Source: Tomocerus qinae
Lineage: Eukaryota; Arthropoda; Collembola; Entomobryomorpha; Tomoceridae
Direction: 5' to 3'
NCBI GenBank assembly: GCA_020055645.1
Contig: CM034546.1
Coordinates: 68,386,001 to 68,450,000, forward strand
Length of the DNA: 64,000 nucleotides
The notes below the pieces were generated by a model. That model was not told where the DNA came from, searched no databases, and worked only from the letters and a program-made list of their open reading frames with translations. The position numbers were made by a program, and so were the translations under genes. Shown one piece after another: positions 1 through 64,000 of this stretch; positions within the stretch are counted from its first letter, which is position 1, and every line of letters starts with the position of its first letter.

Positions 1-338
1 TATACAAAGCTTATACTTCCTTTAGGATTTTCTAGACATTTAACACATGCAAAAAGAAATGAAAAATCCGCATTGTAGGGTGGATTCTGTTGCCAGCTAT
101 GAAAGGCAAAGTTATGTTTTTTGTCACAGACAAAATTTTGGAATTCTATAGATTGTATAGTCTTCTCATTCCAATCCAGTCCTTTTTCGCTTTTCCACAA
201 ACTGCTAACCTCTTCTTCTATTTTAGGCATTGCTAATTTTATTAACCGGTTAAGTTTAACGAAATTATACTCCAACAATTCCAATTTGTTCGCCATCATT
301 TTGAAAGTATATGATTTTCTGTATCCCCTAACAATTTT
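1..338 (-). CDS. Partial exon of an unrecognised gene, running off the left edge
   Basis: On the minus strand a frame stays open for about 112 codons from a good splice acceptor (polypyrimidine then CAG at 341-339) to the window edge. The peptide is mixed and charged: a region rich in K, L and E comes first, followed by a Trp/Cys/His-bearing stretch with FVCDKKHNF and FHSWQQNP. It does not look like a spacer frame. I do not recognise the family. The remaining exons would lie left of the window and upstream (right) of position 341, where I could not place a first exon with confidence. Confidence 0.5.
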
Positions 339-639
339 CTGTAAATCCAGGAAACAAACCATAGGCCAATTTACTTTTGGAGATTTTACATAGGTATGTA
401 GATTTACAAAATACATCCTTTTAGCCTAGCGTTGATTGTATTTTTAATTGTTACATTTTATACTCAATTAATATTGAAAACATACTTAAGTAACTTAGCC
501 AATCTTAAAAACAAGATTCCCTTAATATTTGATGCAAAAAATATTAGAAAACTTCAAATCAAAGAATATAGGTAGAAACTTTATGTTTTAGTTATTTTTG
601 CGTTAGTCGGCTAAGTCATTAAGAATCTGTAATGTTAAT

Positions 640-1655
640 GACACGGAAAATACCCGAATAACTTGAACGAACGAACGAAAAGTTATAGCGCAGTTGGCAG
701 TTAGTTTAATTAACTACAATTACAATAATAATTAATTGGAACAGTATTTCTAAATGAGACAGTATATTTTAATAACGACATATTTCCCAACACTGATTCG
801 CATTGTCTAGGTAACGTTCGGGTATTTTAGGAAAAAATCGGAACAATTCATTCGGGTATATGGCATTTCCGGCCCGGGTATATACCTTCGGGGCTAAATT
901 TAGGCAGCGGTACTTTGTTGCCACTGTCCCCGCTGTTGCCGCTGGGAGGTTTGGGGGGTTAGCGGCAACAGCATAATAGCGGAGACAGTGGCAACACGGT
1001 ACAACCATTAGCGGCAACAGCGGCGACACAGCTAAAACCACTAGCGGCAACAGAGACACATTGGCTGAATTTAGGCAGCGGGATCTCGTTGCTTCAATTG
1101 CCCCCGTTGCCCCAAGTTAAGCCAATTAACCTATCGTCTTTTCCATTTGCCTCCCGTCACTATTTTTGCATCTTTTTTGACCTAACCTAATTAAAAATAA
1201 ACATGCTACATTTTTGTTATGCATTAACAATAAAACAGTTTATTCTTTATTAGGTTAGGTCAAAAAAGAGGCAAAAATAGTGACGGGAGGCAACATATTA
1301 ATTAAAGTAATAGGTAAAGTGGATGAGCATGGGGCAACGGGGGCAATTGAGGCAACGATATCCCGCTGCCTAAACTCAGCCAATGTGTCTCTGTTGCCGC
1401 TAGTGGTTTTAGCTGCGTCGCCGCTGTTGCCGCTAGTGGATTTTGCGTGTCGCCGCTGTTGCCACTGTTTCCGCTTTTATGCTGTTGCGACCCTTCTTAT
1501 CCCCTAGTGGCAACAGCGGCGACAGCGGGGACAGTGGCAACAAAGTACCGCTGCCTAAATTCAGCCCCATTCGGATTGGGGTATATGCTTGTTTGGGTAT
1601 ACAAGTATATATTGACTTATAACTTTTACGGGTATTTTTCGGGTACCAGTGACTG
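640..1655. repeat. About 1-kb foldback (inverted-repeat) element, GC-rich arms
   Basis: The left arm (about 890-1140, rich in GGCAACAGCGG-type words) returns inverted at about 1320-1560. An inner pair of arms reads GACCTAACCTAAT near 1178 and ATTAGGTTAGGTC near 1249. Degenerate outer ends (CGGAAAATACCCG near 644 and CGGGTATTTTTCGG near 1633) suggest the element limits. The GC-rich arms contrast sharply with the AT-rich flanks. It has no coding potential: the short open frames inside are translations of the repeats. I could not define a target-site duplication, so the ends are approximate. Confidence 0.7.
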
Positions 1656-3193
1656 GCACAAGAAAGCCTCAATTAAGCATTTAGTCTCAGATATCTCATG
1701 GAATTTAAATAAGAAATTTGAAATAATATGTTACCTGACTGATTGAATGAATCGAAAGAAGTTTGAATTTTGCAGAATTCTAAGAATTATTCTTGGTGAT
1801 ATACAGGTATTCGTTTGACGGGACTTTGACTAGACAGACTTAGATTTGGATAAGAACCTACAAACAGAAATATAAATCTTATGAAATGTCCACATTTATA
1901 CTTATTAATTTACAACATAAATATGCAATGATCCGTGACAATGATAAATAAATAAATATTTAACTGAGCATTTTCAATGAATTAATTTTTCATAGTGCAA
2001 TTATTACACCCAATTTACCGTTTAGTCATCAGCCTTCAACAAATCCGGTCAGCAGTCAACGGAAAGCTGTTTGTTAAGTCAGCAATTTCAAATTTATTTC
2101 ATTCGCATATAAAAGTTTTCAAACGCTTTCTAATGTTGCACTATTAACTGTTGAACTGCTTAGCTCTCGATTGGATTGGTAAATGTTTAAAGTTGAAAGA
2201 GATTGAAATGGCACATGTAAAATGTAAAACTTGTGTTTTTTAGTGTAAGAGACACTTTATAATATTATAACTTAACTCTCCCGCAAACATCTATGACAAG
2301 AAGTCCAGCTGTTCTCACAGTATACAGCTTCTCATTAAAGCACTTTCCTTTGTTTACCTGACCACGTGTAATGACAGTAGTGACATTGTAACCTGTAACA
2401 TGCAAATGCATGGAATTTTAGGCTAAAAATAGGCTCAAAACAAAAAATAATATAAATAAATCTAGCAGAAATTACCAATTTCTCGCACATTTAAAACCCA
2501 AGGTTTTAAGCATGTGTCATGAAAGTGAAAGCTTCAGAAAACATTAATAAATCAGATTAATTAATTCCAACTGTTAAAGATCTGTATAGGTAAACACCAA
2601 CAAAAATCAATTTGCATTAAAATTTTTTGGGCGTGTCATATTTGACTTGTCATATTGTAATTTATTTAATTTAATGTACTTGTCTATATTACCAGTTTCT
2701 ATTTGATTCTTCAAGCCACAAAACGATGCAAAATGGTTATTGAAACCCAACCCAATTGTGCAAATGTTATGTTTACATTTACAAAGGTACTGTTATCAAA
2801 GGAAATAAAACTGTATACAAATTAGAAATTTATATATACGTCGCTGATTCCGTGACAACTCACATAAGCAAATCATCATTCACCCAATTATATCAAGTCT
2901 AGAACGATAATTAGAACTTGATAACACTAACCATATTATACTTAATTACAAAAGCCAGGAAGCGGATAAAAATATTGCCTTTTGAGTTATTAATTAACAT
3001 AGACGAAATATTAATTAAAAACGTTAATTTGCATACTTACCATAGGCTATAATATTGGGTTTTATCTAGCCTTGGGATGTTTTAGTTTGTTATTGGATAG
3101 GCAATTAAATGATTTTTTAATTTTAAAGTTTTCAAGTTTACAAATAAAATAAAATTGAAGAAGCAAAAAGGTAACCACACACAGTTAAGAAAA
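1656..3193. other. AT-rich spacer upstream of the gustatory receptor pair
   Basis: No credible exon, RNA gene or transposon end seen. It presumably contains the promoter of the first receptor gene, but no TATA box stands out. Confidence 0.5.
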
Positions 3194-4633
3194 ATGCTAC
3201 CCTGGACAATTGACAACGTTGAGACGAACTTTTTGCACATTAGCAAATGGGCATTTCTGTCAGTGCGATTTCAGGGCTATTGGCCATTCCAGATTGTTAA
3301 TCTAAAGAAGGGCCTGATTGGTTATGGAAAAACAGCATCTCTCAGTTTTACCTTTCCAAGTTTCCCAGCGGCTTGGCTTTGTGTTCAGGTTTTACTTGAC
3401 ATTTACATGGGCATCTTTTATACCAGTCGAAACTGCTGTCAGTTAGAAAAATCTTCCGACGGCCACAGTCCTAGTCCGTCTGCTTCGGTGGAAATGGCCT
3501 TAATGGTCATAATGTTAATTACATTGTCATGCGGATTAATCTTTTTCAAAATCACGGGGCTATTAAACGCTAAAAGAAATTTGCAATTTTGGAAGGAAAC
3601 CGTTTTTCTTTACAAAATTATTTTAAAAACTGGGATCGTCTTTGAAAATTCTGAATCCAGTAATTTTTTTGAAAATCTTCTAATTCAAATAAGAAATATG
3701 ATTATTCTTTCCATATTCGGCACTTTTGTGAATACATCGGTGCTGCTTTCATGGTACATTCTCCAAAAAATACCCCCTTTGCTTTTTTACTTTGTTTTCT
3801 CAACCGCTTTGATTTGGTGCGTTAAATGTAGTTTCCATGCCACTCACTCCGTGTGGTTGTTTTTCTTTATGAAATTGTATTCTCAAGCATTTGAAATTGT
3901 TGCTCGTGAAATTAAGAATGCAGAATTATACCCCAAAAAGACGAAAGAAATGGAACAAGCATTTCTTCGTGGGCTTCTTGCTATTTACTATGAAACAGAA
4001 AAGCAAACGAAAAAATTCAGTGACATTTTTGGATATAAGATATTGCTGGAATTTCTATTTTGTATTCTGTCTCTTCTGTATTCAACCATTGCTTCATTCA
4101 CATCATACAGCAATTCCAAACAAGGAAGCCTGCCGCTGCTTATTTATGGTCTTCTGCTATTGTCCATGTACTTTTTTCAACTTTTCCTTCTCGTTTTCAC
4201 GGCATCGGATATTACAACCAGTGCAAAGTCTATCCAGGAATCCATACAGATTATCTGCTTGGATAGATTTGATACTGACTGCAGGAGAAAGGTATTTAAT
4301 TTTAATTTAATATTTCAAACCTACAAGTTAATATGCATTATGTTATAAAATTGGTTTTGCATTCATTTTGTCAATTTAATAGATTAAAATGATAGCTTCG
4401 AAGTTGGAAAATGATCCACCAGCAATATCAGTGGCTGGATTTTTTATTCTGAGACGCAGTATTCTTATTTCGGTTAGCAGCATCCAATTGAATAGTCAAA
4501 ATGTTTATGCTTTGTTTATTTAATGAAGTTACCAAATAAATATAATTATCGTCGTTTTAAAGTCGTTTTGGTTTTATTGCAGGTGGGAAGCGTCCTTATA
4601 ACCTATATAATTGTCCTAGTCCAGTTTCGATAA
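3194..4633 (+). CDS. Gustatory receptor-like seven-transmembrane protein, copy 1
   Basis: Predicted chemoreceptor of the insect gustatory receptor superfamily, a ligand-gated plasma-membrane cation channel in sensory neurons. Three exons join in phase 0: 3194-4291, 4383-4472 and 4583-4633, giving about 412 residues, the usual family length. Several hydrophobic segments are visible. The last exon encodes the family's C-terminal signature in the last membrane segment (TYIIVLVQF, of the TYhhhhhQF type). The start is the Met of MLPWTIDNVETNF, shared with the neighbouring copy; the frame is open further upstream but without an ATG. The family, intron phases and C-terminus are clear. The ligand is unknown. 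Confidence 0.88.
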
Positions 4634-5319
4634 AAGGAATATCACTAAAGTTCAACCTTAATTACCTTAAGAAATCATTTTTAAAGTACCATTTTCAGGT
4701 ACAGTTTGGGATATCAAATTGTTTAAATAACTGCAGTAATTATCATTCAAACATTTTCGTTAAGTCGGAATCTATTTAGGAATGAAAATGTTCATTGTAA
4801 TAAATATTGTAGTATTTGTTTAGTTGGGAAGAATGTCGCGATAGATTAGTGTACCTTATTACATTTGGAGTTTTAGAAAAAATGACCAAGTAAACAACTA
4901 ATTAACCAAATGCATTAGTACCGGTAATGTTGACAAAGGGCAGATACTACCTACAGGTACTAGTTGCGTGATATAGAGCAATTGGCAATAGAAATTACTA
5001 AGCTGTGGCCTAAATTTGTTGTGATTACTGATTACCTAAAAGGCAGCTAAACAGCTAAAGTATTTCTTTCATTTTAGTTTGCAAACTGAGAACGACCACT
5101 TGCCATTAATATACACCCAATATAGTATTTTAGTTCTTTAACAGTTTAAAATATTTATCTCAAAAAATTACAGCAGTGTAACATAATTTAAATGAAGATC
5201 ATAGAAATTTTTGAATTTATTGTCTTCTTCAATTGGTTACTAAAATTGTGTCACAATAACCAAATAAAATAATATATTCCAATATTGTTAACCAGACGAA
5301 CTGAAAAACGTGTTGGAAA

Positions 5320-7181
5320 ATGTTACCATGGACTATTGACAATGTGGAGACAAATTTCCTAATAATTAGCAAATGGGCATTTCGAGGTATGAAGTTTCAA
5401 GGCTACTGGCCATACGAAGTTATTCGATCTAACCGCGGCTGCATTATCAACAATAAAGCCCAAGCTTTGATTTCCAATTTGAAAACGTATACATTAGTGT
5501 GGGTATTATTTCAATCTTTGTTGGACATTTACATGTTTATTTATTACAATTATATTTTTTGCATTGAAATTGGATTCAAAAAGTATCCATTGGGGAGAAT
5601 GTTATGTATAATCTTATTGCTAGTCATTTTGTGGTCTGGTCATTTAACTTTCAAAATAACAGGAGTTTTAAATGCAGAAAAAAATTTACAATTTTGGAGG
5701 GAAACAGTTTTCCTTTACAAAAACATAATTAAAATGGGTGTTAACTTTGAAAATTCGGAATCGATTCAGTTTTTTAAATGCCTTGAAAAAAATGTCAAGA
5801 ATAAAGTCATACTTTGTATTTTGGCAGCATTTCTTGGCTCGTTTGCAATAGTCTTGCACGACTATTACGCTCTAAAATATTCATTAGAGACGGATCTGTG
5901 TGCATATATAAGCTCCGTTTTATGGTGTATTAAATACTTTATCCATGCGACTCACACCGTTTGGTTAGTTTTCTTCATGAAATTGTATTGCCACGCCTTT
6001 GGGATTATTGCAGCGGAATTAAAAAACCTAGAGTTCATTTGTAAAAAGAATAGAGATCAAGAACAAAAATTCCTGCACGAACTGCTCGCCATTTATTACG
6101 ATACAGAAATGCAAACAAGAAAATTCAGTGACCTTTTTGGATACAAACTGCTATTTGAAATACTTTTTTGCATGATGAACGCTTTGTACACAACAGTCGC
6201 TGCCTTAACATCCTTTGCCAATTTACAACATGAGAGTGTCACTTTATTCGTATACAACTTTGTGGTCACCTTTTGGTGTACCTTTGTATTGATTCTCCTC
6301 ATCTTCACTGCTTCAGATGTCACAACAAATTCCAAATCCATTTTAGACTCTATGAGATGCATTTCCCTTGATAGGTTTGACGCTGATACTCGAAGAAAGG
6401 TAATTGTAATTTTTACAGATTGTGATAAATACAAAAATAGGAGATTGAGGATAATTTGTTTTGAAAAATTTAATTGTCCATCTAATTTCTTTTTGATTAC
6501 ATATAGTTGAAGATGGTGACTTCTAAATTGCAATATGATCCTCCATCAATATCTGTTGCTGGATTTTTCATGTTAAGGCGTAATGTTTTGATTTCGGTAC
6601 AGTAATTGAATAATTTTTACAAATTACTATTAGGTGTGGTATAAAATTGGAAGAAAATTGTCATTTCATATAGTAACTGATTGAGAGCCAAAGTATGATG
6701 GAAAAATAAACTATTTTTATATATTTTAGTGCAATAACACTAAGACTCTTGTGTCAAATGCAAACACTTATCGATTCCAATCCTTAAAATATAACAGGAA
6801 TTTTAAAAACATAAAAATAAGTACTTTAATTTAATTTATTTCTTCAAGGTTATTAAATAATCTACTTGAGAAGTAATCATAATATTAATAACAGGAGAAA
6901 TTGGCTCATTAACAAATTATGACTGTGAATATGTTGGATTAATAGATTTTCAACTTCATGAAAATTTCAAAAAAATCTTATTTACTTGATTTAAACTATA
7001 TCGATAAACATTGCCTCAATTACATAGATGAAGTAAATAAATTACTTAGGTAACTCGAATCAATGATATGTCTAGGTATGTCAATACTATATTTTAATTA
7101 TTACAGGTGGGGAGCGTTTTCATAACTTATCTCATCGTTCTAACCCAGTTTTCTAATAATTCTCAAAAAACGGAAGTATGA
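5320..7181 (+). CDS. Gustatory receptor-like seven-transmembrane protein, copy 2
   Basis: Tandem paralog of the gene at 3194-4633, same strand, about 690 bp downstream. Exons 5320-6399, 6507-6596 and 7107-7181 all join in phase 0 and give about 414 residues. It begins with the same MLPWTIDNVETNF word and shares the blocks RKFSDLFGYK and SLDRFDADTRRK (copy 1: KKFSDIFGYK and LDRFDTDCRRK). The last exon carries TYLIVLTQF, the gustatory receptor C-terminal motif. Exon 2 is exactly 90 bp in both genes, so the pair arose by local duplication after the intron structure was set. Both copies look intact. Confidence 0.88.
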
Positions 7182-7382
7182 AGATAGACTGCCTATTAAT
7201 GTGTCTCGGTAACCTGCTAACTGTTACTTGTTACTACTCTTTAGACCGGTCGTACAACCTACCTATATGTTCTTCTATAAAATCAGCAAATGAAAATGGA
7301 AGGGAAATTTGCTATGGGAAATTGTATACCATTGTAGTTGCTGCATACAATGGTAGCGTGTCACTGTCAAAGTACGGGAGAC

Positions 7383-7794
7383 CAGTGTTGTGCAGTGGTT
7401 AAAACCACTAGTGGTCATAATGGTCATAATGGTCAAAATGGCCCGGTCAAAAAAAACTAAAAAGTGGTCAAAATGGTCAAAATGGACAAAATGCCTGTTT
7501 GGGGTTAATTGAGACCCCAAGGTAGCTTTTACTGCAACAGTAAACAACAAATACAACTTTCTAAAGATTGCAGTTAAAAATGATTAGAGAGTGTCATTCT
7601 GTAGTCTGATGTTAGTAGAATAGTGTTTCATTGGTTTTAGGCCATATTTCATTCTCTAAATATTTTAAATTTCATTTGCTAGCCTAAGTAACTGTATACT
7701 GATATTTTGACCATTTTAGCCATTTTGACCATTTTGGCCATTTTGACCAGTGGCCCGGTCAAAATGCAAAAAAGTGGTCAACAGTACAACACTG
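7383..7794. mobile_element. hAT-like miniature element, 412 bp, 8-bp target duplication
   Basis: Ends CAGTGTTGT and ACAACACTG are inverted. The flanking octamer CGGGAGAC is repeated exactly at 7375-7382 and 7795-7802. The interior is made of GGTCAAAATGG-type words on both strands. The 8-bp duplication and CAGTG ends fit non-autonomous hAT elements. No transposase is encoded. The word structure resembles the element at 25153 (GGTAAAAATGG words), suggesting related families. Confidence 0.85.
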
Positions 7795-8281
7795 CGGGAG
7801 ACTAATAGACTACCTGCATGGAAAGTCATTTACGACAATTAGTATATAAAAATCGCATACTTTTACTCATACCGGAGAAAAGCACAATAAATGTTTGGAA
7901 AAAACACATACATTACTATAGTAAAACAGACTGTAGTAAAGTATTTGCCAATTCAAACAATTTAAAATTCATGGACGCATTCATACAGGAGATTAACCAT
8001 TTATATGCAGTTATTGTTCATTGTTTTGCTGCACTACTTTTAGTTCTTAAGATACACCATGGCATGGGTAGTCATTATGCCCTGTACTTCAATAGCATAT
8101 CAATAGCTGTTGTAACTATAGCTCGAAAAATTAATAGAAGTAAATGTTAACGAACAGTTGAGGATTTTTTGTACGTTGGTGACCGAGCCATGGTTCGGTA
8201 ATTATGCAAAAATATAAAATTAATCTTGCAAGAATAATATTATACGAAATGTTGATGTTTTTAATCAGACATAATATTATG

Positions 8282-11200
8282 TTACGCATTTACAGTCACA
8301 GCCAAAGAGAAAATCGCGTTTACATTGATTGGAAAGAATTTTGATTTCAAGCTCTCGAGTTTCTCTAGATTTGAGTCTTGCAGTACAGTATAGAGTACAG
8401 GAATCAGAGCTGGAAAACGATCTGTAAAATACATTATATATTTTTCATCTGATTTTCCAAAGACGTCGTCCTCCTTTAAAGAATCATCCCACTCACGTTT
8501 ATGCTGGTATTTGTCTCTAATGAACTCAACTAATTTCATTGTGGAATCTGCACTGTAATCCTTTTTATACTTCAAAAGTAAACCTTTCACTTTTGGACAC
8601 AATTTATCCTGCCAGTTACCAATGTTAAAGAAGGTATTCATATGGATGTCAATTTTATTTCTTATGACCTCTATTTCCTGATTTGTCAAACTACTTTGCG
8701 AATTAGTTTTTGCAACAGCGAGTGAATTACTAACTGTGTGTATGAAATCCAGCTGGGTTTTCCCATCCCAGAAATAGGGATGCTCTAATACACATCCAAT
8801 ATTTGGACGATGAGTTGGATCTTTTTCCATCATTTGACTAAGTAGATTTTTTAGTGCAATTTCGGAGTCTTTTAAAAGTTGCCAAGTAGGTGGCTTTTCA
8901 ACTATATTTGACAGTCTCTTCATCCGACTCCCAAACGGGTGATTTCCCCCTGAGAGTGAATAGAACATGGTAGCTCCTAAAGAAAAGACATCTACACCTG
9001 GTGTAGTTTTGAACTTTGTCTCCTTATCTAATGCAATTAATCCCTCTGGGGACATCCAGTCAGAAGTGCCTTTTCCAAGGGAGTTTGTTCCATCAGTTAT
9101 TGAAGTCAGCTTCCGACTATGGCCGAAATCAACTAACTTTGCCACTGAGGAATTGCCCTCTTGGAAAATTACTATATTGGTAGGTTTTATGTCCCTATGC
9201 AGGATGTTATTGCGGTGGAGCCAACCTAAACCTCTACAAGCATCTAGTACATATTTCTTGATAGCCTCTAAAGGCGTATCGACAAAGCCTTTAACTTTTT
9301 TATCCACACATTGCTCTAAAGTGCACTTGCCTAGCTCCATTGCAAAATAATAGTGAGACTTAAAACTTTCACTAGCAAAATATCTTACAACGTTTATATG
9401 GTTATCAACGTCTCTTAAAATATCTATTTCCCTTTCAAATAAATCTATTGAATTTAGATCTAACTTCTTTACTGCAGCTGTTCTTGATTCAACTTCAAAG
9501 TAGCCTCTATAAACAGTGGATGTTGCTCCACGACCTAATTCTTGATCATCAAAGTAGTAAATACTACTTTTTTCAAGCACACGGATTACAGGATCTAGGT
9601 CGTCCTGTCTTTTGGTAATTGCCGACATATTTGCTTCCACTCCTTTTGTATCTAAAGTGAAATTTAACATTTATTTTAAAACAAATAAATCGATTGGACA
9701 AGAATTAATCATTTAATGTGTAGTTAGTATTTATGGACATTTAGTGTGCATCCGCTTTATTACCTTCTGTAGTTGAGCCATGCTGATTTTCAAAAGGTTG
9801 ATTATCTCTGGCAATAAAATTTTAAATATTAATGCTTATAGTTATAGAACTACGTTATGAAACTGTAGTACTCAAAAATATCAAAAATATTATATGGAAG
9901 TCCCCCAGAGCCGTCCCGCCCTGGAGGGCGGACCTAGGGGACATCTCTATCTAGATGTCCCCCAGAGCCGCCCGCCTGTCATATTTGTAGACCAAGTCAT
10001 GCGGGCGGGCGGCTCTGGGGGACTTTACAGCCGCCCGGACGGCGCTAGAGGACATCACATCTAAATAGAGAAGTCCTTCAGAGGCGGCTTCCCGGGCAGC
10101 TGTTGAGTTCTCCAATTCCGCCCGCCCGCTTGACTTGGTCACCAAATATGACGGGCAGGCGGCGCTGGGGGACTTGTTGATTGAATGTGAATTTTTTGCA
10201 TTGTAACTATTATTTGTAGATTCAAGAATACTAATAGCCACAATCAATATCATTGCATATTAAAATTATGTCGATATTTGTTATTTACTTACCCCTTTGC
10301 TTCGATTTTTTTAACATTAGGTCCGCGTTCTTCTGTATTTGAAAGGCTGGTTACGATATCTGTCCCTGGAATTACTGGGGATGGTTCGACTGCTCTGCTG
10401 GACTTTTTGGACACCTTTAACATCCCTTTCTCAACCAATTCCTCACGAATATTGACAAAAAGGCTCTGAATTTCTTCGTCGGCAAACATCTCATAAGGAA
10501 TGAGTTTATAAGTGAGAAAACCTTTCACACTCAGAATCTTATTTAAAACGACATCCTCATTTTCTCTGCTGTTGTGACGAATCACTTGCTGTAATATCGT
10601 GTTGATACTACATGATTCTATATTTCCATCTGGGTTTAAATGAGTTGTTATCAGAGAGTATTTCTCAAGCAATTCGATTGCCTCTCGTGTTTGCAAATCT
10701 GATATGTTTTCGATTGTTTCAAATAACTTGAGTTCCACCAAATCGGGTTTAAGATAGCCCAAAAGAAGTAAAATATTTTGTGCTGCTTTTTCAGTGTCGG
10801 ATTCATGATTGTTAATGGCGTCCAGAGATATTTTCATTGTCTGGTTGATAGTCTTTTCGTAGTCATCGAATTTCTGAGTAATGATGTGATCAGTTTTCGT
10901 AATTCTTTCAATATACTTGGTTACAGATAATTGCTTTGTATTTATTGTAGTGACTGCAATTTGTAAAGCCAAGGGAAGATTTCCGAGGAGAATGCTCAAT
11001 TCTTCTACCTGTTCTTCTCTATAACGTTTATCCTTCAAGTTCATCGTCAAGAAATCAATGCTGACCTTTGTAGGAAATTCAGTAAGATGCATTACAGGAA
11101 TCTCTCCATCTCCTGACTCAGTTCCCCATTCTCTAGTCCTCGATGTAATTATGGTGTGGAAGTTGTCGTGCTTTGGAAGAACATCACGTATTCCATGTAG

Positions 11201-12049
11201 ACCTTGATAATATTCTGCGTTGTCAAAAATAAAAAGACATTTAGATTTTTCCAACTTAGAAAAACATGTTCTGGATAATTGATTGATTCGAAGCGACTGA
11301 TCAACTTTTAACTCTTTGGCCAATTCCTTGAAAGAGGTCGAAATATTTCCTTCGCCGCTATCTATCCAAATGATGTGGTCATAAAACTCTTGAAACTCAG
11401 TAGCAAACCACTTTGCCATTGTCGTTTTCCCTACGCCTCCCATTCCGGAGATGGTGGCTCCTTTATTGATAACTCTGGATTTGGTTTCGCTCGACATCAT
11501 GCACTCTTCTAAAATGGCAACTAATTTCTTATCTCCTTCTTTTCTTTCCAAAAACGTTGGTGGAAGTTTCTTTTCTTCTGGCCACCATTTTGACTCGAGA
11601 ATTTTTATGGTCTTCGGGCCTTTAGAATTTGGTATTAGTTCTTTACGTAGACCAATCGACTGATTGTTAACATTCCAACTTATTATGGCATCAGCGCAAT
11701 GTTGATTTGATGTTTCTTGCAAAGCTAGGATGAAACTTGGTTTTATTTTTTCCCAGGCCCAGGTTTTTTTCATTACAATGTCAAAAAATCGACCATTTCG
11801 ATCTAGTGATGTTTCACCCGCCATCTAAATCAGCAGCCACGATAAAATTACAATCTATACTTCTTGATAATTACTAGGTTGACAGTAAATTACTTTTACA
11901 AATAAAATTTAAAAAAATTCTTCACTCACAATCCGTTCCGTCTCATCATTTGTGACGATATCATTTTGTCGACAGTGAATTAAAATCAAGTTTAGATTAG
12001 TCAAATTTTTCACAAGAAAAACTAAATTATCCTTTATTTCTTCAACCAT
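8282..12049 (-). CDS. CARD-NB-ARC-kinase-KEN ribonuclease fusion protein
   Basis: Four exons with matching phases: 12049-11930 (phase 0), 11824-10293 (ends phase 2), 9807-9764 (44 nt, phase 2 to 1) and 9651-8282, giving about 1021 residues. Residues 1-95 look like a CARD (NDIVTNDETERI, SLDRNGRFFDIV). NB-ARC follows: P-loop GMGGVGKTT near 167-175, Walker B FIFD near 238, SRTRE near 268, GNLPLAL near 321. The kinase has G-loop LGRGATSTVY, Lys near 627, HRDIKPTN near 717 and DFG near 740, so it is probably active. A KEN domain (about 856-1000) has FFNIGNWQDKL and IRDKYQH. Known families: Apaf-1/NLR ATPases oligomerise; IRE1 and RNase L kinase-KEN dimers cut RNA. Inferred job: a signal-driven oligomer that activates RNA cleavage. 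There is no luminal or membrane segment, so it is cytosolic and not a true IRE1. The IRE1 catalytic Asn position is Asp here. Confidence 0.82.
9898..10175. repeat. GC-rich foldback element inside the intron of the NB-ARC/KEN gene
   Basis: The ends AAGTCCCCCAGAGCCG and CGGCGCTGGGGGACTT are inverted repeats, and internal arms (GCCCGCC and GGCGGGC words) fold again. It sits in the intron between exons 2 and 3 (10292-9808) of the fusion gene and leaves both splice sites untouched. I could not establish a target duplication. Confidence 0.75.
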
Positions 12050-13855
12050 ATTGCACTAATTTGTGCAGATGATGACAATCCTTTCAATTCATTCAAACAG
12101 TGGATGGTACTCTAAGTATCTCTAAACATAATAGTCATGTGATTATTAGTAAAACATTGATGACATAATCTTTCAGTACGGTAAGGTTACTTATTGGGAG
12201 ATTTCTTTTATTTAAAATAAATATTAATTTTAAAGTTTTTTTTAAATATCTAAATTTTATATTATTTCAATAAAAAAATGCTAAATGAAGTGATATGTAT
12301 AGTTATGATTTTAGTTTTCACTGGAAAATAGTTGCAAAATATTTCAAACCCCAAGCCTGCCGAATGTAATAATATCACCCATACTGAATGTGTGGATATT
12401 GTAATCTGAATTATCCAATAACCATATTAACATGGTCAGAAAATTTAGGGTCTGATTATTATGATTTAAAGTCAGATTACTTTATGGTAATGGATGATTT
12501 CCCTCACGCAAGGATAAAAATGCATTCCAAATTGGTAACGTTCTAACAAAACGTATAAAAATATTATGCACTTGCCTACTATATATTAAATACCTGTAAT
12601 AAAAAGCAAATGTTCCACCATGACACGAGTCCTTATTCCTTATAGAAATTCAAGATAAAAGTAGCATTATGTAGATTACAGGGTCTACAAACTCTAGTTT
12701 GTATGTTGAGTTTTGTCAAAAAGGATACACCAAGCTCTTCATTTTGAAGAACCAACAGCAATAAAATAATTTAATGGGAAAAATTAAATTTCTGTTTCTG
12801 AAATAATGTAATTCTGACTTTTAATTGGTAATTCGGTAATCTGACTTTTTTCACATTTAATTTGACTTTCAATAAATATCTGTAGTTACTTATTAAACGT
12901 GGTTGTGTATATCTGTGTGCGTTAATAGTACTTAACCATAGTGACAGTGACAAGTTCTAATCGATGTTGGTCCTCATGGTTTCTGATAAGGATGTTCCAC
13001 ATTTGTTTATCATTTTATCATTTAATTATTCGTTAACCTCTAATGATTTAAACATGTAAATAATACTCGTGATATCAAATAATCATAATCATAAAGTACG
13101 GGATAAACGGTTACACAACAATTATATGCTTTAATAATACATCCCCTGTCGGAGAACTGTACATACCATCATTGGAAAGATTTGAAAGCATACAACTTAA
13201 TATGTACTAATATAAATAATATAAAAAGAGTTAAAGGTAAATAAAGTAACGTCATGTTCATGTCTTATGAAGTTCAATGCACTCTCTATAACAGACGCGA
13301 AAGTCATAGTCATAACGTATAACATAGAGTTAGCTACAAAGCACGTAAGATACACTACACAGTGGTAATCAGTTATAAAATTAAATGCAGACGTATCCAG
13401 AGAAACAGTTTTTGGGTCCACTGTGGTTATTCGGTTTTAAAATATTATTTAAATATTATTGTCCTACATAGTGGTATAAACAAAGATACAAGAATTCAAG
13501 GAAAAGGTATGTACAGGGGTTAAAAGATAACATACTAATAAAAACTGCAACAATTATAATAAGCTATAAATGTATTTGGTTATTCTTCAGTCAGATTTTT
13601 CAGCGAAACTGATTTTTATTCAATAAATTAATTCAAAAAATTATTAATTAAGTGAATACTTTCCTTCTATGCATTTTGTTTTACATTGCATAGAAGGGTA
13701 ATGGTAAAATAGATACCTAATATATCTTGTTCATTTAGTTTCCTTATTCCTTATTGTTCAATTGTTGGCTGCAATCGTCTCACGAAGTTTATTTTCGTGG
13801 GCGCCAGAGAATTGGGTAACCTTAAATGTCATCATATTATTTATATTATTATAAA
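12050..13855. other. AT-rich spacer, no gene seen
   Basis: Scattered short open frames on both strands lack domain-like composition or neighbouring splice signals. The promoter of the CARD/NB-ARC/KEN gene should lie at its left end, just beyond 12049. A small inverted repeat (CTTCTATGCA and TGCATAGAAG) lies at 13664-13696. Confidence 0.5.
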
Positions 13856-14410
13856 TTATTTTTGGCGATTTATTTCAATACAAAAGTTTTTGGGAGTAAG
13901 GTTCCTCGGGGATATGGCAATACCCCTCAGTACTCGTGCTCCCAGCGCTCGTCGCCATCGCCAGTCCCCACAGAATAAATGGGCCAAAAAATATTTTATG
14001 CCTATCAGAAATACATTGCGACCTAATTTTCCTAATTCTATCATTGACATATCTGGCTAAACACTAAAAAATTTATCACTGCCGAATTTGATAATAAAAG
14101 TTGATGGCATTATCCCGGATAACGCATAGCAACTTTCTGACAGGGAAATGTCGATAAAAAGTATTAATTTTTTAAATTGAAAGATTTTTAACACACTCGG
14201 TGCCAACTAACTCAAAAATGATTGACGTTCTCCGGCTTGTAAAAAATAATCTTTATTGTTAGTAAAATTAGGCCACCCTCTTTAAGTCAATGGCGAGCAC
14301 TAGTTATAGGGAGATTATTATAGGGAGTTGATTATTATTTGGCCCTGAACATATTATATTATTACTTATTAATATTTGAGTTATTTTAAATAATTGTGAA
14401 GTATTTATAC

Positions 14411-14942
14411 AGTGTGGTTCTGATATAATAGGCGAGTGTTTGACCACTTTAGTATTACGAGTGTTTAATCTTATAGGTGATATTATGCGTAACGCTCTAA
14501 TCTGTGGTCGTCGTTCTGTTGTGCATTTGATGAGAGTTTGCCAATTTGGGGGTTAAATGAAATCAAACGGTAATGAATGTCATTGAATTCCCTCTCTAAG
14601 CTTTGTTCCTGTAATACTCAAATAATATGCATGCTACTTACAGCAAAAACTAGGTAGATCACTTCTTTCTCTTTCGAATGATGTGCATCTTGTTTAGATT
14701 AAACTTCTCCTTGGTAAGTTATTGACGCTCAAAGTGAGAAGAAATCGATGAAATTGCACATTTTACAAAAATATTTTCTCCCCGACCTTGGAAATTGATA
14801 CAGATATTTGGTATGCATATCTTTATAACAGTTCGCTCACACTGAGTTTATTTTTAAAATGATCTATATCTTGTTAAAATTGACCAAGCCGTTTAAAAGT
14901 TATTCCAGGTCAAACACTCGCTTATTATATTAGAACCACCCT
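14411..14942. mobile_element. Miniature inverted-repeat element in a thioredoxin intron
   Basis: Terminal inverted repeats of about 36 bp: left CAGTGTGGTTCTGATATAAT, right ATTATATTAGAACCACCCTG, followed inward by GCGAGTGTTTGACC and its complement. The interior is non-coding. The right end lies only about 18 bp inside the intron that begins after thioredoxin exon 3 (donor at 14960-14955). The target duplication is not clear, so the superfamily is undecided. Confidence 0.75.
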
Positions 14943-14960
14943 GTCAATAATATTATGTAC

Positions 14961-15521
14961 CTTATTAGAAGCTTTGATGAATACAAACGTTGGCATGGAG
15001 GTAACGTTGTATATTGTTTTAATATCTCTGTGTTTTTCGACGTCGACTTTCAGAAAAACGATATTTGGGAACTCCGATGCAATTTTTTCCACCACTGGAG
15101 AAATCCTTTTACAAGGACCGCACCTTAGTAGGAAATAATAATTACAAAACAATGGAAGCACTGATCTAAATATTCGTATTTTCCCTTTACCCTTTGTAAT
15201 ACTTACCAAGTGGCATAAAAATCGACAACCACCAATTTTGATCCAGCATCTTTAAGACATTTATTGAAATCATCCTGCAAAATTGAAACATCAACCTAAG
15301 ATGAATTAATTCCGTAACTTCATATATTATTACAAGACAATATTATTATAAAATGTAAATAATTAAAGTACATTAAATCTCGAAGAAATTGGTTACTACA
15401 CTCCTTCAAAAAATATCTACGCATATATTAAAATTTGTTAAAATTAGATGGGTTTTAGTTTAGTAAAATGAAGTCAATTAAATACCATGTCTTTAACGTC
15501 GTGAACTGCATTATTGGCCAT
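14961..15521 (-). CDS. Thioredoxin, three exons visible (3' end uncertain)
   Basis: Cytosolic protein-disulfide reductase. Exons 15521-15486, 15274-15207 and 15123-14961 join in phases 0, 2 and 0, giving 89 residues. The first exon begins MANNAVHDVKDM, exon 2 carries LVVVDFYATW, and the active site CGPC spans the exon 2/3 junction (W then CGPCKR). Exon 3 also has the cis-Pro motif SMPTFVFI. Thioredoxins are about 105 residues, so a terminal exon of about 16 codons is missing. A candidate on the same strand near 14240-14170 reads FELVGTECVKNL, which fits the last helix, but its splice phase does not fit cleanly. The intron after exon 3 holds the miniature element at 14411-14942. All visible catalytic residues are intact. 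Confidence 0.82.
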
Positions 15522-18458
15522 TTTTGTATTGTTTGAACTTGTGACTGGACGTCTAATCAGGAGGATATGCTGCAAAAAACTGTAAATCGCTTGCCTGTTT
15601 ATTGTTTATGGCTTAACAATAAACCTCACACTCACAAGGTCAACTATTTTAGATAAATATTATTCCTTTAATCAATCTATTGATATTCCTCTCTGTAACT
15701 GATATTATGTATATAATATTGTCTAACTGACATATTCGCGCCATGGCCAGTACCTAGTTTTGTTTTTTATTGTTAAAAGGTTACAATTAAAGCAATGACA
15801 CTAATATAGCTGTTAAGATATTTTATTGATCAGGCTTGGAAGAGTTAAAGCATAAAATAAAATTCACATTTTGGTTCTTATGAACGGAATGTTCAATGAG
15901 ATATTATTATAATTACTAAAAACTAATGAATTTTAAAAAGTGTAATGAAGTAGATACAATTGGATAATGATACATTAATAGCCCTCAATCAGGCACATAT
16001 TCAAAGGGAGCGTAGTGGACGCAGTATACCCCATTAATAGATTATTAGTCAGAGAAAACAATGTCATAAGAGACCAAGAATAGAAAAGTTTTCGAATGTC
16101 TTATGAAAAATTGTCAATGCATTTAGATTCGACGCTAAACAAAATCGTGGGTATGTGCCTACACACAAGATCCCAAGATAATGTGCGAAAGTCTTCTCAT
16201 CAACAAGTTGGTACGAAAAATGTCATAACATTTTCATAAACTCAGTGTTAAGAATGGTCGTCTATAGCCCATAAGCCCATCCTTAACACTGTTTCAGTCT
16301 GCCCCAACGTTATAGTGCAAAATGGCTCTAGCTTCTTATCCCAATGACGACGAAGGAAACGTCTATTTACTCCGAGGTGAAAGATCAAATTCACTCCATT
16401 CTCACAAATGAAGTTTTTCATTCTCCCTAGAAGACATGCTGAAAGTTTCAATGAGTTATATCAATCCATTTGGAAGTTATTGTAAACCCTTCACGCCACT
16501 TATGTACTCTCACTATCCCACAGAAACTAGCGGCAATCAGAAATCCATATATGCACAGTCAGTCCAGATTAATTCAGATAAGCAGCGTTAAAAATAATAA
16601 TAAAGGATGTTTTGTAAAAGGGCTAGTTATCATTATTGAAGGACTTGTATGATAAATAAGTAAAATATCAAATAATAATTCGTCTTAGGTAGAAGCGCTA
16701 ATTATTTATTGCCAAAAATACACTCCCATACTTAATTAAGCCATTCGTTAGGTTTTTAATGACACTTATTCGATTTACATTTAGCATTAACAAAGTAAGT
16801 TCGCTATTGCGAAAAATTGTTACTGATAGAAAATAAAAGGAATTGGCTGCTTTTAAATAATGAGAATAAATAATATTACTGTTACTATTTATTATGCGTG
16901 GTGAAAAGAATTTTAGGAGGAAATGTTTGTACATTTCTCTAAATATATCAAAACGCTCTATTACCCATTTCTCTTTGGTTATACTATATTATACCTACTG
17001 TTATTATAGTACAGATTCTTCTAAGAATGCATCTGGCTACTAAAAAGTAGAACCAAGAACAGATCTAATCAAATATATTTCTACTCATAAATACCTAAAT
17101 GCTATTTATTGGAGTTCTATATGATGTGCATATTTATTTTGTTTCGAAGTTCAATCCTTAAAGTAAGACTAACATGCGAATAACTACCATGCATCGTATT
17201 ATTAATATTATATAGTATTGTAAATAATACATACAGTAGGTTTATCATTATTTCATTATCAACAGTTATGATTCATAATCTTCCCATAAACAATCACTAA
17301 AAGTCAGCAGACCAGGCATTGCATTCTCATTGCCTGTTCATAGATAATTAACTTATTAGTATGATAATGTTCATTCTGCAGAAATGTGCATTAGCAAAAT
17401 TCATAATAATAATATTCATTCATGTGTGATCGAGTAGTATGCATGTGGATATGCATTTCTAGTGACATCCGAGCAAAACTTTACGCGGTAGGAGTTCATT
17501 GCCATTATCCTGATGTTTTTATATGCTTTATGTTACTCCACGTGAATGATTAATGAATTGTTACTTGTCATGAGCAGGGAACAAAATTTTACTAATTTTT
17601 ACTAATATACTAAAATAATTACTAACAGGTTCAAATTTTTTACAAGAATATACTACTTTTTTAAAAGCAGTCCTTTTTTACCATTTTTGCGTTCTTTACA
17701 TGAAAGCTGGGAATAATTTATACAAATTCCTACGGCAGAGAAAGTAAAAAAGGACGTTTTATAAATTTACTCCTAACTTTCTTATAAAAAAGGCAAAAAA
17801 TGTCTTTTCTTGTTCCTTGGTTAGGAGAAATAGAAATTTATTCAACAATGTAATGCAGTTGGGAAGCGCAGTGGGATATGCAATGTAATGTAATTAAATA
17901 GTGTTGGCAAATGACTTTCGCTATTTGCGTAGTATATTTATGATTACGACGAATAATCGATTGGAACACAAAATAAAATATGCTGTGCATACAATATTCA
18001 ATAGATTTGTTTGGTTATAATTAGTTTGACTACAATTCATTCACAGTTTGGCACTACTATTAATTCTTGTTGCATTGGAATATCGGCATTTTTAGCTTAT
18101 TAATAAGGTCATCCGGAGGCCACATAAAAGATATTAAAATTCTATTCACACTTGTTGACCTAAATACAAATGAATTTGTAGCGCATAAATAAGGGCACAT
18201 GATTCTGCTCTTTCAAAAATTTGTATCCATTATCAGAAAATTTCATTTGCCTTCTTGGAAAAAATTCAGAAGTGTTTTAAGAAAAAATTAGCAAACATAT
18301 AAAGTTGGGGATGACAGAGTTTAAGAGCAGACATAAAAATACTAAGCTTACAGTAACAAGATTGGCAAAGCTAATTTTTGAAAGTAGAACATTAAGATTG
18401 CTACTAAATTCACAAAATTAAATATCAAATAAACTTCCCAAAGAAAAAGCATCAAGAA
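15522..18458. other. AT-rich spacer
   Basis: No convincing exon. A 67-codon minus-strand frame at 16248-16451 was considered and not called. At 17640-17830 there are weak inverted words (AGTCCTTTTTTACC and AAAAAGGACGTTTT) suggesting an old miniature element. The promoter of the SPRY gene is at the right end. Confidence 0.45.
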
Positions 18459-19702
18459 ATGGCTTTTAAGCCAATTAAATTATTCATTATAGGCGGCTTG
18501 GTACTAATTGCACTATTTGGAGTTCAAATATTACAAGCCGGTAAGTCAAAAATGATTGTTATTTATTTATATGAGTTTAAAATGTTTTGAGTTACTAAAA
18601 TATTAATTTTTAAATTCAATTGAAGTAAGGCAGTTGTCTCACATTTAATAATCGCGCCATGAAATACACAGGGCATACCACGGCCCTTTTTTGAGAGATC
18701 TAATCTAATCTAATTAAAACAATAGCACATTGATCGGTATTTGTTTAACTACGGCCTTACTTCAACCTTAAATTCCTATAAAATATTAACGTCTCGTAAT
18801 TTTGTTTTAATGCAGAAGTCGTTGCGTCATGGAAACGAAAATCTGAATTGACAATTGATGGTAATAGTTTGACATGCGGGGATGATTTGGCAAGTCGTTA
18901 CAGTTCTGACGTATATTGTGAAGCGCTGTGGAGGAGTGGAGAGACTGTCGACAATGGGGAGCATTACTGGAAGATTTACTTTGATAAAATGGACAACAAA
19001 GCAATGGTTGGATTAGCAACTAATGACGATTTAACTAACGATTTATTGTATGGAGAAAATTGGAATTTTGGAAGAAAAATAGAAAGAGGAGATACAATTG
19101 GAATTTTGGCATCTTTTTCCTATGGAAAATTGAAAGTATATTTTGACCATAATGGTCAACCTCCAGAGTTACATTTTGATGTCGATGCAACAAATTTGAA
19201 AAAGATATTCCCAGCCGTAAAGTTTTTCGGTGTCGGTCGAGCCTCGATTACTAAAGAATGGATAGTCCCCTCACAAAGGTTTCGAAAATGTACAGCTGAG
19301 AGGCGAGCATTTGTTGGAATCGAAGGAAATTGGAGAATTGCTTCGCCTGGAAGTGTCACTTTTGGGGGGTTTCCATTTAGGTTTTACGCGGATAGCGCAG
19401 AACAGGAAATTAAGCTCGTAAATGGAAATAATCTGGCCAATCTCAACGTCAAAAGAATAGGAGATTCAAGTCAGTACGAAATTTTCTTTAGAGTGCTCAA
19501 TAGCATTTGGTTCAATATCAAAGATTGTGATGGATTTTGGAGTAGCACTACACCAGAGTCGACGCTTATGGTAGGCCATCCGGAACTTATGGATTTAGAA
19601 GAGAGATTGAAAGCTTTAGTTGCAAATCCGGACACTTTTACTATTACTGATTCGCTAATGACATTACGGAAGGGTACTATGGCTGTCACATTTGTTCGTT
19701 AA
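18459..19702 (+). CDS. Secreted SPRY-domain protein
   Basis: Two exons, 18459-18540 and 18816-19702, join in phase 1 and give about 322 residues. Exon 1 is a clean signal peptide or anchor: KPIKLFIIGGLVLIALFGV followed by a small-residue cleavage site (QILQA). The first half of the mature part resembles a B30.2/SPRY fold: GEHYWKIYFDK, MVGLATND, then GDTIGILASF and GKLKVYFDHNGQPP, in the order known for the family. The second half (about 165-322) ends in MAVTFVR and is not recognised. SPRY domains are protein-interaction modules. A secreted version is unusual, and its partner is unknown. A copy of its 3' end survives as a relic near 58.2 kb. Confidence 0.75.
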
Positions 19703-22094
19703 GTTTGAAAATTTATTTTGATCTTCCACATAATTACTTGGATAATGTCAAATTAGGTACTATTAATATTTACTGCATACTTCAATAGCTTTCATAGTTT
19801 TCAATGTTTGTAGATATAATTAACTCGGTTACGGTATGGCAACGAATTAAAATAAACACTTTTAAAATGTATGGTGTTACTTTACTTACAGTCTAGATTT
19901 TGTATGGAAATGTGATACAATAAATTAACAACGTGTTGATTTCGTCATCGTAAAACATATTTAGTTAATTTGCAAAAATTAAATCAACATATTTAGTATG
20001 TTAGTGTCAATAACATTTAAAGTAAGTAGGTGTAATAGCTACTAGCTACTCAAATGCTAATATTAGTAATCAGGGCTAATTTATGGAGTAAATATAGCAT
20101 TCTTATAGTCAAATCAAAGAATACAATGTAGGATTGAGATCGACATTGAGAGGGCAAAGTCAATGCTACAATGCTAGAGTATGATCTAATTTATATACAG
20201 GTGAATAGACATTATCCATGTCCTTTTCCGCTCCAAAATAACAAAGTAATTATTACTATTATTAAATACGTCAATGATTTAAGTTTTTTTATCGTTGAAA
20301 GTCTTCAGCTAGCTCAAAAGTAAATTAATGTTGAGTGAACTATGTGCGATTATTTCATCATATTGGGAATTTTGTGTACTTGACATACGATCATTGCTGT
20401 AGGGTTTTACTTATTTTATTTTATTCCAAAATGATTATGGATATCAGCATAGAGAGGAAAACGGTGAATAAATAAAAGTTTATGGCATCGACGAAACAGG
20501 TTGACGGCCAAGTCAATAGCATTGTATTTGAGTATCAATCGGAAATGCAATACAAGATTACTTAACGAAGAATCTGAGTTGTATATGAACCGTTTTCATC
20601 CCTTCTTTAGTGTGCAGGCTCCTATGCATTTATCATATGTCAATTTGAAAACAGATATTTTGGCAAACAAAAATTGTCAAATTGTGTTCAAAAGATGGTA
20701 AAATTGGCAAAACCGTTTTTACACTAGAATGATGGTTTGGCAAAATGTACAAACGGATAATGTAACAAAAATGTATAATAATTATTAGTACTTCTTCTTA
20801 CAAGAAATCTTTTTCACTTTAAATTAAACTGGCAGTTTATTTCAGGAATTGAATTAAAGTACTTTTCGCAAATATAACAAGCATCTTTGATACGAATAAG
20901 TATTCCTGCTGTTAACAAGGTGGAAATATAAATGCTAGTCATCCTAGTTCCTCTTCCCAAAATTCGTTTTGCCAATTTACCAATTTTGACCTATAGCTCT
21001 GGCTTTATTTTTTATTGCTTTCAATCTTTTTTAAACATCACTTTAGTAGCATGCTAAATATAGAAAAGTGATTTGTTGTAAAGATGTAAGCTGCTTATTG
21101 TGTCTTTCCATTAACTTGTCTGATTTCTGTTTTACTAACGAAACCTGTTTCCCCATTCGCTTCATTAATAATATCTGGAAGGATTTTGTTTTTGTCCTTG
21201 CCCGAAAGCCAAAATAGTCGTGCCAAAAAACCTTAATTTTAATCTTGTTTTTCAACCGGGTCAGTGAACGAGTTGTGTCATTACATTTTTTATTTATATA
21301 ATAAAATTTAACTTGTATAAAAATGCAATTGGTTTTTATCTCTCAAAATGATAATAATTGGTACCTAGATTACATTGATAATATTGATAATGTTTTGCTA
21401 TGCTATTACTATCGGTCCATAGTCCAAGGCAAAAGCGTATCTAGAAATTGGATCTAGGGGGTGATAATTTCCAAAAATGAATCAAAATATTATAACTGCA
21501 CACAATGTATTGGTAAAAACAAAAAAAAATCGCGCCAGGCGCGACAAACTTTATGATTTTTTATCTTCTTTGACAAAATAATCCCCTTTATGTTGTATAT
21601 TTAGGAGGGGCAGTACCCCTTCTAAATACGTGATTTATCTGTCATCACCCACTCAGTTTTCTGCAAAAGTTTTAAGGCGTTTTAACCAGAAAAAGCTCAT
21701 TTAGGTACGACCAAATTTCCATTTCTGTAACCGTAATAATACGATAATCTCCAGCCCTGAGGTTCAATATAGCGAAGAAAGGATTCGAAAATACTCAAAC
21801 AGATTCGAAAATTCTCAAACAGATTCGAAAATTCTCAAACAGATTCAGAAATGGTCGAAAATAAGATACATGCAATTGATGTCATACGAAACTAAAATTA
21901 TGTTTCTTCCTATTTGGAATTATATATATTTCGTTTCGGTAAAAATACGATAATATCTAGTGTTTTCAAAATATTTATTGAGTGCTTAAGTACCCTAGCA
22001 CCCGACTAAATACGCCCATGACTATCACTTTGACCAGAATAAAAATGGCTATTTTAAATTTTAGGTGAACCGAATCCTCTGGAATTAATTTAAA
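19703..22094. other. Spacer with duplicated blocks
   Basis: 19800-20230 recurs around 58430-59080. The block at about 20260-20770 (word TTTATGGCATCGACGAAACA) recurs at about 26640, 50140, 59140 and 60240, forming the 5' spacer of desaturase copies. A 21-bp tandem repeat (GATTCGAAAATTCTCAAACA) runs through about 21780-21850. No gene is seen. Confidence 0.7.
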
Positions 22095-24048
22095 ATGTCA
22101 TTAAGCACAGACATAATGGCAATTTTTGAAAAAGAGACCAATGCATTAAGTAAAAAGGAAATAGTGTCATCCTCATTTCCTGCCATAAATGTGTCTTCAA
22201 ATGGAAATATTTACGATGTCGATGAAAAAGAAATAAATATCTACGCCACTGACTACCCGCTTCCCAAGTACATCTGGCACGCGGGGACATTCTTCCTTAT
22301 TTTACACATCATGGGCCTTTACGGTATTTTTGTCATTGCAACCGGTCAAGCAATGTGGCAAACAATTTTATGGGGTAATACCGCTATATATTTAAATAAA
22401 TCAATTTCCTTTATTGTAAACGAAGAAAAATAGGAAGCCGCAAAAACTGTCAAGTTTGTGGTCCCAAATAGTATCCCTAAAATACATAATTAGCAACAAC
22501 CTACTTAATGCCTAAACATTTTGAAATTCAGTTACAGTACTGAGGTTTATTATTAATAAATCTATATAATATATTCTTAGTTTCGGTCTTCCATGCAATC
22601 GGACAGTTGGGAGCATTGGCTGGTGGTCATCGACTTTGGTCACACAGATCATACAAAGCTAAATTTCCCTTAAGATTGTTTTTAATGATTGCACAGACTA
22701 TATCTGGTCAGGTAAGCAAAGATACAGTAACCAAATTAAAAATTTGCAAATCTTTTTGAAATAATGATCCCATTTAAATATAACATTCAAGAATTATTAT
22801 TTTTATAGAAAACGTAGCTTTTATTTGGCAGTTAAAATGTTTCTAACCAATTAAAAATTTATTCTTGCCATTTTAATTTCTCTCGAGTCTTTAGAAAAAG
22901 TATGCGAAAGGTTGTAAACAATTGGCAACAATTTTTTAGTTATCGATATACAACTGGGTCCGTGATCATCGAACTCATCATAAATACACGGAAACGTTGG
23001 CTGATCCTCATAATGCTCGCAGGGGATTTTGCTTTTCCCACATCGGTTGGCTCTTTCAAAAAACGCATCCGGCTGTTTTGTTAAAAGGAAATACAATTGA
23101 CATGTCGGATGTTGAAGCGGATTCTCTAGTCATGTTCCAAAAAAAGTTAATAATACAAAATTCACTAACTGTAGAATAACCGAACGACATTTTAATAAGA
23201 AAAGTAAAAACCGCCTAATTTATGTTATTGTTTCAGATATTATTTACCATTCGTCGGAGTGATAAATTACGTATTGCTTTCCGTTGTTCCTTGTCTTTGG
23301 GGAGAAACGTTAATTTTGGGGATTTTACTCAATGCGTTAAGATCCATGTATACTCTTAATTGCACATCTCTCATCAACAGTGCGGCCCACTTAATTGGCA
23401 ATCGACCTTACGATAAGTAAATTTTATATTTTTATCCCGACCATCAATATCAAAAAGAGTGGGCTTAAGGGATAAAATTACTTATTTCAGAGCCATTCAA
23501 TAATTTCGGATACTAACAAAATACAAATTGCTTAGCTTCGCTTTGCTTTACTATTTAACTATTACTGTAATAGTTAAATAGTAAGCATATTTTAATCGAC
23601 ATTATGTAATAGTATTACATAATGTCGATTAAAATAAGAGACATCATAGGTTGTGTCAATAACGGTAATATTTACCTATTTTTTCAGATCAATTTTTGCA
23701 ACGCAAAACAAATTAGTTTCCATATTGAGTTTTGGCGAAGGAGCACACAATTTTCATCATACTTTTCCATGGGATTACAAGGAAGACGAACATGGAGGAT
23801 ACATGTATAACTTCTCCACAGCGTTTATTGATCTGATGGCCAAGATAGGCCAAGCCTACGATTTGAAAATTGTCCCGAAGCATATCGTGGAGCAAAGGGT
23901 CCTCAGGACAGGCGACGGTTCCCATCCAATCCATCAACACCAATCTCAACAACACATTGTGGCAGGTCCTTATGCCTGGGGAGACAAAGATATTCCACAG
24001 GAAGATATTGATGCAACCGAGATTATTTATAGGAAGAATAATATGTAG
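22095..24048 (+). CDS. Acyl-CoA Delta9-desaturase, copy 1 (intact)
   Basis: Membrane di-iron enzyme of the endoplasmic reticulum that inserts a cis double bond into saturated acyl-CoA, using cytochrome b5. Five exons (22095-22374, 22581-22711, 22940-23145, 23237-23416, 23688-24048) join in phases 1, 0, 2 and 2 to give 385 residues. All three histidine boxes are present: GGHRLWSH (exon 2), VRDHRTHHKYTET (exon 3) and GEGAHNFHH (exon 5), with NSAAHLIGNRPYDK in exon 4. The first membrane span lies in exon 1 (FLILHIMGLYGIF). This is the only copy in the window with every exon open. A splice acceptor just before the start (TTTTAG at 22058-22063) suggests a 5' untranslated exon. Confidence 0.93.
23549..23636. 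repeat. Two adjacent near-perfect palindromes in desaturase copy 1 intron 4
   Basis: 23549-23585 folds as TACTATTTAACTATTACTG with its complement. 23590-23636 folds as ATTTTAATCGACATTATGTA with its complement. Copies 2 and 3 have only one arm, so the palindromes arose after the gene duplications. Confidence 0.8.
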
Positions 24049-27000
24049 TATCGCAGTAGATACAGGTTACAGATTTCTTTCCACAAGCATTTTGATTAAT
24101 ATATCAGGAAGGACCCAATCTGTGTAAAGTGTCTGAAATCATCAAACTGTATAATATAATCGTTGTCTTTTGTAACGTATGGCGTTGGCTCTAATGTGTA
24201 TAGCCTAAACAGGCATCTATTTAGAAGAAGGAGAAGGAAAAGACGCAGCACCCCCTTACCTTGAGAAGAGGAAATTCTTTCTGTCAAAATAGGTTTAAAG
24301 CCTTTATTGTTAAACATTTATTGTTACACGTTAAACAACATACAATAAAAGACATGGGAGTTTAATTTTAGTAAAGAGAAATTCAAACCATGGTGATGGT
24401 GTAACGGGCTATTCAATCAGCTCCTATCCTATTCTAACACATGTATTCTATCCTCCTTTCCGTCCCAAGAACTCCTTACCAAAGTAACTTTACCTGGGAC
24501 TGGGAATCAACTCCTCAGTTCTTGTCGGAAGTCCAGCTAACAACAACTACTAACTAGTCTCTTACCTTTCCTATCTTATTCGGCATAACCTATTCTTCCT
24601 ACAGTTACTTACTTGCTAGTAAATGTTCAGTCTAATACTAATACACTCGAGTACATTCAACATTTATTGCAAACATACAAACACACATTCACATCATTCC
24701 ATGATTTATACAATTTCCTATCTAAATAGATTCATCTAGAATTGATGCAGGAACCGGCATAGCTTCGTCAAAAGTAAGGGCAGGCCTAACAAAGGGGCCC
24801 TAGCTATTATAATGGTCTAATAGTGCAATCGTTGGAATACAATCAACGATTTGGCTTGAGTTGTGGTTAGGGAATTTAAAAAGAATTATCAACTCAAATA
24901 CAAAGTTTCAACTTGCCCTAATATGGATTCCACGCACAACAGATACGTACATAAAATAATTTATTAAATAAAACCAAATATATGTACAGGGTAACAAAAA
25001 TAATTACTTGGGAAATATTTGTGGGAAAATAAATATTGCTTGAGAGTCCCATTGGCTTCGCATCTTTAAATGAAAAGTATATTCCGGTATCTCTAGTCCT
25101 CATTTTTTTAAAAAGTGTTTATTGCATCACGTAATAGATATTATGATCCATCCAGTGTACAAAATTTACCACTTTTTAGCCTTTTTTACCATCACAGTGG
25201 TAAAAATGCACTTAATGGTAAAAATGCATTTAATGGTAAAAATGGTAAAATTTAGCGATTGATTAGACAGCTGTGTACAGATACATTAGACTTCCTAAAA
25301 TATAAGTTTTAAATCTTTATTTTCTGTGAAATATTTCCAATTAACACCTTAATCAATTAAATTAATCATATTTATTTGATTGTACACCAAAAGTTATAAA
25401 AAAATGAAGAAAGAAAGATTGTATTTGGTATCGCCCATTTAAAATTGATGCTAATTTAACTACAATTAATTTCTCAATCGGTAATGGTTGTTAGTGTCCC
25501 CATCGGTTGAATCCTACTCTGATTGATGAACACTTATCAATTTGTGACAACAATGATCATCTGCTAAGCTATTTCATACTTTGGCACCGAATTTTATTCA
25601 AAATTCCAACACGAAATTTAAATGAAACTATTTTTTACCATTTTTACCATTTATACCACTTACCACTACTTTTTAGGTAGTGGTATTTAACGTTAAATAC
25701 CATTAAAAACCACTTACCACTGGTAAGTGGTAAATGGTATTTTGTACACTGGATCCATCAAATCTTTGGCGACGACTATTTCATTTCGAAGTTTGTAAAC
25801 TTCATGGTATCAGGTATGCCCATCTTTGGCTCTATGATCTATTCTGGAATGTTTTATTTATGCATTTTGGATATGTGTGGGAAAAGGTATTGTTATATTC
25901 CATCTATAAAACTAGTTACAACCAATTCAAAAAAAACTGACGTCGCTGGGAAATATTAATAAGGTAACTTTATTGGGTTTTTTGAATTTACATTCATTAC
26001 ACAGTATAATCAAATTATATAATATTGTCTACTAGATATATCTATTCCAATTTCTCTCTTATTAACTATTATCATTACTTCACATAATTAATTTAGCTAC
26101 TAAGTTGTATCAAATTACCGTTTTTAGGTTTAGGATTTTACATGGTCCCGAAATTGTTACTATACATTTTTATCTTATACTCGACGGTGAATTGGCCACC
26201 TTACTCATTTCTGAACCATGCACGAAACTTCAATGGTTGTGCAAAATAAGTATAAATATTATATAATACCGTTTTATCATCTGACTCAAGGTGAGTATAT
26301 AAGTCATTTTTACTACTTAAACACTTTACAAACGTATTATCTCTAATAGCTTTGAACGGTTGACAATTACACACAAAATGGTCTAAACTCTCGAGCTCTT
26401 CATTTTCGTTGTAACATGTACTGGGTAATGTTAATAGTATGATCCTAATTACTAATCTAAATCATCTTTTTCCAAAAGACGTGACGTGTAGTTTTTTCAT
26501 CTCCTAGCAAGACGGTGGCAGTTGAATAATATTATGCGAACTTAATTCAAATTGCATTAGTACCATAAAATTCAAATTAATTGACCAGGATGAACCATTA
26601 TTTCAATGATATCATTTATGAAAAAAATAAATCAGTTAAGATTTGTTTATCGTTGAAAGTCTTCATATAGCTCAATCAAAAGTAAATTAATGTTGACTGA
26701 ATCATGTGTGACTATTTCATCATATTATTACGAATTTTATGTACTTAAAGTATAATCATTGCTGTAGGGTTTTGCTTCTTTTATTTTATTCCAAAATATT
26801 TATGGATATCAGCAATGAGAGGAAAAGTGTTGATAAATAAACGTTTATGGCATCGACGAAACAGGTTCACAGCCAAATCAATAGCATTATCATTGAGTGA
26901 TTGAGTATCAATCAGAAATGCAATACGTGATTATTTTATTTTACGATGAATCTGAGATGGATATGAATCGTTTACATCCCTTCTATAATATTTAGGCTCC

Positions 27001-28336
27001 TATGTATTTATCGAAATATGTCAGTTTAAAAACATATTTTGGCAAACAAAAATTGGGATGGATAAATTGGCAAAGCGTTTTTACACTAGAACGATGGTTT
27101 GGCAAAATGTACAAACAGAAAATTTAAGAAAACATACAACAGTTTTGCCAATATGCCAATTTTCACCTATAACACTGGTTTTATTGCTTTTAATCTTTAT
27201 TAAACAAATTTTTTAGCATGCTAAATATAAAAGTAGTTCATTTTAATCATCTAAGCTGCAGTTGCCCATAACAACTATACTCAAATGGAATTATTATTAC
27301 CAATTCCTTATTTCCTACCTTTTTTCGTTTATTTAAGGGTGCATGAGGTGAATGATGTTTGTTTCATTTATTATTTTTCCCTTTCCCCTGCCATATATAC
27401 AAACCGTTAATTCTGAAGATGTTAGTCCATTGATATTACTATACTGATCACTCAAATAAGATTGTACGTCCTGATTCTTCCTATAAAATATATACTCATC
27501 GCAATATCTCTAAAAAATTTTAAAATTTTCTTCTCTGTTAAATTGTATTAATTGTTTTTGCATAACCAATTTGTTGTTATTAGTCTGAAATCAAATAGAT
27601 AATAGAATTCCGTATAACTGTTTAGCGACTTGAAATTCAGAAAAATAATCGTTAATCCTACTCTTTTGATTGGGGAAGTAAAAGTAAGGTGAAGTTGTTA
27701 TCTAAGAAGCTTCAAATTTTTGAAGCATTTACTCAAAGCAGAAGCATTTCCTAAATTTTAACAAAATGTGGCATTTACTTGCATCCTGCATTTATCAAAT
27801 ACTTTTACTCTTAAATTAAGCATAATAATATGCGAAAGTAGATAATACTTTTATTCATACCAAAAGAGCGTTTTACTTCAAAAACAAAAACAGTCAGAAA
27901 AATATTGCATTTTTGTGTTGTTTTTTAACGAATTTTTAACCCTTGAAAAAACCTCCCCCTTTTCTATGCCACTCAGGGTGTTTCTCTAGCTACTTGTCTG
28001 AATTCTATATTATTAACGGAACCTGTTTCCCTATTCGCTATATTAATAATATCTGACAGGATTTTCGTACCAAAAAGCCTTAAAACCATTCATCTACTTT
28101 TTCAGTTTGCTCAGTGAATAAGTTGTGTCATTACATTTCTTGATTTATATAATGAAATCATTGGTATAGTAAATAAAAAATGCAATTGGTTTTTATCTCT
28201 CAAAATAATAATAACTGGTATCGAGGTTACATTTGAGATTGATAATGTTTTGTTATGTTATTGATATTACTTTCACCAGAATAAAAATGGCTATTTTTAA
28301 TTATAGGTGAACAAAATCTTCTGGAACTGATTTAAA
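24049..28336. other. Spacer between desaturase copies 1 and 2
   Basis: 24050-24330 repeats downstream of copies 2 and 3 (48654 and 54149). The segments at 24340 and 24811-25120 repeat at about 49300 and 54690. Between them, about 24399-24808 is an insertion absent from the other copies. 25153-25751 is a miniature element. 26640-28336 is the 5' spacer shared with copies 3 and 5. No independent gene is seen. Confidence 0.7.
25153..25751. mobile_element. hAT-like miniature element, 599 bp, 8-bp target duplication
   Basis: Ends CAGTGTACAAAAT and ATTTTGTACACTG are inverted. The octamer GATCCATC flanks it on both sides (25145-25152, 25752-25759). A second, nearly identical copy is at 57482-58071. 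Non-coding, with GGTAAAAATGG words near both ends. Confidence 0.9.
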
Positions 28337-30639
28337 ATGTCATTAAGAAAAGACAAAATGGCAATTTTGAAAAAAGAGATCAATGCATTAAGTAACCAGG
28401 AAATGGTGTCATCTCCATCTCCTGCCAAAAATGTGTCTTCAAATGGAAATGTTTACGATGCCGATGAAAAAGAAATAGATATCTACGCCGACTACCCGCC
28501 TCCCAAGTACATCTGGTACGCGTGGACATTCCTCCTTATTGTACACATTATGGGCCTTTACGGTATTTTTGCCATTGCAACCGGTCAAGCAATGTGGCAA
28601 ACAATTTTATGGGGTAAGACCATCATAATTTAAATAAATCATTTTCATTCGATGTAAAAGTTGAAAAATAGGTATGTCAAAGTAAAAAATGTCAATTTTG
28701 TGGTATTATTCGTAATGTAAGCTGTTTTTTAGTAAATTTTCTCCTTTAAAAGTTATAATAAAAATACAACCAGTAAAGTAATAATTACGACATGACTATA
28801 ATAAGAAAATGCCAGTTAAAAACATTACAATAAACGTTTATAATTTTCTGTCAAATAATAAACCATGACCAAATGAGATTAAAAAAGTCGTGTGACGTTA
28901 CATGACGTTTGTAGTGAATTTTTTCAATGACTTTTGACCATTTGACACGTGTGACTTGACCTTGGCATGGCCTAACGAATACCTAACGAAAACCTTTTCA
29001 AACAAGCTACCTCATGACGTTCTACAATGTCGATAATTAAAGTGACACCAATTTTTAATTCTTGGACCACGCCCACAGGCAGAGGGTGTGGTGTGATTTT
29101 GTCAATTTTAAAACTTTTTACCCTACATACTTACCAATACTGCTTTTACCCCTACATCACGTACAGAAAGTTTGAATTGATTATCTCAAACCGTTTTTGA
29201 GTTATCGTGCTAAAAGACGGACAAATGTGGTATTCCTATAAAACGGTATTGCACACCACTTAATAATGAATTACATAATAGCATCAACAAGACTCTTTCA
29301 ACTTTAAATGTTGATGCCTAAACATCCTAGTTTCGGTCTTCCATGTAATCGGACAGTTGGGAGCATTGGCTGGTGGTCATCGACTTTGGTCTCACAGATC
29401 GTACAAAGCTAAATTTCCCTTAAGATTGTTTTTAATGATTGCACAGACTGTATCTGGTCAGGTAAGCAAAGACAAAGTATACAAATAAAAAATTTACAAA
29501 TCTTTTTGAAATAATGATCCCATTCAAACAACATTCAAGAATTATTAGTTTTATAGAAAACGTAGCCTTTATTTAGCAGTAAAACCCTTTAAAAATTTAT
29601 TCTTGCCATTTTAATTTCTCTCTAGTCTTTAGAAAAGTAACCGAAGGGTTGTAAACACCATTGGCAACATTTTTTTAGTTATCGATATACAACTGGGTCC
29701 GTGATCATCGAACTCATCATAAATACACAGAAACACTGGCTGATCCTTATAATGCTCGCAGAGGATTTTACTTTTCCCAGATCGGTTGGCTCGTTCAAAA
29801 AAAGCATCCGGCCGTTTTGTTAAAAGGAAAGACAATTGACATGTCGGATATTGAAGCGGATCCTCTTGTCATGTTCCAAAAAAAGTTAATGATACACAAT
29901 TCACTAGCTTTAGAATAAGCGAACAACACTTTTTATAAGAAATTTATAAATCACATTTTATGTTCTCGTTTCAGGTATTATATTCCTTTCGTTGGAGTGA
30001 TGACTTATGTATTGCCTTCCGTTGTTCCTTGTCTTTGGGGAGAAGCGTTACTTTTGGGGATTTTACTTAATGCGTTAAGATACGTGTATACTCTTAATTG
30101 TACATCTCTCATCAACAGTGCGGCCCACTTAATTGGCAATCGACCCTACGATAAGTAAATTTTATAGTTTTATCCCGACCATTAATATCAAAAAGAATGG
30201 GCTTAAGGGATAAAATTACTTATTTCAGAGCCATTTGATCATTTCGGATACTAACGAAATACAAATTGCTTAGCTTCTCTTCGTTTTACAACCATTAACT
30301 AATACATAATGTCGATTAAAATAAGAGACATCATAGGTTGTGCTGATTTTCACTCGTTCAGTGTTTAAAATCCAAAATGATGAAATATGAATATGTCAAT
30401 AACGTTAATATTGACCTATTTTTTCAGATCAATTTTTGCAACGCAGAACAAATTAGTTTCCATATTTAGTTTTGGAGAAGGAGCACACAATTTTCATCAT
30501 ACTTTTCCATGGGATTACAAGGAAGACGAACATGGAGGATATTTGTATAACTTCTCCACAGCGTTTATTGATATGATGGCCAAGATAGGCCAAGCCTACG
30601 ATTTGAAAATTGTCCCGAAGCATATCGTGGAGCAAAGGA
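28337..30639 (+). pseudogene. Acyl-CoA Delta9-desaturase, copy 2, 5' part, cut by the virus-like element
   Basis: Exons 28337-28613, 29331-29461, 29679-29884, 29975-30154 and the first 212 bp of exon 5 (30428-30639) are open, with all three histidine boxes intact. At 30639/30640 the reading frame runs into the inverted repeat of the large element and stops after two codons. The remaining 149 bp of exon 5 resume at 48505. Counting one target copy, the two parts total 361 bp, exactly the exon 5 length of copy 1, so the gene was fully open (384 residues) before insertion. A truncated product missing about 49 C-terminal residues could still be made. Confidence 0.93.
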
Positions 30640-30827
30640 AGTAGTATATAATTATAACTGTTTATCGTACCAATCATTATAACCCGGCAGAGGGTAAAAA
30701 TGATTGGCATGACAAGTGCACGGAGTCCAAGATGGACTCCGTGCACGGCAGAGTAAAGGAGCTCTATGCACGACACTGGCAAGGGCACTTGTCGGTGTTG
30801 TAGCATAAATGAGTTAGGGAGCGCAAA
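30640..30827. repeat. Left terminal inverted repeat of the virus-like element (188 bp)
   Basis: Starts AGTAGTATATAATTATAACT at the target site. It matches the reverse complement of 48311-48498 over its whole length with two mismatches that I can see. It contains an inner hairpin (GTGCACGGAGTCCA and TGGACTCCGTGCAC) and CGGTGTTGTAGC near its inner end. Confidence 0.95.
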
Positions 30828-30932
30828 CTTTTAAAGTTGTTGGGAGGACGAGACCGAAGAGTTGGAGATTGCCAAAAAATTTTTTCAGCAAATTTTTTTT
30901 GAATTGAGAGTTGGTTCTGGCTACGCTTCGAG

Positions 30933-32089
30933 ATGTCCGAAGTTTTTGTTTTTGGTAAGTATTCTTTTTAATAATACTAATCTAAAATATTAATTCACGA
31001 CAATTATTTGTCAAGTAAATGTTAAATGAATCAAAATTTAATTCATGACAGTTACTTGTCAAGTAAATGTTAAATGAATAAAAAATTAATTCTTGACAAT
31101 TACTTGTCAAGTAAATGTTAAACGAATCAAAAATTAATTCTTGAGAAAAATATTTATTACTTAAATGCTAAATGAATTAAAATAGATTGCAAACCTGATG
31201 ACGACTGCATTTCATGTACCAATGAGTCCTGCTGGTACGGTGTTTATGGGGACGATAGCCGAGTGTGTGCGGGTCGAGTGGAGGAGTTGCTGCCAAACCA
31301 GCCCAGTTTTTATCTGGGTCCCTTTCAAATGGACTTATGCCCTATTACTCCTACAAATACTCCATTGACAGGAGACAATTCGCTGGCCATAGGTGAGTAC
31401 ATTATCATTATAGAATTACTTGGTTACCAGTATTGGTACATCCATAGAATTTCTAAATAATAATAATGAATATGAATTATTTCTTTTCAGGGCTGGGTGT
31501 ATCGGCGGGCATTTTAATGCTGGGCGGGGGGCTCTTCTGGGCCTTCCGTCGACAGTACTTCCCAGACACCCTTCTCCGTATCCGAGCCTTCCTGATGAGG
31601 AATGTGCAGACCCTGCGGAATTGGGGTCAAATAGTCCGCCAAGTTTTCACTCCCGCCCCGATTCCCGCAGGCCAGGACAACCCTGCCTATGAAGAAGGGC
31701 TTGATGCTGTGGAGCCGGTGGCAGGACCATCCGTCCCCTCTGAGAGCAATTGGGCCCCACGGTCCAATTATGAAATTATATCGGATTCTGAGGAGGAGAC
31801 ACTGGTAAAAAATTTTTTGTGTTTATGCAAAATATAAACTTTTAGAAAATTTATATTTTTTAAAAAGCGTTGTAAATGCGTGAAAACTAGATTGCGTTTC
31901 ACTAAGAAAATGTAATAGCACTAAAAAATATTTTGTTTTCTATTTCAGTATTTCACTACCAAACGTGAACCGGAAATTGTGTCGAAGACTAAGGGGCGCC
32001 GCCCCGCCAAGAAAAATAAAATTAAGTTGACGCGGCAAAACAATGGTCCACATGAGACGCGTTCTGGCTCCAAATTTAACATTCTCTAA
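30933..32089 (+). CDS. Spliced single-pass membrane protein at the left end of the element
   Basis: Four exons (30933-30954, 31186-31392, 31491-31804, 31949-32089) join in phases 1, 1 and 0 and give about 227 residues. The N-terminal part (residues 1-76) is Cys-rich, with clustered cysteines in its first third. One membrane segment follows at about 77-95 (GVSAGILMLGGGLFWAF). The tail is about 130 residues, with a Pro-rich and acidic middle (SDSEEET) and a basic end (KGRRPAKKNK). No signal peptide is obvious, so the N-terminus may be translocated by the anchor. Intron 1 contains four 48-bp tandem repeats. The role is unknown. A virion or host-membrane protein is possible, and the basic end could also bind nucleic acid. 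Confidence 0.7.
30991..31185 (+). repeat. 48-bp tandem repeat, four units, each with a small palindrome
   Basis: Units start at 30991, 31039, 31087 and 31135 with exact 48-bp spacing; the fourth is degenerate. Units contain CTTGTCAAGTAAATGTTAAA, and TTGACAATTACTTGTCAA in the third unit is a near palindrome. They lie within intron 1 of the left-end gene, about 165 bp inside the terminal repeat. Iteron-like arrays can bind replication or transcription factors, but here that is only a guess. Confidence 0.85.
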
Positions 32090-32296
32090 TTTAATATTTA
32101 AATGAATTAATGAATTATAATTTAATATTTAAATGAATTGATGAATTAAAATTTTGTATTTAAATGAATGTAGCGAATCAATTAAATTGTTATACCATTA
32201 TGGACTGAACAAATTAATTTTTTACATTTGTTAAAATAAATAAACTGATTTTTCACCAAGTTGTTGTATCCAATCAAGAATTTATTGACTTGCCAA

Positions 32297-32824
32297 TTAA
32301 TCATGTGACAGTTGAATATATCTATTACAAAAGTTGATAGCGTACAGTTCTATTTCTTTGAAATTAAAATTAAAAATTTCCATAACATTATCAAAGCAGC
32401 CTACACCATAACTTCTTAATGTTAAATATAAGAAGCACAATTGTCCACAGACGTTTGAAGAGTCGTCTTGAGTAGCATAAGTTACGGCGTTGTTACAAAC
32501 TCCAGGTGGTGTCTTGATAGAGTAATATTCAAACGGTTTTGCAAAAGAGTCATAGTATTCGAAAACTCCCGGTTCTGGCAAATAAAATACAATCCAATGC
32601 TTCCCAGGTTTACTTCTTTCGTCTGTGTTCATTACAATTGATATTGGAAATTGATGGGGCGAGAAGTCAATGTTGTCTATTTCATCCGCAGCAATAACGT
32701 AAAATGTTTTGGCTCTAATTGGAACACTAATCTTTCGATATAAAGTTACAAGTAGAGCCAAGATTGTCTTTTCATCCATGTCGTTATTTGGTGACGAATA
32801 CGTTACGATCTTTATCAATTTCAA
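32297..32824 (-). CDS. Adenain-like cysteine protease
   Basis: Resembles the adenovirus-type maturation protease (C5, Ulp1-like fold) found in Polintons, which processes virion proteins. In the 175-residue frame, His sits in GKHWIVFYL (about 76), an acidic residue in EYYDSF (about 92), Gln about 119 and Cys in NVCGQLC (about 126). The Gln-to-Cys spacing of seven matches adenain, so the catalytic set is complete. The first Met (32824) would overlap the capsid gene by 41 bp. An internal Met at 32779 begins 5 bp past the capsid stop and is the likelier start. It is the last gene of the leftward capsid block. Confidence 0.8.
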   Translation of the reverse strand: MKLIKIVTYSSPNNDMDEKTILALLVTLYRKISVPIRAKTFYVIAADEIDNIDFSPHQFPISIVMNTDERSKPGKHWIVFYLPEPGVFEYYDSFAKPFEYYSIKTPPGVCNNAVTYATQDDSSNVCGQLCFLYLTLRSYGVGCFDNVMEIFNFNFKEIELYAINFCNRYIQLSHD

Positions 32825-34066
32825 TTAAACTTTGAAATTGCCCGTAAATAACAACGTTTACGGCACTAGGAAGGGGTTTGGAAAATTTTAGCTCCAATGT
32901 TATCTTGCCTTGTTTGGTCAATTGAAATCTACCGTTCCGGTTTGACGGAAGTATGTCAAAACAATATAGTACGTTTCCTTTGATGTACTCGCCACGACTT
33001 ATTCCAGGGTCCTTATCTCCAGCTTTAGTTAAAGTGTTGTAGCCCATCAAATATTGTCCGTTCTCATAGTCCAATTTGAGCTCGTGATATATCATTGGTT
33101 CTCCATCACGAGAAATGCCCACAGATGATAAATGACAATGTTGAAAATTAAATGGACTTTTTTTAAAGTTGCCAGCAAAGGCTGTAGAGTCGACCAAACC
33201 AATTATAATGTACTCTGGACTATCTCCAGCGTAAACAGCATCACAAATAGACGACAATTGCCTTTCTGGAATACTGTAGGACTTGGCTTCGACACTTCGC
33301 ACCGCATACTTGGCTCGTAGATTCTTGGCAAAGAGTTGATTCTGACTGGCAACTAATTGGTGATGAACAGTGATTTTCTTACAATAAAGCACGGCGCTTA
33401 TTATTCGAAGTTTATATGTTTTTGTAGTAGATGGAGATGCAAGGCATAATGCATCAGGATTCCGACGTAATGTTATATTTAGCGCCATGTTGGGAGGTAA
33501 GAATTTCATTTGATCAAACAAAGCGTTTTCTAGCTTCCCCATTATCTCACATTGTTTTGATCTAGCTGTAAACGCTTTTCTTTGGGCATAACCAGTATTA
33601 TTGGCAAAATTATCTGGATCTGTATCTTTAAACCAGAGTTGGGCAGTTAATCTGCTGGTTTTTCCGCCTCTGTTTTAGTGAGTAGGGTTTTAATGTAGCT
33701 TCTGTAATGGTTATAGCCTTGGGAATCCGAAACGGGTTTACCATTTAAAAATACGTCGGTTGTGCCTATTATGGTACTAAAAGCGTTGTTTTCAAGAGCC
33801 ACATCGTCAGTGTCGTCAAGTGCTGAACCATCGCTATTAACTATAGAAACGTTGTATAAAAGAAAGTTGGAGTTTAAATCTAGATAATGACTTCCGTCGG
33901 CAAGAAGTTGAAATTCTATTGGATTTAGTGAATTTTCCACACTTGTAGTTGGAACAAATTGTTGGTATTCTTCTTTTAATACAGACGCGTCGGTAGGAGG
34001 AAGACTAAACAAATCCAACTCTGGCCTCGCCACGAGCTTGGATCCTTCAAATACAGAACTTGCCAT
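32784..34066 (-). CDS. Major capsid protein candidate, split by a one-base frameshift
   Basis: Two frames, 34066-33647 (139 residues) and about 33640-32784 (open well upstream of its first Met at 33542), together make about 425 residues. Both resemble the F54H12.2-like family common in invertebrate Polinton-like elements, which I take to be the double jelly-roll capsid protein. Features seen are the start SELDLF-like (PELDLFSLPP), NPIEF, DVFLNGKPV in part one, and DALCLAS, RRNPDA, and RSVEAKSYSIP in part two. Between them the frame shifts near 33645-33652, where a short T run (minus strand) appears to lack one base; the downstream frame continues the family's expected sequence. This may be decay or an assembly error. 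Position just before the protease fits a virion-gene block. Confidence 0.72.
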
Positions 34067-34070
34067 ATTT

Positions 34071-34355
34071 TTACTTCTTACTCTTTCGCCTTCTAGCCTT
34101 TTTTGATGTTGACGCTTTGGCTTTCAATTTTGAACTGAGAGATTTTTTAGATTTACGTTTGCCTTTACCGGTTTGTTTGATGATTCTTTTTGTTGGTTTA
34201 GATTGTTTGCGTCTTGATTTAGATTTAGAAGCCGTCAACGGAATTGTGTAATCTGGAATATCTTGCTCCATTCCACCACCAACTTGAGCGTCGGCGTCTC
34301 TCATTGGTTCCAATTCGCACTTTTCATTGACACAATGTACAGCTCTCATTTTCAC
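34071..34355 (-). CDS. Small basic core-like protein
   Basis: 94 residues. The C-terminal half is almost entirely Lys, Arg and Ser (RRKQSKPTKR, KGKRKSKKS, KKARRRKSKK). Such proteins condense DNA in adenovirus and Polinton virions (pVII or mu-like), or act as nuclear signals. This assignment rests on composition and position only. It overlaps the upstream large gene by 4 bp and is followed 4 bp later by the capsid gene, so it is likely part of one transcription unit. Confidence 0.65.
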   Translation of the reverse strand: MKMRAVHCVNEKCELEPMRDADAQVGGGMEQDIPDYTIPLTASKSKSRRKQSKPTKRIIKQTGKGKRKSKKSLSSKLKAKASTSKKARRRKSKK

Positions 34356-36076
34356 AAATATTTTGGTTTAAAATGCAATTCCAGAGTTAAGAGATTATTA
34401 CCAAATTCAACAATTTCGCCGAATTGGTCTGTAACTGTGACACAAATGTTGTCGATGTGTTTGTTCGTCAAAGGTTTGTAGATAACTGGCGCAAATTGGG
34501 TGAAGCAGGGGACATTTATTGCTGCTGGACTGCAGCGGGCGATGTAGCGTGACAAGGATTCCCCGTCCCCGTTTGCTTCAATGATATCAATGTTGAATTG
34601 TAAATATTGAGTTACAGCCCCAGTTCTAGGGTTGAGGGGTAATGTTTTGATTTGGTTTGTTAATATTGTATTTATTGGAATACCCAAGTAAGTGCAAATT
34701 CGTTCAGGAAGATAAACTTCTTCCCCTTGTCTTAAATTAATAGAAAACAGGGAACCCTTGGGCATTATCCAGTTAGCTCTGAAAGCCTTGCACAAAGCTT
34801 GAACTACATGGACTTCGTTTAAAGATTTTGGTTCGTCTATAGGATTGCTTCTGGTAATTGTTGCTCGTTCGCGAATATCAAATGGGGTTCCTGGTAAAAT
34901 TGCACCAAAAAATGCAGCGTCAGATACATTTTCGCACTGATAACTTCCTGCTTCGAAAGTCATTTTCGAACATCCAATGCTTTTTGCAAAATCTTCTGGA
35001 AGATGCAGTTCCCCATTTTGGATGGTAGGAGTATAAGTGAATGCAACTTTATATTCCACCGTTGTACAAAGCTGTAGTTGCACATCCAATTTTAAAGCTT
35101 TAAATTGGGCGTTTAAGATGGTGATAAAGTCAGATATTGCTGTTACGGTTTTAAATATTTCTATTAATTGTTTTTTTCCAGAGGAGTCTATAATATTCAT
35201 TGTAAACATGGATTCCATTTTGGTTCTCGTAAAAATCCCGGTATCAGTAAAATATTCTGAAGTGTAGTTTCCCATTGCATAAACTCGATCCGAAAATCCG
35301 AATATTAACCTCAGATCCCCCAGAAATTCTACCGAAAACGTGTTGCTGGTTATGTATAAAGAGGATCTATGCGATTGAAACTTAATGTCCAAAATAGCAT
35401 CTAGGGCAACTTTTCGAAATGCAGCGTTAAAATCATATTCCAGCCTTTCCACTTCGACATTTGTTTTTTTAACAGTTATCACTTTTCTATCCGGTAAGCT
35501 GACATCATCAGTGTAGTAAAGTTTTATTTCCGTATTTAACGGAATAAGATTCCAAAGTTCCATGTTAAATGCCTTTTGACTTCTATATACAGTATTGGGA
35601 GACACGATACCAGGCTGAGCATTGAAAAGAGCTTTTAAAATGTCTGGAATAAATATGGTAGTATTTGTAGTGTTGTTGTATAGTTTAAACTGTCTTGGAA
35701 CCGCCTGCGACGCAATTGCAAAGTTGTATGGCGGTGGGTTAAACTTTGTTCTGGCTTCTCTGTTGACGATTTCCAAAAATTTTTTAACGTCATTTTGGCT
35801 TTTATTAATTACCACTCCAGCCCCAGTTTCAGTTTTAACAACGAGATTTCTGTTATCATCGGAAGAGAACAAGTGGGGCTCCATTACAGTATACGACGCG
35901 TTAACCAAACCTACCTCATAGGTATTTCTGTAAAAATCGTATGGTTTATACAATTTATTGCAAAACGAATTTGGTTTGTTATTCGGATATGAAGCTGTAG
36001 CATCGCTCCTTAAAATTTGTGTGTACCCCGTATTAAGTTCGACCGGGAGACTCTTGCGGGCTGAAGGTGCGTACAT
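34352..36076 (-). CDS. Large modular virion-type protein A (574 residues)
   Basis: First of three related proteins in the element. The N-terminus has the family word YPNN (ASYPNNKPNSFCNKL) and a following YEVGLVNASY block. Four repeated modules of roughly 100-140 residues can be seen. Each has an LN or LC pair in a helix-like stretch (FLEIVN, FITILNAQF, VVQALCKAF), then short strands, then h-P-x-x-h (IFIPDIL, LHLPEDFAKSIG, VYLPERICTYLG). The last module ends in a strand-rich tail (LLTLELHFKPKYL). Families with this pattern occur beside F54H12.2-like capsid genes in many invertebrate genomes. I infer a vertex or surface role. There is no signal peptide or membrane segment. Confidence 0.6.
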   Translation of the reverse strand: MYAPSARKSLPVELNTGYTQILRSDATASYPNNKPNSFCNKLYKPYDFYRNTYEVGLVNASYTVMEPHLFSSDDNRNLVVKTETGAGVVINKSQNDVKKFLEIVNREARTKFNPPPYNFAIASQAVPRQFKLYNNTTNTTIFIPDILKALFNAQPGIVSPNTVYRSQKAFNMELWNLIPLNTEIKLYYTDDVSLPDRKVITVKKTNVEVERLEYDFNAAFRKVALDAILDIKFQSHRSSLYITSNTFSVEFLGDLRLIFGFSDRVYAMGNYTSEYFTDTGIFTRTKMESMFTMNIIDSSGKKQLIEIFKTVTAISDFITILNAQFKALKLDVQLQLCTTVEYKVAFTYTPTIQNGELHLPEDFAKSIGCSKMTFEAGSYQCENVSDAAFFGAILPGTPFDIRERATITRSNPIDEPKSLNEVHVVQALCKAFRANWIMPKGSLFSINLRQGEEVYLPERICTYLGIPINTILTNQIKTLPLNPRTGAVTQYLQFNIDIIEANGDGESLSRYIARCSPAAINVPCFTQFAPVIYKPLTNKHIDNICVTVTDQFGEIVEFGNNLLTLELHFKPKYL

Positions 36077-36115
36077 GTTTGCTATTATGATTCTAAAAGA
36101 AGACTGAGACTAATA

Positions 36116-36838
36116 TTACATGTCTTCATTATTTTGTAGCATAAGCAACAATTCTGACACTGTTTGTTTGGGCACATATATATGTGTCGTGTTCGGAATA
36201 TAGTATAAAGTATTGCGAATGCGATATCTGTTGTTTGTTAGTTGGTGAAAATCAAAAACTATATAGCCGTAAGCTTTCTTTGTAGCATCTTGGTAGGCTT
36301 CCAATAAATATTTTGGTTTTCCCGGAGCCACTTGCTTGTTGAGCGTTATAATGACACTGGAATCTCGCGGTTGGTTAAAGTATACTAAGTACATACTGTT
36401 TAAAGCCACAGTTCTAAGATTATTACAAAAGAGATTTTGAAGAATAAGTAAAACTGAACAGGATTTATGGTGACTGTCGACGGTAAACCACTTGGTAATA
36501 ATCTCATTTTGCTTGTCCTTGTTTCTGAACGAGAGCATTTTATCATCAAAAATGATGAGTGTATTCTCTCCAAGCATGTCTTCCAAGTAGTCCACTTCTG
36601 TGGTAAATACGATATTTGGAATTTTTTCTCTCATTTCTGTGTAAATTGACTGGTCAGCTTCATATACGTATATGATTTTATCCAATTTCTTATCAAAAAC
36701 TCTGTCTTTATGTAACAGCAAGTCCAACGTCAACTGTGACTTGCCAGATTGCGTTGGTCCGACAAAACAAATTGTAGACGGGTGATGAAACCGAATGTCG
36801 AAATGACACGGTGCCCAACTGTGCTTACTGGACGACAT
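36116..36838 (-). CDS. DNA-packaging ATPase of the Polinton/adenovirus-like lineage
   Basis: 240 residues, P-loop NTPase. Walker A is GPTQSGKSQ (about 27-35), and Walker B is NTLIIFDD (about 92-99). The C-terminal half has LILQNLFCNNLRTVALN, YFNQPRDS and a final EAYQDATKKAYGYIVFD block, as in the invertebrate GPTGxGK-type ATPases found beside F54H12.2-like capsids. The role in the family is ATP-driven DNA packaging into the capsid. Both ATPase motifs are intact. The stop lies 40 bp upstream of the large protein gene on the same strand. Confidence 0.82.
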   Translation of the reverse strand: MSSSKHSWAPCHFDIRFHHPSTICFVGPTQSGKSQLTLDLLLHKDRVFDKKLDKIIYVYEADQSIYTEMREKIPNIVFTTEVDYLEDMLGENTLIIFDDKMLSFRNKDKQNEIITKWFTVDSHHKSCSVLLILQNLFCNNLRTVALNSMYLVYFNQPRDSSVIITLNKQVAPGKPKYLLEAYQDATKKAYGYIVFDFHQLTNNRYRIRNTLYYIPNTTHIYVPKQTVSELLLMLQNNEDM

Positions 36839-36960
36839 TATGATTGCAAATGATGATATCTTAGAAATAATTGTCTTATATGATGAAATGAATGCTAAGT
36901 AGTATACATATATACAAATTCTTTATTTTTTCAAACAGACAAATACACTCATGATATAGA

Positions 36961-37992
36961 TTATTGAGGAAGTTCTTCCATGTATTGCATAATAAGTTTC
37001 CCCAACTTACGAGTTTGAGATATAGTCAAAATCATACTTGGTCCATACCAGTTTGGATAAGCCGTATTGGTTGTCCTTTTCAACATCCGGAACTTATAGA
37101 CCCCAGATGTTTGTCGAAAGGCTCGAATCAGCACTTTGTCGTCACTTGTCGCAAAGCAAATGGAGTTATGCCAAAAGTCCAACTTTTTCAAATCTGCATC
37201 TGCAAACGGATTTCGCAAATGAGGTATGATTGCTCCGTCTTTAGCGTCCGCCATTTGCTTTAAAACTTTCAGCAAAAAATCCACAATTGCCTGTCCTTCT
37301 TTTAAAGGAAAAGTAATCCTAGAAGGTCTAGGCTGTTTCGGTCCCTTTTTATACAAGTGAACATAGTGTTCTTCCTTATCGACCAAGAAACTTGACCTCA
37401 CTTTCAAATCGTCAAACGTCATTGTTTTGTCAGAGTCAAAGAACTTAGAATGAGCTGGATCGTCCTCAGATGAGACTGCAGCCATGCCAAATGAATCCAA
37501 TTCCGCCATGTCAAAATACTTTGCGTCCGTAGCTTTGTAAAAATGATTTTTTACGCGAGGTTTTGTCTTCTTAGGTTTCGATTTAGGATACCAGTCGTCA
37601 GATTCGTCAGAGTCTACTTTGTCTTGGTCGATTTCTTCATCGTTAGAGTCGTCACCAACGGTAGTGTCTATGGTAAATTCTTGTGAGTTTTCCATTATGT
37701 TGTCGACTTGAGAAGAATTCTTTACAATTTCCTCGTCTTGTCGAATCAATTCTTTTTCCAAAGATTTGACTTCTCGGTAGAGTTCTGCACTTAGCATTTT
37801 CTTTGGTGGTTCTTTAAAGTTTCCAATTGTTTGCTCAATCAGTTGTCTTTTCTTTCCGTTGGCATTCATTTCGAATGGTTGTGTGTAGTTTGCAGTTAGA
37901 GCTCCAGATGTGGAATGGTAAAAATTCGTTTGAGGATTTTGACTTTTATACCGTTGAAATAAAAAGGAACGTTCACGTTGGCGCATGCACAT
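36961..37992 (-). CDS. Acidic protein with a possible PC4-like C-terminal domain
   Basis: 343 residues. The middle (about 100-145) is strongly acidic with DDSNDEEIDQDKVDSDESDDW. The last 120 residues include VLIRAFRQTSGVYKFRMLKR, then GPSMILTISQTRKLGKLI. The order of a strand pair and a helix following an LTxxQ-like word recalls PC4/p15 single-strand DNA-binding coactivators, but the match is weak. The minus-strand TATA box (38057-38051) lies about 60 bp upstream of the first Met, so this is the promoter-proximal gene of the leftward block. It may be a transcription or replication accessory protein. Confidence 0.5.
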   Translation of the reverse strand: MCMRQRERSFLFQRYKSQNPQTNFYHSTSGALTANYTQPFEMNANGKKRQLIEQTIGNFKEPPKKMLSAELYREVKSLEKELIRQDEEIVKNSSQVDNIMENSQEFTIDTTVGDDSNDEEIDQDKVDSDESDDWYPKSKPKKTKPRVKNHFYKATDAKYFDMAELDSFGMAAVSSEDDPAHSKFFDSDKTMTFDDLKVRSSFLVDKEEHYVHLYKKGPKQPRPSRITFPLKEGQAIVDFLLKVLKQMADAKDGAIIPHLRNPFADADLKKLDFWHNSICFATSDDKVLIRAFRQTSGVYKFRMLKRTTNTAYPNWYGPSMILTISQTRKLGKLIMQYMEELPQ

Positions 37993-38050
37993 GTAGCTAC
38001 TCTTACACTGTTAGAAAAAATACACGTGGCATCTAAATGAGGATTTAGAC

Positions 38051-38148
38051 ATTTATAGTGCTTCTAAACACACACACGTGATTTCTAAATATAACTATTT
38101 AGTGGGGGGGCGAGGGAGGAAGACGACTCCCCTCTTGGTGTATAAAAG
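38051..38148. promoter_or_regulatory. Divergent promoter between leftward and rightward gene blocks
   Basis: A minus-strand TATA box (CACTATAAATG, 38060-38050) faces the 343-residue gene. A plus-strand TATA box (TGTATAAAAGCGG, 38139-38151) lies 78 bp before the first zinc-protein start. Two CACGTG words at 38023 and 38077 and a G-run at 38104 lie in or beside the interval. The same pairing of a CACGTG-type word with a G-run appears at 46854-46885 in front of a leftward gene. Confidence 0.6.
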
Positions 38149-38218
38149 CGGTTCTCGTCGGTTGTATTTCTATCATTACCTCTCTGAAAGTTTTAATGGA
38201 AAGATCAAGTAAAATACA

Positions 38219-38422
38219 ATGGTGAGAACATTAGACACCCACTGTTACTTTTGTGAAATTGAACCAAGTTTATCGTGGTATTGCGATTATTGTGAAGCAA
38301 GCGTTGCAGTTACACATAATACATGTCTTAACACACTTCCACATTCATTCGAGTGTAGGATTAAATGTATTGAATGTGAGAATGTGATTGCGCAGATAGA
38401 AACATTAACCGACAACCAGTGA
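38219..38422 (+). CDS. Small zinc-binding protein 1 (tandem family)
   Basis: 67 residues. Zinc-ligand pattern: CYFC, then SWYCDYC, a His in VTHNTC, then CRIKCIECE. The first gene after the plus-strand TATA box. Its stop overlaps the start of the next gene (TGATG). The family is not recognised. CxxC pairs with a middle His suggest two zinc sites, as in small RING or zinc-ribbon proteins. A viral transcription regulator or host-interaction factor is possible. Confidence 0.65.
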   Translation: MVRTLDTHCYFCEIEPSLSWYCDYCEASVAVTHNTCLNTLPHSFECRIKCIECENVIAQIETLTDNQ

Positions 38423-38625
38423 TGGAATCTTTTAAAGGTGTTTTTTATAATATTAAAAGTAAATGCTGGGTGTGTGGTGTCGACTACAATAAACTTTGGC
38501 ATTGCATTAATTGCGACGAAAATATGACAGCTAGACACGAGGCCTATGTAATAAATCACAGATACGTTCTCATGCATCTTTGCAAAAAGTATTGTGTTAC
38601 ATGTCAACATAATATTCAAGAGTGA
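38419..38625 (+). CDS. Small zinc-binding protein 2 (tandem family)
   Basis: 68 residues. CWVC, LWHCINC, a His in TARHEAY, then CKKYCVTC. The start overlaps the previous stop codon, implying translation from the same message or a shared transcript. Same ligand spacing as its neighbours but with a low overall identity, so it is an older duplicate. Confidence 0.65.
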   Translation: MMESFKGVFYNIKSKCWVCGVDYNKLWHCINCDENMTARHEAYVINHRYVLMHLCKKYCVTCQHNIQE

Positions 38626-38665
38626 AGTTATATTGGCGAATAAATAAGTTTTCCTCTTTTTTGGC

Positions 38666-38869
38666 ATGGAAGCTGTCAGTGCTGAAACTACTTGTCCTTT
38701 CTGTGGTTGTGGCTTTGATAAACTTTGGTATTGCCATACATGTGAAGATTATAAATTAGCTATACACGATCGATATTCATGCCACCCCACTCAATTTTTC
38801 ATGGGTTTGTGCGAAAAGCTCTGTACGGTATGTAAAGAACGATTTGATGACGATTCATCAGCTCAGTAA
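38666..38869 (+). CDS. Small zinc-binding protein 3 (tandem family)
   Basis: 67 residues. CPFC, LWYCHTC, a His in AIHDRYSCH, then CEKLCTVC, followed by an acidic tail FDDDSSAQ. It differs little from protein 4, so the two are the youngest pair of the array. Confidence 0.68.
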   Translation: MEAVSAETTCPFCGCGFDKLWYCHTCEDYKLAIHDRYSCHPTQFFMGLCEKLCTVCKERFDDDSSAQ

Positions 38870-38927
38870 AAGACAATAGCATTTTTGTCATTACCTTTTT
38901 GAATGACTCTCAGGAAAATTCAAAGCA

Positions 38928-39010
38928 ATGGTGAGTACATTGGAAGCTCAGGGTTATTATTGTTTAATCACGTTGTCGTAGTATTGTGAATGTAACAGTT
39001 ATAGTTTTTG
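38928..39010 (+). pseudogene. Decayed copy of zinc protein 1
   Basis: After a leader resembling that of the first zinc gene (CATTACCT and a TCAAGTA or TCAAAGCA-ATGGTGAG word), the frame begins MVSTLEAQGYYC and then meets a TAG where the intact copy has the conserved Trp of SWYC. Loss of the downstream part confirms that it is a relic. It shows that the array expands in blocks of two genes. Confidence 0.7.
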
Positions 39011-39244
39011 AAAATCTTTTTTGCAATGGAAGCTAACAGTCAGTCTGAAGTCAGTCCTGAAACTTTTTGCTATTATTGTAATTGTGACTTTGATAAACTT
39101 TGGTATTGCTATACATGTGAAGATTATAAATTAGCTAAACACCAACTTTATTCATGTCACCCCACTCATTTTTTCATGGGTTTTTGCGAAAAGCTCTGTA
39201 CAGTTTGTCAAGAACGATTTGATGACGATTCATCAGATCAGTAA
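39008..39244 (+). CDS. Small zinc-binding protein 4 (tandem family)
   Basis: 78 residues, the longest of the four; the frame could also start at the second Met (MEANSQ, 39026), as in protein 3 (MEAVSA). CYYC, LWYCYTC, AKHQLYSCH, CEKLCTVC and the acidic tail FDDDSSDQ match protein 3 almost residue for residue. The next gene begins 10 bp after its stop. Confidence 0.68.
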   Translation: MKIFFAMEANSQSEVSPETFCYYCNCDFDKLWYCYTCEDYKLAKHQLYSCHPTHFFMGFCEKLCTVCQERFDDDSSDQ

Positions 39245-39253
39245 AAGACAATA

Positions 39254-39601
39254 ATGAATTTTGGGATTGGCAGTAAAAGATTGGAGGACAATATATTGTT
39301 TATAGAGCATCTTCGTAATTGTAACCTTAAAATATTTAGTAAACTAGTTGAAAAATGTTCACGACAAGAACTTTTGACAATTGTTGAATGCATTATTAAC
39401 TTTCCCGAAATTGAAAAGTCAAGCGGTGAAATTGAAATATTTTTAAAGTTTAAAAAACCTATTGCTCTGCTTAATTCCCAAAAATGGGACTCTGATTCTA
39501 AAAATAGGAAAATTATAGTAAAATATAGAAAACTTGTACAACAAATCCTATCTTTTGTATCTTACAAAATATACGAAACTTGCATGCTCCGCAATGACTA
39601 G
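39254..39601 (+). CDS. Helical protein of a family common in Polinton-like elements
   Basis: 115 residues. The words FIEHLRNCNLKIFSKLV and ELLTIVECIINF, followed by Lys-rich helices (SKNRKIIVKYRKLVQQILSF), recall the short proteins with an LLxLIECxLNxLxG-type motif that often accompany F54H12.2-like capsid and ATPase genes in invertebrates. Their function is not known to me. The stop overlaps the start of the next frame. Confidence 0.5.
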   Translation: MNFGIGSKRLEDNILFIEHLRNCNLKIFSKLVEKCSRQELLTIVECIINFPEIEKSSGEIEIFLKFKKPIALLNSQKWDSDSKNRKIIVKYRKLVQQILSFVSYKIYETCMLRND

Positions 39602-39845
39602 TATTCTCGTGCCAATACCAATAGAGATTTGCAATGATCCTGAAGTCTATGATCTACTTCAAGCAAAATTCAAAGAGTACGGGATAACTATCCCGAGCAA
39701 GATAACTAACCATCAAGTCCAGTCTCCAGAGATTGCAAAATCTCCCCAGGACGTGTTTCCAAAATGGATAAGTTACGAAAAGAGAAGTCTGAAAAGGCTA
39801 CAAGATCCAAAGAAGCAAAAGAGGAAGAGGAAGCTCCAAAAGTGA
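39594..39845 (+). CDS. Small protein with basic C-terminus
   Basis: 83 residues counted from the Met (MTSILVPIPIE) that overlaps the preceding stop (ATGACTAG). The end is basic (KRSLKRLQDPKKQKRKRKL), suggesting nucleic-acid binding or a nuclear signal. It overlaps the next frame by 82 bp, so one of the two starts may be wrong or they may be joined differently by splicing. No family recognised. Confidence 0.45.
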   Translation: MTSILVPIPIEICNDPEVYDLLQAKFKEYGITIPSKITNHQVQSPEIAKSPQDVFPKWISYEKRSLKRLQDPKKQKRKRKLQK

Positions 39846-40351
39846 GTTATTTCTGCCCTTGTTTTAAGATAGTTTCGCCAATTCCCCAAAACTCTTGCTC
39901 TCAGCCGCTGGAACATAGGGATTACGATCCGGTTACAATGTTGCCACTTATTACCAACTGCGACCACAATCCGTGCGATCCTTACGCCAGAGAAAAATAC
40001 GACAATATTCTGAAATTGATTAATCCATCAACATTGCAACCAGGGGAACATTGTACCCGCTTTCAGTTTTCGTATTGTAAGGATTACACGGGGATGCTTG
40101 TCGATGGGCCATATTCTCCAGTAGCAGGTTATCAATACGATCACTACAAGTGTTTGCCGTTCATCACGGGCTGCAACCATCAATACTGCTGGGACAACAT
40201 TGGTGTATATAAGGATATGGTTTTGTTTGCCCATGGGAAGATGAATCATCGACACTGGATGGATAAATATCACCCTCGTCCAATGTGTTCATGCACGTGC
40301 AAATGCATTCCTGAAAACTGGGAAGATGGATATTTTAAATCGTATTTCTAA
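39764..40351 (+). CDS. Cys/His-rich protein, last gene of the plus-strand block
   Basis: 195 residues. The N-terminus is charged (KEAKEEEEAPK). The rest holds many Cys and His in repeated settings: CPCF, TNCDHNPCD, TGCNHQYCWD, and a final CSCTCKC. The related words LPLITNCDHNPC and LPFITGCNHQYC indicate an internal duplication. This looks like a multi-zinc protein. Family and role unknown. Confidence 0.6.
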   Translation: MDKLRKEKSEKATRSKEAKEEEEAPKVSYFCPCFKIVSPIPQNSCSQPLEHRDYDPVTMLPLITNCDHNPCDPYAREKYDNILKLINPSTLQPGEHCTRFQFSYCKDYTGMLVDGPYSPVAGYQYDHYKCLPFITGCNHQYCWDNIGVYKDMVLFAHGKMNHRHWMDKYHPRPMCSCTCKCIPENWEDGYFKSYF

Positions 40352-40466
40352 CATTCGATTAAAATGTAAATAACTGTAATTTATACGCGAATAATTGAAA
40401 AAATTAAAAAATTGTTAATATTGTATATTTCTGCGTTTTTATTCGTGATCATATTTTACATTACAA

Positions 40467-41438
40467 TCATTTATTTATTTCTTCTTCCATTTTCTTGCCA
40501 ATTTCTGGGTTGACGAGGCTCATTTGTTCATAATAAAATCCGCCGGCTACCGGCTCGGAACGTAAGTCTTCAATTAAATAAGTAACTGGTCTTGTTTGCT
40601 GAATTTTTCGGATTTTAAATATTTCTAATGTAAAATTGGATTCGTACCCCTTCTGAAAAATGAGCTTCTCTTTGCTAAGTCTCACATAATCGCCCACTTT
40701 TAGTTTCGCTTTAGCATATTTTAACTTTGAAAAACGCTCAAAATTGGCCAACCACACTTTTTGCTCGTTTCCTTTTTCATAAACTTGATTAGGCGTCAAA
40801 TTTGGCAGACTGCTATGCAGTGTATTATTGTAGCTTGTAATCAGCATTGGGAGAACATCAATCCACTTGTTGTTTTGTCGATATGTGAAATATCTCTGCA
40901 TGCGAGTTTTGATTGTTCTTACTGCGATTTCAACCATAGCTGCTTTGAGTTCGCTGAATGTGCTGAATAAGCGAATATGCTTGGATTTTAAATATGATTT
41001 TACATATGAGTTGTGAAATTCAAGCCCGGCGTCCGATTGCACAATTCTCACCGAGTTTAGCTCCTTATTTTTCATTATGCTTTTAAAGCCTTGTAAGACA
41101 ACAGGACCAGACTTATTTTTAAGTGCTGCAGCATATAGTTTTTTAGAAAAGGCATCTATAACAAGAAGAATCCATTTAAACTGCCTGTTTTCTTTGGCAA
41201 AAGAACTATAATCAATCAAATCGGCAACTAATTGATCTGCCATAAAATTGACTATTACTTTTCGTCTTTGTTTAATCAGTTTCGCGGCAGGGCGATGCAA
41301 GCTGAAGGCGTCCAATTCATTTAACTGGTATTCAATTTCTTTTTTATTTTTTAATTTTCTGTTTTTTACAAAGGATGATAAGCCAGAGAAACTTCCTGGA
41401 AGACTGGCTTGTACATACTTTTGTCTAATACGACTCAT
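40467..41438 (-). CDS. Retroviral-type (rve) DDE integrase of the element
   Basis: 323 residues. It inserts the element's DNA into the host genome. Catalytic candidates are Asp in LVADLIDYSSF (about 73), Asp in VQSDAGLEF (about 136) and Glu in KAAMVEIAV (about 170). The core word TVxRTxK is present as VRTIKTRMQRYFTY. The C-terminal 80 residues (VGDYVRLSKEK, FQKGYESNFTLEIF, YLIEDLRSEPVAGGFY) match the chromodomain-like tail of Polinton integrases. The frame is intact and the length is normal. A zinc-binding N-terminal domain is not evident. Confidence 0.88.
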   Translation of the reverse strand: MSRIRQKYVQASLPGSFSGLSSFVKNRKLKNKKEIEYQLNELDAFSLHRPAAKLIKQRRKVIVNFMADQLVADLIDYSSFAKENRQFKWILLVIDAFSKKLYAAALKNKSGPVVLQGFKSIMKNKELNSVRIVQSDAGLEFHNSYVKSYLKSKHIRLFSTFSELKAAMVEIAVRTIKTRMQRYFTYRQNNKWIDVLPMLITSYNNTLHSSLPNLTPNQVYEKGNEQKVWLANFERFSKLKYAKAKLKVGDYVRLSKEKLIFQKGYESNFTLEIFKIRKIQQTRPVTYLIEDLRSEPVAGGFYYEQMSLVNPEIGKKMEEEINK

Positions 41439-41451
41439 TTTAATGTTAGTT

Positions 41452-41874
41452 TTACAATTTTATCAAGAATTTTAGTGACTTATACAATTGACTTATCAAA
41501 AACAAAACGTACAAGACAATAGTGGCAGTATTAATAATAAATAAGTTTGTGTTCATACAATTAATGTTTTCCCCAAATTCCAATATTTTACGAATTAACA
41601 ATTGATCAAATAAGAGTTTGTTGGATCTTACCCACAAATTGTTACAATTTTCCTTAGAAATAACCTGTTGATGAACAACAAAATGTTTTTCTGTCAAACT
41701 TTCCTTATTATTCAAACACAAAAAATCTATACTATTGTTAACAGTTATTCCAACTATAGCTATTTTATCTTTTTCAAAACAATCTACACACTTGGAGCTT
41801 AAATGGTCTGAATGCGAAGTTTCAGCTTTTGACAATGCTACAATCACCAGACACACAAAGATTTTAAAATTCAT
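41452..41874 (-). CDS. Secretory membrane protein next to the integrase
   Basis: 140 residues. Cleavable signal peptide FKIFVCLVIVALSKA, a luminal or external part with four or more Cys (SSKCVDCF, NCNNLW, NINCMN), and a C-terminal anchor (IINTATIVLYVLFLISQLY, about 109-127) with a short Lys-containing end. This is type I topology. It may be a virion envelope or a host-interaction protein. No family recognised. Its stop lies 14 bp from the integrase start on the same strand. Confidence 0.6.
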   Translation of the reverse strand: MNFKIFVCLVIVALSKAETSHSDHLSSKCVDCFEKDKIAIVGITVNNSIDFLCLNNKESLTEKHFVVHQQVISKENCNNLWVRSNKLLFDQLLIRKILEFGENINCMNTNLFIINTATIVLYVLFLISQLYKSLKFLIKL

Positions 41875-41925
41875 CTTTATCGCACGACGTCCACAACTGA
41901 AATGACCGGCAGCTTGATTTGCTCG

Positions 41926-43674
41926 TCACTTTTCATGTCTTCTAAACTTGAGAAGAATGATGACATTTTTCCAATCTGCTGGAAATAATAGCTCATCGCA
42001 ACCCGAAGTGATTTGGACTTCTATTTCAGATATAGTATCAGACGTCATTGGAAAATAATATAGTGGTCCGAACGGTATATTGACGGAAGGCTGATGGTCG
42101 AACCCAGGCCAATGTACCGTTCTAACAACTTTACTCGACTTGTCGGCCATTATGATTCCGTTACATAAATTAGTAGATATATTAATTTGATGTCTGCACT
42201 TTTGACTTGAGTAAATTCTATTGAACGTCTTATCTCTACTTGTCAGCGTGGTATTATTTTTTAGACTAAAAAATTCTAAGATACGAGGCGGGAATTTGAT
42301 TTCTACATCTGCGGGAATATCGAGAGCGATTTCATTTTTATCGTCGATTCGAATCCATGGCTTCCTTTCGGAATTTAGAGTTAAAGCCTCATTTAACGCA
42401 GCTATTACCGTCGACCTTTCCCGATTTGCTGGAACCGGAATTGGAAACTCCAAATTAGAGATAAATATCTGTCTAATAGTATGGCTTTTGTTAAATGTGT
42501 CGCGAAATTCTGTAAATAAAGAGGGATCGTCCATCCGACCGATATATTTTCCCGGCACAAATGAAAGCTCTTGCAGTCCCATGAGCTCGGCTAGATCGTT
42601 GGGAATAACCAACTTTTTTTCGTTGCTGTCGGCAGCAAACTCGAGTTCCGTCTCATAAATTGTATTGTCGTAAATATAACATTCGATATTGTAACCCTTT
42701 TCTAAAAGTTTAAAATTGACGCGATCAAAAAATTCCTCCCAGGACCCGGTTTTAGTAAATTCTAATGTTTCCTCCTTCCCGCTTTCAATATTTTGAACAA
42801 CCAACTTGTGAAATCCCTCTGTGCAGGATGATATTTCCTCAATAAAGCCGTCGGATTTGTATATCTCGCTGGTGTCGACTGCCGCTAGCAGAGATGTTCG
42901 TAAATTTAGCTTGCGGAAAAGTTCTTCTTCAAAATACAGGAGTTGATTTTTTCCCATTGCTATTTTTAGACTTTGAGTCCTATCCTCCAAGGAAATTTTG
43001 ACCGCCAAATTTCTCTCTGCGAATAAATCGTTAAGATGGCTGACAAGACGTTCAATTGTCGACTCTGTCTTGTGAAAAGTTACATAGTTAGTCGTCATAT
43101 TAACAGCGCCAGGGAAAGGGCTGTGGCTATAACAAAATTTAAATTCGTCCGAGGACAATGCCAAAAATTCAATAATATTTGCCACTTGTGTTCCATAGTG
43201 GCGCCCTTTTTCAAACGTTCGCGATTTCATGTTAAATATTCTTTGAAATTCCTCAGGGATAATAAAATATATATCATTCATTACGTCTATTACCACTCGT
43301 TGTCTGGAATGTGTTTTTACAATTTTAAATTTAGCTGAAATAATTGGACTACACTTTGACAGTTTGTTGTTCAATTCGTCAACAAAGTCTGGATAATTCC
43401 ACTCTTTTCTATGCTTAACTTCCACAGAAAACGTTGTTTTCCTAGCAACTTGCAATTTTCTATCATCTTGATCTAAAAATACTCTCTCGTTGTTCAAGTT
43501 CACAAATATTTCGGACAATGCCATCTCCCAATAGCCGTTTGACAAGGATATTTGACTTGGCAAATTATTGGTAAATTTTGCCACACTATTGTTCGGATAT
43601 TTAGTTTTACACAGGTCAGAGTCCAATTGTACGTAAAACTCCTTTAAGTCTGGAATCGTTTCGACGGTAGCCAT
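41926..43674 (-). CDS. Large modular virion-type protein B (582 residues)
   Basis: Paralog of the proteins at 34352 and 43705. Start MATVETIPDLKEFYVQLDS, then the family word YPNNSVAKFTNNLP and WEMALSEIFVN. Four modules: FVDELNNKL with YFIIPEEFQRIF; LVSHLNDLF with LLYFEEELFRKLN; FFDRVNFKL with LVIPNDLAELMGL and PGKYIG; VIAALNEAL with IKFPPRILEFF. A strand-rich end follows (NVIILLKFRRHEK). The frame is intact. A penton, spike or fibre-like surface role is my inference from copy number, size and lack of catalytic motifs. Confidence 0.62.
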   Translation of the reverse strand: MATVETIPDLKEFYVQLDSDLCKTKYPNNSVAKFTNNLPSQISLSNGYWEMALSEIFVNLNNERVFLDQDDRKLQVARKTTFSVEVKHRKEWNYPDFVDELNNKLSKCSPIISAKFKIVKTHSRQRVVIDVMNDIYFIIPEEFQRIFNMKSRTFEKGRHYGTQVANIIEFLALSSDEFKFCYSHSPFPGAVNMTTNYVTFHKTESTIERLVSHLNDLFAERNLAVKISLEDRTQSLKIAMGKNQLLYFEEELFRKLNLRTSLLAAVDTSEIYKSDGFIEEISSCTEGFHKLVVQNIESGKEETLEFTKTGSWEEFFDRVNFKLLEKGYNIECYIYDNTIYETELEFAADSNEKKLVIPNDLAELMGLQELSFVPGKYIGRMDDPSLFTEFRDTFNKSHTIRQIFISNLEFPIPVPANRERSTVIAALNEALTLNSERKPWIRIDDKNEIALDIPADVEIKFPPRILEFFSLKNNTTLTSRDKTFNRIYSSQKCRHQINISTNLCNGIIMADKSSKVVRTVHWPGFDHQPSVNIPFGPLYYFPMTSDTISEIEVQITSGCDELLFPADWKNVIILLKFRRHEK

Positions 43675-43704
43675 GTCAGGAGAATCTATGTTGCTCGGTC
43701 GAAG

Positions 43705-45481
43705 TCAAGATGCAAAATGACGGTGGTTGGGTCCGCGTATGGAGCTTTTAGTGTTTACAATTTTCAGCGGTATTCTCGGAAGCAAAGGGTGGCACGAATT
43801 GTTTTGCGAATCAACCAGAAAATGTAAGGCTAATCTCTTTAAAACTTGTATTTCGTAGGGCAAAATAAAACGGTGGGTTAAACTGCAAATGTACAGTTGA
43901 TTCAGATTCAACATTGCTACATGGTATATGCCTTATTATTTCTGAACTTTTTCCATTTAACAATATGCCATTTTCGACTAAGTTGCATTCTATGTTTAGA
44001 ACGTTTCCAATTTCCGAATTTAAAGCTTCAATTATCAATTTATTTTTAGCTGTAAACGAATATTCTCTTTTTAAACCAAAAAAATCGGATATTTCATTAG
44101 GAAATATAATTTCATATTCTTCGGGAATATTTAATTCTATTTCTTTATGCGAGTTAAAAAACACCCAATTTTTTCTCAACGATAATGCTTGATTTAAAGC
44201 ATCGAAAACTTGAAATTTGCCGCCGGATAATGGCTTCAATATAGGAACTATATTCGTTTTCTTTGTTCTGAACTTTATTGTGTGTATGAGATTCTTTGCT
44301 TCCTCGTCAAACTTTTTTGGTTCTGTCATTCCTCCCACGTATTTTCTTCCTGATTCAAACACACTGTGGCTGAAGCCAAGCATATTAGCTAATCGATCGG
44401 GAAAAATGGTGGACTTGTAATAGTTGTCGTTCTCGTAACTGAATTCAATTTCGTAACTTTTAGGATCGTGAAGTACAAACAGAACATTAACGGCGTCATC
44501 ATATAACTTCCGATTTATACTATTAACGAATTCCCTCCAAGATAATTCTTTGCTCAATTCGTACTTATAATTTCGTCCATCTGCTGTTCTGACTGAGAAT
44601 GTGTTATGCACATCCGACAATTTAGCAATTTCGAGTAGAGGACCATCCGAATGAAATTCTTTTGGTGTCTCAGACGATTCTATTTCTTGCGGTATACGTA
44701 AAACACGAGCTGTGGAAAGTGAAAAGTGGACACGAGTATTTTTGCTCAGCGAAACGGTAAGACGTTCATTTTCATTTTGTACCGAAATACTGCCATTTAT
44801 TCCTTCGGCAAGGAACTTGTTGTTTAAATGTGTCACCAAGTCTAAAACAGAAGTTTGGTCTTTGTAAAATTGAAGAACATTATATGTGAAGTTTCGGATC
44901 CCTATAGTTGATGGAAATGGGACGTTGGAATAATGAATTTCGTATTTAGCCCTAGGCATTCTTCTTATGTCGTGTAAAGTTGAGATTGCCACTCCTCTGG
45001 TAACACCAGTTGAAAAAATGTTGCCATAGAGTTTTAAGGCCGTTTTCAAATGTTCTGGCAATTTGATGTAAACGTTATCGTGTAGGGTAAGAAATACCCT
45101 AAGGGCATAGTGCGTTTTACGGACGGAAAAGTTTATGGGTATTTTTGGCATTGCTTCCGTAAAAGCTTTATTTGTTTCTCGTAAAAACTCGGGAAGGTCC
45201 CATGTCTGTCTGTGGTCCAACATAAAACTTTCAGTTTTACTAACTTTAGTGACTAGATCAAGATTGTTTGTAAACTCGAATTTTGGAGCTTGGTCGACAA
45301 ATAATTCGCAGAGACCAACTTGCCACATGCAAGAAGTGTTTAATGTTACATTTTGAGAAAGTGTTACACTCGTATTGGTGTTGTTTATGGTAATGGAGCC
45401 TAGAGTGCTCACTATCTGCATAAACCACTCCCTCAAGATAACCATCTTAACTGCCCGGATGACAAATAGGAAATAAAACAC
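43705..45481 (-). CDS. Large modular virion-type protein C, frameshifted near its C-terminus
   Basis: The main frame is 45481-43811 (556 residues); the better start is probably the Met at 45445 (MVILREWFMQ). The same plan as protein B: WQVGLCELFVD near the start, then FLRETNKAF, LVTHLNNKF, FVNSINRKL with GRKYVG, and a fourth module with VFDALNQAL and IIFPNEISDFFG. The main frame stops soon after KEISLTF. An overlapping frame (43914-43705) carries a tail with PLLPRIPLKIV that fills the place of the last strands in the paralogs. A one-base gain in a T run near 43818 would explain this. Confidence 0.6.
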
Positions 45482-45874
45482 AAAGTCACATGTAGTTGTT
45501 ATTTATACATATGTACATTTTATTAGAAAATCCAAAAAAGTTTTTTTATTTACAAGTAATAATGGCCAAAAATGTTAATTTTGTCTAAGTGCAGATATCA
45601 TTGGGTGGCCAAAGGGAAGTGATTGGATCTCATCTATTTGATACCTTTTCGTGTCCACACAATTCATGGCCACTTTATACCCACTTTTACTATAAATACA
45701 ACCGCCAAGTTAAAGTCGTGTCACAACTGTTGCAATTGTCACAACTCTTGTAATTCGTCATAACTATGTGTAATGTAATATTCTATAATGCACTGTATTA
45801 TACAGTTATAATAGTCTGAATCCAGGAAAAAAGCAAAATAGCATTACAATACAAATGAAATACAGCTACCTTTT

Positions 45875-46033
45875 TTAGTTAACCATAAATTTCTGAACTT
45901 TCTTGAATTCTTGCTCGAAGTCGCTTATTCTTACTCGGAATCGTAGAGAGTCGAGTAGACGTGAGTTGACGTCAACGGTCTCCTGCTTGTAGTGGAAAAT
46001 AGTCGGGATGTTATCGATGCGAACTCTCCTCAT
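45875..46033 (-). CDS. Small protein exon (52 residues) with spliced leader
   Basis: The frame begins MRRVRIDNIPTIFHYK directly after a splice acceptor (TATTGTAG) and stops at 45877-45875. Upstream on the same strand are a TATA box (GTATATAAAGGG, 46827-46816) and a donor (CATTCG then GTAAGT, 46629), which would give a leader exon. The charged helical composition supports a real product. The function is unknown. Two 230-bp repeats lie in the intron. Confidence 0.4.
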   Translation of the reverse strand: MRRVRIDNIPTIFHYKQETVDVNSRLLDSLRFRVRISDFEQEFKKVQKFMVN

Positions 46034-46088
46034 CTACAATAAAAAATAAATATTACACATTGTTCAAAAATATTGATTACACACACAC

Positions 46089-46580
46089 TTTTGCCAACTC
46101 CATATAACTTTTGAGAACTTTTTTTTATGGTGGGATTGGATAGAGAAAAAGAAGATTGTCAAGTTTCAAATGTATTATATACTTCGGATATGGTTAAATA
46201 AAAAGTTACTATCCCTTTTTCAGAGAAGGGGCCCTCTGGCGACAAAACACTTCCCCTTTTGAAAACCCCCCAAGTGTAAGACAGGACAGTTTAATGTCCA
46301 TTCCGACCAAAAAAATTTTTTTGCCAACTCCATATAACCTTTAAGAATTTTTTTTATGGTGGGATTGGATAGAGAAAAACAAGATTGTCAAGTTTCAAAT
46401 GTATTATATACTTCGGATATGGTTAAATAAAAAGTTACTATCCCTTTTTCAGAGAAGGGGCCCTCTGGCGACAAAACATTTCCCCTTTTGAAAACCCCCC
46501 AAGTGTAAGACAGGACAGTCTAATGTCCATTCCGACCAAAAAAATTTTTTTGCCAACTCCATATAACCTCTAAGAATTGT
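46089..46580. repeat. 230-bp direct tandem repeat, two units plus a partial third
   Basis: The word TTGCCAACTCCATATAAC starts at 46091, 46321 and 46550. The two full units are nearly identical, including GGGGCCCTCTGGCGACAAAA and a C-run. There is no coding content. It lies in the right-hand third of the element. Confidence 0.9.
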
Positions 46581-46817
46581 CAGTTATACTACACACGCTA
46601 TAAAGTTAATGTAAAAAATCAGTACTTACCGAATGTGTGAAATATCGGGGCCAGTGAGATGGGTCGAAATGTGACTGATACAGTTGAGACTGGAATCCAC
46701 AGAAAACGGGGGGATAATGAGATATTTTTTGCAGAATATGAAAATAATGAAAGCTGGAGCAATGAAATGTAACTTCGGCAGAAGTGGACTGAGTGTGGCA
46801 TTGAGTTTTTGATGCCC

Positions 46818-46825
46818 TTTATATA
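46818..46825 (-). promoter_or_regulatory. TATA box for the leftward transcript with the 52-residue exon
   Basis: TATATAAA on the minus strand, preceded by an ACACGTGT word (46854) and a C-run (complement of the G-run at 46873), the same arrangement as at 38.1 kb. Confidence 0.5.
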
Positions 46826-46913
46826 CGAACGAAACAAGTTCCTTTTTCATGTACACGTGTATTTTTTTATGGGGAGGGGGGGGGTGACACGAGTTTTGTT
46901 GAAATGGACAAAT

Positions 46914-47573
46914 ATATACTTTCACTTTTCACGGGACATATACTTTCACTTGTAAGTCTTCTAACCCTGCTTAAACTTACATACCACAGTAATGGGTTGG
47001 TTGAGGTTACGGTGTCTTACTACTACTACTGCACACACTTTAATAAAATACTAAAAGAAAATTTCATGATGTCTCTGTATATTCTTACTGCACGTGTAAA
47101 ACTATCGGAAATCGGAGATTAAATTTCTCTTTTTTGACACACATCAACAAGCGCTTTGCACTATCCCCATACACACACACACACACGCACAAGTGTATGA
47201 GTATACCTTGAACCCTACCTTGAAGCTCTATAAATGACAAAAGTCTAGACAACCAAATCCCGAGCCACGTTCCACAGTAAATCTTCTCATCCGAATTTAA
47301 ACTTCTCACACATCAACAATATATACTTTCACTTTCACGGGACATATACTTTCACTTGTAAGTCTTCTAACCCTACTTAAACTTACATACCATAGTAATG
47401 GGTTGGTTGAGGTTGCAGTGTCTTACTACCGCTACTGCACGCACTTTAATAAAATACTAATTGAACCCTACCTTGAAGCTCTATAAATGACAAAAGTCTA
47501 GACAACCAAATCCCGAGCCACGTTCCACAGTAAATCTTCTCATCCGAATTTAAACTTCTCACACATCAACAAT
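46914..47573. repeat. Direct duplication carrying a TATA promoter
   Basis: Block A (about 46914-47060, word CGGGACATATACTTTCACTT) recurs at about 47328-47459. Block B (about 47207-47320, containing CTCTATAAATGAC) recurs at 47460-47573 and ends at the start codon of the right-end gene. The segment 47061-47206 with a short CA repeat is absent from the second pair. TATA words are at 47229 and 47483; the second is about 90 bp before the start codon. Confidence 0.88.
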
Positions 47574-48073
47574 GCGTTATACGCTATCACCATACGCACT
47601 CACACGTCACACACACACTTTACACTACTACATCACACCTGGACTACATACATGTTACATAGAACCCGTCTACTCAAAAAATCATTTTTCACCGGAGTCA
47701 CATCCTGCAGGACGTTTAATTAACATCGCCGCTTCAACATGCAATTGCGTAATGGAAAAAGGTAAATATTTTAAAAATATTTTAATAATATACAAATTTC
47801 TTATTCATTTTCGTATTCATTTTCGTATTCGTATTCATATTTACATGTTTTCTATTTTTACACAGCTACTTGCCCCCTACTGTACAGGGATCCATCCTGC
47901 AGGCAGGCAGGCGAGAAAGGTCTCCCTCGATGTCCATTCTAGTGGCAGAAGTGCCCCAGCGACCGGAATCGCCAGCATCATCATCTTCAGCTTCTACGGT
48001 CTCCATTCCCCGGTGGTCTCCAGCTCCAGTCTATGATGAAGACTGGCACCCGTCGCATTCAAGTGAAGAGTGA
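47572..48073 (+). CDS. Small right-end gene, exon structure uncertain
   Basis: An ATG at 47572 follows the duplicated promoter. The first part is open to a donor-like site at 47761 (AAAAAG then GTAAAT), and an acceptor TTTTACACAG ends at 47865. After it two frames are open. One (stop at 48034-48036) continues the first frame even without splicing. The other, ending 48073, gives a Ser/Pro-rich, acidic peptide (RPESPASSSSAS, VYDEDWHPSHSSEE) that looks more like a protein but does not fit the phase I could assign. A spliced gene is likely, with exact joins unresolved. Function unknown. Confidence 0.4.
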
Positions 48074-48310
48074 ATGTGCTTTATGCAAAGTACTAAGATA
48101 TTGATCTCTCTTATACTCATGTAAGCATCTACTAGGTATGCAAAATAAAAGTGACAACCGTCTTCATTTAATAGCTTGTTACGACTGACTTATTATTTCA
48201 ATCATATAATACAGTGGAGCATAAGTACTTAACAATTCTATATTAAGCAGAGTGCTGAATCAAACTATGATTCAGAAGCATACATCTATGTACTTATACA
48301 AATGTAGATC

Positions 48311-48498
48311 TTTGCGCTCCCTAACTCATTTATGCTACAACACCGGCAAGTGCCCTTGCCAGTGTCGTGCATAGAGCTCCTTTACTCTGCCGTGCACGGA
48401 GTCCATCTTGGACTCCGTGCACTTGTCGTGCCAATCATTTTTACCCTCTGCCGGGTTATAATGATTGGTACGATAAACAGTTATAATTATATACTACT
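48311..48498. repeat. Right terminal inverted repeat of the virus-like element (188 bp)
   Basis: Reverse complement of 30640-30827 apart from two substitutions (at GGCATGAC and CTTGTCGG in the left copy). Ends ATATACTACT, followed by the target copy AAAGGA at 48499-48504. Confidence 0.95.
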
Positions 48499-48653
48499 AA
48501 AGGATTCTCAGGACTGGCGACGGTTCCCATCCAATCCATCAACATGACAAAACTCATCAACACATTGTGGCAGGCCCTTATGCCTGGGGAGACAAAGATA
48601 TTCCCCAGGAAGATATTGATGCAACCGATATTATTTGTAGGAAGAATATGTAG
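48499..48653 (+). pseudogene. Acyl-CoA Delta9-desaturase, copy 2, 3' part
   Basis: The rest of exon 5: target copy AAAGGA then TTCTCAGGACTGGCGACGG, continuing in frame through AGPYAWGDKDIPQEDID to a stop at 48651-48653. It encodes the last part of the enzyme found intact in copy 1. Without an upstream promoter this fragment is not expected to be translated. Confidence 0.92.
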
Positions 48654-51600
48654 CAACTCAATATATACAGGTTACAAATTTCTTTCAACAAGCATTTTGA
48701 CAAATATATCAGGAAGGCCCCAATCTGTGTAAAGTCCCTGAAATCATTTCTGTATAATATAATCGTTGTCTTTTGTTACGTATGTGCTATATATATATGA
48801 CTGGATTTCGTCCTTTTATGGTTTCATAATGTCATAAATATTACAAGGCTCTGCAGCGGATTTCCTTGTCAAGCGGTATAGCAAGATTTTCAGATGCACC
48901 AAACACCAAAGTCATTTTTTAACAAAAAGGCAATTTGACTTAAAAGCAGTTCAGACCACTGTATCCACTTTAGCAGTAATGACTGACAGGCGAAATAATT
49001 TCATCAATTTACCATATTAGATCATATTATGCAAAAATTACCTCTTTGAACAAAAAGACTTTTATCTGATGGACGGTTTTAATTTCCACTAGGGTTATAT
49101 AAATGCGGATAAGAGTCAACGGATAGAATGAAAGAGTTCCTACATTTCATGCATAATTTCCATAATGCCTTGCAACAGAAAATTAAAAAATTGCCAAACA
49201 TAATATTCGTTGTCAACAGCTAATGGAACTAATGCGTTATTTAGGGCTTAGGTATTGCAATGGAAGCTTGTCAGTCAAACATTCATTATTACACGTTAAA
49301 CAACATACCAGCAAAAGACATGAGAGTATAATTTTAGTAAGGAGAAATTCAAACCATGGTGATGGTCTAATAGTACAATAGTTGGGATACAATCAACGAT
49401 TTGGCTTGAGTTGTGTTTAGGTTTAGGGAATTTAAAAAGAAGTGTTAACTCAAATACAAGGTTTCAACTTGCCATATTATGGATTGCACGCACAACAGAT
49501 ACGTAAATAATTTTATTAAATAAAACTAAATATATGTACAGGGTAAAACAAAAATAATTACTTGGGAAATATTTGTGGGAAAATAAATATTGAGTCCCAA
49601 CAACATTACTTGGCTTCGAATCCTTAATTATATTGAAAAAGTATACTCCGGCATCTCTAGTATTCATTTTTCTTTAAAAGTATTTATTGCATCACATAAA
49701 AGATAATATTATGGTCCAACAGATCTTTGGCGAGGACTTTATTTAATATCATGGGGAAGTTGGTAAACTTTATATTGGTATCAGGTATGCCCATCCTTGG
49801 CCCAAAGATTTTGTATCTATTCTTTTATTCCGAAATGTTTTATTTATACGGACATGTGTGGGAAAACGTAAGGTTTTATATTGTTATATTGTATCTATAA
49901 GTTACAGCCAAATCAAAAAAACTGACGTTGCTGGGAAATAATAATATGTTCTCCTAATTACTAATATAAATCATCTTTTTCCAAAAGACGTGTATTTTTT
50001 TTGATCTCCAAGCAAGACGGTGGCCGTAGAATAATATAATTCAAACTAAATTCAAATTGCATTAGTACCATAAAATTCGAATTAATTGACCCGGATGAAC
50101 CATTATTTCAATGATATCATTTATGAAAAAATAAATGATTTAAGTTTTGTTTATCGTTGAAAGTCTACAGATAGCTCATTCAAAAGTAAATTAATGTTGA
50201 TTGAATCATGTGTGACTATTTCATCATTTTGGGAATTTTGTGTACGTAACGTATAATCACTGCTGTAGGGTTTTGCTTCTTTTATTTTATTCCAAAATAT
50301 TTATGGATATCAGCAATGAGAGGAAAAGTGTAAATAAATAAAAGTTTATGGCATCGACGAAACAGGTTCATAGCCAAATCAATAGCATTGCATTTGAGTA
50401 TCAATCGGAAATGCAATACATGATTACTTTACGATGAATCTCAGTTGGATATGAATCGTTTACATCCCCTTCTATTATATTTAGGCTCCTATGTATTTAC
50501 CGTAGTATGTCAATTTGAAAACAGATATTTTGTCAAACAAAAATTGTGATGGATATTTTACACAAGAACGACTGAACGACAGCAAACTGTACAAACTGAT
50601 AATTTAACAAAACATATAACTGTTTTGCCAATATGCCAATTTTGACCTATAACTGGTTTTACTAACTCTGGTTTTATTGCTTTTAGTCGTTATTAAACAA
50701 ATTTTGTAGCATGCTAAATATAAAAGTGGTTTATTTTAATCATCTAAGCTGCAGAGGCGCATACCAACTATATTCAAATAGCAGATGGCATTATTTTACC
50801 AATTTCCCCATTTCCTACCTTTTTTCGTTTATTTAAAGGTGAATGATGTTTGTTTCATTTATTATTTTCCCTTTCCTCTGACATAAATACAAACCGTAAA
50901 TTCTGAAGATGTGTTATTTCTAGTCCATCATCATTACTGATCACTCGAATAAGATTTTACGTCCTGATTCTGATTCTTCCTATAAAATAATACTCATCGA
51001 AATACCTCTAAAAATATTAAAATTTTCTTCTCTGATAAATTGTAAATAATTGTCTTTGCATAACCAATTTGTTGTTAGTGTGAAATAAAATAGATAATAG
51101 AATTCCGTATAACTGTTTAGCGACTTGAGATTCAGAAAAATAATCGTTAATCCTACTCTTTTGATTGTGGAATTAAAAGGAATGTGAAGTTGCTGTCTGA
51201 AAATCTTCAAATTTTTGAAGCATTTACTCAAAGCAGAAGCATTTCCTAAATTTTATTGATAACAAAATGTGGTATTTACTTCTAGTGGTAGTAATTGCAT
51301 CCCGCATTTATCAAATACTTTTACTCTTAAATTAAGCATAATAATATGCTAAAGTAGATAATACTTTTATTCATACCAAAAGAAGTTTTACTTCAAAAAC
51401 AAAAACAGTCAGAAATATTGCATTTCCGTGTTGTCTTTTTAATGAATTTATATAACGAATATCGGACAGGATTTTGTTTTTTGTCCTCGCCAGAAAGGCA
51501 AAATATTCGTGCCAAAAACCTTAAAATCCTTCACCTACTTTTTCATTTAGCTCAGTGAATAAGTTGTGTTATTACATTTCTTGATTTATATAATGAAATT

Positions 51601-51764
51601 TCATTTGTATATTAAATAAAGAATGCAATTGGTTTCAAAATAATAATGCCGAGGTTACATTTGATATTGATGATGTTTTGTTATGTTATTGATATTACTT
51701 TCACCAGAATAAAAATTGCTATTTTTAATTTTAGGTGAACCATATCTTCTGGAATTCATTTAAA
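48654..51764. other. Spacer between desaturase copies 2 and 3
   Basis: Same order of duplicated blocks as after copy 1 and before copy 2: 48654-48790, 49290-49920, about 50140-50640 and 50690-51760 correspond to 24050, 24325, 26640 and 27210 onward, without the miniature element seen at 25153. No gene is seen. Confidence 0.7.
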
Positions 51765-54148
51765 ATGTCACTAAGTAAAGATAAAATGGCAATTTTGGAA
51801 AAAGAGACCAATGCATTAAGTAAAAAGAAAATGGTGTCATCTCCATCTCCTGTCAAAAATGTGTCTTCAAATGGAAATATTTACGATGCGGATGAAAAAG
51901 AAATAGATATCTACGCCGACTACAAGCCTCCCAAGTACATCTGGTACGCGTGGACATTCCTCCTTATTTTACACATTATGGGCATTTACGGTATTTTTGC
52001 CATTGCAACTGGACAAGCAATGTGGCAAACAATTTTATGGGGTAAGACCATCATATTATTTAAATAAATCATTTTCATTCGATAATAAAGTTGAAAAATA
52101 GGATACCGTTAAAAATGTCAATTTTGTGGTATTATTCGTAATGTAAGCTGTTTTTTAGTAAATTTTCTCCTTTAAAAGTTATAATAAAAATACAACAAAT
52201 AATAATTACGACATGACTATTATAAGAAAATGCAAGTTAAAAACATTAAAATAAACTTTTATAGTTTTCAGCTAATAATAAACCATGTAGAAATGGGATT
52301 AAAATAGTCGTGTGACGTTACATGACGTTTGTAGAGAATTTTTTCAATGACTTTTGACCTTTTGACACTTGTGAGATGACCTTGGCATGGTTTAACGAAT
52401 TACCTTTTCAAACAAGCTACCTCATGACGTTCTACAATGTAGATAACTTAAGTTACATCAATTTTTAATTTTTGGACCACGCCGACAGGTAGGAGGTGTG
52501 TCCGATTTTGTTCATTTTCGAACTCAACCTCGCTTTTCATCCCTGTATTACAGAAAGTTTGAATTGATTGTCTTAAACCGTTTTTGAGTTATCGTGCTAG
52601 CAGACAGACAGATCAGGCATTCCTATAAAACGGTATTGCACACCAATAACGAATTACATCATAGCATTACCAAGACTCTTTCAACTTTCAAATGTTGATG
52701 CCTAAATATTAGTTTCGGTCTTCCATGTAATCGGACTGTTGGGAACATTGGCTGGTGGTCATCGACTTTGGTCTCACAGATCATACAAAGCTAAATTTCC
52801 CTTAAGATTGTTTTTAATGATTGCACAGACTATATCTGGTCAGGTAAGCAAAGACAAAGTATACAAATAAAAAAATTACAAATTTTTTTGAAATAATGAT
52901 CCCATTCAAACAACATTCAAGAATTATTAGTTTTATAGAAAACGTAGCCTTTATTTAGCAGTAAAACCCTTTAAAAATTTATTCTTGCCATTTTAATTTC
53001 TCTCTAGTCTTTAGAAAAGTAACCGAAGGGTTGTAAACACCATTGGCAACATTTTTTTAGTTATCGATATACAACTGGGTCCGTGATCATCGAACTCATC
53101 ATAAATACACGGAGACACTGGCTGATCCTTATAATGCTCGCCGAGGATTTTATTTTGCCCAAATCGGTTGGCTCATTCAAAAAAAGCATCCGGCTGTATT
53201 GTTAAAAGGAAAGACAATTGACATGTCGGATATTGAAGCGGATCCTCTTGTCATGTTCCAAAAAAAGTTAATAATACAAAATTCACTAGCTATAGATTAA
53301 GCGAACAACATTTTTAATAAGAAAAGTAAAAAATCATTATTATGTTATTGTTTCAGATATTATTTACCTTTCGTTGGAGTGATCACTTATGTATTGCCTT
53401 CCGTTGTTCCATGTCTTTGGGGAGAAACGTTAATTTTGGGGATTTTACTTAATGCGTTAAGATACATGTATACTCTTAATTGCACATCTCTCGTCAACAG
53501 TGCAGCCCATTTAATTGGCAATCGACCCTACGATAAGTAAATTCTATATTTTTATCCCAACCATCAATGTCAAAAAGAATGGGCTTAAGAGATAAAATCA
53601 CTTATTTCAGAGCCATTTATTCATTTCGGGTACTAACGAAATACAAATTGCTTAGCTTCGTTTTACAACCATTAACTATTACATAATGTCAATTGCAATA
53701 GGAGAGTAGAGATATCGTGCTGATTTTCATTCATTCAGTTTTTAAAATTGAAAACGATGAAATTGTGATACTATTTACCTATTTTTCAGATCAATTTTTG
53801 CAAGACAAAACAAATTAGTTTCCATATTGGGTTTTGGAGAAGGAGCACATAATTTTCATCATACTTTTCCTTGGGATTACAAGGACGATGAACATATGGA
53901 GGATACTTAACTTCTCCACAGCATTTATCGATCTGATGGCCAAGATAGGCCAAGCCTACGATTTGAAAATTGTTCCGAAGCACATCGTGGAGAAAAGGGT
54001 CCTCAGGACTGGCGACGGCTCTCATCCCATCCATCAACATCACAAAACCCATCAACACATTGTGGCAGGCCCTTATGCCTGGGGCGACAAAGATATTCTA
54101 CAAGAGGATATTGATGTAACTGAGATTCTTTACCGGAAGAATATTTAA
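51765..54148 (+). pseudogene. Acyl-CoA Delta9-desaturase, copy 3, frameshifted in exon 5
   Basis: Exons 51765-52041, 52713-52843, 53061-53266, 53357-53536 and 53790 onward have the same lengths and phases as copy 2, and all three histidine boxes are open. In exon 5, after WDYKDDEH, an extra AT and a nearby loss (net two bases fewer than copy 2) create a stop at 53908-53910. The homologous tail (FSTAFIDLMAKIG to the end at 54148) continues in another frame. The product would lack about 80 C-terminal residues but keep the di-iron ligands, so partial function or an assembly error cannot be excluded. Confidence 0.88.
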
Positions 54149-55699
54149 TAACCCAATAGATACATCAATGTTGTAGATTTCTTTCAACGATCATTTTGAT
54201 AAATATGTTCCCAGCAAGGTCCCAATCTGTATAAAGTGACTGTAATCATCTCTGCATAATATAATCGTTGTCTTTTGTTACGTATGGCGTTGGATCTAAC
54301 GTAGCCTAAACAGGCATTTATTTTGAAGGAGAAGAAAGAGACGCAGCACCCCCTTACCTTGAGAAGAGAAAAATATATTTTAGATAGGCTTAAAGCCAAA
54401 AAATGTAAAGTTTCATTAATATATTTTTGTAAGCTCCGCTGAACCAACCGTAGATATACGTTCTTTTGTATTAGTTTCTATTGTGAGAGTTTTTTTATCA
54501 CCCATTATGGCAATATCTGCTATATAATACTGGATGTCGTCCTTTTATGATTTCATAAAGATCACAATATTCTGCAGCGGATTTCCTTGTTAAATGACAT
54601 AGCTAATAGTACTAATACGTTATTTAGAGCTTAGGTATTGCATTGCAAGCTTGTCAGTCTTAAGTGTTAAAACTTAAACAACCTAAATAACAAAAGACAT
54701 AAGAGTATAACTTTAGTAAAGAGAAATTCAAACCATGGTGATGGTCTAATAGTGCAATAGTTGGAATACAATCAACGATTTGGCTTGAGTTGTGTTTAGG
54801 AAATTTAAAAAGAATTATCAACTCAAATACAAAGTTTCTACTTGCCATATTATGGATTGCACGCACAACAGATACGTACAGGAATTAATGTTATTAAATA
54901 AAACCAAATATATGTACAGGGTAAAACAAAAATAATTACTTGGGAAATATTTGTGGGAAAATAAATATTGCTTGAGAGTCCAAGCTACATTACTTGGCTT
55001 CACATCTTTAATTTATATTGAAAAAATATATTCCGACATATCTAGTCCTCATTTTTTAAAAGTGTTTATTGCATTACGTAATAGATATATTCCATCAGAT
55101 CTTTGGCGATGACTATTTCATTTCGAAGTTTGTAAACTTTATATAGGTATTAGGTATGCCCATCCTTGGCTCTAGGATTTTGTATCTATTCTTTTATTCC
55201 GGAATGTTTTATTTATGCGGACATGTGTGGATATACGTAAGGTTATATTGTTGTATTGCATCTATAAAACTGTATGGTTACAGCCAAAGCAAAAAAAAAT
55301 TGACGCCACTGGGGATTAATATGTTCCTAATTACTCATCTAAATCATCTTTTCCCAAAAGACGTGTAGTTTTTTGATCTCCTAGCAAGACGGTGACAGTT
55401 GAATAATATTATGCGAACTAAATTCAAAGTGCATTAGTACCATAAAATTCGAATTAATTTACCAGGGTGAACCATTTTCAACGATATCATTAATGCGAAA
55501 AATAAATAGTTGACCCCGGAGGCCAACTAAAACAATAGGGGTGAACTGTTTTTTAAGGTGAATTCAATTTTCTTTTCATATCACTTATCTTCACATTTTT
55601 CATGCAACGATTCAAATATTTGTATATTATGTCTTAAGTCATAATCTCCCACTACCTACATAAAATAGGGAGTCAATTATTTATTTCGAGTAATGTCAA
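54149..55699. other. Spacer downstream of desaturase copy 3
   Basis: Duplicated blocks matching 24050-24330 and 24340-25130, then a block with the 26520 and 50020 segments up to about 55500. No gene is seen. Confidence 0.65.
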
Positions 55700-56000
55700 C
55701 TATTTTTAACTAAGCTAAATTACCCTTAAAATTGTTTTTAATGATCTCTTATATTTCAAGACAGTTAATAATGGAAAATTCACTAAAAAGCGAACGACGT
55801 CTTTTAAAACAAAATAAAAATCACGTAATGTTTCAGATAGGTTAAGTATTGTTTTTCGTCGTTGCTTGCCTTTTTTGGGAAGAAAATCTTTAATTTTTGA
55901 GATGTCACTCAATGCGTTCCGAGACATTTGGACGTTTCATTGTACATTACTCATCAACAGTGCGGCCCATTCAATCGGCAGTCGACCCTACGTTAAGTAA
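55700..56000 (+). pseudogene. Desaturase relic, copy 4
   Basis: A remnant of exon 2 (AAATTACCCTTAAAATTGTT, end of the exon) and most of exon 4, ending at the usual NRPY(D)K-like site: ACAGTGCGGCCCATTCAATC with CCCTACGTTAAGTAA. Exons 1, 3 and 5 are missing or unrecognisable, and the frame of exon 4 is broken. Clearly a dead copy. Confidence 0.85.
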
Positions 56001-57481
56001 AGCACAAACTATATAATTTTGTCATGACTATTTAAATTAAATTAATTAAATTAATTTATACATGAATGCTATATTATGTTACATAAGAATATAGATTTAA
56101 AAAGTTTTCTCATACAAAAGGTTTACTTTTTTGGGTTTCTGCAGATTACATCCAACACGAAATAATTGTTTTGGATATTAATATGACGTACAGACACTTT
56201 ATATTAAATACTGTGCAAAATTTTCTTATAGCATCTGTATTTTGTTGTATTCATTTGAATAAATTGAAGCAAAATTTCCTTGTGAAATAGTAACAAGATT
56301 ATTTTAATTACCTCGAAGGCACTTTGCAAGTGTCACTATTATAGTTCAAGCAAGCCTTCACATTAGCAATTAATGGTTGGCAGGCAAAAAATTATTTGAC
56401 TGCATTTATATATACGTTTACCTTATCTGATGTCTGATGAGTAGTTCTCACTGTGAAATTATTTTATTTTACACGGAGAATCAAAAGTTAAAGTGAAAGG
56501 GTTCATTCATGTTTTACATAATGTACAGTTCCATTTCACGAGATACTTATTCGCTTTCTATGGTAGTGCTATCAATTTATAGAAAATTATTTATTAGGAT
56601 AGGTGCTTAACTTCACTTATCACCTAATCAACACTGATTGATAGTAGTAATGATGGTTTAGGTCATCGAAAATGTCTTAGGGGGTGGGCTTAGTGTGAAA
56701 ATTGGAATGTGCAGTGTGAAAATTGAAAGTTTAAAACTTGGGGCTCTGAGGAAATGTAGTGGGCATGAAAACATTTTTCACTATTTAAAATTTTTTTTAT
56801 TGAAATGGGAGTTTTGCATGAAACACATGGAAGATGAGCAGGTATGATTTATGAGGCGAGTATATATTTATAGCTAATTCTTAGTTAATGTAGATTTTTT
56901 GGAGAAAACCTGGACATTTGGGGAAAATTGGAACTTAGAGAAAACTGGAAATCTACTGCAAAACTGGAAATTTGGGTGAAAATGGAAAATTTAAAGAAAA
57001 ACTGGAAATTTGGATGAAAATGGAAATTTAAAGAAAAACTGGAAATTTGGGTGAAAATGGAAAATTGAAAGAAAAACTGGAAATTTGGGTGAAAATGGAA
57101 AATTTAAAGAAAAACTAGAAATTTGGAAGAAAATGGAAAATTTAAGGAGAAACTGAAAATTTAGGTTAAAAATGGAAAGTATGGGAGAAAACTGAAAAAT
57201 CGGTTGAAATCGGAAGAAATCGGATGAAATCGGAAGAACTGTTTTAAAAGTTAAAATAGGCACAGAAAATGGTTTTAAGGTTTCAGAATCATTTTTATAA
57301 GGCTCCTAAAATCATTTTAGACACTAGTGTCTAAAATGATTAAATAGTTATAAATAAGTTATATTTCGATTTTCGTTTTGCACAATCAATATCATGTATA
57401 CAGTTATCTATTGTTGCCCTAAAATACTTATATCTTGTTAATTTTTTATTCTCAAAGTAGTATTAACCTATTTGCCACAAA
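56001..57481. other. Spacer with a minisatellite
   Basis: Between about 56930 and 57180, units of about 36-38 bp built on AACTGGAAATTTGGGTGAAA and AATGGAAAATTTAAAGAAA repeat six or more times with variation. The remainder is AT-rich, with no gene seen. Confidence 0.65.
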
Positions 57482-58071
57482 CAGTGTACAAAATTTACCA
57501 CTTTTTAGCCTTTTTTACCATCACAGTGGTAAAAATGCACTTAATGGTAAAAATGCATTTAATGGTAAAAATGGTAAATTTTAGCAATTGATTAGACAGC
57601 TGAGTACAGATACACTAGACTTCCTAAAATATAAGTTTTAAAACTTTATTTTCTATGAAATATTACCAATTAGCCCCTTAATCAATTAAATTAATCATAT
57701 TGTACACCAAAAATTATAAAAAAATGAAGAAAAAAAGATTGTATTTGGTATCGCCCATTTAAAATTGATGCTAATTTAATTGCAATTAATTTCTCAATCG
57801 GCAAGGGTTGTTAGCGCCCCCATTGGTTGAAACCTACTCTGATTGATGAACACTTATCAATATGTGACAACAATGATCATCTGCTAAGCTATTTCATACT
57901 TTGGCACCGAATTTTATTCAAAATTCAAACACGAAATTTAAATGAAACTATTTTTTACCATTTTTACCATTTATACCACTTACCACTACTTTTTAGGTAG
58001 TGGTATTTAACGTTAAATACCATTAAAAACCACTTACCACTGGTAAGTGGTAAATGGTATTTTGTACACTG
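57482..58071. mobile_element. hAT-like miniature element, 590 bp, second copy
   Basis: Nearly identical to 25153-25751, with the same CAGTGTACAAAAT ends. Its own target octamer GCCACAAA is at 57474-57481 and 58072-58079, so this is an independent insertion. Confidence 0.9.
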
Positions 58072-58199
58072 GCCACAAAATACTGACAGCAATCCGTAAC
58101 AGAAGCTCTCCTGAGTAAAGTGAACCTTGTGCACATTTTTGGTGGAATAATAGCAGACAACAAAAATAGAATAAACATAATAAATGACTATGTTATATT

Positions 58200-58307
58200 A
58201 TATTTCATTGCAAGACATTATGAATTTAGAAGAGAGATTGAAAGCTTTATTTGCAAATCGTTAATGACATTATGGAAGTGTACAATGGCTGTCGTATTTG
58301 TTCGTTA
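58200..58307 (+). pseudogene. 3' relic of the SPRY-protein gene
   Basis: TTAGAAGAGAGATTGAAAGC and ATGGCTGTCGTATTTGTTCG match the last codons of the gene at 18459-19702, with a deletion between them. The following sequence matches its 3' flank. It shows that a segment at 19.6-20.8 kb was copied to 58.2-59.6 kb. Confidence 0.85.
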
Positions 58308-61300
58308 AAGTTGAAAATTTCTATTCTCATCTTCCGCACAACTATCTGTACTTGGATAATGTCAAATACCATTACTATTAAGATTTACTTCAATAGCTTT
58401 CATAGTTTTCTATATTGATATAATTAAATTGATTATTGGTATGGCATCAGGTTAAAATAAACATTTAAATATCTATCAATGTTATTGTTTTAATTATGTT
58501 AGGTTAGGTCCCTCGAAAGCGGGTCATGGTATGCCTTGTATATATACCATGGTGAGATTCTTAAAATGTACAACCACTGTCTCACTTCAACCACACTTTT
58601 AAAATGCGTGGTGTTACTTTCAAGCATGTATCCAGTAGGGGTGAGGGCTTTGCGCCTCTCCTAAATCTGAGAAAAAGAAACTTTTCTCCAAAATTCCAAA
58701 AATTTTATGTGTCCCACTTTTAAAATCATTTTTTTTGTATCATCATCCAAATTTCTGGATGCGTGCCTGGTTACCTTACTTACAATATGGATTTTGTATG
58801 GAAATGTGATACAATATTTAGCAATGTGGTAATTTCGTCATCGTAGAAACAAATAAATCAACATATTTAGTAAGTTAGTGACACTGTAATGAGTATGTGT
58901 AAGCTATTAGCTACTCAACTGCTAATATTAGTAATCAGAGCTAATTTATGGAGTATACATCTAGCATTCTTATAGTCAAATTAAATGAGGTCGCAATGTA
59001 GGATTGATATCGGTATTTAGAGGGCAAAGTCAATGCTCGAGTAGGATCTAATTTATATACAGGTGAATAGATATTATGCATGTAGTATATTATATCCTTT
59101 TCCGCTACAAAATAACAATATTATTATTATTATTACATAAGTCAATGATTTAAGTTTTATTTATCGTTGAAAGTCTTCAGATATCTCATTCAAAATTAAA
59201 TTAATGTTGATTGAATCATGTGTGACTATTTCATCATATTGGAAATTTTGTGTACTTATCGTATAATCATTGCTCTAGGGTTTTGCTTCTTTTATTTTAT
59301 TCCAAAATATTTATGGGCATCAGCAATGAGAGGAAAAGTGTAAATAAATAAAAGTTTATGGCATCGACGAAACAGGTTCAAAGCCAAATCAAAATAGCAT
59401 TGCATTTGAGTAGCAATCGGAAATACAATACATGATTACTTTACGATGAATCTGAGTTGGATATGAATGGTTCACATCCTTTCCATAATATTTAGGCTCC
59501 TATGTATTTATCGCAGTATGTAAATTTAAAAAATTTTGATGGATAAATTGGCAAAACCGTTTTCACACTAAAATGATGGTTTGGCAAACTGTTCAATAGG
59601 ATAATTTAGCAAAACATATACATTGGTAACTTTGTGGAAGTGTTTTCGAAAATAGTCTTTCAATGCAGGGCCGCAGCGAGGGGGGGGGGCCCGAAATCGA
59701 AGAAATGAAAGGAATTTTTGCCTTGAAACCCAAAAATTTTTCGCGCTTCGCGCGAATATAGTATATATTTTCAATTATTATTTTTTCCAACCACTGTAGA
59801 AAATAAAAGTATATTAATGTACATATAATTTGTATTTACAAAGTTAACATAATAACCTAACAGTGCCACAGCGAGAGGGCCCGGCGCCACCCCCTTCCCG
59901 AAATCGAAGAAAAGGAATTCTTCTTTTAGGAATTTTTAAATTTTGAATTTAATTTTGTGATGTGTGGATGTGGATTTTGTTCTTTAATTTGAATTTAGGA
60001 ACTTTTGCCTTAAAACCCAAAAATTTTACGCGAAAATAGTATATATTTTCAATTATAATTTTTCCAGGCCCCCGGAGAATTTTTTTCTGGCTGCGGCCCT
60101 GTAACCAAATGGGATGTTTTCGAAATTGTTTTTATTAATGTGAAGGGTGACCTGCTGAATTTCTCTTGAGTGCTAGATTTGCCTCCTTAGCTGGGTTCAC
60201 TAGTTCCAAAATATTTATGGATATCAGCAATGAGAAGAAAAGTGTAAATAAATAAAGGTTTATGGCATCGACGAAACGGGTTCACAGCCAAATCAATAGC
60301 AATTTCATTGAGTATCAATCAGAAATGCAATACATGATTATTTTATTTTACGATCAATCTGAGTTGGATATAAGTCGTTTACATCCCTTCTGTAATATTT
60401 GGGCTCCTATGTATTTATCGTAGTATGTCAATTTAAAAACATATTTTGGCAAACAAAAATTGTGATGGATAAATTGGCAAAACGTTTTTACACTAGAACG
60501 ATGGTTTCGCAAACTGTACAAACTGAAAATTTAAGAAAACATACAACTGTTTTGCAAATATGCCAATTTTGACCTATAAATCTAGTTTTATTGCTTTCAA
60601 TCTTTTTTAAACATAAATTTTGTAGCATGCTAAATATAAAAGTGGTTCATTTTAATCATCTAAGCTGCAGTTGCACATAACAACTATATTAAAATGGTAT
60701 TATTATTACCAATTTCCCCATTTCCTACCTTTTTCGTTTATTTAAAGGTACATGAGGTGAATGATGTTTGTTTCATTTATTGTTTTTCCCTTTCCTCTGC
60801 CATAAATACAAACCATAAATTCTGAAGATATTATTTCTAATCCCATCATTATTACTGATCACTCGAATAAGATTGTACGTCCTGAGCCTGATTCTTTCTA
60901 TAAAATAATACTCGTCAAAATATCACTAAAAATATTAAAATTTACCTCTGATAAATTGTAAAAATTTGTCTTTGCATAACCAATTTGTCACTAGTCTGAA
61001 ATCAAATAGATTCGGTATAACTGTTTAGCAACTTAAGATTCAGAAAATTAATCGTGAATCCTATTCTTTTGAGTGGGGAAGTAAAAGGTGAGGTTATTAG
61101 CGGAAAATACCTAAATATTAAATATTAATTAAATATTGATACCAAAATGTGGTATTTATTTCTAATGGTAGTAAATGCATCCCCTGCATTTAGCAAATAC
61201 TTTTACTGCTAATTAAGCATAATAATATGCAAAAGTAATTGATAATATTTTTGTTCACATCACTCAACATTATATTTTTTGGAATGGCGTAATATTATTA

Positions 61301-61853
61301 TCAGGCAAAGCCCGTATCTGGAAAGTATAACATAGCTTCACTAAAGTATTAAAGTCAGAAATATTTCATTTTTGTGTTGGTTTTTCCAAATTTTCATCCT
61401 TCTTTGAAAAAAATTCAAATTTTTTATGATTTTTAGTAGGGCATGCCTTAGTGTGTCTTTCTAGTTACGTGTCTGATTTCTATGGTATTAACGAAATCTG
61501 TTTTCTATTCGTTACATTAATAATATCTGGCAGGACTTTGTGTTTGTCCTCGCCCGAAAGCCAAAATATTCGTTCTGAAATCCTTTAATGCCTTAATTTT
61601 AATCTATGTTTTCAACTTGCTCAGTGAATGAGTTTGGTCATTACATTCTATTAATATATAATGAAATTTCTTTGTATAGTAATTTAAAAATGCCATTGGT
61701 TTTTATCCCTCAAAATAATAATAATTGGTACCTAGGTTGTAGGTTACATTTGATATTGATAATGTTTTGTTATGCTATCAATATGACTTTCACTAGAATA
61801 AAAACGGCTATTTTTAATTTTAGGTAAACTAAATCCTCTGGAATTCAATTAAA
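58308..61853. other. Spacer of duplicated blocks upstream of desaturase copy 5
   Basis: 58430-59550 matches 19.8-20.8 kb. A second, related block at about 60200-61850 matches 26.7-28.3 kb and 50.2-51.7 kb. Between them, 59666-60101 is a foldback element with ends CAGGGCCGCAGC and GCTGCGGCCCTG and two internal copies of a CCCGAAATCGAAGAAA segment. No gene is seen. Confidence 0.7.
59666..60101. mobile_element. Foldback miniature element with GC-rich ends
   Basis: Inverted ends CAGGGCCGCAGC and GCTGCGGCCCTG. The interior has a twofold repeat (CCCGAAATCGAAG ... GTATATATTTTCAATTA). I could not find a matching 8-bp target duplication. The segments just outside share GTTTTCGAAA, so the flanks may be a short duplication. 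Confidence 0.6.
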
Positions 61854-62260
61854 ATGTCACAACGTAAAGACAAAATGGCAATTTTGGAAAAAGAGACCAA
61901 TGAATTAAGTAAACAGGAGATAATGTCGTCTGCATCTCCTGCCAAAAATGTGTCTTCAAATGGAAATATTTACGATGCGGATGAAAAAGAAATAGATATC
62001 TACGCCACTGACTACCCGCCTCCCAAGTACATCTGGTACGCCGTGGTATTCTTCCCTATATTTCACATTTTCGCCTTTTACGGCATTTTTGCCATTGCAA
62101 CCGGTCAAGCAATGTGGCAAACAATTTTATGGGGTAAGACCTTTTTAAATTCAAATAAATCAATGTAAACGATGAAAAATAGGACACCGTAAAAAATGTC
62201 AATTTTGTGGGTATTATACATAACGTATCTGTACTTTGTTAACTTTCTCTTTTAAAAGTT

Positions 62261-62379
62261 ATTATAGTATTCGAATAACTAGAGCAATAAGATTGAAGAA
62301 TAGTAAATCCGATCCTTATTATTATTACCTTAATTATAATTCTTCAATCTTAATGCCCTAGTTATACAAATACTATAAT
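62261..62379. repeat. Short inverted-repeat element in desaturase copy 5 intron 1
   Basis: Arms ATTATAGTATTCGAATAACT and its near complement ending ATACTATAAT, with an inner AAGATTGAAGAAT and ATTCTTCAATCTT pair. About 119 bp, absent from the other copies. Confidence 0.75.
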
Positions 62380-63366
62380 ATAATAAAAATAAAAACAGTA
62401 AAATAATTAGGAAAGGGTAAAGACTACTATAAGAAAATTCAAGTTATATATCTATGAATCGGCGTTATTAAAATAATTTGTAATTGTGAGAGAACATAAT
62501 TAATAGGCATGTATATATTTGGTTTATGACACAAATGGTTAGCTAATATACATTTTACAACAGGCTATGTATTACTACATAAAAATAATGAGCTAGTACC
62601 TACATACTTCCGACAATTTTCGGACTTTAAATGCTGATGCCTAATCATTTTGAAGTTTAATTGCAGTGCTGATGGTTTAGTATTAATAAATATATTATAT
62701 GTTCGTAGATTCTGTTCTCCATGCAGTTGGACTGTTGGGAGCATTGGCTGGTGCTCATCGACTCTGGTCTCACAGATCATACAAAGCTAAATTACCTTTA
62801 AGATTCTTTTTAATGATTGCACAAACTATATCTGGTCAGGTAAGCAAAGAAAAAAATCAACTAATAAAAATTTTGCACATCTTGTGCAAATAATGTTCCC
62901 ATTCGACAATCACAAAGATTTTTAAGAATTATTATTTTTTTTTTATAGAAACCGTTGCTTTTATTTGGTAGTAAAATGCTCGTTATTCTATTAACTACTA
63001 AATCAGGATTTAGCAATATTTGATTAACCCTTTTGGGAAATTTATTCTTGCTATTTTAATTTCTCTTGAGCCTACAAAAATTAGCTGAAGGGTTCTAAAC
63101 ACGATTGCGGTTGGTAACAATATTTTTAGATGTCGATATACCACTGGGTCCGTGATCATCGAATTCATCATAAATACACGGAGACACTTGCTGATCCTCA
63201 TAATGCTCGTCGAGGATTTTTACTTTTCTCACGTCGGTTGGCTTTTTCAAAGAAAGCATCCGGCTGTTTATTTGAAATCAAAAACAATTGACCTGTCAGA
63301 TATTGGAAGCGGATTCTCTTGTCATGTTCCAAAAAAAGTTAATACAAAATTCACTAACTGTAGAAT

Positions 63367-63637
63367 CAAGATGCCTCGAATTTGTCATTCTATAGTAACG
63401 TATTTGTTTAATATCAACTCCATTACAAGGAGACATAGAGAGGGATTCCTGGATTTTTGCACCCAATTTGAATTTATTTTACTACCACAGAGAGAGAAGT
63501 AAGCACCCAAACCAAATAACCATGGTTACTTTCGGCTTGGGTGCTTATTTCTCTGTGACAGTAAAGGTAAAAGTCGAATTGGGTGCAAAATCGGAAATAT
63601 CCCTCTAATGTCTTCATCTTGTAATGGAGGCATCTTG
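63367..63637. mobile_element. hAT-like miniature foldback element, 271 bp, 8-bp target duplication
   Basis: Ends CAAGATGCCTC and GAGGCATCTTG. The octamer TGTAGAAT is present at both 63359-63366 and 63638-63645. Arms are long (GCACCCAATT and AATTGGGTGC inside), and the left arm holds a small extra insert. Inserted in intron 3 of copy 5 only. Confidence 0.88.
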
Positions 63638-63881
63638 TGTAGAATAAGAGAACGACGTTTTTTATAAGAAAAGTAAAAATTACCTAATGTTATTGTTTCA
63701 GATATTATATACCTTTCGTCGGAGTGATCACTTATGTATTGCTTTCCGTTATTCCTTGTCTTTGGGGAGAAGCTTTAATTTTGGGGATGTCACTCAATGC
63801 GTTAAGATCCATGTTTACTCTTAATTGTACATCTCTCATCAACAGTGCGGCCCACTTAATTGGCAATCGACCCTACGATAA

Positions 63882-64000
63882 GTAAATTTTATATTTTTAT
63901 CACAATCATCAATATCAAAAAGCATGGGCTTAAGGGACAAAATTTCTTATTTCAGAAGAGCCATTTAATCATTTTGGATTATTAGGAAACACAAAATGAT
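63882..64000. other. Intron 4 of desaturase copy 5, cut by the window edge
   Basis: Matches the start of intron 4 in copies 1-3 (word AAGGGA or AAGAGATAAAAT). Exon 5 would follow outside. Confidence 0.7.

What the first reader, a model, noticed from the sequence alone, without database searches (positions are those of the whole stretch)
8282..12049. One gene joins CARD, NB-ARC ATPase, kinase and KEN ribonuclease
Seen: four exons whose donor/acceptor sites and phases (0, 2, 1) fit exactly, including a 44-bp linking exon that only makes sense as a joiner. Known: CARD-NB-ARC is the Apaf-1/NLR core, while kinase-KEN is the RNA-cutting effector of IRE1 and RNase L. Inferred: an oligomerising sensor that turns on RNA decay, a design parallel to RNase L with NB-ARC replacing ankyrin repeats. 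I know of no described arthropod protein of this design, but cannot search.
Basis: partly seen in the sequence, partly recalled or inferred. Interest (0 to 1): 0.92.

Follow-up and report, generated by a model that had tools for sequence, protein, structure and literature searches.

The report
Immune-sensor core fused to RNA-cutting enzyme
In one arthropod genome, a gene from a large family of immune-receptor-like genes appears to have swapped its presumed sensing tail for a kinase and RNA-cutting domain related to the stress enzyme IRE1, giving a possible immune switch that destroys RNA.

Summary
The four minus-strand exons splice GT-AG into 1021 codons with no internal stop; CARD, NB-ARC, kinase and KEN all score above Pfam's cut-offs.

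Junction 1 is firmly supported: exon 1 was found in 17 of 18 paralogs checked, and all 17 have ATG, 40 codons, then GTAAGT or GTAAGC. The joint between the NB-ARC and kinase halves is likely but lacks transcript proof.

New context: exon 2 matches 84 places in this genome, itself and its duplicate included. In 14 of the 18 closest relatives the frame runs on for 948 to 1439 codons; one modelled relative has an Apaf-1/NLR-like fold with an LRR-like tail. The window gene has a kinase-KEN in place of that tail. KEN matches fall in six loci; only this locus and its 99%-identical duplicate have CARD-NB-ARC within the stretches read.

Best reading: a STAND oligomeriser joined to an IRE1-type effector, so NB-ARC assembly would switch on kinase and RNase. 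Activity and trigger are inferred. Rating: new variant of a known kind.

The parts
11930..12049 (-). Exon 1: start codon and first 40 codons, N-terminal half of the CARD
   Evidence: 17 of 18 paralogs checked carry a homologous 40-codon exon 1
11690..12037 (-). CARD (fused residues 5-85), interrupted by intron 1 (11929-11825)
   Evidence: Pfam CARD 3.9e-8 on the joined protein, 6.8e-10 on the N-terminal 90 aa
10293..11824 (-). Exon 2: rest of CARD, NB-ARC, region after it (winged helix by analogy), short non-homologous tail
   Evidence: homologous to the paralog family up to fused residue about 528 at most
10820..11455 (-). NB-ARC (residues 164-375); Walker A GMGGVGKT 167-174, Walker B CLFIFDN 236-242, TIITSRT 264-270, NLPLAL 322-327
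   Evidence: Pfam 1.8e-10; motif positions; motif names recalled
10595..10603 (-). Degenerate MHD-like motif, residues 448-450: IHRLLQQ of the family reads INTILQQ here and in the duplicate
   Evidence: H, R, L invariant in 18 of 18 paralogs and also present in L034 and P0121; motif name recalled
9808..10292 (-). Intron 2 with a near-palindromic (MITE-like) insert near 10188-9941
   Evidence: Donor ranks 1 of 178; palindrome
9764..9807 (-). Exon 3, the 44-bp linker that restores frame
   Evidence: only in-frame bridge scoring 0 or more, but 103 of 500 random introns do as well; identical in the duplicate
8282..9651 (-). Exon 4: kinase plus KEN and stop codon; phase-1 acceptor shared with kinase-KEN paralogs L010 and L011
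   Evidence: splice sites of L010 and L011 read by eye
8771..9550 (-). Protein kinase domain (residues 600-859); K627, HRD 717-719, DFG 740-742 present
   Evidence: Pfam 3.2e-43
8360..8755 (-). KEN ribonuclease domain (residues 865-996); Y931, R944, D945, H949
   Evidence: Pfam 8.2e-17; alignment A2

Best explanation
One gene encodes a 1021-residue, probably cytosolic protein, CARD - NB-ARC - winged-helix region - short linker - IRE1-type kinase - KEN. It arose when a member of a large CARD-NB-ARC family with a TPR/LRR-like tail lost that tail and was joined to a kinase-KEN gene without a membrane part. Most likely mechanism (inferred): nucleotide-dependent assembly of the NB-ARC, possibly seeded by CARD contacts with full-length family members, brings kinase-KEN units together; they phosphorylate each other and the paired KEN domains cut RNA, as in IRE1 and RNase L. 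Shown here: domains, exon 1-2 splice (by conservation), family membership of both halves, absence of the tail, excess of silent changes in both halves. Inferred: one transcript, activation by assembly, RNase activity, role in immunity.
For: Open spliced frame and four Pfam domains. Junction 1 conserved in 17 of the 17 paralogs in which exon 1 was found. The exon-2 donor is the best GT in the region and overlaps the stop that would otherwise end the NB-ARC frame. Stand-alone paralogs L010 and L011 enter the kinase exon in phase 1 at the corresponding acceptor from an upstream coding exon, so this exon seems to need a 5' partner; no recognisable copy of their first exon was found in the first 20 kb of the window. 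Between the window gene and its duplicate, silent changes are in excess in both halves: kinase-KEN 11 silent of 22 (P 0.002), exons 1-2 6 silent of 10 (P 0.008). Kinase-KEN dN/dS against L010 is 0.22. The donor-anchored tail of exon 2 resembles the donor end of the kinase gene's own first exon: 7 of 754 other GTAA sites score as high for L010, 18 of 754 for L011. KEN retains Y, R and H.
Against: No transcript evidence. The 44-bp exon is no better than chance allows (103 of 500). The duplicate is no independent witness. Unanchored comparison of the linker region with the kinase gene's first exon is not significant against genomic pieces: 159 of 298 score as high for L010, 289 of 298 for L011; a Markov null gave 6 of 300 and 141 of 300; at protein level 54 and 239 of 500. 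Exon 3 against paralog introns: 35, 118 and 92 of 207 as high. Poly-A-like hexamers lie between the halves at 9761, 9717 and 9675, compatible with an upstream gene ending there. KEN has D where IRE1 has N after the catalytic R, and that position contributes to catalysis (PMC3710099, passages). The MHD-like motif is degenerate. No relative with both NB-ARC and KEN among the rows listed; no hit.
Confidence: 0.75

Rival explanations
1. Two adjacent genes: a truncated CARD-NB-ARC gene ending at the TAA at 10289, and a separate kinase-KEN gene starting at the ATG at 9670 or from an unrecognised first exon.
For: Both frames are intact, and kinase-KEN genes without CARD-NB-ARC exist in this genome (L010, L011). 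The bridge exon is not better than chance. Poly-A-like hexamers lie between the halves.
Against: The NB-ARC frame runs straight into the best donor of the region. L010 and L011 use the corresponding acceptor with an upstream coding exon, and the ATG at 9670 sits before that acceptor with no counterpart in L010. No other first exon was recognised in the first 20 kb of the window, though that exon diverges fast: L010 against L011 only E 0.16 to 0.19 in the same call.
Confidence: 0.17
2. A fused transcript whose product signals through the kinase or as a scaffold, with a weak or dead RNase. (Not exclusive of the single-gene reading.)
For: N to D change next to the catalytic R, shared by L010, L011 and L012; kinase residues intact.
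Against: Y, R and H of the site are kept in all six aligned proteins, and kinase-KEN shows an excess of silent changes. Acceptance of D at this position in other HEPN nucleases is recalled, not tested.
Confidence: 0.3
3. A decaying chimera: a duplicated NLR-type gene broken by fusion and kept by chance.
For: Degenerate MHD-like motif; 12 of 123 family-invariant positions changed.
Against: Silent changes are in excess in both halves between the two copies; the coding differences between them are substitutions only, without gaps, and the long frames are open in both. 111 of 123 invariant positions are kept.
Confidence: 0.08

Closest known systems
IRE1 (ERN1)
   Same: Kinase-KEN order; best PDB matches by sequence (1e-51) and by fold (5e-15, low TM-scores, from a low-confidence model); a probable canonical IRE1 in this genome (L013, by eye) is 37/31% identical in two pieces
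   Different: No lumenal domain in the Pfam scan and no transmembrane-like stretch outside NB-ARC among the top hydropathy windows; CARD-NB-ARC instead; D after the catalytic R
RNase L
   Same: Kinase-KEN behind an oligomerising or sensing N-terminus (recalled)
   Different: No ankyrin repeats in the Pfam scan; kinase residues kept; RNase L details recalled
Apaf-1 / CED-4 / NLR (STAND) proteins
   Same: CARD-NB-ARC order; a paralog model matches Apaf-1 best (6.6e-6), then plant NRC receptors, CED-4, NLRC4
   Different: The window gene lacks the C-terminal TPR/LRR-like part of its own family and has no WD40 hit
HEPN proteins fused to NACHT or death-fold domains in animals (CXorf38, DZIP3 families)
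   Same: An RNase of the same superfamily joined to a STAND ATPase and death-fold domain (PMC3710099, passages)
   Different: Different HEPN families, no kinase mentioned in the passages seen; the KEN row of that paper's table lists kinase, ankyrin, CCCH, UBI and BRCT

Membership tests
NLR / CARD-NB-ARC receptor | N-terminal death-fold domain | tested here: met
   CARD 3.9e-8, above cut-off
NLR / CARD-NB-ARC receptor | NB-ARC or NACHT ATPase with Walker motifs | tested here: met
   NB-ARC 1.8e-10; motifs
NLR / CARD-NB-ARC receptor | C-terminal LRR or similar repeat sensor | tested here: not met
   Absent in the window gene; an LRR-like solenoid is predicted in one modelled paralog
NLR / CARD-NB-ARC receptor | MHD-like motif histidine | tested here: not met
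   H to N at 448, invariant H in 18 of 18 paralogs
IRE1 | Kinase plus KEN in tandem | tested here: met
IRE1 | Lumenal stress sensor and transmembrane helix | tested here: not met
   No such Pfam hit; the five highest 19-residue hydropathy windows, maximum 1.73, all lie inside NB-ARC; no dedicated membrane predictor was run
RNase L | Ankyrin repeats binding 2-5A | tested here: not met
   No ankyrin hit; 2-5A binding not testable
RNase L / IRE1 ribonuclease | Catalytic Y, R, polar residue, H in KEN | tested here: inconclusive
   Y931, R944, H949 kept; N replaced by D945; activity not testable here
Apaf-1 | WD40 repeats after the winged helix | tested here: not met
   No WD40 hit

The most novel reading that the evidence does not exclude
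An arthropod carries a large NLR-type receptor repertoire (84 places match the NB-ARC exon of this gene), and one member has become an executor: its sensor tail was swapped for an IRE1-derived kinase-RNase and its nucleotide lock has loosened, so that sensor relatives recruit it through CARD or NB-ARC contacts and trigger RNA decay. This would be an RNase L-like arm wired to NLRs, with a sensor-helper division like that of plant receptor networks.
Probability: 0.4. Interest if true: 0.9.

Novelty: new variant of a known kind. Interest (0 to 1): 0.82.

Why it matters
Arthropods are usually described (recalled) as lacking NLR receptors beyond Apaf-1 relatives. Here 84 places in one presumed arthropod genome match the NB-ARC exon of this gene, 17 of the 18 closest relatives checked carry the CARD exon, and one member is joined to an RNA-cutting effector whose relatives without CARD-NB-ARC sit elsewhere in the same genome. 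That makes a testable case of how a sensor-effector fusion is born, and links the IRE1/RNase L branch to NB-ARC oligomerisation.

Tried and rejected
Full-length relatives: three protein-database searches. One search listed the best 120 of 391 hits, and no listed row shows both NB-ARC and KEN (the domain lists of some rows are cut). One search gave 29 hits, none with KEN listed. One search, on the KEN end, had 382 candidates and none at E 1 or better.

The 98%-identical copy as a witness for splicing: rejected, its introns are 99.6 to 100% identical.

Exon 3 as a relic of the kinase gene's first exon: not supported. Exon-2 tail as such a relic: suggestive only when anchored at the donor or against a Markov null for L010 (6 of 300), not against genomic pieces.

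Exon-2 tail as a remnant of the paralogs' TPR-like stretch: not significant (185 of 500).

AlphaFold of kinase-KEN: mean pLDDT 54.5 with 6 rows, kinase part about 40, KEN part about 82, so the fold match is weak support. AlphaFold of a paralog: mean 61, residues 611-960 about 83, NB-ARC part poor.

The script stopped with an error after printing the kinase-KEN values; the exon-2 comparison with four other paralogs was not rerun, and the window-duplicate count was done.

Sigma-70 promoter scan: not meaningful for an animal gene, not used.

Counting all NB-ARC and CARD loci by Pfam family: not completed.

Full report
What was checked. The four exons join on the minus strand into 3066 nt, 1021 codons plus stop, with GT-AG at each intron. 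Pfam finds CARD, NB-ARC, protein kinase and Ribonuc_2-5A (KEN) in that order, all above gathering cut-offs, on the joined protein. The CARD match spans junction 1. By sequence, the first 16 rows for the kinase-KEN part in the PDB are IRE1 structures, E from 1e-51 (60 rows shown of 525); the CARD-NB-ARC part has no PDB match at E 0.001.

The genome around it. The window lies in a 334-Mb assembly. A search with the kinase-KEN exon gave 56 matches; the best eight rows fall in six loci and the rest are weaker, kinase-only stretches. The KEN family search (9 of 9 candidates scored, 7 matches) gives the same six loci: the window; a copy 400 kb away at 98% protein identity; three relatives at 56 to 66%, one of them broken by stops; and one at 37/31%. 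The last has a long upstream frame and, by eye, looks like canonical IRE1. A tblastn of the full protein on 9.9-kb stretches found the CARD-NB-ARC half in L009, the near copy, but not in L010, L011, L012 or L013, which hold at least 5 kb upstream of the kinase.

Kinase-KEN relatives without CARD-NB-ARC. L010 and L011 have a short first exon that starts with ATG, and both enter the kinase exon in phase 1 at the acceptor that corresponds to the window's (read by eye). So the kinase exon seems built to follow an upstream exon. No copy of that first exon was recognised in the first 20 kb of the window, but it diverges fast (E 0.16 to 0.19 between L010 and L011 in the same call), so absence is weak evidence.

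The CARD-NB-ARC family. The exon-2 protein matched 90 stretches in the assembly, which I count as 84 places after merging six split matches, the window gene and its duplicate included; 82 of the 84 are on contig C1. Only 84 of 337 first-look candidates were scored, so this is a lower bound. Some matches cover NB-ARC without the CARD part. Twenty loci were returned, two of them the window gene and its duplicate; the other 18 are 56 to 61% identical. Exon 1 was found in 17 of these 18. In all 17 it has ATG, 40 codons, then GTAAGT or GTAAGC, and an AG stands where the window's exon 2 begins. Homology to the window gene stops between fused residues 506 and 528. In 14 of the 18 the frame runs on to 948-1439 codons; in four (L022, L025, L027, L033) it ends at 587-680. 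One fully read relative has 1390 codons in exon 2. Pfam names little in the C-terminal part: weak TPR-like hits, below cut-off, in some of the five relatives scanned, none in the last 890 residues of L035, and summed TPR scores above cut-off in the 2029-codon frame of L034. An AlphaFold model of one relative (13-row alignment, mean pLDDT 61, residues 611-960 about 83) matches Apaf-1 best, then plant NRC receptors, CED-4 and NLRC4, and LRR proteins such as internalin and BRI1, all with low TM-scores. I read the family as NLR-type. A tree of 22 rows joins the window gene and its copy (100/100) on a long branch; their relation to the other members is unresolved.

What changed in the window gene. 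Of 123 positions invariant in the 18 relatives, 111 are kept. Three of the 12 changed ones are consecutive, residues 448-450, where IHRLLQQ reads INTILQQ, also in the duplicate. I take this as the MHD-like motif (recalled name); in other NLRs its loss can loosen the ADP lock (recalled). Kinase residues K627, HRD and DFG are present. In KEN, Y931, R944 and H949 are kept and N is D945; the D is shared with L010, L011 and L012. PMC3710099 (passages seen) says R and H are needed in KEN and the polar residue after R appears to contribute.

Is it one gene? For: the exon-2 donor is the best of 178 GT sites and overlaps the stop; the kinase acceptor is shared with relatives; silent changes between the two copies are in excess in both halves, 11 of 22 in kinase-KEN (P 0.002) and 6 of 10 in exons 1-2 (P 0.008); the donor-anchored exon-2 tail resembles the first-exon donor of L010 (7 of 754 other sites as good) and L011 (18 of 754), while the L010-L011 control gave 0 of 755. 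Against: 103 of 500 random introns offer a bridge exon as good, and the acceptors score low; the same linker comparison without anchoring is not significant against genomic pieces; poly-A-like hexamers lie between the halves; no transcript data. I put one gene at about 0.8.

Mechanism. By established knowledge (recalled), NB-ARC proteins assemble on nucleotide exchange, and IRE1 and RNase L cut RNA when kinase-KEN units pair. The simplest reading is that CARD-NB-ARC assembly pairs the kinase-KEN. The presumed sensor tail is missing, so the trigger is likely another protein, perhaps a full-length relative through CARD or NB-ARC contacts. Every step after the gene model is inference.

Literature. 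Searches for NB-ARC with Collembola and with springtail gave 0 papers each. NLR with Collembola and immune gave one unrelated abstract book. Asking for five of NB-ARC, KEN domain, CARD, kinase, IRE1 and RNase L gave only PMC3710099, which has no occurrence of NB-ARC. Of that paper I saw passages; of PMC10432511, passages. In some searches I saw listings and abstract starts only (1 of 1, 20 of 57, 7 of 8 and 25 of 1,923 papers); nothing listed describes this architecture by its title or abstract start. The library holds open-licence papers only, so this does not show absence from print.

Noticed in passing
window 31457-45502: Cluster of mostly minus-strand ORFs with a P-loop ATPase-like frame (by eye), a weak adenovirus-protease hit (E 0.096), a weak double-jelly-roll hit (E 0.029) and an integrase-core hit (E 1.3e-5), all three below Pfam's cut-offs: looks like a Polinton/Maverick-type element. 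Described only.
   Followed up: partly
window 20254-31000 and 48499-63983: Repeated copies of a gene with a histidine-box motif that looks like acyl-CoA delta-9 desaturase (by eye; repeats, frames; no Pfam hit on two short exons).
   Followed up: partly
window 3113-4345 and 5305-6507 (+): Two related hydrophobic frames of about 400 aa, resembling chemoreceptors by eye; no Pfam hit.
   Followed up: partly
window 4062-14910 and G000:C1:68790500-68800400 (L009): Recent duplication 400 kb apart: 99.2% identity over 6.6 kb upstream of the stop codon but 93% downstream, with about 0.9 kb present only in the window just after the stop.
   Followed up: partly
window 9941-10188: About 250-bp near-palindromic GC-rich insert in intron 2, MITE-like.
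   Followed up: partly
L034 (G000:C1:47904300-47913000): A family member with a 2029-codon frame whose C-terminal TPR/LRR-like half looks duplicated by eye.
   Followed up: no
G000:C1, about 10.43-10.57 Mb and 28-43 Mb: NB-ARC relatives lie close together here; 82 of the 84 places are on one contig, C1.
   Followed up: no
L010, L011, L012: IRE1-like kinase-KEN genes without CARD-NB-ARC or an evident lumenal part in the stretches read, one of them broken: a small extra kinase-KEN family.
   Followed up: partly
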